Assembly: GCA_947481365.1 (NCBI GenBank)
Contig: CANKGI010000003.1
Span: 1-35,700, forward strand
Direction: 5' to 3'
Origin: Bacteroidota bacterium
GTDB lineage: Bacteria; Bacteroidota; Bacteroidia; UKL13-3
Length of the DNA: 35,700 nt
Numbering within the stretch: the first letter of the stretch is position 1; every line of letters begins with the position of its first letter. The position numbers and the translations under genes are program-made. Positions 1 to 35,700 of this stretch are shown in pieces. Below the pieces are notes generated by a model. The model was not told the origin of the DNA. It saw nothing but the letters and a program-made list of their open reading frames with translations, and searched no databases.

Positions 1-35
1 ATTTAAATATACTTTCAGTTTTCTTTTTTTTATTC

Positions 36-221
36 ATACTTTTTTTAGAAAAAAGTATTGCAAACCAGCCTGCCATATTGCAGCTTTCCGGCTGGCAGGA
101 AAGCGGACGATTTAATACGCTTCGATGACTGCTCGCAAAACCCAACCGCCTCTTGGGCAACAGTCATCCCCATTGCGCAAAAGGCTGCCGCGCCAAATCG
201 TCCATTTGCTCACGCGCAATG
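36..221. repeat. Non-coding region rich in perfect inverted repeats; locally GC-richer than its surroundings
   Basis: Perfect arms read directly: ATACTTTTTT 36-45/AAAAAAGTAT 49-58; CTTTCC 84-89/GGAAAG 98-103; GGACGATTT 105-113/AAATCGTCC 195-203; GATGACTG 124-131/CAGTCATC 161-168; CCCAA 141-145/TTGGG 153-157; CATTGCGC 171-178/GCGCAATG 214-221. No ORF is listed here. Confidence 0.6.
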
Positions 222-232
222 ACATTAAGATT

Positions 233-1660
233 TTATTTTATCACCGACACCTTTTGTGTTTTAATTAAACTGCCTGCTGCATCTTTTATGTAAACAAAAT
301 ACAACCCTTGCGACAATTCTTGTAAGTTGATGGTTATGTTATTTGTAAAAGAAATATTTGATGTAACGGCTTTACCTGTTAAATCAAATAATTGTGCGGT
401 AATTTTTTGGTTGCTGCTTGTTTGTATATTTAATATTGAGGTTGCCGGGTTGGGGTAAATAGTAATCGCTTCTGTCTGTTTATCTCTTTTGGTTTCATCA
501 ATTCCCAAATAAGCAAACTCTCCTTTTTCATTTAGTTTAACAATATATAATTCTGCATTGGCAGTATCTAATAAATTTGATACTCCTGAACCAACAATGC
601 TATTATCGGGCAATTGCAAAATAGAATTCAAATAACACCTAGTTTGATTATACCAGAATATTTTTTGAATGTTCAAGTTGCTGTCAATTTTCATAAAATA
701 ACTTCCCCCTAACAGGCAGCCATTATCACTTGTTGCAGTAACAACATATACATTTGCAAGTAATGTATCTCCAACGCGTGGATTAAAATAATTAATATAC
801 TTAATAATATTTCCATTCAAATCTATTTTGAATAAAGTACTTTTCATCGGAATGGTAGCACTGTTATAATCCGCTAAAAGCAGAATGCTATTGCTATCTT
901 TTGACAAACATGAACTCAAATATCTGCTATATGGATAAATAAGCGGTTTGCTTATTTTAATATTGAAAGCCGTATCCATCTGTACAAAATATAACGAATC
1001 CCAATACGTTACTACAAACATGTCGTAAATGGTATCGTTGGGTTGAATAAGGTTAATAATGTATTCAAATTTTGGAATTTTTAACTCCTTCTTTTTAAGA
1101 GTATATCCATCATTGCCAATTTCGATTAAAAGTGGATATGATGTGTATGTAACAACACTATCAAGTTTACCCCATACGTAGCCATAGATCAAAGCTGAAT
1201 TATGATTATTGCGTTTTGTTATACCCATGCACTTGGACTCGTGAGTACCTGTATAAACTGAATCCCATAAAAGTTGTCCGTTCTTAGATAATTTGATTAC
1301 TCGAAAGTTTGCAAGAGCAGGACCCTTTTCAGTGGTACCAGCAATTAGAAGATTGCCATCTTGCATTTCAATACAACCAGACACATCATCGTTAATACCT
1401 GGTTCGCCATAGTGTTGTTTCCATAATATGTTACCGCACGAATCAATTTTCACAATAGCCATGTCTGTGGTGTTACCGCTTGATAAAACAGTGTCATAAC
1501 AAGACATCACAGTTAAAAAACCGCCATCATTTGTTTGAATATGGTAAGTCCTATGGGTAATTACATCAAGGTAGTAATTGTAAATATGCTCAAAAGTGCA
1601 TTGCCCAAATGCTACACCCGAAAAAACTAAAAAGCATACAATTAACTTATACCTCAACAT
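233..1660 (-). CDS. T9SS type A sorting domain-containing secreted protein, probably beta-propeller-like
   Basis: N-terminal signal peptide (MLRYKLIVCFLVFSGVAFGQ); C-terminal YPNPATSILNIQT...GLYFVYIKDAAGSLIKTQKVSVIK, typical of Bacteroidota T9SS sorting tails; repeated 'DGGFL..., GNILWKQHYG, NGQLLWDSVY' propeller-like units. Confidence 0.85.
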   Translation of the reverse strand: MLRYKLIVCFLVFSGVAFGQCTFEHIYNYYLDVITHRTYHIQTNDGGFLTVMSCYDTVLSSGNTTDMAIVKIDSCGNILWKQHYGEPGINDDVSGCIEMQDGNLLIAGTTEKGPALANFRVIKLSKNGQLLWDSVYTGTHESKCMGITKRNNHNSALIYGYVWGKLDSVVTYTSYPLLIEIGNDGYTLKKKELKIPKFEYIINLIQPNDTIYDMFVVTYWDSLYFVQMDTAFNIKISKPLIYPYSRYLSSCLSKDSNSILLLADYNSATIPMKSTLFKIDLNGNIIKYINYFNPRVGDTLLANVYVVTATSDNGCLLGGSYFMKIDSNLNIQKIFWYNQTRCYLNSILQLPDNSIVGSGVSNLLDTANAELYIVKLNEKGEFAYLGIDETKRDKQTEAITIYPNPATSILNIQTSSNQKITAQLFDLTGKAVTSNISFTNNITINLQELSQGLYFVYIKDAAGSLIKTQKVSVIK

Positions 1661-1782
1661 TTAATCAAATATAACTTTTGAGTGTAATAAATATTGTATT
1701 TGCAAATAGAACAAAGTTGAAAAACATGTTGAAAGCAATATTTAGCGGTTCGGTTCAAAACAGCTAATTTAGCAGCGTTTCA

Positions 1783-2841
1783 ATGCACACTCAAAAGCAA
1801 CTTTTTATAAACGGCAGATTTTTAACACAACGTATTTCGGGGGTTCAATCCTTTGCCCGCGAAGTATGCCGTGAGTTAATGGCGCAAAAGCCAATTACCA
1901 TTTTGGTTCCGGCAAATGCACAATTAATTGATGACGAGTTTGCAAATTGCATTAAACGTGTTGGTTTGTTTGGCGGGCATTTATGGGAACAATTGAGTTT
2001 GCCACTTTTTATGGCACAGCAAAAAAATGCCATGTTGCTTAATTTGTGCAATACCGGTCCTTTGATGGTAAACCAACAAATTGTTACCATTCACGATTTG
2101 GCATTTCTCAAAAATCCATCGTGGTTTCATCCTGTGTTTAGCAAAGTGTATTCGTTTTTGATACCGCAACTTGCCGAGCGAAGCCAATTTATCATCACCG
2201 TTTCGGAAACCATTAAACAAGAAATTGAACAAAAATTTGAAGTTGATGCGAATAAAATAATTGTCGTTGGAAATAAAGTTTCGGCACAATTGCTCAATTC
2301 AAAATCCATTGAAGCATTTGATGAACGAATCCAACCCCAAAACTTTTTTTTAATGGTTGGATCGGATAATCCTCGAAAGAATTTTCTCTTTGTTGAACAA
2401 ATTTTTTCTGAAGAACATGTTGATTCAAAACTGGTGATAGTTGGCGGTAGCGATAAATCATTTAACAACACAACACACACCGAAAATAAAAATATCATCC
2501 GCTTACATTATACCGATAACTCTACTTTGTTGTGGTTATATAAAAACGCCAAAGCGCTTATCAATCCATCGTTGTACGAAGGTTTTGGTATTCCGAATAT
2601 TGAAGCGATGGCAATGGGTTGCCCGGTAATTTGTTCGGATATAAAAGTTTTTAAAGAAGTGTGTGGCAATGCCGCTTTTTATTTTTCACTAGATAAAATT
2701 GATGAGCTAAAAAATTGCATAGCCCAATTGAATGAAAGAAGTGAATTGACAATCGAAAAAATACATACCGGTAAAAATATTTTCGAAAAATATCAGCATG
2801 AAAACCGTGTTGCTAAAATTTTAAAATTATTGGAAGCATGA
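1783..2841 (+). CDS. Glycosyltransferase family 4-like
   Basis: C-terminal EGFGIPNIEAMAMGCPVICSD nucleotide-sugar binding motif of GT4; 4-bp overlap with the next gene. Confidence 0.88.
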   Translation: MHTQKQLFINGRFLTQRISGVQSFAREVCRELMAQKPITILVPANAQLIDDEFANCIKRVGLFGGHLWEQLSLPLFMAQQKNAMLLNLCNTGPLMVNQQIVTIHDLAFLKNPSWFHPVFSKVYSFLIPQLAERSQFIITVSETIKQEIEQKFEVDANKIIVVGNKVSAQLLNSKSIEAFDERIQPQNFFLMVGSDNPRKNFLFVEQIFSEEHVDSKLVIVGGSDKSFNNTTHTENKNIIRLHYTDNSTLLWLYKNAKALINPSLYEGFGIPNIEAMAMGCPVICSDIKVFKEVCGNAAFYFSLDKIDELKNCIAQLNERSELTIEKIHTGKNIFEKYQHENRVAKILKLLEA

Positions 2842-3944
2842 AAATCGCATTGGTTCAAGATTGGTTTGTAGTGAATGGTGGTGCCGAAAAGGTGGTGCGC
2901 GAAATTGTGAATCTTTACGATGACATTGATATTTTTTCGTTGGTTGATTTTTTGAGTGCCGAAAACCGTGAGCAAATTTTAAAAGGTAAAAAATCAAACA
3001 CATCGTTTCTTCAATATTTTCCTCTTTCAGAATTTGGTTACCGAAATTATTTGCCGTTGTTCCCAACTGCAATTGAGAGTTTAGATTTTAGCGGATATGA
3101 TGTAATTATTTCATCATCGTACACCGTTGCAAAAGGCATTACCAAAACAAAAGATCAGTTACATATTTGCTATTGTCACTCGCCTGTACGATACGCATGG
3201 GATTTGGAAGAACAATATCTTGCACCCTTAAATTTTATCAAGAAATTTATTGCAAGGATAACTTTAAAATACATTCGCAAATGGGATTTAAAATCGAATA
3301 AAAGTGTAGATGTTTTTATAGCCAACTCGCATTACGTTGCCGAGCGCATCAAACGAATTTACCATCGCGATTCAATGGTTTTGCATCCTCCGGTTGATAC
3401 ATCGAGCTTTACACCTTGCGAAGAAAAAGAGAATTATTATTTTACCTCGGCACGTATGGTTCCGTACAAAAAAATTGATTTGATTATTGAAACATTTAAT
3501 GCGTTGCCAAATTTAAAATTAGTTGTTTCGGGCGATGGACCTGATTTAAAAAGACTTCAGCATTTAGCAAAAAGCAATATCACGTTTACAGGATTTCTTA
3601 AAAAAGAAGAACTGATAACAAAAATGCAAAAAGCAAAAGCATTTGTACTTGCTGCCGATGAAGATTTTGGAATTACCAGTTTGGAAGCGCAAAGTTGCTG
3701 TACACCTGTTATAGCCTTGAAAAAAGGTGGATATCTCGAAACAGTTGTTGAAGGAAAAACAGGCGTATTTTTTGAAGAAGATTCGGTAAATTGTTTGAAA
3801 AATGTAATTTTAGGATTTGAAAATATAAATTACGCCTTTAGTAAAGATGATTTTTTAAATAACGTAGAAAAATTTTCAATACAGCATTTTAAAAATGGTC
3901 TTAAAAAAATTGTAGATGAGCATATACATGCAAAGAGTTGGTAG
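2838..3944 (+). CDS. Glycosyltransferase family 4-like (WbaZ-like mannosyltransferase type)
   Basis: MKIALVQDWFVVNGGAEKVV, CYCHSPVRYAWDLEEQYL, HPPVDTSSFTP, EDFGITSLEAQSCCTPVIALKKGG. Confidence 0.87.
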   Translation: MKIALVQDWFVVNGGAEKVVREIVNLYDDIDIFSLVDFLSAENREQILKGKKSNTSFLQYFPLSEFGYRNYLPLFPTAIESLDFSGYDVIISSSYTVAKGITKTKDQLHICYCHSPVRYAWDLEEQYLAPLNFIKKFIARITLKYIRKWDLKSNKSVDVFIANSHYVAERIKRIYHRDSMVLHPPVDTSSFTPCEEKENYYFTSARMVPYKKIDLIIETFNALPNLKLVVSGDGPDLKRLQHLAKSNITFTGFLKKEELITKMQKAKAFVLAADEDFGITSLEAQSCCTPVIALKKGGYLETVVEGKTGVFFEEDSVNCLKNVILGFENINYAFSKDDFLNNVEKFSIQHFKNGLKKIVDEHIHAKSW

Positions 3945-5214
3945 AATAATATTTTTTGTACTGTGTGCATTGGCAGGATTTCCTTTGTTGCCTGTTGGTG
4001 CAACATCGGGGCTTATTGCGTTATTTTTTTTACTGAGCATTGTAACTGCAATTTCAAATTACAAAACTTTTAACCTTAAACTTTCTGGCGAACTGCTGGT
4101 TTATATCCTACCTTTTCTCATCATATTTGTATGGACAATATTTATTGATGGTTCGAGTGAAGCACATTTTTATTTACAGCGATCGTTGAGTTTATTGGTT
4201 TTTCCGCTTTCATTTTTTTTGTTGCCTTTTCAGTTTTCACTCAATCAAAAAAATATTTTCAAAATTATTTTCATCACTTCCACGCTTTTGGTGTTGGTGT
4301 ATGGCGAAGTTACAGCCATTCAATTTTTGTTCTCACATGTTGGGCCAAATGAGTTTTGGGCAACTCCGGCAGAGATGTTTAAGCATCCATCATTATCTCA
4401 TTTACTACGTTCAACATTCGAAAACACAACAACCATTCATCCTACTTATGCTTGTTTGTATTTAGGTATTTCATTTTTGTTTGTGTTCGAGTATTTTCTT
4501 GAAAATTTCAGAGAATTTACCGTTTCAAAAAATATTGGTTACGCATCACTACTTATTTTTATTATAGTTCTTCAAGTAATTTTAGCATCCCGAACTCCCT
4601 TTATCGGCACAGTTATTTCGGCTTTTATCTTGTTTGTTATTTATCAAAAAAACAAACTCTATATACTTTGGGCAGGAATCGGAATTGTTGTTTTTACTGT
4701 TTTGCTATTTATGCTGGTTCCATCCTTTTCGGCACGATTAAAAGAAATTTCATTTGAGAATTTTACTTTATCCACTTCAAAAAATGCCGATTCGTTTAAC
4801 CTGCGAACTGGAATTTATAAATGCAGTATTGATATCGTTGAAGAAAATTGGCTAACTGGAGTGGGGCCAGGAAATGTGCAAGCCAAACTTGATGAGTGTT
4901 ATGGAAAAATATCGTCAACCGTTTATAACGAAAGAAAATATGACACCCATAATCAGTTTTTAGATTATTGGGCCGGAATGGGCATTTTAGCGCCTTTATC
5001 GCTCCTGTTCCTGCTTTTGTTCATATCTTATAAAAACCTAGCCTATAAAAATTATATCCCATTCTGTTTGTGTATTTTATTTTTTGCATCAATGTTGACA
5101 GAAAATATTTTGATTAGGCATCACGGGGTTGTAGCTTTCGCCTTTATTATGAGTTTTTATATTTTTACAAAAAGTCATAAAGAAGAATTAGCCAACCATA
5201 AACCGGTAAAATAA
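3916..5214 (+). CDS. O-antigen ligase/polymerase-like multi-TM protein (WaaL/Wzy family)
   Basis: Many hydrophobic segments; 'LTGVGPGNVQAKLDECYG....YDTHNQFLDYWAGMGILAPLSLL' resembles the Wzy_C/WaaL periplasmic loop. Start may be the Met at 3928, because the listed start overlaps the upstream gene by 29 bp. Confidence 0.82.
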   Translation: MSIYMQRVGRIIFFVLCALAGFPLLPVGATSGLIALFFLLSIVTAISNYKTFNLKLSGELLVYILPFLIIFVWTIFIDGSSEAHFYLQRSLSLLVFPLSFFLLPFQFSLNQKNIFKIIFITSTLLVLVYGEVTAIQFLFSHVGPNEFWATPAEMFKHPSLSHLLRSTFENTTTIHPTYACLYLGISFLFVFEYFLENFREFTVSKNIGYASLLIFIIVLQVILASRTPFIGTVISAFILFVIYQKNKLYILWAGIGIVVFTVLLFMLVPSFSARLKEISFENFTLSTSKNADSFNLRTGIYKCSIDIVEENWLTGVGPGNVQAKLDECYGKISSTVYNERKYDTHNQFLDYWAGMGILAPLSLLFLLLFISYKNLAYKNYIPFCLCILFFASMLTENILIRHHGVVAFAFIMSFYIFTKSHKEELANHKPVK

Positions 5215-5216
5215 CT

Positions 5217-6563
5217 TTGACCCGATATTCAAGATATATCAAAGTAATCAGCATCATCAGCGATATCATATTGCTCAATGTTTGCTTTGTGGCTGTGTTT
5301 TATTACAAGTTTCATGCTTTTCACGATCCGTTTACATTCATGCTTTTTTATGTAAACGTGGCATGGATATTTTTGATAGCTGCCATTAAACCTTACGATA
5401 TTTCGCGAACATCAAAGTTGTTTGTGATTTTGCGTTCGTCATTTTACGTAATTACCTCACACATATTATTGGTATTTGCCTATTACGTTTTCCTGCAAAC
5501 GTATCGTTACTCGCGTGAGCTGTTGGTTCTATTGTATTCAAGTTTGTTCATCTTAACATTTGTACTCAAAATAGTTTTCTTTTTTGTACTCAAATGGGCA
5601 CGCGAAAAAGGATACAATTACCGAAATATTATTGTAGTTAATCAAAGTGAAAATCCTGTTGAGTTGCAATCATTTTTTAAAACACATCCGGAATATGGAT
5701 ACAACATCAAAAAAGTAATTACGGCTAAAAATATTCAAGTCAATATTCTTGAAGAGATAAAATCATTTTGCTTACAAAATGAAATTCACGAAATATTCTT
5801 TTCGATGTCGGTAATGGAAAGTCAATCTCTTTTAGATTTGATGAATTTTGCCGAAGATAATTTTATCAAAATTCGTTTGGTTGCCGATTTTAAAGGTGTA
5901 TCTTTTTCGGAAATGGCACTCGAAAAATTTGGAGAAGTACCTGTTTTAAAAGTGCTCACCACACCACTTGACGATTGGGATAAGCAGTTACAAAAAAGAG
6001 CTTTTGATATCTTTTTTTCGTTGATGATTATGATTTGTGTGCTCAGTTGGCTTATACCAATTCTTGCCATCATCATTAAACTAACATCACGCGGACCGGT
6101 ATTTTTTAAACAACAACGAACAGGTAGAGACAATCGTCCTTTTTGGTGTTACAAATTCAGAACGATGTACGTAAATGAAAAAAGTGATACGGTTCAGGCA
6201 ACTCAAAATGATCCGAGAATTACTGCAATTGGAAATTTTTTACGTGACTCAAGCATTGATGAAATGCCACAGTTTTACAATGTACTAATTGGCGATATGT
6301 CGGTTGTGGGGCCACGTCCACATATGCTTAAACACACCATAGATTTTTCTGAAGAACTAGATAAGTTTATGGGTCGTCATCAAATTAAACCTGGCATTAC
6401 CGGATTGGCACAATCAAAAGGTTATCGTGGTGAAACATCCGACTTTGAAAAAATAAAAAATCGTGTTAAGCTCGATTTGTTTTATGTAAAATATTGGTCG
6501 TTTACACTCGATATAAAAATCATTTTCAACACATTGTTTTCTTTATTTAATACCAACTCATAA
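5217..6563 (+). CDS. Polyprenyl-phosphate glucose/hexose-1-phosphate transferase (WcaJ/WbaP type)
   Basis: N-terminal TM segments, then C-terminal RAFDIFFSLMIMICVLSWLIPILAIIIKLTSRGPVFFKQQRTGRDNRPFWCYKFRTM...DEMPQFYNVLIGDMSVVGPRPHM...KPGITGLAQ. Start codon is TTG, 2 nt after the upstream stop. Confidence 0.9.
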   Translation: MTRYSRYIKVISIISDIILLNVCFVAVFYYKFHAFHDPFTFMLFYVNVAWIFLIAAIKPYDISRTSKLFVILRSSFYVITSHILLVFAYYVFLQTYRYSRELLVLLYSSLFILTFVLKIVFFFVLKWAREKGYNYRNIIVVNQSENPVELQSFFKTHPEYGYNIKKVITAKNIQVNILEEIKSFCLQNEIHEIFFSMSVMESQSLLDLMNFAEDNFIKIRLVADFKGVSFSEMALEKFGEVPVLKVLTTPLDDWDKQLQKRAFDIFFSLMIMICVLSWLIPILAIIIKLTSRGPVFFKQQRTGRDNRPFWCYKFRTMYVNEKSDTVQATQNDPRITAIGNFLRDSSIDEMPQFYNVLIGDMSVVGPRPHMLKHTIDFSEELDKFMGRHQIKPGITGLAQSKGYRGETSDFEKIKNRVKLDLFYVKYWSFTLDIKIIFNTLFSLFNTNS

Positions 6564-6569
6564 ATCTGG

Positions 6570-8465
6570 ATGCTCAATCAAATATTTGATAAAATAAGAA
6601 AAGTAAAAAGATCGCAAGGACAAATGTGGATGAATGGCAATTTCACTTTTTTCAGGCTGTTTATCATGTTGAAATCGCGCACTGGACAAAAGAAAATACT
6701 CAAATTTATTATCAAAGTCATTCAATTTATACTTCAACTAGTATTTGGTATTAAGACGAAAGAAACAAAAGATTATGAGTTATGGATGAAGAAAAATTAT
6801 CCTGATGAACAAAAGTTAAACCAATACAAAAATGAACTTTCCTCCTTTTCATTTCAGCCTAAAATAAGTATCATTTTACCTGTTTATAATACTCCTATAA
6901 ACTACTTAATAGAAGCACTCGATTCGGTTATCAATCAAATTTATCCCAATTGGGAATTGTGTATTTCTGATGATTGCTCTACTGATAATATGATCCGTGA
7001 AATGATTATTGAATATGCAGCAAACGACAATCGAATCAAATATGTTTTTAGAGATGTAAATGGCCACATATCATTAAACTCGAACAGTGCGCTTGAAATT
7101 GCTACAGGTGATTATATTACTTTTTTAGACCATGATGATAAGCTTTCATTAGATGCACTTTTTCAAAATGTAAAAATTTTAAATAACAACAGAGAAATTG
7201 ATTTCATTTATTCTGATGAAGATAAAATAGACAAGAAAGGTCATCATTTTGCACCACATTTTAAACCCGACTGGTGTCCGGATAATCTCTTGTCAAGAAA
7301 TTATATTTGCCATCTTGTTGTCGTAAAAAAATCGCTCATTGATCAGGTAGGTGGATTCAGAGCAGGCTTTGAAGGAAGTCAGGATTACGACTTACTGCTG
7401 CGATTAACTGAAATTGCTAAAATAATATATCACATACCAAAAATACTTTATCACTGGCGACTGCACAGTGAATCAACATCATCAAACATTGATGCAAAAC
7501 CATACGCATTTAATTCGGGTGAACTTGCACTTCAGAAAGCAATAGAGAGAAGAGGAATAAAAGGCAAAGTAAATTTGATTAAAAATTCTCATGGTTTTTA
7601 TACTATCAGATATGATATTTTTAATAAAGGAAAAGTTTCTGTTATCATCCCTACAAAAGACAAAGCCGATTTATGTGAAGTAATTATCGAATCGATTTTC
7701 AGACTAACAAGTTATCCCGATTTTGAAATTATCCTGATTAATAATAACAGCAGCGAACAATCATTTTTTGATTTCGTAAAAAAGTGGGAAGAAAAAGAAC
7801 CCGAACGTTTTAAATGTATTCACGATAATGATGTATTTAATTACTCGCGTTTAATTAACAACGGAGCTAAAGTTGCCAAAGGAGAATATTTTTTGTTACT
7901 GAACAACGACATGGAAGTGATTCATGAAGATTGGATGACTGCACTTGTTGAATATGCACAATTTGAAACAAGCGGAGCCGTAGGTGCCCGACTAATTTAC
8001 CCCAATGATACCATACAACATGCAGGAGTAATTATTGGCTTAGGAGGAATAGCTGGTCATCATCATGTGATGTTTGATAAAGATGCTCCAGGATATTATT
8101 TCTACTTAATTGCCACAAGTGATTTTTCGGCTGTTACTGCTGCTTGTATTATGATTAACAAAAATAAATTTAATGAAGTTGAAGGGTTTGATGAAAAACT
8201 TGCGGTTGAGTTTAATGATGTTGATTTTTGTTTGAAGCTTAAAGAAAAAGGATACAACAATATATACCTTCCTCATGTAACGCTGTATCATTACGAATCT
8301 ATTTCTAGAGGGCATCCGCACCTTACAAAAAAATCATATCAGCAGCATTTGAAAGATGTAAATCTATTTAAAAGTAGGTGGCAAAAATATATAGATAACG
8401 ACCCTTGTTATAATCCTAATTTATCAAAAATATCGAGCGAGTACAAGGTGAATTTAGATGACTAA
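6570..8465 (+). CDS. Two-domain family 2 glycosyltransferase (GT2-GT2)
   Basis: Two GT-A starts: 'ISIILPVYNTPINYLIEALDSVINQ...DDCSTD' and 'VSVIIPTKDKADLCEVIIESIF...LINNNSSEQ'; DxD-like FLDHDDK and LLNNDMEV. Confidence 0.88.
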   Translation: MLNQIFDKIRKVKRSQGQMWMNGNFTFFRLFIMLKSRTGQKKILKFIIKVIQFILQLVFGIKTKETKDYELWMKKNYPDEQKLNQYKNELSSFSFQPKISIILPVYNTPINYLIEALDSVINQIYPNWELCISDDCSTDNMIREMIIEYAANDNRIKYVFRDVNGHISLNSNSALEIATGDYITFLDHDDKLSLDALFQNVKILNNNREIDFIYSDEDKIDKKGHHFAPHFKPDWCPDNLLSRNYICHLVVVKKSLIDQVGGFRAGFEGSQDYDLLLRLTEIAKIIYHIPKILYHWRLHSESTSSNIDAKPYAFNSGELALQKAIERRGIKGKVNLIKNSHGFYTIRYDIFNKGKVSVIIPTKDKADLCEVIIESIFRLTSYPDFEIILINNNSSEQSFFDFVKKWEEKEPERFKCIHDNDVFNYSRLINNGAKVAKGEYFLLLNNDMEVIHEDWMTALVEYAQFETSGAVGARLIYPNDTIQHAGVIIGLGGIAGHHHVMFDKDAPGYYFYLIATSDFSAVTAACIMINKNKFNEVEGFDEKLAVEFNDVDFCLKLKEKGYNNIYLPHVTLYHYESISRGHPHLTKKSYQQHLKDVNLFKSRWQKYIDNDPCYNPNLSKISSEYKVNLDD

Positions 8466-9304
8466 GAAAGAAATAAAATTCGCTTGATGAATTTTACAAT
8501 TGGCAGTATTCTGCTTCCCCAAATATATTCTTCTGAATTTTTATAATTCCCAATTGTATCCTTAACCAGGTAATAATCGTATACCAAATCACTTATACTT
8601 AACTTTGATAAATATAGTTCGCGGTGGTTTTCATACAGTTGTTTCCGTAACATTCGAAAATCATTATCACTTAATGAATGAACCATTGATTTGTTACGAA
8701 TACGGTAATGAAACAATATTTCAGGAATCCTGTAAACTTCACTTTCATCACTTATTAAACTTAGCCAAAAATCCCAATCCTCATAGCCCTTCATCATTTG
8801 TTCATTATATCCTGCCGTCTTATCGTAATCAACTTTCCGAAAAAGTGCTGTGCAAAATATTATATTTTCAAAAAGCATTTGCTTGATAGAAAATTCAGGT
8901 AAATTCCATTTACCACTCCACTCTCCAAAAAAATCAACTTCGCAATAAACCACTTTCAATTTTTCATTTTCATCAAGAATTTTTGCTGCTTTTTGAATAT
9001 AAGTAGGAGCAATAATATCATCACTATCCAATGGTAAAATATATTTCCCTTTGCTGTGTAAAATTCCAAAATTACGTGCAGATGAAAGCCCTTTAATAGG
9101 TTGTAAGACTGAAATAAAACGCGAATCTTTTTCAGCAATAGATTGGGCAATTTTTTTCGAATTATCTGTCGAACCATTATCAACTATAATACACTCCCAA
9201 TTTTTATGAGTTTGTTTGATAACACTTTCAATCGTTTCGCTCAAATATTCACCGCTGTTATAACAAGGAATAATAATAGATATGAATGATTCGCTGTTGT
9301 TCAT
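8462..9304 (-). CDS. Family 2 glycosyltransferase
   Basis: ISIIIPCYNSGEYLSETIESVIKQTHKNWECIIVDNGSTDNS...LPLDSDD. Its 3' end overlaps the convergent upstream gene by 4 bp. Confidence 0.9.
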   Translation of the reverse strand: MNNSESFISIIIPCYNSGEYLSETIESVIKQTHKNWECIIVDNGSTDNSKKIAQSIAEKDSRFISVLQPIKGLSSARNFGILHSKGKYILPLDSDDIIAPTYIQKAAKILDENEKLKVVYCEVDFFGEWSGKWNLPEFSIKQMLFENIIFCTALFRKVDYDKTAGYNEQMMKGYEDWDFWLSLISDESEVYRIPEILFHYRIRNKSMVHSLSDNDFRMLRKQLYENHRELYLSKLSISDLVYDYYLVKDTIGNYKNSEEYIWGSRILPIVKFIKRILFLS

Positions 9305-9328
9305 TTTTATTTTTGATGTTTAAATAAA

Positions 9329-10270
9329 TTATTTAAGTGTATACAATAAAATTCTTCTTTGAATTTTTGTGTTTATCCAAAATAGAAATGTGAATATCAA
9401 TTGTTGTTCAAAGGTTATAATATTAAAATAAATAAGTATCGACTTTAATTCTTTTAAATTATTCTTTTTAAAATAATGACTTACCCATTCTCTTACCCAT
9501 CTTTTTAATTCTTTACTTAAATTTAATTTTCTTAGCTCATAGGTAGTGAAATTTTTCTTAAAGATTTGCATCACTTCGTAAATAGATATTCTATCTGATG
9601 CACTTACCGACCCCGACCTAATTCTATAAACCGATAACGGTACTGAAACTCCTTTTAATGATGAATTCGTTTTAAGCATTCGTAACCATAAATCATAATC
9701 CTCAGCTTTGCTAATTGATTCGTCAAATAACCCGGCTTTAATTAATGCACCTTTCATTGCCAACACAGTTAACATCGGTATCCTATTGCTTTCAATAAAA
9801 AGCTTTATCCCTTCATCTCCTATATATACATTATTCGGAATGTACATTCTGTCTTCGTCTTTATATTCTCCTAAAGATTCGCTTTCATTAAAATAAAAAG
9901 TATCTGTAAATAGGAGATCTACATTACTATTATTTAACTCTTTTAATGAAAAGAAAAGCTTTTCTGGAAGCCATAAATCATCAGCATCTAAAAATGCAAT
10001 AATTTCGCCATTTGCCAATTTTATTCCTTTGTTTCTGGCTGCACTTTGTCGTGAGTTATTTTGAAAATAGTACTTAATTCTCGTGTCTGAATTAATGTAT
10101 TTGTTGCAAATATCTTTTGTCTTATCTGTAGAACCATCATCAATAATAATGAGTTCCCAATTTTGATATGTTTGGTTAATTACGCTTTCAATACTTTGAG
10201 AAATAAAATTTTCAACGTTGTAAGCAGGCATTATAACAGAAATCAAACTTTGACTCAAATCTTTTTCCAT
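9329..10270 (-). CDS. Family 2 glycosyltransferase
   Basis: ISVIMPAYNVENFISQSIESVINQTYQNWELIIIDDGSTDKT...FLDADDLW. Confidence 0.9.
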   Translation of the reverse strand: MEKDLSQSLISVIMPAYNVENFISQSIESVINQTYQNWELIIIDDGSTDKTKDICNKYINSDTRIKYYFQNNSRQSAARNKGIKLANGEIIAFLDADDLWLPEKLFFSLKELNNSNVDLLFTDTFYFNESESLGEYKDEDRMYIPNNVYIGDEGIKLFIESNRIPMLTVLAMKGALIKAGLFDESISKAEDYDLWLRMLKTNSSLKGVSVPLSVYRIRSGSVSASDRISIYEVMQIFKKNFTTYELRKLNLSKELKRWVREWVSHYFKKNNLKELKSILIYFNIITFEQQLIFTFLFWINTKIQRRILLYTLK

Positions 10271-11142
10271 GTTTCGGGAATTAAGTCATGCGTTTGCGAA
10301 TTTATTTCTTCGTTTGAAAACCAGTTCTGTGGTGCTACTACAATTTTATTTGGGTTATTGTTCAACCACGCTCCCCACCAACTGAAACTACTGTTAGCAA
10401 TGATATTATGCTTACATCTGCTCATCAGATACATATCTTTCCAACTATGTTCATTAACGTTATGATTGACAAATATTTTATCAAAATTAAGTGGCATGAA
10501 TTCTTTCTTAACCCAATCAATATCATCCGAAAAAAATACCAGTAAAGGTTCTTTCAAGTCAGTTGTTACTTCCGTTATGGCATTATTATAATATGCATCA
10601 CTGCATACTCCATGAAATGTATTTACTGTTGCATTTTCAACATAATCTCCACGTCTGATATGAATAGCAATAGCATTTTTACTTTCAATTTTATCTAAAA
10701 GTTCTTTGTTTTGGGTGTCAAGTTTTTTTGAATCAAATGCAAATAAATTTCTTACGAATGCTTGCTGGTCATCAAAATATTTATAACTCTGAAAGTACCC
10801 CTCAAGATAAACTGGCTCATTCAATTTTAAAACTGTTGGATTAAAATCAAATCTTTTCTCACTGTAATACTTGGGATAATTTAGGTTTAATTTTCTTTTG
10901 ATTTTATTGAAATAGTTTAGCTGTTTGAAACGCTTTATTTCTTTTTCGTTTGCAACGTTGTAATTATTTGAAAAAATATTGAGTTCAAAATCTCTTGGAG
11001 TAAACGTTGCTGTTTTTACTTTGTCATTAAAAAAATTAGCATCAATTAAAACTTTTGTCTTATTTGTTTTAGCAATAATACTTGCTAAAGCAAATTGAAA
11101 CATTTGATTGCCTAATCCACCTTGTAATTTAATAATGATCAT
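10255..11142 (-). CDS. Alpha-1,2-fucosyltransferase-like (GT11)
   Basis: N-terminal KLQGGLGNQMFQFALA; IHIRRGDYV; ANSSFSWWGAWLN are GT11 hallmarks. Confidence 0.9.
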   Translation of the reverse strand: MIIIKLQGGLGNQMFQFALASIIAKTNKTKVLIDANFFNDKVKTATFTPRDFELNIFSNNYNVANEKEIKRFKQLNYFNKIKRKLNLNYPKYYSEKRFDFNPTVLKLNEPVYLEGYFQSYKYFDDQQAFVRNLFAFDSKKLDTQNKELLDKIESKNAIAIHIRRGDYVENATVNTFHGVCSDAYYNNAITEVTTDLKEPLLVFFSDDIDWVKKEFMPLNFDKIFVNHNVNEHSWKDMYLMSRCKHNIIANSSFSWWGAWLNNNPNKIVVAPQNWFSNEEINSQTHDLIPETWKKI

Positions 11143-11145
11143 TGT

Positions 11146-11886
11146 TTAACTTTTTATAAGCCAAAAACATCCACAACCATATTTTTGATTGCTAACAATT
11201 TCTGGATTCGCATTCCAAATAAAATCGCCCAAATCTGTTATCAATGAAAAGTTTTTTAATTCAAATCCTTCAAAACAACTTAATATCATTTCGAATGAAT
11301 AAATCCTATGAGCATTAAACTGTATTCTAGCCTTTCCAACAGGTACAACAAATAAAAGGCTGCCTCCTTTTGCAACAACGCGCTTCAATTCTTCTATTGC
11401 TTTTAAGTCACCAATCGGATCAATTGGATCTCCATATCTACCAAGCCCAATATGCTCAACTGTGTGCATACATGAAATAGATTCAACTGAATTATCTGAA
11501 AAATCGAGATTCATTAAATCGCCCTTTAATGTTTTCAGATTTGGAAGTGTGAGATTAGCTGGTCTGTAATCATAAAAATCTACCGGGACATAAGCAGATA
11601 GTTGTGAACAGAAGTGTAGTGTTGATGAAATATCGATATGTTTTGAAGGATTAATATCTTTAATTATTCGTGTTGCCCATGCGGGATGGTAAACGTAATG
11701 TGCATCGAATCCAGTATTATTTGTATTGTCATTAAGACACGGAAAATTATCTTCATTATTGATTGAAAATCTACTATCTGATTTACTTTTAAATGTAGTT
11801 AAATCATTATCAAATTTCTTTCTTGCCTTATAATTGTGGTAATACGTTTTTGTGATGTGAATATATTTATATACTAATTTTTTCAT
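11146..11886 (-). CDS. DUF268-like / SAM-methyltransferase-fold protein
   Basis: HIDISSTLHFCSQLSAYVPVDFYDYRP...SISCMHTVEHIGLGRYGDPIDPIGDLKAIEELKRVVAKGGSLLFVVPVG. Confidence 0.75.
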   Translation of the reverse strand: MKKLVYKYIHITKTYYHNYKARKKFDNDLTTFKSKSDSRFSINNEDNFPCLNDNTNNTGFDAHYVYHPAWATRIIKDINPSKHIDISSTLHFCSQLSAYVPVDFYDYRPANLTLPNLKTLKGDLMNLDFSDNSVESISCMHTVEHIGLGRYGDPIDPIGDLKAIEELKRVVAKGGSLLFVVPVGKARIQFNAHRIYSFEMILSCFEGFELKNFSLITDLGDFIWNANPEIVSNQKYGCGCFWLIKS

Positions 11887-11980
11887 TTAAAATGGTCATG
11901 TTTAAAGTACTAAATTCCAAGTATCGTTATATTTTTAATATAAAAAATACAGCTTAATAATTAATTCTCTCCATAATAAT

Positions 11981-13204
11981 TTAAACAATTTGCCAGCTAG
12001 AATTTACATTAACAAATCCTGCATTATTAGTAAGATATTGTGTGTTATTTCCAATGTCTAAAATTTCTATGTCGAATGCATTTGGATTGTGGTATATATT
12101 TGACTTTTCGCCTACACTTATCCCAAATGCAAAATGGTAATTATTTGCCCTTAAATTGTGTTTTACTTCACATATAATTTCATTTTCACCTTTAACAATT
12201 GAAACAGGTCCTCTTGTTGTAAAAACGGGTATCTCATCTATTGATAAACATCCAATTGCTACGCTAATATTTTCAAAATCTTGCTTTGAATCAATTTTAA
12301 ATTTTATCTTGATGTTTTCATCAAATTTTATTTGGTTGGTGTTATTAAAACCATTTAGAATTTCAATTTTCAAAACTCTAATTATATCATCACCGTATAC
12401 ATAATCTGAGCAATCAAAATGTGACGAAGTGTTTATGCCAGTTTTAAGATAATTTTCGATGGCGTGGGTTGCACTTCCAATTATCTTAATTGATCCATTA
12501 TGTAATAATATTCCTTTATTACATAAGGCTTTTACTGCAGCCATATTATGACTCACAAATATAACTGTTCTTCCTTCTCCCGAAACGTCTTTCATTTTGC
12601 CAAGACATTTCTTTTGAAATTCTGCATCACCAACAGCCAGTACTTCATCCACAATTAATATTTCGGGCTCAAGATGAGCAGCCACAGCAAACGCCAATCG
12701 AACATACATACCCGATGAATAACGCTTTACTGGTGTATCTAAAAATCTTTCCACTTCAGCAAATGCAACAATCTCATCAAATTTTTTCTGTATTTCATTT
12801 TTGCTCATTCCTAAAATAGAGCCATTCAAAAAAACATTTTCTCGTCCGCTGAGTTCGGGATGAAAACCGGTACCAACTTCGAGCAAACTGGCAACACGTC
12901 CTTCAATTTTAATTCGTCCATGTGTAGGAGTAACTATCCTGCTTAAAATTTTTAGTAAAGTTGATTTTCCAGCTCCGTTTCTTCCAATTATGCCAACACG
13001 ATCACCTTGATTTATATCAAACGAAACATCATTTAAAGCCCAAAATGTTTCTTGTGAAGCTGACTGATCAGCATCTTTCTTTTTAAAAATAGATTTAATA
13101 TTATTGGTTATGTGCTCGCGAAACGAATCATTATGCCTTATCTTCTGATGTTGCAGAACATAGCTTTTACTGATATTTTCAACTGTAATAATTGTGTTAC
13201 TCAT
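11981..13204 (-). CDS. Polysaccharide ABC transporter ATP-binding protein with C-terminal Wzt-type domain
   Basis: Walker A GRNGAGKST, signature YSSGM, Walker B ILIVDEVLAVGD; about 150-aa C-terminal beta-rich extension (DDIIRVLKIEIL...FAFGISVGEKSNIYH) as in Wzt_C. Confidence 0.92.
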   Translation of the reverse strand: MSNTIITVENISKSYVLQHQKIRHNDSFREHITNNIKSIFKKKDADQSASQETFWALNDVSFDINQGDRVGIIGRNGAGKSTLLKILSRIVTPTHGRIKIEGRVASLLEVGTGFHPELSGRENVFLNGSILGMSKNEIQKKFDEIVAFAEVERFLDTPVKRYSSGMYVRLAFAVAAHLEPEILIVDEVLAVGDAEFQKKCLGKMKDVSGEGRTVIFVSHNMAAVKALCNKGILLHNGSIKIIGSATHAIENYLKTGINTSSHFDCSDYVYGDDIIRVLKIEILNGFNNTNQIKFDENIKIKFKIDSKQDFENISVAIGCLSIDEIPVFTTRGPVSIVKGENEIICEVKHNLRANNYHFAFGISVGEKSNIYHNPNAFDIEILDIGNNTQYLTNNAGFVNVNSSWQIV

Positions 13205-13229
13205 CTTGTTCTTTTAATACAACTGCTCG

Positions 13230-14078
13230 CTAAATAATATCGGCAAAAGTCTTTTCCATTTTACGAAAATACCAAAGACCAATAATTAACAGAAATATGC
13301 TAATTGCACACGACACTAAAAATCTTTCAAAATAAAATGGCGTATTGCCGCCAAGAATACACCACCTAAAACCATCAATTACACCAACCATTGGATTAAG
13401 TGCATATAGATATTTAGCAAACATTGGAATTTTTGCACTGTTATAAATATCACTGCTGCTAAAAGCAATGGGTGATACATACAAACCAAATTGTATGATA
13501 AATGGAATGATAAAACGGAAATCACGATAACGAACGTTTAATGCTGCAATAATTAAACCTAGTCCAATAGAAGTTATTAAGTTTAATATCAAAAAAAATG
13601 GCAGATACAGCATTTTTATATCAGGACTAAAACGATATAAAACCATTATTACGATAAGAATTATAAATGAAATCAGAAAATCAATTAAACAAACAATTAC
13701 CGTGCTGATTGGAACAATTAATCTGGGGAAATAAACTTTGGTTAATAGATTTGAATTTACAATAAGTGAATTACTCGAATCGCTAAATGCTGTTGCAAAA
13801 AACTGCCAAGGCAAAGTGGCTGCACAAACAAGCAAAATACGTGGAACACCTTCGGGGACATTTGAATTAAAAAGCCAACCGATAAACCACATCACAAAAA
13901 TGGTAAGCAGCGGACGAATAATGCTCCAAAGCAATCCAATTGCAGTTTGTTTATAGCGAACTAATATGTCGCGCCAAGCAAGAAAATATAACAATCCGCG
14001 AAATTGCCATAAATCCTGCCAGTAATTTTTATTCTCACTATCCGGATCAATTATAATTGTTCGGCTTTTATTAATCAT
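13230..14078 (-). CDS. Polysaccharide ABC transporter permease (Wzm-like)
   Basis: WQFRGLLYFLAWRDILVRYKQTAIGLLWSIIRPLLTIFVMWFIGWLF; LNPMVGVIDGFRWCILG; adjacent to the ATPase. Confidence 0.92.
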   Translation of the reverse strand: MINKSRTIIIDPDSENKNYWQDLWQFRGLLYFLAWRDILVRYKQTAIGLLWSIIRPLLTIFVMWFIGWLFNSNVPEGVPRILLVCAATLPWQFFATAFSDSSNSLIVNSNLLTKVYFPRLIVPISTVIVCLIDFLISFIILIVIMVLYRFSPDIKMLYLPFFLILNLITSIGLGLIIAALNVRYRDFRFIIPFIIQFGLYVSPIAFSSSDIYNSAKIPMFAKYLYALNPMVGVIDGFRWCILGGNTPFYFERFLVSCAISIFLLIIGLWYFRKMEKTFADII

Positions 14079-14435
14079 TGTAAATTGTTAATGAACGCAA
14101 TTTAAAGAATTGTAGATAAGAGCCAACAATATTTATATGAGATTTATGTTGAAAACAATTATCAAATAACAATCTATTTCAAACTGTACTACTTAAGTTT
14201 TATCGTTTTACTTATAAAGTGTATTGTACAATAACAGTTGATATTTGCGGCAAATAAATTTATGATATAAACTATTCTTTCATGGGTTTGAATCTTTTTT
14301 CGAAAGATGAAAGCATCAATTGGTTTATGAGGATTTTTATAAACTTTTAAATATCATTTCTGCCCAAGTTCAATTCATCATTGGAAATATTGTAATTTTT
14401 CAAGTGGTGTTTTTTTGACATCATGATTTCCGTTT

Positions 14436-15227
14436 TTAAACAAATTTTTTCAAGTGATAATAAAAATATTTGACAACTCTGTAAAAAATATTTCTACTCT
14501 TGATATCTGGCCTGGGTGGTAAAATGCTTTTAAGTGAATCTATTTCAATATCGCTTAAATAAGTTTTGTGCACTTGTTTTCGTTCTTCGTTTATGCTTGC
14601 AAAATTTTTAACATTTGAACTGATTCCCTTAGTGTCGTATACAGAAATAGGAAATGGAAGATATTTTGTTGAAACTTTATTTATTGCAATTGCATGAAAG
14701 AAAAAATCATAATCAGAGACTATCTTATAATTTTCATTATAAAATCCAATTTCATAAAATAATTTTCTTCTAATAAATGTTGCTGGATGCCATACATTAT
14801 GATTAAAAAGGTGATTTATATCCAATATTTCCGGAAGTTTTTCAAGCTTTTGTTTATAGCCAAAATCAAAAATAAGTTCTCCATACAAAATATCTTCAGT
14901 ATGATTTACACCAAAAACTTTTGAAAGAATATTTTTGTCTGTTAAAAAATCTCCGGAATTTAAGAATAAACAAAATTCACCTTTGGCTGCACGAATAGCT
15001 TTATTCATCGCATCATAAATTCCTGAATCCTTTTCTGAATCCCAATAGGCCATTTTATCTGCGTATTTTTTGATGACGTCAACACTTCCATCCCTTGAAC
15101 CGCCATCGATTACAATGTATTCAAAATTGCTGAATGTCTGGGATACAACACTTGAAACTGTTTTCTCTAATCCGCTTGAATTATTGAAATTAATTGTTAT
15201 GATAGAAAGTTCGGGCGATGTATCCAT
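14436..15227 (-). CDS. Family 2 glycosyltransferase
   Basis: LSIITINFNNSSGLEKTVSSVVSQTFSNFEYIVIDGGSRDGS...YDAMNKAIRAAKGEFCLFLNSGD. Confidence 0.9.
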   Translation of the reverse strand: MDTSPELSIITINFNNSSGLEKTVSSVVSQTFSNFEYIVIDGGSRDGSVDVIKKYADKMAYWDSEKDSGIYDAMNKAIRAAKGEFCLFLNSGDFLTDKNILSKVFGVNHTEDILYGELIFDFGYKQKLEKLPEILDINHLFNHNVWHPATFIRRKLFYEIGFYNENYKIVSDYDFFFHAIAINKVSTKYLPFPISVYDTKGISSNVKNFASINEERKQVHKTYLSDIEIDSLKSILPPRPDIKSRNIFYRVVKYFYYHLKKFV

Positions 15228-15384
15228 TAATAATCGTTAGCTCTAATATGTAAATTTATATAAATAAATTTGAAACGTTATTGATATTTATTCAGTAATT
15301 AGTATTCCCAAACTCTTGAACTAAATAATTGTTCGAATATGATTCATTATTCAATTTAGTGATGATTTGAAATTCCTGTTTTTA

Positions 15385-16704
15385 TCATTCAACATTCCTT
15401 TCACCTGAATGATAATGTGGAAAATATTTATTCATAAAAGTCTTGTCGTTAGCAATTTCGGGAGGCAGAAGTAATGCTGAATTTACAAAATACTCGAGCA
15501 TTTCATGTAAAACAATATCTGGTTTATTATCAATCACTCGCGAAACAGGAATTGTTTCCATCCATGCGTAAGTTGAAGTTTTGAAAGTGGGTGTAAGAAA
15601 ATTCCTGAGATGCTCTGAATAACTATCACGAACTACAAATATTTTCAAATGATTCACTTCATGCTCCATTTTAAAAGTAAAATAATTCCCTACAAGATGC
15701 ACTGTATCATAATCACCAACAACTAGAGGTGGCTGTATATTTTTGAGATGGTAATAAAATATTGGAGAAGAAATCTGATCACTAAACCCAAATTGCGTTT
15801 GCAAATCTCCTCCTAATAAAGTTGATGAATCGATTGTAAAATCTTCTGCCTGTAAAATTTTAGTATCTGGAAAATCAACTTGAATTTTTTGCATAACTTT
15901 TTGGTATGCTAAAAATGCTCCGAATTCATTCCAATGTGTATCGGTTATATAATAAGTTGGTCGAATATTTTTTCCCTCAATGAGTTCCTTTCTGCAATCA
16001 ATAAATTTTATAATAGTATCCTGTTGTAAATAGGTATACACCTGATCGAGTTTAGAAAACTTTAACTGATTTCTCAGAATAATCGGCATGTTCTCGGGAT
16101 AAATTCTTGACTTAACAGGCGCAATCATAAAGTAATATTTTATCCCCCTGTTGTCAAACCATTTAGTAACAATTTGAAGATTTATTTTAATGGTTTTTAA
16201 CTCATCATTTGTATATGGAACACTGGTACATTCAATATATTCATTACCTGAATTGTACAACCAATTCTCTTTGCCTATAAGAACTTTTTGCGGCAGCGGA
16301 GAAATATTCAGAAAAATAAATTTGAATTTATTTATGGCCATCACCGAAATATTTCGGTAAGCAAATCTGTCGTTAAAATAATCTTGAAATTGAAAAAATA
16401 CTTTCCAAATATTTTCGGTTTGAAAAGTTGGAAACTCGGCTAAACTTCTTTTCTCTAAACTTGATTTTTCCTTCTCACCCAACATTGGAAAATAAATAAT
16501 GATAAGAAATGACAGTATAAAAAATAGTTTGCTAAATGAAAGCAATGCGATGTGTTTCTTAAGTAAAAATATACTTAGAACAGCTATCACAAAACTTAAA
16601 CCCAAATTGAGTATGAGCGAAGTTGTAAGTTGAGCTATAACGATATAACATAACATCGAAAGATAAATGAACAACAAACTATATTTTAACTTGCTGCTCA
16701 TCAA
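15385..16704 (-). CDS. AlgJ/AlgX-like SGNH-type protein, probable polysaccharide O-acetylation component
   Basis: FFQFQDYFNDRFAYRN, YITDTHWNEFGAFLAYQKVM (DxH), FVVRDSYSEHLRNFL (Ser); 4-bp overlap with the upstream MBOAT. Confidence 0.82.
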   Translation of the reverse strand: MMSSKLKYSLLFIYLSMLCYIVIAQLTTSLILNLGLSFVIAVLSIFLLKKHIALLSFSKLFFILSFLIIIYFPMLGEKEKSSLEKRSLAEFPTFQTENIWKVFFQFQDYFNDRFAYRNISVMAINKFKFIFLNISPLPQKVLIGKENWLYNSGNEYIECTSVPYTNDELKTIKINLQIVTKWFDNRGIKYYFMIAPVKSRIYPENMPIILRNQLKFSKLDQVYTYLQQDTIIKFIDCRKELIEGKNIRPTYYITDTHWNEFGAFLAYQKVMQKIQVDFPDTKILQAEDFTIDSSTLLGGDLQTQFGFSDQISSPIFYYHLKNIQPPLVVGDYDTVHLVGNYFTFKMEHEVNHLKIFVVRDSYSEHLRNFLTPTFKTSTYAWMETIPVSRVIDNKPDIVLHEMLEYFVNSALLLPPEIANDKTFMNKYFPHYHSGERNVE

Positions 16705-18134
16705 AATCTGAAATATATAAATGGGTTATAAGTACCTGAAACCACGCTCAAGGCGGAGTAAACAAAAATCAAAATGAGTGACACTGATTTTATTGTACGA
16801 AAAGTTGACTTTACTGTTTGTATAGATATTGTTGACTGGTAAAGAATTTGAACGGTCTTTTTAAGCATAAAATTTATTCCGTTAACTGATAAAATTAAAC
16901 CTAGCATACAGCAAAATATATTTTCGCGATTTAGAAACATATCAATTGAGTAAATACTGTTCTTATTATAAATAAACAAGGACTGAATAAATGTTATCGA
17001 CTTTTCTAATGTTTCGGATCTGAAAAAAACCCAAGCCAACACTACCACGAAAATGGTGTAAAAATGCATAATAAAATTTCCTCCTCTACGAAGAAACTTT
17101 TCAAAACCCAATCTTTCGATAATCATAAAAAAACCATGAATCAAACCCCAAATAACAAAATTCCAGCTTGCACCATGCCAAAGGCCTGTAACAAAAAATA
17201 CAAATATCAGGTTAAAATAAACGCGTGATTTACTCACTCTGTTTCCGCCCATTGGAATGTATAAATAATCTCTGAACCAATTTGAAAGTGATATATGCCA
17301 ACGTTGCCAAAACTCGCGAACTGATTTTGCCTTATATGGAAAATTAAAATTCTCTAGAAAATCAAAACCAAGCATTTTACCTAATCCTATTGCCATATCA
17401 GAGTAACCCGAAAAATCAAAATACAATTGAAGTGAATAAGAAATAATAGCAAACCAAGTAGCTGAAGTTGATAATTGAGCCGGGCCTATATCAAATAATA
17501 AATCAGTTGTATAACCTAACGAATTGGCAATTATCACTTTCTTTCCCATGCCAATTATAAATCGTTGAATTCCTAATTGAAATTGTGCCGAATTCAAAAA
17601 TCTACCTGTAAACTGATAGGCTATATCTTTATATCGAATGATAGGTCCAGCAACAAGTTGAGGAAATAGGCTTATATAGAGTGTTAAGTCAACAAATGAT
17701 TTCTGAACTTTATTCTCTTTACGATAAACATCAATCAAATAAGAAATGCTGTGAAAAGTATAAAAAGAAATTCCAACAGGCAACTTCACTTTTGCAAATT
17801 TTATCGGGTCGATATGAAAATCCACCAAAAGGTAATTGATATTTTCTACTACAAAACTGCTGTACTTAAAAATGACCAACAACAATAAATTAACAAATAC
17901 GCCAACCGAAATGGCTGTTTTTGTTTTGCTCCTGTCAATCCATTTTCCAATAAAATAATTAAATGTAATGGAGAGCATCATTAAAACAATCATCTCTCCT
18001 TCACCAAAAACGTAAAACAAAATACTGAGAATTACCAGTACAGCATTTCTGAATTTAGAATTACGTGAAAGATATGCCAGTAGTAGCGTTACCGGCAAAA
18101 AGAAGAAAAGGAAAAACGGTGAACTGAATACCAT
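16701..18134 (-). CDS. MBOAT family O-acyltransferase (AlgI-like)
   Basis: PQLVAGPIIRY, LYFDFSGYSDMAIGLGKMLGF, FWQRWHISLSNWFRDYLYIPMGGNR, LWHGASWNFVIWG. Confidence 0.93.
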   Translation of the reverse strand: MVFSSPFFLFFFLPVTLLLAYLSRNSKFRNAVLVILSILFYVFGEGEMIVLMMLSITFNYFIGKWIDRSKTKTAISVGVFVNLLLLVIFKYSSFVVENINYLLVDFHIDPIKFAKVKLPVGISFYTFHSISYLIDVYRKENKVQKSFVDLTLYISLFPQLVAGPIIRYKDIAYQFTGRFLNSAQFQLGIQRFIIGMGKKVIIANSLGYTTDLLFDIGPAQLSTSATWFAIISYSLQLYFDFSGYSDMAIGLGKMLGFDFLENFNFPYKAKSVREFWQRWHISLSNWFRDYLYIPMGGNRVSKSRVYFNLIFVFFVTGLWHGASWNFVIWGLIHGFFMIIERLGFEKFLRRGGNFIMHFYTIFVVVLAWVFFRSETLEKSITFIQSLFIYNKNSIYSIDMFLNRENIFCCMLGLILSVNGINFMLKKTVQILYQSTISIQTVKSTFRTIKSVSLILIFVYSALSVVSGTYNPFIYFRF

Positions 18135-19058
18135 TTAAATTTTTATTTTTTTAATATCAGCTGAAATTAATTTCGAAAAATATGTAGCGCCATCTTTATT
18201 CAAATGTTCCTGATCTGAAAAATATGCGGCCTCAGTCAGGCTATTCGAATAGTCAATTAATTGATATGTTGAATCAATAACAGATTGAATTCTGTTCTTA
18301 AATCCTTTTGTTGATTTACGAAACTGAGGAGGTAAGCAAAACAACAATTGAATATTATTTTCACTGCATTTTTTCTGAATATTTAAAATGGAATTTCGAT
18401 AATCAAGATTCATTCTTAAAACAGAAAGATTGATATTGTTCATTTCAAAAACAGTATGCTCATCTTCCCCTTTTTTGTCAACCAATGTTGCTCCAAAGGA
18501 ATTTATATTTGTTGTTCGTGCGTCAGGTTTCTCTTTGCCAAAAAGCAAATATTTCAAAGCATTGATGAAATTTACATTTTGCCGATACGTATACGAAATG
18601 CTTGTTGCCAATTCGTTTTTTCCAAGTTCAGAATTTATTTTTTTACAGATAAATGGGTTGTCAACGTAAGGATACAAGACATCTTTCCTGAAAATGATTC
18701 CGCTTTTTGTGTACAACGCAGCGTAATCATCAACATTATAAATAACCAGTTTTGGTTTGTGTGCCGATTTTAAAACCAAGTCAAGTATGGTTTCATGGAA
18801 AATTGGATTTGAACCACTTTGTCCTAGATTATAACAACTCAATCCTGTATTTAATTTTATCTCTTCGGGCGAGTAATCGTTTAGTGCTTCTGATGAGCCA
18901 ATAATAACAACATCTGCCTCAATTTTATTTTCAAGAATCAGTTCAATACGGTTATCGTATTTCTGCTTTTTTGAAAACACAGATAAAACATATCCAATAA
19001 ATATATCACCTGAAATGAATATTAAAATGAAGAGTATATATTTTATATATTTTTTCAT
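18135..19058 (-). CDS. Membrane-anchored SGNH-hydrolase-like protein
   Basis: N-terminal TM MKKYIKYILFILIFISGDIFIGYVL; VVIIGSSEALNDYSPEEI; C-terminal YFSDQEHLNKDGATYFSKLI (DxxH). The listed ORF starts at 19103, but the Met at 19058 avoids overlap with the upstream MBOAT that ends at 19069. Confidence 0.72.
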   Translation of the reverse strand: MKKYIKYILFILIFISGDIFIGYVLSVFSKKQKYDNRIELILENKIEADVVIIGSSEALNDYSPEEIKLNTGLSCYNLGQSGSNPIFHETILDLVLKSAHKPKLVIYNVDDYAALYTKSGIIFRKDVLYPYVDNPFICKKINSELGKNELATSISYTYRQNVNFINALKYLLFGKEKPDARTTNINSFGATLVDKKGEDEHTVFEMNNINLSVLRMNLDYRNSILNIQKKCSENNIQLLFCLPPQFRKSTKGFKNRIQSVIDSTYQLIDYSNSLTEAAYFSDQEHLNKDGATYFSKLISADIKKIKI

Positions 19059-19068
19059 ACTTCTCATC

Positions 19069-20541
19069 TCAAAATTGAAAATATACAAAAGGTGTTTCAA
19101 CAATATTCGACATCAGCATTATCGAAAATGCTGCAAAAAAGTAAATGCCAAATCGCTTAACCTGCGGAACTCTTTCCAAATATTCGTCTAATGTGGTGTT
19201 TCTTAATTTCCATTCAAAGTAAAAAAAAGCTGCGACAAAAAGGATGAGAACAGTGAAGGTTGTAAAATCGGTTCCGAGATACAAAAGATTTTGTCTCATG
19301 TTATTGGGATTATGCCAAATTTTCGATAACGAATCGCCAACATCGGTAAACATATTTAAAAAAAGTATGTAAGAATCATGAATATTTTTCGACCTGAAAA
19401 AAAATCCTCCAAATGCAAAAAGATGATAAATACAAATTGCTTGAATAATGTGTCTAATACTCGAATAATTTTTTAGCCAAGTTTTATTAATCAATTCTTT
19501 CCTATAGTCGCTTGTAGCTTTGGTGTATATTACGATGATACCATTGTATACGCCCCATGCAATGAAAGTCCAGTTTGCACCGTGCCAGAAACCGCTAATT
19601 AAAAACACAAACAAGAACACAAGCTGCCACTTCCATCTTTTTCTGATTAAGGGAAACAGTAAATAATCTCTAAACCAATTCATGAGAGATACGTGCCACT
19701 TACTCCAAAAACTATTAAACGATTTAGCAAAAAATGGAAGATCAAAATTTACCATTAAATCAATACCGAGTAATTTTGCCGAACCTCTTGCTATATCAGA
19801 ATACCCTGAAAAATCGCAATATACCTGCCATACAAAAAACAATAAAGCCAGATAAACTGAAGGTCCTTTTGAATTTTCGGGATTATCAAAAACAAAACTT
19901 ACAAGCACATTGATTTGATCGGCTATCACAATTTTTTTAAAGAGCCCCATTAAAATTAACCGTAACCCTTTAACAATATTCGACCATTCAAATTTTTGAT
20001 TGATATAAAACTGTGATAGTAAATGCTGTGGTCGTTCGATAGGACCTGCAACAAGCTGAGGAAAAAACATTACGTACAATGCATAAATTCCAAAATGACG
20101 CTCGGCTTTTTGTTTCCCTTTATAAATTTCGAGCGTATAACTCATTGCCTGAAAGGTGTGGAATGATAACCCGATTGGCAATAAAATGGATAAAAAAGGA
20201 AATTTATAGGTATGAATATTTAACGATTGAAATAATGCTTCAATGTTTTCGGTAAAAAAATTATAATACTTAAAAACACATAAAACACCAATGTTTGCAA
20301 CAAGACTTAGTTGCAGGTAAATTCCTTTTTTGTTTTGCGGAGCTGCTTCAATTAATATTCCAGCCAAATAATCTACCATGATTGTGAAGGCTAATATGAG
20401 AATATAAACCGGCACAAAAAACATATAGAAATAACAGCTGGCTGCTAAAAGTAATACCCATCGATATTTATGCGGAAGCACATAGTAAAATAGTGTTACT
20501 AATGGCAAAAAAATTAAATATTGGATGGAGTTAAATAGCAT
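19069..20541 (-). CDS. MBOAT family O-acyltransferase (AlgI-like), divergent subtype
   Basis: PQLVAGPIERPQHLLSQF, VYCDFSGYSDIARGSAKLLGI, FWSKWHVSLMNWFRDYLLFPLIRKR, FWHGANWTFIAWG. Confidence 0.93.
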   Translation of the reverse strand: MLFNSIQYLIFLPLVTLFYYVLPHKYRWVLLLAASCYFYMFFVPVYILILAFTIMVDYLAGILIEAAPQNKKGIYLQLSLVANIGVLCVFKYYNFFTENIEALFQSLNIHTYKFPFLSILLPIGLSFHTFQAMSYTLEIYKGKQKAERHFGIYALYVMFFPQLVAGPIERPQHLLSQFYINQKFEWSNIVKGLRLILMGLFKKIVIADQINVLVSFVFDNPENSKGPSVYLALLFFVWQVYCDFSGYSDIARGSAKLLGIDLMVNFDLPFFAKSFNSFWSKWHVSLMNWFRDYLLFPLIRKRWKWQLVFLFVFLISGFWHGANWTFIAWGVYNGIIVIYTKATSDYRKELINKTWLKNYSSIRHIIQAICIYHLFAFGGFFFRSKNIHDSYILFLNMFTDVGDSLSKIWHNPNNMRQNLLYLGTDFTTFTVLILFVAAFFYFEWKLRNTTLDEYLERVPQVKRFGIYFFAAFSIMLMSNIVETPFVYFQF

Positions 20542-20770
20542 TTTTTGTTTTCTGTATGGCCTAAATTTATGTAATAAGTACTTTTAAGATTTACCAATTT
20601 CAAAAAAAGGTCTTTTTTACCTAATAACACCCGAATCTTACAATCATTAACCAACAACTCATTGTGAATAAATGATTCAATTAAGATATTCAGAATGGAA
20701 TCAAAAAAAATGTGAATATATGGGACAAGATTTTGAAAGTTAATTACCTAAATTTTAGATATTCGCAACG

Positions 20771-21886
20771 ATGAACACAAAAAGAAACAAATATTTTTTG
20801 CTATTCTTTATGGTTGTTGCATTCTTTCCTATCATTCAGGAAATTTTTCAACCCTTTAAATTAGTAGGATTATCAGGTGCCTTCGAAAATCATCAAGCCC
20901 CAGACTTTTCTACTCAAAATTTTTTAGACGGAAAATATCAAACAGGTGCTGATGAATATTTGAAAGAAAATACAGCCTTCCGTGCAGATATGATTAGATT
21001 GAGGAATCAAGCTAATTACAGTTTTTTTGGCAATATCAATACCATATTAACTTTAGGTAAGGAGCATTATATTTTCGATCCTAGTTACATTTCGGCTCTA
21101 AATGGCAATGATTTTCTAACTGATTCTATCCGTGATATAGAGACAAATTGTTTAATCAAATCATTACATATTTTAGATTCACTTCATATTCCGCTTATCT
21201 TTTGTATTGCGCCAAACAAAGCTTCATTTTACAATGAATTTTTGCCTCAAAAAACTGTTGAAGGAAATAAAACCAATCAAAAATATTTTGAAAAATTACT
21301 TACAGAAAACCATGTAAATGTGCTCAATTTCGATAGTTGGTTTAAATCTATTAAACAACAAAGCAAGTATCTGCTGATGCCAAAATATGGAGCACATTGG
21401 ACAATTTATGGTGCTTCTCTTGCAGGTGATTCACTATTTAAAATGGTTGAAAAAGTAAAGCAAAAGAAATATGCTTCGTTTTCGGTTTCCAGTTATGATG
21501 AATCATCAAAAGCAAAATACACAGATGATGATTATTTGCCAGCGCTAAATCTAATTGCGAGATGGAATTCTCCAATGATGGCATACCCTCAATTAAAATT
21601 TAATACGGGCGAAAAGCCAAACATCCTTGCCGTTTCTGATAGTTATTTCTGGAGTTTTTACGAACTCGAAATCATGCAAAATTGCGCTTCTCCTAAATCA
21701 GCAATGTGGTATTATAACAAATCGGTTTTTGATTATATGCGTGAAAAAAAATCGGAAAGAAATAATGCAATCAGTTATCAAGATTTAAAAAATAGAGATG
21801 CCATAATTATTTTGGCAGCAGCACCTAGCTTGAAAAATTTCGGATACAATTTTTTTGACCAACTTTCAAGCATCTCGTCAAAATGA
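20771..21886 (+). CDS. AlgJ/AlgX-like SGNH-type protein
   Basis: N-terminal TM; DEYLKENTAFRADMIRLRNQANYSFFG; LMPKYGAHWTIYGASLAGDSLF; ILAVSDSYFWSFYELE. ATGA overlap with the next gene. Confidence 0.8.
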   Translation: MNTKRNKYFLLFFMVVAFFPIIQEIFQPFKLVGLSGAFENHQAPDFSTQNFLDGKYQTGADEYLKENTAFRADMIRLRNQANYSFFGNINTILTLGKEHYIFDPSYISALNGNDFLTDSIRDIETNCLIKSLHILDSLHIPLIFCIAPNKASFYNEFLPQKTVEGNKTNQKYFEKLLTENHVNVLNFDSWFKSIKQQSKYLLMPKYGAHWTIYGASLAGDSLFKMVEKVKQKKYASFSVSSYDESSKAKYTDDDYLPALNLIARWNSPMMAYPQLKFNTGEKPNILAVSDSYFWSFYELEIMQNCASPKSAMWYYNKSVFDYMREKKSERNNAISYQDLKNRDAIIILAAAPSLKNFGYNFFDQLSSISSK

Positions 21887-23373
21887 AAAAATATTCGCTC
21901 TATATTTTTATCATTATTCTCATGAGCAGCGGTATTTATTTTCATTTTAGTTCGTGCCACGAAGAAATGCCGAATGATTGTGATCAGTTTGGTTATTTAA
22001 ATTTATCGAAAGCATTTGATGAGCATAAAGTTTTTACGGCTCACGCCAATAGACCATATTTAGATGATTTACTCGACACACTTCGAAAATCAAATTTAGA
22101 TGAACGCGAATTTAGCTGGATGGTAACACCTCATGCCTATTACGTTTTACCTCACACTAACAAAGTCATAAACATGTACTCGCCCGGAACATCATTTGTT
22201 TTACACTTGATACCTATTGAGTATCGTAAAAGAATGTTCCCTGTGTTAGCTATATTTTTCCTCTTACTTTTTTCAATCATTGCATTGTATCGTGCTAACA
22301 ACAATACTTTTGGTTGGGCTGATATTATTTTACTATTATTTGCATTTTACATTACCGAAATAGTTCCTTTCAGAGCTGAGTTTGAACGCATCAATTCATT
22401 ATCCATCACATTTGGTTTATTGCTTGCTGCTGGGATATTATTAAGAAACAAACCACTGTTGAGCTGTTTCTTAATTGCACTTTCGGCAAACTTCAGGTAT
22501 GCAAATTTACTGCTGTTATTGCCTATCATTTTGTTCATCCCTCTTCCAAAAGTAATTTCAGTAAAGAAAGTTTTCGACATAATAAAAATCGGAATTACAT
22601 ATTTCGTAGTTACTCTTATCGCCATTTTGCCTCATTTAATTTATACGTATTTTTTATTGGGAAATCCGTTTAAATCAACTTATGCAGCAATTGATACTGC
22701 TATGAGTATGGATGTTTTAAAAAATTTGAATTTCTATTTTAATTACTCTCAACCTTGGTTCATATTTCATTTATTGCTGGTTGGTGTGATTGCTTATTTT
22801 GCCTATATACAAAAAACAACATGGCGATTTGTATTGTCGTTACTGGCCTTTCCGGTAATTAATTATTTGTTCTTCATTTTTAAAATGGTATCGATGAATT
22901 ACTATCCATATGGAAGTGCGTTTATTTTACTCGGTGCCATTTTATATATTTTAAAAGATGTAAATGTAAGTTTGCAGCAAGCTAAAAGGATTCAGATTGC
23001 ATGTGTTTTTATTTCCTTTTTAACATTTTCGTTTGGTATTATTTCATATTCATCAAAAAACCATCAATCATTTATCGAAGCAAAAAATGAGGTAAAAGGT
23101 TTGTGTTCATATGATATTATTTGGGGTGATTCTTATCCCGGAACTTCCGAATATGTTTGTACTAACAATGGCTTCAGGTATACATGGTCGACCATGAATG
23201 CCAGAATTATTGCAATGAAATTTCTTCACAACAGAAAATATTCACAGGCATTTATTCTTGATGAAATTCCCGTTGATGAAAAAATAATTGAAAGCGAAAT
23301 ACAGTCATGTAATTTGCTATATCATAAAATTCGAGACCCACATTTAGGAAATATTTTAATTATTGATAAATAA
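21883..23373 (+). CDS. Multi-TM membrane protein, paralog A; GT-C-like by topology and motif (tentative)
   Basis: Acidic motif CDQFGYLNLSKAFDE in the first extracytoplasmic loop, many TM segments with FRYANLLLLLP, C-terminal soluble tail. Clearly paralogous to 23382-24872. Confidence 0.6.
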   Translation: MKKYSLYIFIIILMSSGIYFHFSSCHEEMPNDCDQFGYLNLSKAFDEHKVFTAHANRPYLDDLLDTLRKSNLDEREFSWMVTPHAYYVLPHTNKVINMYSPGTSFVLHLIPIEYRKRMFPVLAIFFLLLFSIIALYRANNNTFGWADIILLLFAFYITEIVPFRAEFERINSLSITFGLLLAAGILLRNKPLLSCFLIALSANFRYANLLLLLPIILFIPLPKVISVKKVFDIIKIGITYFVVTLIAILPHLIYTYFLLGNPFKSTYAAIDTAMSMDVLKNLNFYFNYSQPWFIFHLLLVGVIAYFAYIQKTTWRFVLSLLAFPVINYLFFIFKMVSMNYYPYGSAFILLGAILYILKDVNVSLQQAKRIQIACVFISFLTFSFGIISYSSKNHQSFIEAKNEVKGLCSYDIIWGDSYPGTSEYVCTNNGFRYTWSTMNARIIAMKFLHNRKYSQAFILDEIPVDEKIIESEIQSCNLLYHKIRDPHLGNILIIDK

Positions 23374-23381
23374 AAAATGAA

Positions 23382-24872
23382 TTGATGAATAAATACATTT
23401 TCTATTTAATTTTATTGATTTTATGCAGTACTGGTTTTTATTTAAAATTTCAAAAAAACCATCAGGATATCCCTATGCGTTGTGATGAATTCGGATACAT
23501 GAATTTAGCAAAAGTATTTGATGAAAACATCGCGTATGTTGAGCATACGAAAAGACCATACATGCCTAAACTTCTCGACACCTTGAGAAAATCATCGATA
23601 ACAGAAGAAGAAATAGATTGGATGGTCGTTCCGCATGCTTATTATGTTGTACCGAACACAAATAAAATTGTTAACCAATATCCTCCGGCAACTTCATGGT
23701 TGTTGAGTTTATTTCCTCTTGAACATCGTAGAATGCTGTTTCCATTAATTGCTGTATTTATTTTTTTATTGTTTCCTTTTTTATCTCAACTTAATATAAA
23801 ACAAAAAAAGGTAAACTGGACAGATTGTGCACTTGTCTTATTTGTTTTTATCATGTCTGTTAGCGTACCGTTCATAACAGAATTTGCTCGAATTAATTCG
23901 CTGGCATTCACGTTTGGATTACTATTAACGGCAGGAATGCTTGTTGAACGAAACACAATATTGGCATTCTTTTTAATTGCATTAACAATTAATTTCAGAC
24001 CAGTAAATATGCTGATGTTAATTCCAATAATCACGTTTATTCCCATCTCAACTTGGCTACGCGAAAAAAATTACACGGCTTTTATTACTGCTATTCTGAA
24101 ATATGTTGGTCTGCTTATTCTTGCTGTTCTTCCTTACTTTGTGTATGTGTATTTGTTGTTTGGAAATCCATTTATGTCAACGTATTCTTCTTACGATACT
24201 ACCGCAAATAACAACCTCTTTGAGAATATGCTTTTTTACTTCAACATAAATCGGCATTGGTTTATTTTTCATTTAGTGGTTGTTGGTGTATTACTTACTT
24301 TGTCGTTACTTAAAATTACTTCCTATACATTCTTTTTTCAAGCACTATTTTTTCCGATATTCAATTATGTTTTTTTTATCTACCATGATATTCATTTAGA
24401 TTATTATCCATATGCATCTTCCATTATTTTACTTGGCATCTGTATAGCTCAAATTCAAAAAATTCCTTACAAAATCAATCATACTAAAATTGCTCTTGTA
24501 TTTAGTTTACTTATCGGCATCACTATTTTTTGTGATGGATTATATACTTCATACAATAACCCGGTTCGTTCTTTTGAAGATGCAAAAAAAGACTATTCGT
24601 GCTTATGTAATTATGATATTGTTTGGGGAGAATTATTAACGGGAAGTTGCGAGTATGTATGCGGAAACAATGGATATAAATACAGTCCAACATCACCAAG
24701 GGCAAGAAAAATAGCTATGAAATTTTTACACGACCATCATTACAAACAAGCGATTTTATTAAACGATAATTTGGTAGATAAGCAAACAGTGATTGAAGAA
24801 GTTTTGTCTATTAATTTAAAATATCATATTGTATTTGATAACATTGTAAAAGAAATTTTAGTATTAGAATAA
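23382..24872 (+). CDS. Multi-TM membrane protein, paralog B; GT-C-like by topology and motif (tentative)
   Basis: CDEFGYMNLAKVFDE, RPYMPKLLDTLRKS, VVPHAYYVVPNTNKIVNQYPPATS, NFRPVNMLMLIP; alignable end to end with paralog A. TTG start listed; an ATG lies at 23385. Confidence 0.6.
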   Translation: MMNKYIFYLILLILCSTGFYLKFQKNHQDIPMRCDEFGYMNLAKVFDENIAYVEHTKRPYMPKLLDTLRKSSITEEEIDWMVVPHAYYVVPNTNKIVNQYPPATSWLLSLFPLEHRRMLFPLIAVFIFLLFPFLSQLNIKQKKVNWTDCALVLFVFIMSVSVPFITEFARINSLAFTFGLLLTAGMLVERNTILAFFLIALTINFRPVNMLMLIPIITFIPISTWLREKNYTAFITAILKYVGLLILAVLPYFVYVYLLFGNPFMSTYSSYDTTANNNLFENMLFYFNINRHWFIFHLVVVGVLLTLSLLKITSYTFFFQALFFPIFNYVFFIYHDIHLDYYPYASSIILLGICIAQIQKIPYKINHTKIALVFSLLIGITIFCDGLYTSYNNPVRSFEDAKKDYSCLCNYDIVWGELLTGSCEYVCGNNGYKYSPTSPRARKIAMKFLHDHHYKQAILLNDNLVDKQTVIEEVLSINLKYHIVFDNIVKEILVLE

Positions 24873-26288
24873 ATGGTTTTTAGCAGCATAACATTCCTTG
24901 TGTATTTTTTGCCTTTCTTTTTGTTGGGGTATTATTTAGTACCCGACAGATTTAAAAATCGTTGGCTGGTTCTTGGAAGTCTTTTATTTTACAGCTGGGG
25001 TGCACCAAAATTCTTACCGGCTGTAATTGTTAGCTGCCTAATTGATTTTATTTGCGCATTAAATTACAAAAAGAAATACGGAAAATTCTGGTTTGTATTT
25101 TCTATTGTTTCAAACGTTTTGATGTTGGTATATTTTAAGTATGCCAATTTTTTTGCCGAGAACATTAATTCATTAACTGAAATTTTAGGTGGAAACAGAT
25201 TTCAATGGAGTGCTATTATTCTTCCTATTGGAATTTCATTTCTTACATTCCAAAAAATTAGCTACCTCACTGATGTATATCGTGGAGATTGTGAACCACA
25301 GAGGAACTTCACAAATTATCTTCTCTTTATCATTTTGTTTCCTCACTCTATTGCTGGTCCAATTATTCGTTACAAAGAAATTAGCGAACAGCTTGTAAAC
25401 CGCTTTAAGTTCATCACACCCGATTATATTATTTTAGGACTTACCCAATTTATCATTGGATTAAGTAAAAAAGTTTTGCTTTCAAACACATTAGGTGAAC
25501 AGGCAAATTCTATTTTTAATTTAAACTTAAATGAACTCGATTTTACGAAATCGTGGATTGGCATTTTATCTTATACGTTTCAAATATATCTCGACTTCTC
25601 AGGTTACTCTGATATGGCTATCGGACTTGGAAAAATGATGGGATTTAGAATTCCTGTCAATTTTAATTTCCCATATACATCAAAAAGCATAACCGAGTTT
25701 TGGAAACGTTGGCACATTACTTTGGGTAATTGGATGAAAGATTATTTATACATCCCGTTAGGTGGTAATAAAGTTACCATTAACAGAACTTACATCAATC
25801 TTTTGGTGGTATTTATTTTATCTGGTTTTTGGCATGGTGCAAGCTGGAGTTTTATTATTTGGGGAGCTTATCACGGCAGCTTTTTAATTATCGAAAGATT
25901 ATCACTCTCTAAAATTTTAAAAAGAATTCATCCGTCCATTTCAGTCACATATACATTTTTGGTGGTGATGATTGGATGGGTATTTTTTCGTTCGGCTGAA
26001 TACAACGATGCAATATTATTTATCAGAAAAATGTTTGATTTCGGAAGAATCGATTTCGCATTTTTGAGTACGTTAAACAATCGTTATTATTTTGTTCTAA
26101 TTACCGCATTTGTTTTCTCTTTTCAATCTGAAAAAATACAGCTTCAACTCAATGCTGTTTACGAAAAACAAATAACGATTAAAGGTTTTATTTGGATAAC
26201 TTATTTCGCTTTGCTACTGTTGTATCTGCTCAATTTAGGAGAATTATTCGCAACCGGATTTAATCCGTTTATCTATTTTAAGTTTTAA
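24873..26288 (+). CDS. MBOAT family O-acyltransferase (AlgI-like)
   Basis: PHSIAGPIIRYKEIS, IYLDFSGYSDMAIGLGKMMGF, FWKRWHITLGNWMKDYLYIPLGGNK, FWHGASWSFIIWG. ATG immediately follows the upstream TAA. Confidence 0.93.
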   Translation: MVFSSITFLVYFLPFFLLGYYLVPDRFKNRWLVLGSLLFYSWGAPKFLPAVIVSCLIDFICALNYKKKYGKFWFVFSIVSNVLMLVYFKYANFFAENINSLTEILGGNRFQWSAIILPIGISFLTFQKISYLTDVYRGDCEPQRNFTNYLLFIILFPHSIAGPIIRYKEISEQLVNRFKFITPDYIILGLTQFIIGLSKKVLLSNTLGEQANSIFNLNLNELDFTKSWIGILSYTFQIYLDFSGYSDMAIGLGKMMGFRIPVNFNFPYTSKSITEFWKRWHITLGNWMKDYLYIPLGGNKVTINRTYINLLVVFILSGFWHGASWSFIIWGAYHGSFLIIERLSLSKILKRIHPSISVTYTFLVVMIGWVFFRSAEYNDAILFIRKMFDFGRIDFAFLSTLNNRYYFVLITAFVFSFQSEKIQLQLNAVYEKQITIKGFIWITYFALLLLYLLNLGELFATGFNPFIYFKF

Positions 26289-26301
26289 GATTAGCGAAAA
26301 T

Positions 26302-28254
26302 TTATTCGTAAATTCTTTTCAGTAAAAATTCCTTTTTTGGTGCAATAACCAATGGAACTTTTTCAACTATTACCGAACTCGTATCAAGCCCAAATGCTTT
26401 TACTTCTGTAAGCGCAAAACGATCGAGCATAAAATAAAGATCCATAATAAATCGCTCGTATGCTGATAACTCATTTTCATATGAAAGATGACGTTGTAAA
26501 ACAACAAATCTGAAATCACCTGTTATATTTTGTTTGCTCAATGATGCATATCGTGATGTTACATCCACTTCATGTCTTTGCATCAAATCTTCAATCACTT
26601 TTCTGAAATAAAAATTGATTTTTTGCTCGACCCTGAAACCCAATTTAAACTCAACTTTTACTACATCTTGTGGAACAACAAAATCAACTTTGTATTCCAT
26701 TGTATATGGTTTATCATCAACATGAATATGCACAAACCAATATATATCGGCACGTTTAGGCTGTTTCTGTAATATCGAATACATCACCTTCGATTCAATG
26801 TCCATTAAATGATCGGCACTTGTTAAGTAAACTAAATGTGTTGCAAATTTTGGCACTGATGTATCATGACTTAGTTCTTGAAGTATCGGCAGATAATCGC
26901 GAAGGTTAACAAATTCGGTAAGTCGGTTTTTAATTTTTCTACCTTTAAACCACACCCACATTATTGCTATAAATCCAAGACTGATAAGTAAAGTTACCCA
27001 ACCACCATGACTAAACTTTTGAAGATTAGCTACTAAAAACGAAAGCTCAATCGACAAATACACAATCAGAATAATGGTAACAAACCATTTTGGAGCTTTA
27101 ATTTTTCGCAAATAATTGGCAAGCAAAACAGTTGTCATTAACATTGCAATGGTAATTGCCAAACCATATGCTGCACCCATGTTTGCCGATTCTTTAAAAT
27201 ATAAAACCACACCAATACAACCTGCCCATAAAATCCAATTTGCACTTGGAACATATAACTGACCTTTGGTTTCGGTAGGATATTTTACAGTAACCTTAGG
27301 CCACACGTTTAAACGCAATGCCTCAGAAATTAATGTAAACGATCCGCTAATTAATGCCTGACTGGCAATGATAGCAGCTAAAGTTGCAATGATAATTCCA
27401 GTGAGCAAAAACCATGGTGGCATTAATGAAAAGAAAGGATGCAAGCTAGCTGTTGGATGAAATACTTTTCCTTCAAACTGAAGCACCCAAGCACCTTGCC
27501 CCATGTAATTTAATATCAAAGCTACTTTAACAAAAATCCAACTCACACGAATATTTTGTCTTCCGCAATGTCCTAAATCTGAATACAAAGCCTCTGCTCC
27601 TGTTGTACAAAGAAAGACAGCTCCTAGTAACCAAAATCCTTCGGGATAATGAACCAATAAATTATATGCGTAATACGGATTAAGTGAAGCTAAAATTTGT
27701 GGATGTTGAGCCATCGATGTCAAACCCAAAATTGCCAACATCGAAAACCAAACTAACATAATCGGACCAAACGCTTTACCAACAAGTGTAGTTCCAATGC
27801 GTTGTATCACAAACAAAGATGTGATAATAATTAACACAATGGGAATGGTAGGAATATCTGCCTGCAAAATCCTCAAACCTTCCACAGCTGATGCTACAGA
27901 GATTGGAGGAGTAATAACTCCATCGGCAAGCAAAGCACAACCTCCAACAATTGCCGGAAAAATGAGATATGGTTTTCTTCTTCGAATGAGTGCATACAAT
28001 GAAAAAATGCCACCCTCCCCATTGTTATCGGCACGAAGTGTAATAATTACATATTTTAAAGTGGTTTGTAATGTAAGCGTCCAAAAAATACAGGAAAGAG
28101 AACCGTAAATCAGTTCCTTCGAAATCATTCTTCCTCCGATAATCTCATTAAATACATAAAGTGGAGAAGTACCAATATCTCCGTATATAATGCCGAGGGT
28201 AACTATTAAACCTGCTAAACTAAGCTTATGCGTATTGCTATGATGCTCGCTCAC
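26302..28254 (-). CDS. kup: KUP family potassium uptake protein
   Basis: LGIIYGDIGTSPLYVFNEI, DNNGEGGIFSLYALIRRR, VISPA-type core and TGAEALYSDLGHCGR. Confidence 0.95.
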   Translation of the reverse strand: MSEHHSNTHKLSLAGLIVTLGIIYGDIGTSPLYVFNEIIGGRMISKELIYGSLSCIFWTLTLQTTLKYVIITLRADNNGEGGIFSLYALIRRRKPYLIFPAIVGGCALLADGVITPPISVASAVEGLRILQADIPTIPIVLIIITSLFVIQRIGTTLVGKAFGPIMLVWFSMLAILGLTSMAQHPQILASLNPYYAYNLLVHYPEGFWLLGAVFLCTTGAEALYSDLGHCGRQNIRVSWIFVKVALILNYMGQGAWVLQFEGKVFHPTASLHPFFSLMPPWFLLTGIIIATLAAIIASQALISGSFTLISEALRLNVWPKVTVKYPTETKGQLYVPSANWILWAGCIGVVLYFKESANMGAAYGLAITIAMLMTTVLLANYLRKIKAPKWFVTIILIVYLSIELSFLVANLQKFSHGGWVTLLISLGFIAIMWVWFKGRKIKNRLTEFVNLRDYLPILQELSHDTSVPKFATHLVYLTSADHLMDIESKVMYSILQKQPKRADIYWFVHIHVDDKPYTMEYKVDFVVPQDVVKVEFKLGFRVEQKINFYFRKVIEDLMQRHEVDVTSRYASLSKQNITGDFRFVVLQRHLSYENELSAYERFIMDLYFMLDRFALTEVKAFGLDTSSVIVEKVPLVIAPKKEFLLKRIYE

Positions 28255-28305
28255 TCAATCAAAAATTTAAACAAATGTAAGAAGTATTTTGAATCTGCAA
28301 ATTCA

Positions 28306-30495
28306 TTAAAAAGCTGTTTCTGAAATAAAGTGTAAGCGCATTAATTGAATTTCATCTTTTGAGTATTCATCACCAAATTCTTTAATAGCATCATCAAGCG
28401 AATCTACTTGTTTGCTTTTAAAATAATCCATAATTTCCTCTTCATGGTCTTCGTCAACCATATCTCGCATGTATGATTTGAGATTTAATTTTGTTCCCGA
28501 ATAGATGATATTTTCCATCTCATGTAGTAAATCTTCTTTACTAATTCCCTGGCCTCTGGCAATATCATCAAGACCAATCTTTTTGTCAACGTTGGTAATA
28601 ATTGCAATTTTTCTTGCCGATTTATTAACGACCGATTTTACAACAAAATCATCGGGACGTTCAACTCCAGTTTCATCAACATATTTTTTAATTACTTCGA
28701 TGTACTGCTTTCCGTATTTAATTGCTTTACCCTTATTAACACCCGAAACTTTACTCAGCTCTTCAATGGTTATAGGATATTTGAAAGCCATCTCTTCGAG
28801 TGAAGGATCCTGAAATATAATGTAAGGTGGAAGATTGAGTTGCTTACTTACTTTTTTGGTAAGCTCTTTCAGCATTTCAAAAAGAACTTCATCATATACA
28901 TTTTCTACCTCTACATTCGAATCATCATCATCCATAAATTTATCAAATTTCTGGTCAACAGCAATTTCAAATTTTGTGGGTTTTTTCAAAAACGCTTCAC
29001 CTTTTTCACTTAGGTTCAGTAGTCCGTAATTTTCTATATTTTTTGTAATAAATCCTTGTAGCAATAAAACCCTCAATACCGATTTCCAGTAAATCTCATC
29101 ACGGTCACTTCCTTTTCCAAACACTTCGAGTTTTTGATGCCCGTTTAAGGTAACATCATGAGATTTTTTACCGATAATAACTTCAACAGCATGTTTAAGG
29201 TTATTCTTACCGTCAAACTGTTTTACAGCTGTTAACGATAGTATAGCTGCATCTTTGGCATCTTCTTTTGCTTTAGGATGACGACAATTGTCGCACATCT
29301 TATTACACTCTTTATCATTAAATTCTTCACCAAAATAAAGCAATAAAAATTTTCTTCGGCATGCAGATGTTTCAGCAAATGCTTGTGTTTCGAATATGAG
29401 TAACTCACCAATTTCCCTTTCGGCAACTGGTTTGTCTTTCATAAATTTTTCAAGCTTATCAATATCGGCCGGATTGTAAAACAACAAACATTCTCCTTCT
29501 AAACCATCTCTCCCCGAGCGACCTGTTTCTTGATAATAACCTTCGATACTTTTTGGAACATCATAATGAATAACAAACCGAACATCTGGTTTATCGATTC
29601 CCATACCAAATGCAATTGTGGCAACTATCACATCTGCATCCTCCATCAAAAATGCATCTTGATTTGCAGCACGCGTTTTTGCATCTAGCCCGGCATGATA
29701 AGGAAGAGCCTTAATTCCGTTGGCTTTTAACACTTCGGCAATTTCTTCAACCTTTTTGCGGCTTAAACAGTAAATAATACCCGACTTATGCTTTTTGGCT
29801 TTTATAAACTGAACAATTTCTTTTATTGCATCAGCTTTTTTTCCTTTTGGTCTTATTTCGTAATAAAGATTTGAGCGATTAAATGAAGATTTGAAAACAA
29901 TCGCATCATTCATCTGCAAATTTTTCTGAATATCGCTCTGAACCTTAGGAGTTGCTGTGGCTGTGAGTGCCATCATCGGAACATCTTTAATCTCCTTAAT
30001 CATTTGCTTTATTCTGCGGTACTCAGGGCGAAAATCGTGTCCCCACTCAGAAATACAATGAGCCTCATCAACAGCAACAAATGATATATTAATGCTTTTT
30101 AGAAAATCGATGGTTTCTTCTTTCTTAAGCGTTTCGGGAGCGATATAAAGCATTTTGGTGTTTCCAAGCGAAACATCCTTCTTTACTATAGTTATATCTG
30201 TTTTCGACAGCGATGAATTGATAAAATGGGCAACATGGTTTGTGCTAAACGCCCTTATCTGATCAACTTGATTCTTCATTAAGGCAATAAGCGGTGAAAT
30301 AATGATGGCTGTTCCTGGCATAATTAAAGCAGGAAGCTGGTAACAAAGAGATTTCCCGCCACCGGTAGGCATTATAACAAACGTATCATTGCCAGATAAT
30401 AAATTATTAATAATTTTCTCCTGGTCGCCTTTAAAACTGTCAAATCCGAAAAACTCCTGGAGACAATCTTTTACACTTTTATTCGCAACATTCAT
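28306..30495 (-). CDS. recQ: ATP-dependent DNA helicase RecQ
   Basis: Helicase motifs MPTGGGKSLCYQLPAL, VDEAHCISEWGHDFRPEYR, TATATPKVQ, GIIYCLSRKKVEE, YYQETGRSGRDG; Cys-rich RQC zinc site; HRDC-like C-terminus. Confidence 0.95.
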   Translation of the reverse strand: MNVANKSVKDCLQEFFGFDSFKGDQEKIINNLLSGNDTFVIMPTGGGKSLCYQLPALIMPGTAIIISPLIALMKNQVDQIRAFSTNHVAHFINSSLSKTDITIVKKDVSLGNTKMLYIAPETLKKEETIDFLKSINISFVAVDEAHCISEWGHDFRPEYRRIKQMIKEIKDVPMMALTATATPKVQSDIQKNLQMNDAIVFKSSFNRSNLYYEIRPKGKKADAIKEIVQFIKAKKHKSGIIYCLSRKKVEEIAEVLKANGIKALPYHAGLDAKTRAANQDAFLMEDADVIVATIAFGMGIDKPDVRFVIHYDVPKSIEGYYQETGRSGRDGLEGECLLFYNPADIDKLEKFMKDKPVAEREIGELLIFETQAFAETSACRRKFLLLYFGEEFNDKECNKMCDNCRHPKAKEDAKDAAILSLTAVKQFDGKNNLKHAVEVIIGKKSHDVTLNGHQKLEVFGKGSDRDEIYWKSVLRVLLLQGFITKNIENYGLLNLSEKGEAFLKKPTKFEIAVDQKFDKFMDDDDSNVEVENVYDEVLFEMLKELTKKVSKQLNLPPYIIFQDPSLEEMAFKYPITIEELSKVSGVNKGKAIKYGKQYIEVIKKYVDETGVERPDDFVVKSVVNKSARKIAIITNVDKKIGLDDIARGQGISKEDLLHEMENIIYSGTKLNLKSYMRDMVDEDHEEEIMDYFKSKQVDSLDDAIKEFGDEYSKDEIQLMRLHFISETAF

Positions 30496-30683
30496 AACAA
30501 GTAATTAATAAGTCTGCCTGTGGTTGGTAAACTTATTGTTCAAAATTTTAAAAGGGGCACGAAGTTAATCAAAAATCGATTTTTGAAAAATTGATTTATA
30601 AAAACTTTATTTGTGCTTGAAAAGATACAAAAATTGAATTGACATTTACGTTTATTTTTTTGTATTGAAGAGGATATAAATGA

Positions 30684-31784
30684 ATGGAAAAAAATAAAAA
30701 TCATTATGCCATTATTATGGCAGGAGGCATCGGTACTAGGTTTTGGCCATATAGCCGAAGTTCTTTCCCAAAGCAATTCATCGATATTCTTGGTATCGGA
30801 AAAAGTTTGCTTCAGGTAACTTATGAGCGTTTTCTGAAAAATTTTGAGAAAGACAATATCTATATTATTGCCAATCAAGCCTATTTCGACCTGATAAAAC
30901 AGCAAATTCCGGATATTAAAGATGATTGCGTTTTGTGCGAACCGATTGCCAAAAATACTGCTGCTTGTATTGCTTATGCATCTCATAAAATTCAAAAAGC
31001 CAATACACATGCCGTTTGCGTGGTTGCTCCTTCAGATCATTTGATTATTGACGAGGATAAATTTAACGAAAACATGAACCATGCGCTTCAATATGCAAAG
31101 AAAAATGAAGCACTAATTACTTTAGGAATCAGACCAAGTCGCCCTGATACAGGCTATGGTTATATTCAGTTTATCGAAGAAAAAGATTCGACCGACAATG
31201 TGTTTAAAGTAAAAACATTTACCGAAAAACCGACCATTGAACTGGCTCAAACATTTGTTGAAAGTGGCGATTTTCTTTGGAATGCTGGTATTTTTATCTG
31301 GAGTTCATCGGCAATTAAAAACGCTTTTAAAGAGCACATGCCCGAAATGTATTCGTTGTTTAAAGATGCCTCAAAACATTTTTCTACACCTCAAGAACAA
31401 AAAGCTATTCAAGCTGTATATGAACAATGTCGCTCTATCTCTATCGATTATGGTGTGATGGAAAAAGCTTCTAATGTTTTTGTCATTCCAGCCGATTTTG
31501 GATGGTCGGATTTAGGAACGTGGACCTCTCTTTATGAAAACTCAATGCACGATGAAAACAATAATGTAATTCAAGGCAAACATGTTGTGGTTTACGACTC
31601 TAAAAATTCAATTATTGCTCAAGGAAACAAAAAGAGCAACAAATTAATCGTTGTAAAAGGGATTGATAACCTGATTATAGTTGACACACCTGATGTGCTC
31701 ATGGTTTGTAATAAAAACTTCGAGCAGGAAGTGAAAGATATGGTGATGGATATTAATTTGAAGTTTGACGAGAAATATACATGA
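30684..31784 (+). CDS. manC: Mannose-1-phosphate guanylyltransferase
   Basis: AIIMAGGIGTRFWPYSRSSFPKQFIDI, VAPSDHLI, TFTEKPTIELAQTFVESGDFLWNAGIFIW, PADFGWSDLGTW. Confidence 0.92.
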   Translation: MEKNKNHYAIIMAGGIGTRFWPYSRSSFPKQFIDILGIGKSLLQVTYERFLKNFEKDNIYIIANQAYFDLIKQQIPDIKDDCVLCEPIAKNTAACIAYASHKIQKANTHAVCVVAPSDHLIIDEDKFNENMNHALQYAKKNEALITLGIRPSRPDTGYGYIQFIEEKDSTDNVFKVKTFTEKPTIELAQTFVESGDFLWNAGIFIWSSSAIKNAFKEHMPEMYSLFKDASKHFSTPQEQKAIQAVYEQCRSISIDYGVMEKASNVFVIPADFGWSDLGTWTSLYENSMHDENNNVIQGKHVVVYDSKNSIIAQGNKKSNKLIVVKGIDNLIIVDTPDVLMVCNKNFEQEVKDMVMDINLKFDEKYT

Positions 31785-32689
31785 GCATTTCACCTCCATT
31801 TTTGAAACCAGGAGATAAAATTGCCATGACTGCTACGGCAAGAAAAGTATCGCGTGAAGAAATGCAACCTGCAATCGATATTTTCCAATCATGGGGACTT
31901 ACTGTTTTTTTGCCCGATGAATTATTTGAAAGCGAAAATCAATTTGCCGGCAATGATGAAACACGCACAAAAAATTTACAGAAATTATTGGATGACGAAA
32001 CCATAAAAGCTGTTTTTTGTGCTCGTGGTGGTTATGGTTCTGTTCGTATAATCGACCAACTTAACTTTTCTTTATTCACATCAAAACCCAAATGGATTGT
32101 GGGCTACAGCGATATTACTGTTTTACATAATCACATCAATAAAAATTTAAACATTCAAACTCTTCATGCAACAATGCCGATTAATATGCAACTTCACAAT
32201 GCCGATGAAGAAAGCATTTCGTCATTAAATAAATTGCTGTTTGGAGAAAGTATTTCATATCAAATAGCTTCTCATCCATTCAATAAAAAGGGTGAAGTAA
32301 AAGCAAAATTAGTTGGCGGAAACTTATCCGTTATTTATAGTTTGCTTGGTTCAAATTCGGATATTGATACCACAGGAAAAATTTTGTTCCTCGAAGATTT
32401 AGATGAATATCTTTATCATATCGACCGAATGATGATGAACTTAAAACGCAACGGCAAATTACAAAACCTCGCAGGCATTGTTATTGGCGGAATGAGCGAT
32501 ATGAAAGACAATGCCATCCCGTTTGGCAAAACTGCCGAAGAAATTATTTTCAGTCATCTTAAAGATTTTAATTATCCGATTTGTTTTGGTTTTCCAGCAG
32601 GACATGAGAAGAAAAACCTTGCGTTGAAGCTAGGTTCGGAAGTTTTACTTAAAGTCGAAAATGCATTTTCACAATTATCATTTCAATAA
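31781..32689 (+). CDS. LD-carboxypeptidase (peptidase S66)
   Basis: FCARGGYGSVRIIDQLNF, WIVGYSDITVLHNHI, LVGGNLSVIYSLLGS, LFLEDLDEYLYHIDRM. Confidence 0.92.
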   Translation: MSISPPFLKPGDKIAMTATARKVSREEMQPAIDIFQSWGLTVFLPDELFESENQFAGNDETRTKNLQKLLDDETIKAVFCARGGYGSVRIIDQLNFSLFTSKPKWIVGYSDITVLHNHINKNLNIQTLHATMPINMQLHNADEESISSLNKLLFGESISYQIASHPFNKKGEVKAKLVGGNLSVIYSLLGSNSDIDTTGKILFLEDLDEYLYHIDRMMMNLKRNGKLQNLAGIVIGGMSDMKDNAIPFGKTAEEIIFSHLKDFNYPICFGFPAGHEKKNLALKLGSEVLLKVENAFSQLSFQ

Positions 32690-32710
32690 AAAAATTAAAT
32701 AAAATTTACC

Positions 32711-34402
32711 ATGAGTCATAATGCGATTATAGAATGTGTGCCTAATTTTAGTGAAGGCTGCGACATGAATATCATCAAACAAATTACGGATGAAGTTGAA
32801 AAAATTGATGGCGTAAAATTATTGGATGTTGATGCCGGAAAAGCCACAAACCGAACAGTTGTAACATTCGTTGGAAATCCTGATGCAGTTATTGAAGCTG
32901 CATTTTTTGCTATTAAAAAAGCGGGCGAAATTATCGACATGAGCAAGCATAAAGGCGAGCATCCGCGCATGGGCGCAACTGATGTTTGTCCATTGATTCC
33001 TGTGAGTGGAATTAGCATGGAAGAAACAGCCGAGTATGCAAAAAAATTAGGAAAACGTGTTGGCGAAGAATTAAATATTCCGGTTTATCTTTATGAATAT
33101 GCGCAGAAAAATACCGAGCGAAATAATCTATCCATCATCAGAAATGGGGAGTATGAAGGATTTTTTGATAAGATAAAATTGCCCGAATGGAAACCAGATT
33201 TTGGTGCGGCAGTGATGAACGAAAAAGCCGGAGCAACTGTAATTGGCGCTCGCGATTTTTTAATTGCATATAATATTAATCTCAACACAAAATCTGTTCG
33301 ATTAGCAAACTCGGTTGCTTTTGATGTGCGTGAAGCTGGTCGTGTAAAACGCGAAGGAAATCCTATAACAGGAAAAATTGTGAAAGATGAAAAGGGTGAA
33401 GATGTTCGTATTCCCGGCACATTAAAAGCATGTAAAGCTATTGGTTGGTACATTGAAGAATATGGCATTGCACAAATTTCGATGAACCTGACCAACTATA
33501 AAATTACTTCGGTGCACAAAGCATTTGAAGAAGTTTGCAAGAGTGCCGATAAGCGTGGAATGAGGGTTACCGGCTCGGAGTTGGTTGGATTAATTCCGCT
33601 TGATGCCATGCTTGAAGCAGGAAAATATTTTCTACAAAAACAAAAACGTTCGCTTGGTGTGAGTGAAGAAGAGTTGATTCAAATCGCAATCAAATCTTTG
33701 GGATTAGATGAGCTTGCTCCGTTCGATCCAAACAAAAAAATCATCGAATATAAATTACGTGATGCAGCAAATGAAAAATTAATTCGCATGAATTTAATTG
33801 GCTTTGCAAACGAAACAGCTTCCGAAAGTGTAGCTCCTGGTGGTGGTTCAATTAGCGCATACATGGGCAGTTTGGGTGTGTCATTGGGAACAATGGTAGC
33901 AAATATTTCGGCAGGGAAACGTGGTTGGGAAGAGCAGGTTTCTTTCTTTAGTGATTGGGCCGAAAAAGGACAAAAACTAAAAGACGATTTATTGAAATTA
34001 GTTGATGAAGACACACGTGCTTTTGATGAAATAATGAAAGCATTTGGCTTGCCAAAAAATACCGATGAAGAAAAAAAGTTGAGAAGTGAAGCCATACAAA
34101 CTGCTACAAAATATGCTTGCGAAGTTCCATTGAGAACGATGTCGGCAGCTAGTAATGCGCTTGTTATGCTTGAACCGATGATTGAAAAAGGAAATCAGAA
34201 TTCGGTTACCGATGCAGGTGTGGGTGTGCTTTGTGTGCATGCTGCTGTGCAAGGCGCATACATGAATGTGCTGGTAAATGCAAAAGGATTGAAAGATGAA
34301 AAATTTGCCAAACACATGATTGATGAAGCGAAACAAATTTTAGCAAAAACAAATTTGAAAGCTGACGAGTTGGTAAAAAAAGTGGAGAAGGTGATTGAGT
34401 AA
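32711..34402 (+). CDS. ftcD: Fused glutamate formimidoyltransferase / formimidoyltetrahydrofolate cyclodeaminase
   Basis: IIECVPNFSEGCD, DADAGKATNRTVVTFVG-like N-terminus, HPRMGATDVCPLIPV; C-terminal cyclodeaminase FANETASESVAPGGGSISAYMGSLGVSLGTMVANIS. Confidence 0.92.
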   Translation: MSHNAIIECVPNFSEGCDMNIIKQITDEVEKIDGVKLLDVDAGKATNRTVVTFVGNPDAVIEAAFFAIKKAGEIIDMSKHKGEHPRMGATDVCPLIPVSGISMEETAEYAKKLGKRVGEELNIPVYLYEYAQKNTERNNLSIIRNGEYEGFFDKIKLPEWKPDFGAAVMNEKAGATVIGARDFLIAYNINLNTKSVRLANSVAFDVREAGRVKREGNPITGKIVKDEKGEDVRIPGTLKACKAIGWYIEEYGIAQISMNLTNYKITSVHKAFEEVCKSADKRGMRVTGSELVGLIPLDAMLEAGKYFLQKQKRSLGVSEEELIQIAIKSLGLDELAPFDPNKKIIEYKLRDAANEKLIRMNLIGFANETASESVAPGGGSISAYMGSLGVSLGTMVANISAGKRGWEEQVSFFSDWAEKGQKLKDDLLKLVDEDTRAFDEIMKAFGLPKNTDEEKKLRSEAIQTATKYACEVPLRTMSAASNALVMLEPMIEKGNQNSVTDAGVGVLCVHAAVQGAYMNVLVNAKGLKDEKFAKHMIDEAKQILAKTNLKADELVKKVEKVIE

Positions 34403-34405
34403 TAA

Positions 34406-34478
34406 TTTTACCACAGAGGCACAGAGAACAAAAAAAGAAAATTAAAAAACTGTGCCTTTGTATCTCTGTGGTTAAAAA
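34406..34478. repeat. Inverted CCACAGAG...GCACAG repeat between convergent genes
   Basis: Left arm ACCACAGAGGCACAGAGAAC; right arm reverse complement AACCACAGAGATACAAAGGCACAG; about 25-bp A-rich spacer. Confidence 0.7.
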
Positions 34479-34481
34479 AAC

Positions 34482-35700
34482 CTACTCGTAACAACCCATA
34501 CTCGGTGTTGATGAATTTCGGTTACGTCCTTTTAAATCATTACTCACATTTACATTTATTCCGGCAGCTTTTACAGGAGATGTATTTTGCAAATCGTAGT
34601 CGTCTTTGTTTACATCATTAAACATCGGATCTTTATTGATGATGTTTCCATGTGTATTTAAAATGACTGCAAAATCAGTTGTCTTAATCAAACAGTTTTG
34701 AAAACTCTGATGTCCTGTAGTGTTTCCTCCCGTTGCATTATTATTTAGCGTTAACTCCTCATCCTGATTTCCGTAAATAATATTATTAATAAGCGTTGCA
34801 TTAAGCGGAAAAGCTGCTATGGTATTTCCATTGATGTCTGTAAACGGAGAATTATCGAGTACAAAAGTTCGTGTTGTGCGACTAAACGTATTTCCAAAAG
34901 TTGCAAATGTGTTGTGATATAAAAAATAATCTCCACCCAACACTCCATAAAAAGTAAACTGTCCGCAATTGCTCACCAAATTATTTATACCAACCAATCT
35001 CGATGAAAAAGCAGCAATACCAATGGCATACATATTTTGAATTTTACTTTGCGAAATAACCAATTTAGGATTTTGATTGAGCGATGCCGAATCGAGTTCA
35101 ATGCCTACCAACCCATTTTTAATTACTGCGCCTTTAATCACATTATCTTTGCTATCAGGAAAAAATCGTATGCCAATCCATTGTCCAGGAGTTTCGGTAT
35201 AATCAGGCTCCATGCGGTCGCCTTCAAAAATCACTGGATTATCTGATGTTCCATTTACAATCAAAGTACCTGCCACCAAAAAGCATGATTTGGTGTGCGA
35301 ATAAATATGCGTTCCTGCATCAATAGTGAGGGTGCAACCACTGGGAACTAGAATTGAATCATAAATTACATAAGGCAAATCTGCTGTCCAGTGCAAATTA
35401 TTTGTTGCACAATCTAACACCTGATTGCGTAAGTAATTTGCCTTTCGGGCATATCCTGCAATATTTACCAATTGCATGTTTCCGTTCGTAGTAAAATCTA
35501 TTTCATCAAAAACAATAAAAGGTTTTTTAGGGTCGATTGAGCCATTCGAATCAACATACATTTGTACAAAAATGATGATGCTGTCTTTTCCTCTTATCAT
35601 TTTATTAACACCAGTATTTCCTGGCTTTCCGTCAATATTCAGTTTAAAAATTCCCCAAATATTTCCTTTCAATGCGATGTTCACATTTACTGCATCAGCA
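34482..35700 (-). CDS. Right-handed beta-helix / choice-of-anchor Q-type surface protein, 5' truncated by the window edge
   Basis: Repeated short beta-helix units (NNIIYGNQDEELTLNNN, NPVIFEGDRMEP), C-terminal DPMFNDVNKDDYDLQNTSPVKAAGINVNVSNDLKGRNRNSSTPSMGCYE. The listed start at 35684 is a GTG; the frame stays open upstream (ADAVNVNIALKG...) to the window end. Confidence 0.8.
   Translation of the reverse strand, partial: ADAVNVNIALKGNIWGIFKLNIDGKPGNTGVNKMIRGKDSIIIFVQMYVDSNGSIDPKKPFIVFDEIDFTTNGNMQLVNIAGYARKANYLRNQVLDCATNNLHWTADLPYVIYDSILVPSGCTLTIDAGTHIYSHTKSCFLVAGTLIVNGTSDNPVIFEGDRMEPDYTETPGQWIGIRFFPDSKDNVIKGAVIKNGLVGIELDSASLNQNPKLVISQSKIQNMYAIGIAAFSSRLVGINNLVSNCGQFTFYGVLGGDYFLYHNTFATFGNTFSRTTRTFVLDNSPFTDINGNTIAAFPLNATLINNIIYGNQDEELTLNNNATGGNTTGHQSFQNCLIKTTDFAVILNTHGNIINKDPMFNDVNKDDYDLQNTSPVKAAGINVNVSNDLKGRNRNSSTPSMGCYE

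Follow-up and report, generated by a model that had tools for sequence, protein, structure and literature searches.

Bacterial surface identity is set by branch sugars and acyl groups. The locus described here raises the question of what two large, paralogous membrane proteins do between an AlgJ-like protein and an MBOAT O-acyltransferase. The window, i.e., the whole stretch of DNA analyzed, comprises 35,700 nucleotides of a Bacteroidota genome. ORF calls and direct reading of the junctions identify four complete, tightly coupled ORFs at 20771-26288, as the initial annotation had claimed:

20771..21886, plus strand: SGNH_A, 371 aa, AlgJ/AlgX-like SGNH protein with an N-terminal anchor, APNK (PxK), GAHW replacing DTHW, and the SDS serine
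21883..23373, plus strand: GTC1 (diverged copy), 496 aa, predicted GT-C-like membrane glycosyltransferase with E35Q, A42S, Q98M and H334K
23385..24872, plus strand: GTC2 (canonical copy), 495 aa (496 from 23382), predicted GT-C-like, ~11 TM, D34, C-terminal alpha/beta domain
24873..26288, plus strand: MBOAT_A, 471 aa, O-acyltransferase with the WHG histidine and a C-terminal FIYFKF acyl-shuttle hexapeptide

SGNH_A and GTC1 are joined by an ATGA overlap (21883-21886), and the TAA of GTC2 is followed directly by the ATG of MBOAT_A (24870-24875). The gap before the third gene, previously read as 8 bp, is 11 bp; because homologs start MNKY or MNKH at the ATG at 23385, this start is preferred to 23382, 3 bp away. 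GTC1 and GTC2 are indeed tandem paralogs, 42% identical along their entire length.

Neither protein has a match in Pfam or NCBIfam scans, and a PDB profile search with the profile of their family yielded no relative, only a chance match. By sequence, the middle proteins do not match the PMT_2/ArnT-type Pfam families, and hhalign gives no significant similarity to the PMT_2 proteins that this genome encodes (E 0.11). Kinship with the neighboring GYDGQ family was also considered; the hhalign match is weak (E 0.002, probability 14%), and no homology is claimed. The AlphaFold2 model of GTC2 (pLDDT 89.1, pTM 0.88) consists of ~11 membrane helices, of which TM1 (residues 3-26) is followed by juxtamembrane helices from D34 on, and of a predicted mixed alpha/beta domain formed by the C-terminal ~100 residues. 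Among its top five PDB folds in Foldseek, four are named GT-C enzymes, namely PglB (twice), Pmt4 and AftB, with a probability of 0.93-0.99, the remaining one being a GPI-transamidase chain. We count this match as distant, since the E-values are ~0.01-0.07, none reaching 1e-3, and the TM-score is at most ~0.43. An acidic residue that opens the first periplasmic loop, as in GT-C enzymes, is present: D34 is invariant (13/13 sequences), while E35 is found in all except GTC1. A GT-C fold is thus supported for the middle proteins, by distant match. That they are instead transporters or flippases would be in keeping with large polytopic proteins that lack a Pfam match and give weak fold E-values, but transporter folds among the GTC2 matches have a probability of <=0.21, far from that of the leading GT-C enzymes, the juxtamembrane helices and the invariant acid after TM1 fit GT-C, and donor-synthase genes adjoin family members in two relatives. 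We therefore regard a transport function as highly improbable. The initial annotation had guessed at GT-C enzymes and had proposed comparing AlphaFold models with GT-C folds; the best matches support the guess, and the middle proteins would belong to a rare membrane glycosyltransferase family that is so far uncatalogued.

The two relatives just mentioned also bear on the sugar donor. In locus L016, the gene immediately upstream of the family member is Dol-P-Man-synthase-like (E 7.5e-23), and in L013 such a gene is divergent to the family member (E 1.3e-8); this adjacency supports the GT-C assignment. Indirectly, these neighbors suggest that the middle proteins would transfer sugar from a polyprenyl-linked donor. 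No donor synthase or flippase gene was found within the window. The genome to which it belongs, however, encodes a homolog of the L016 enzyme (58% identical), as well as a GtrA-family protein. The GT2 encoded at 14436 was considered as a maker of the polyprenyl-phosphate donor and discarded, because the PDB entries related to it are the usual GT2s of polysaccharide synthesis and include no Dol-P-Man synthase.

Among known systems, ArnT, Pmt and PglB count as GT-C enzymes (PMC11127046); the middle proteins resemble these and AftB in fold, by structure comparison, but show no sequence relation to them in the PDB profile search or Pfam. The GT136 enzyme ORF12 of C. youngae O1 has 11 TM helices, a helical domain after TM1 and a C-terminal domain after TM11, and depends on D31, E34, H106 and R349; its beta-rich carbohydrate-binding domain is dispensable for catalysis and is not stated to be family-defining (PMC11127046). 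By this description, the middle proteins are similar to the enzyme of the GT136 three-component extracytoplasmic glycosylation system in GT-C fold, number of TM helices, helical domain after TM1, C-terminal domain, acidic residue near TM1 and location in an ABC-transporter-dependent polysaccharide cluster. They differ in that the GTC2 model has an alpha/beta rather than a beta-rich domain after TM11, that no phosphoribose synthase or MATE flippase was noticed in the window, and that the genes are set between SGNH and MBOAT genes. Gtr serotype-conversion systems (GtrA/GtrB/Gtr-type) likewise combine an Und-P-sugar synthase, a flippase and a polytopic glycosyltransferase that adds periplasmic side branches, and the neighbors in L013 and L016 recall this arrangement; unlike in those systems, the donor genes are unlinked in the window's genome, the glycosyltransferase occurs in two differentiated copies, and the operon includes an MBOAT-SGNH pair.

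The family appears to be rare, with 9 loci among 84,980 species; this is an estimate, as the scan relied on two short conserved patterns and may miss distant members. No further full-length members were found among 396 genomes of the phylum or among 384 genomes from the class of Pelagicoccus. In the Bacteroidota, the order SGNH-GTC(-GTC)-MBOAT is kept in 5/5 loci having both flanks readable: two other genomes of the family show the tandem four-gene order again, and a version with a single middle gene is found in two more Bacteroidota genomes. This recurrence indicates that the arrangement is not due to chance. The four-gene unit of the initial annotation is therefore real, but its tandem pair is only one variant of SGNH - GT-C (one or two) - MBOAT. 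The annotation also held that its proposal would fail if the family normally occurred without MBOAT and SGNH genes. Inside the Bacteroidota this is not the case; outside, it is, as no MBOAT or SGNH partners are seen at the Verrucomicrobiota and Nitrospinota loci, and the chemistry of the family thus does not require them. Genus g13, in turn, has the MBOAT and SGNH relatives without GT-C, i.e., glycosylation and acylation activities are separable. We found no report of the SGNH/GT-C/MBOAT arrangement in the open-access literature, where absence is weak evidence.

Besides the loci with a single GT-C copy there is thus the tandem variant, in which the two copies are differentiated from each other. 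A42S, Q98M and H334K are common to GTC1 and the second copy in G016/G045, in columns where the remaining ten sequences all agree; such marker columns are seen for no other combination of copies, and GTC1 carries the additional change E35Q. Given this differentiation, GTC1 and GTC2 probably differ in the sugar that they add or in the position to which they link it, or, alternatively, they might form a heteromeric pair. A further reading is that the altered copy of each pair is a non-catalytic or regulatory partner and that only one sugar is added. The shared changes and the canonical residues seen in all single-copy loci speak for it, but both copies retain D34 along with the majority of the other conserved residues, and the altered copies are not one clade in the tree, with whole-sequence site patterns favoring grouping by genome (21 vs 11-12). 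We consider an inactive partner possible, but doubtful. Given the same tree and site patterns, convergence might explain the shared changes, or gene conversion might have preserved them. The tree test rejects a grouping of GTC2 with the second G016/G045 copy (p 0.034). One ancestral duplication with gene order kept was also considered, and found no support: the trees do not decide for it, and the markers pair GTC1 with the second G016/G045 copy, in swapped order.

The initial annotation was correct about these four genes, but it missed the divergent half of the locus, with two further MBOAT-SGNH pairs at 15385-20541. These and the wider polysaccharide cluster are as follows:

19069..20541, minus strand: MBOAT_B, C-terminal FVYFQF, Pfam MBOAT E 3.1e-21; ortholog in L011, 57% identical
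18135..19103, minus strand: SGNH_B, DUF1574-like partner of MBOAT_B, Pfam DUF1574 E 3e-5, below cut-off; L011 ortholog 44% identical
16701..18134, minus strand: MBOAT_C, C-terminal FIYFRF, Pfam MBOAT E 6.1e-29
15385..16704, minus strand: SGNH_C, AlgX/AlgJ-family SGNH protein with DTHW intact, Pfam ALGX E 1.2e-19
13230..14078, minus strand: Wzm-type ABC-2 polysaccharide exporter permease, Pfam ABC2_membrane E 4.7e-16
11981..13204, minus strand: Wzt-type ATPase, Pfam ABC_tran E 1.4e-23, weak Wzt_C, E 1.9e-6
1783..8465, plus strand: polysaccharide core genes, i.e., two GT4, a Wzy_C/ligase-like protein, an initiating sugar-phosphate transferase and a two-domain GT2 (Pfam)

Three MBOAT-SGNH pairs are thus found in one locus, in a cluster for an ABC-exported polysaccharide. 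The gene set is largely repeated in G016 and L018, and the core genes are conserved in G016, with counterparts in L074, which adjoins L009. GT-C enzymes using polyprenyl-linked donors act on lipid A/core, glycolipid and protein acceptors. Active GT-C proteins might therefore modify another acceptor of this kind, as ArnT and PMT do, and share the operon only for co-regulation. The Verrucomicrobiota and Nitrospinota members, which lie outside any evident acylation locus, would agree with this; the Bacteroidota genes, however, reside inside a polysaccharide cluster with Wzm/Wzt and glycosyltransferases (in the window, in L009 plus L074, and in L018), and we judge another acceptor to be unlikely. 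We favor, as fairly probable, a role of the operon as a tailoring cassette in the periplasm, providing branch sugars and O-acylation for the Wzm/Wzt-exported surface polysaccharide.

The flanking proteins were described as an MBOAT with an AlgJ-like partner. The former is confirmed by Pfam (MBOAT, E 8.9e-28) and by motifs: all three MBOATs in the window have the WHG histidine and a C-terminal F[IV]YFxF, similar to the type of shuttle peptide reported for PatA (PMC12148441), and with domain, histidine and Tyr hexapeptide they belong to the AlgI/PatA/DltB group. SGNH_A matches Pfam ALGX (E 2e-5, slightly below the curated cut-off) and the PDB profile of AlgJ (4o8v, E 5.5e-5), and its model (pLDDT 71) matches AlgJ (E 2.2e-7), AlgX and PatB1 in Foldseek, which together indicate an AlgJ-type fold. 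It has KYGAHW, however, and in all relatives Gly takes the place of AlgJ's catalytic Asp; the Asp-His-Ser triad with (R/K)TDTHW is thus incomplete, and SGNH_A is AlgJ-like only. Its catalysis is uncertain, since this Asp is absent in every member and the equivalent mutation abolishes alginate acetylation in vivo (PMC4148444). Accordingly, SGNH_A might relay or scaffold, with the acyl group of MBOAT_A reaching the glycan via SGNH_C, which retains DTHW; separate roles of AlgJ and AlgX in alginate acetylation are a precedent (PMC4148444; PMC9487903). Against this, the conserved residues of SGNH_A include the Ser, His, Trp and PxK, and no SGNH_C gene is present in the flanks read at the L018 and g13 loci, where SGNH_A must suffice or a distant gene must help. 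We view the detour via SGNH_C as a minor possibility. With the AlgI/AlgJ/AlgX, PatA/PatB and DltB/DltD-type systems, the pair shares the MBOAT motifs and an AlgJ-fold partner with PxK and Ser/His/Trp; it departs from them in GxHW for DxHW, in the GT-C gene(s) between the partners, and in having three pairs in a single locus.

The analysis establishes gene content and order, their conservation, the predicted fold, the motifs and the differentiation of the two copies; in the tailoring mechanism that we favor, the enzymatic activities, donors and acceptor, and the acylation and glycosylation of the same polymer, are putative. The Wzm/Wzt transporter would export the surface polysaccharide, whose completed chain is very probably decorated outside the inner membrane. 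MBOAT_A would use cytoplasmic acyl-CoA to load an acyl group, most probably acetyl, onto the Tyr of FIYFKF, for transfer to the glycan by SGNH_A. GTC1 and GTC2 would add branch sugars to the exported chain, from undecaprenyl-phosphate donors made by the unlinked Dol-P-Man-synthase-like enzyme. The interpretation first given to the operon is thus partly supported. In a more specific and rather improbable form, this unnamed GT-C family would be joined both genetically and physically to MBOAT-SGNH, the canonical and diverged copies together adding a sugar to which the Asp-less SGNH protein subsequently transfers an acyl group. With a predicted GT-C fold, an acylation operon as its setting and no entry in Pfam or NCBIfam, the sequence family would extend the list of glycosyltransferase families, and it would offer a compact system for testing a physical coupling between glycosylation and O-acylation in the periplasm. 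How much of the triad is required for acyl transfer can be probed directly with the Asp-less SGNH subfamily. The DUF1574-like SGNH family, for its part, is listed without function (PMC9487903), and its pairing with MBOAT_B gives it a testable one.

ORF calling and direct reading of the gene junctions bear out four tightly coupled ORFs on the forward strand, in the order that the initial annotation gave: SGNH_A (20771-21886), GTC1 (21883-23373), GTC2 (23385-24872) and MBOAT_A (24873-26288). The gap before GTC2, however, is 11 bp rather than the 8 bp given there, since its homologs begin with MNKY or MNKH at ATG 23385, which is therefore the start, and not TTG 23382. The two middle proteins are 42% identical over their full length.

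Neither GTC1 nor GTC2 matches a family in Pfam or NCBIfam. The AlphaFold2 model of GTC2, from a 13-sequence alignment (pLDDT 89.1, pTM 0.88), shows about 11 membrane helices as we read its secondary structure. TM1 is followed by a stretch of two to three short helices that starts at D34 (CDEFGY), an invariant residue, and the C-terminal part forms an alpha/beta domain of about 100 residues. The best five Foldseek matches in the PDB are, in order, PglB, a GPI-transamidase chain, PglB, Pmt4 and AftB, with probabilities of 0.93-0.99; given E-values of 0.009-0.07 and TM-scores of 0.28-0.43, this similarity is distant. Transporters appear lower in the list, at 0.21 or less. The GT-C fold that had been guessed for these 496-aa proteins is thus upheld by the GTC2 model, though through distant matches. 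GTC2 also shares its layout with ORF12, a characterised GT136 enzyme for which D31, E34, H106 and R349 are essential (PMC11127046).

Independent support for the GT-C reading is provided by Dol-P-Man-synthase-like genes, one directly upstream of the GT-C family gene and on the same strand in Pelagicoccus mobilis (L016; E 7.5e-23), the other divergent from it in the Bacteroidota locus L013 (E 1.3e-8). The window's genome encodes a homolog 58% identical to the L016 enzyme and one GtrA-family protein, both outside the GT-C locus; because such genes are common, their presence shows no more than that a route to the donor could exist.

Across phyla, the GT-C genes are adjoined by genes of another uncatalogued membrane-protein family, whose members share an invariant GYDGQF motif near the N-terminus.

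Genes of the GYDGQ family
L008:6705-7868, (-) strand, GYDGQ-family gene
L018:7540-8733, (-) strand, GYDGQ-family gene
L016:11550-13178, (+) strand, GYDGQ-family gene
L014:2023-3573, (-) strand, GYDGQ-family gene

It lies beside the GT-C family in G016 and G045, two other genomes of the window's family, and in L010, L014, L016 and L018; in Pelagicoccus, DPMS-like, GT-C and GYDGQ genes stand in a row. The family has no Pfam match, has no member in the window and was not found in the window's genome. It is possibly another GT-C partner.

Nine GT-C family loci emerged when 84,980 species were scanned by pattern. Within the window's order the family occurs in 3 of 64 genomes (the window's, G016 and G045), and in none of 395 others sampled across the phylum; 384 genomes of the Pelagicoccus class gave no more than the known member and one marginal partial match. 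As to gene order across Bacteroidota, the four-gene arrangement is kept in G016 and G045, and a form with a single GT-C gene, SGNH-GTC-MBOAT, is found in L010 and L018 (Vicingus); in L013, SGNH-GTC is visible before the contig ends. In the flanks of L014-L017 (Verrucomicrobiota and Nitrospinota), no relative of the MBOAT or SGNH genes appears, L014 being just 3.6 kb long; the family thus occurs apart from MBOAT/SGNH genes there, but not in Bacteroidota. Relatives of SGNH_A and MBOAT_A in genus g13, in turn, lie beside unrelated genes, with no GT-C gene. We conclude from both distributions that the GT-C and acylation parts are separable building blocks, combined in the Bacteroidota module.

Residues A42, Q98 and H334 are identical in 10 of the 13 GT-C sequences; the exceptions, which carry S, M and K there, are precisely GTC1 and the second copies of G016 and G045, and no other pairing of copies among the 13 has such exclusive columns. 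In the window the canonical copy follows the diverged one, whereas in G016 and G045 it precedes it. Whole-sequence site patterns, by contrast with these markers, favour grouping the copies by genome (21 sites, versus 11-12 and 8-9), and a tree left their relationships unresolved. Ancient duplication followed by gene conversion would fit both patterns, as would repeated convergent change. On either account the two copies are differentiated, which argues against a mere dosage role of the tandem. E35Q is confined to GTC1.

The last gene is an MBOAT, as annotated: it matches Pfam MBOAT (E 8.9e-28), has the WHG histidine and carries FIYFKF at its C-terminus. In PatA, a Tyr in the C-terminal hexapeptide is auto-acetylated and relays the acyl group to its SGNH partner (PMC12148441). 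The AlgJ-like assignment of the first gene stands in fold but not in full. SGNH_A matches Pfam ALGX weakly and AlgJ in a PDB profile search (E 5.5e-5), and its predicted structure (pLDDT 71, with the N-terminal third badly predicted) matches AlgJ (E 2.2e-7), AlgX and PatB1. The AlgJ triad is D190-H192-S288; its Asp and His lie in (R/K)TDTHW, and PxK forms another motif (PMC4148444, PMC9487903). SGNH_A keeps PxK, His-Trp and a Ser in SDS, but has Gly in place of the catalytic Asp (KYGAHW), a replacement seen in 6 of 6 orthologs; GxHW recurs in 7 of 7 more distant relatives. SGNH_A is thus AlgJ-like but lacks one of AlgJ's defining features. Every member seen of this subfamily (window 20771-21886; L069-L073) has Gly for the Asp of DxHW, with or without an adjacent GT-C gene, and in the g13 loci L070 and L071 one MBOAT is flanked by two Asp-less SGNH genes.

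Two further acyltransferase pairs are divergent from the operon.

Acyltransferase genes divergent from the operon
19069-20541, (-) strand, MBOAT_B
18135-19103, (-) strand, SGNH_B, DUF1574-like
16701-18134, (-) strand, MBOAT_C
15385-16704, (-) strand, SGNH_C, carries DTHW

All eight module genes recur in unchanged order in G016 and G045, where one additional membrane gene lies between the halves. The surrounding genes, namely two GT4, a Wzy_C/ligase-like protein, an initiating sugar-phosphate transferase, a two-domain GT2, Wzm and Wzt, are a polysaccharide cluster; their counterparts lie directly upstream of the module in G016, and most are placed around it in Vicingus. DUF1574 is listed without known function (PMC9487903); the pairing of the DUF1574-like SGNH gene with an MBOAT (18135-20541, (-) strand), also seen in G016 and G045, suggests O-acyltransfer for its product.

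In the mechanism we propose, Wzm/Wzt would first export the polysaccharide chain, the GT-C enzymes would then add branch sugars to it from polyprenyl-phosphate donors, and MBOAT_A/SGNH_A, together with the B and C pairs, would put on acyl groups. The coupling of these genes in five loci suggests that a single glycan receives both the sugars and the acyl groups added by this operon; a shared target residue is a guess. Periplasmic addition of side branches to ABC-exported O antigens is established in other systems (PMC11127046). Both kinds of activity, GT-C decoration in the periplasm and acylation by MBOAT-SGNH pairs, are well known on their own. What is new, as far as we found, is the GT-C sequence family and its placement between acylation partners, together with the differentiation of the tandem copies and an SGNH subfamily that lacks the Asp.

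G016 and G045 have seven MBOAT matches each, against one or two in most genomes of the family. In the window, a DUF268/methyltransferase-like gene (11146-11886, (-) strand) adjoins the Wzt gene, whose match to Wzt_C is weak; the methyltransferase-like product conceivably modifies the chain end.
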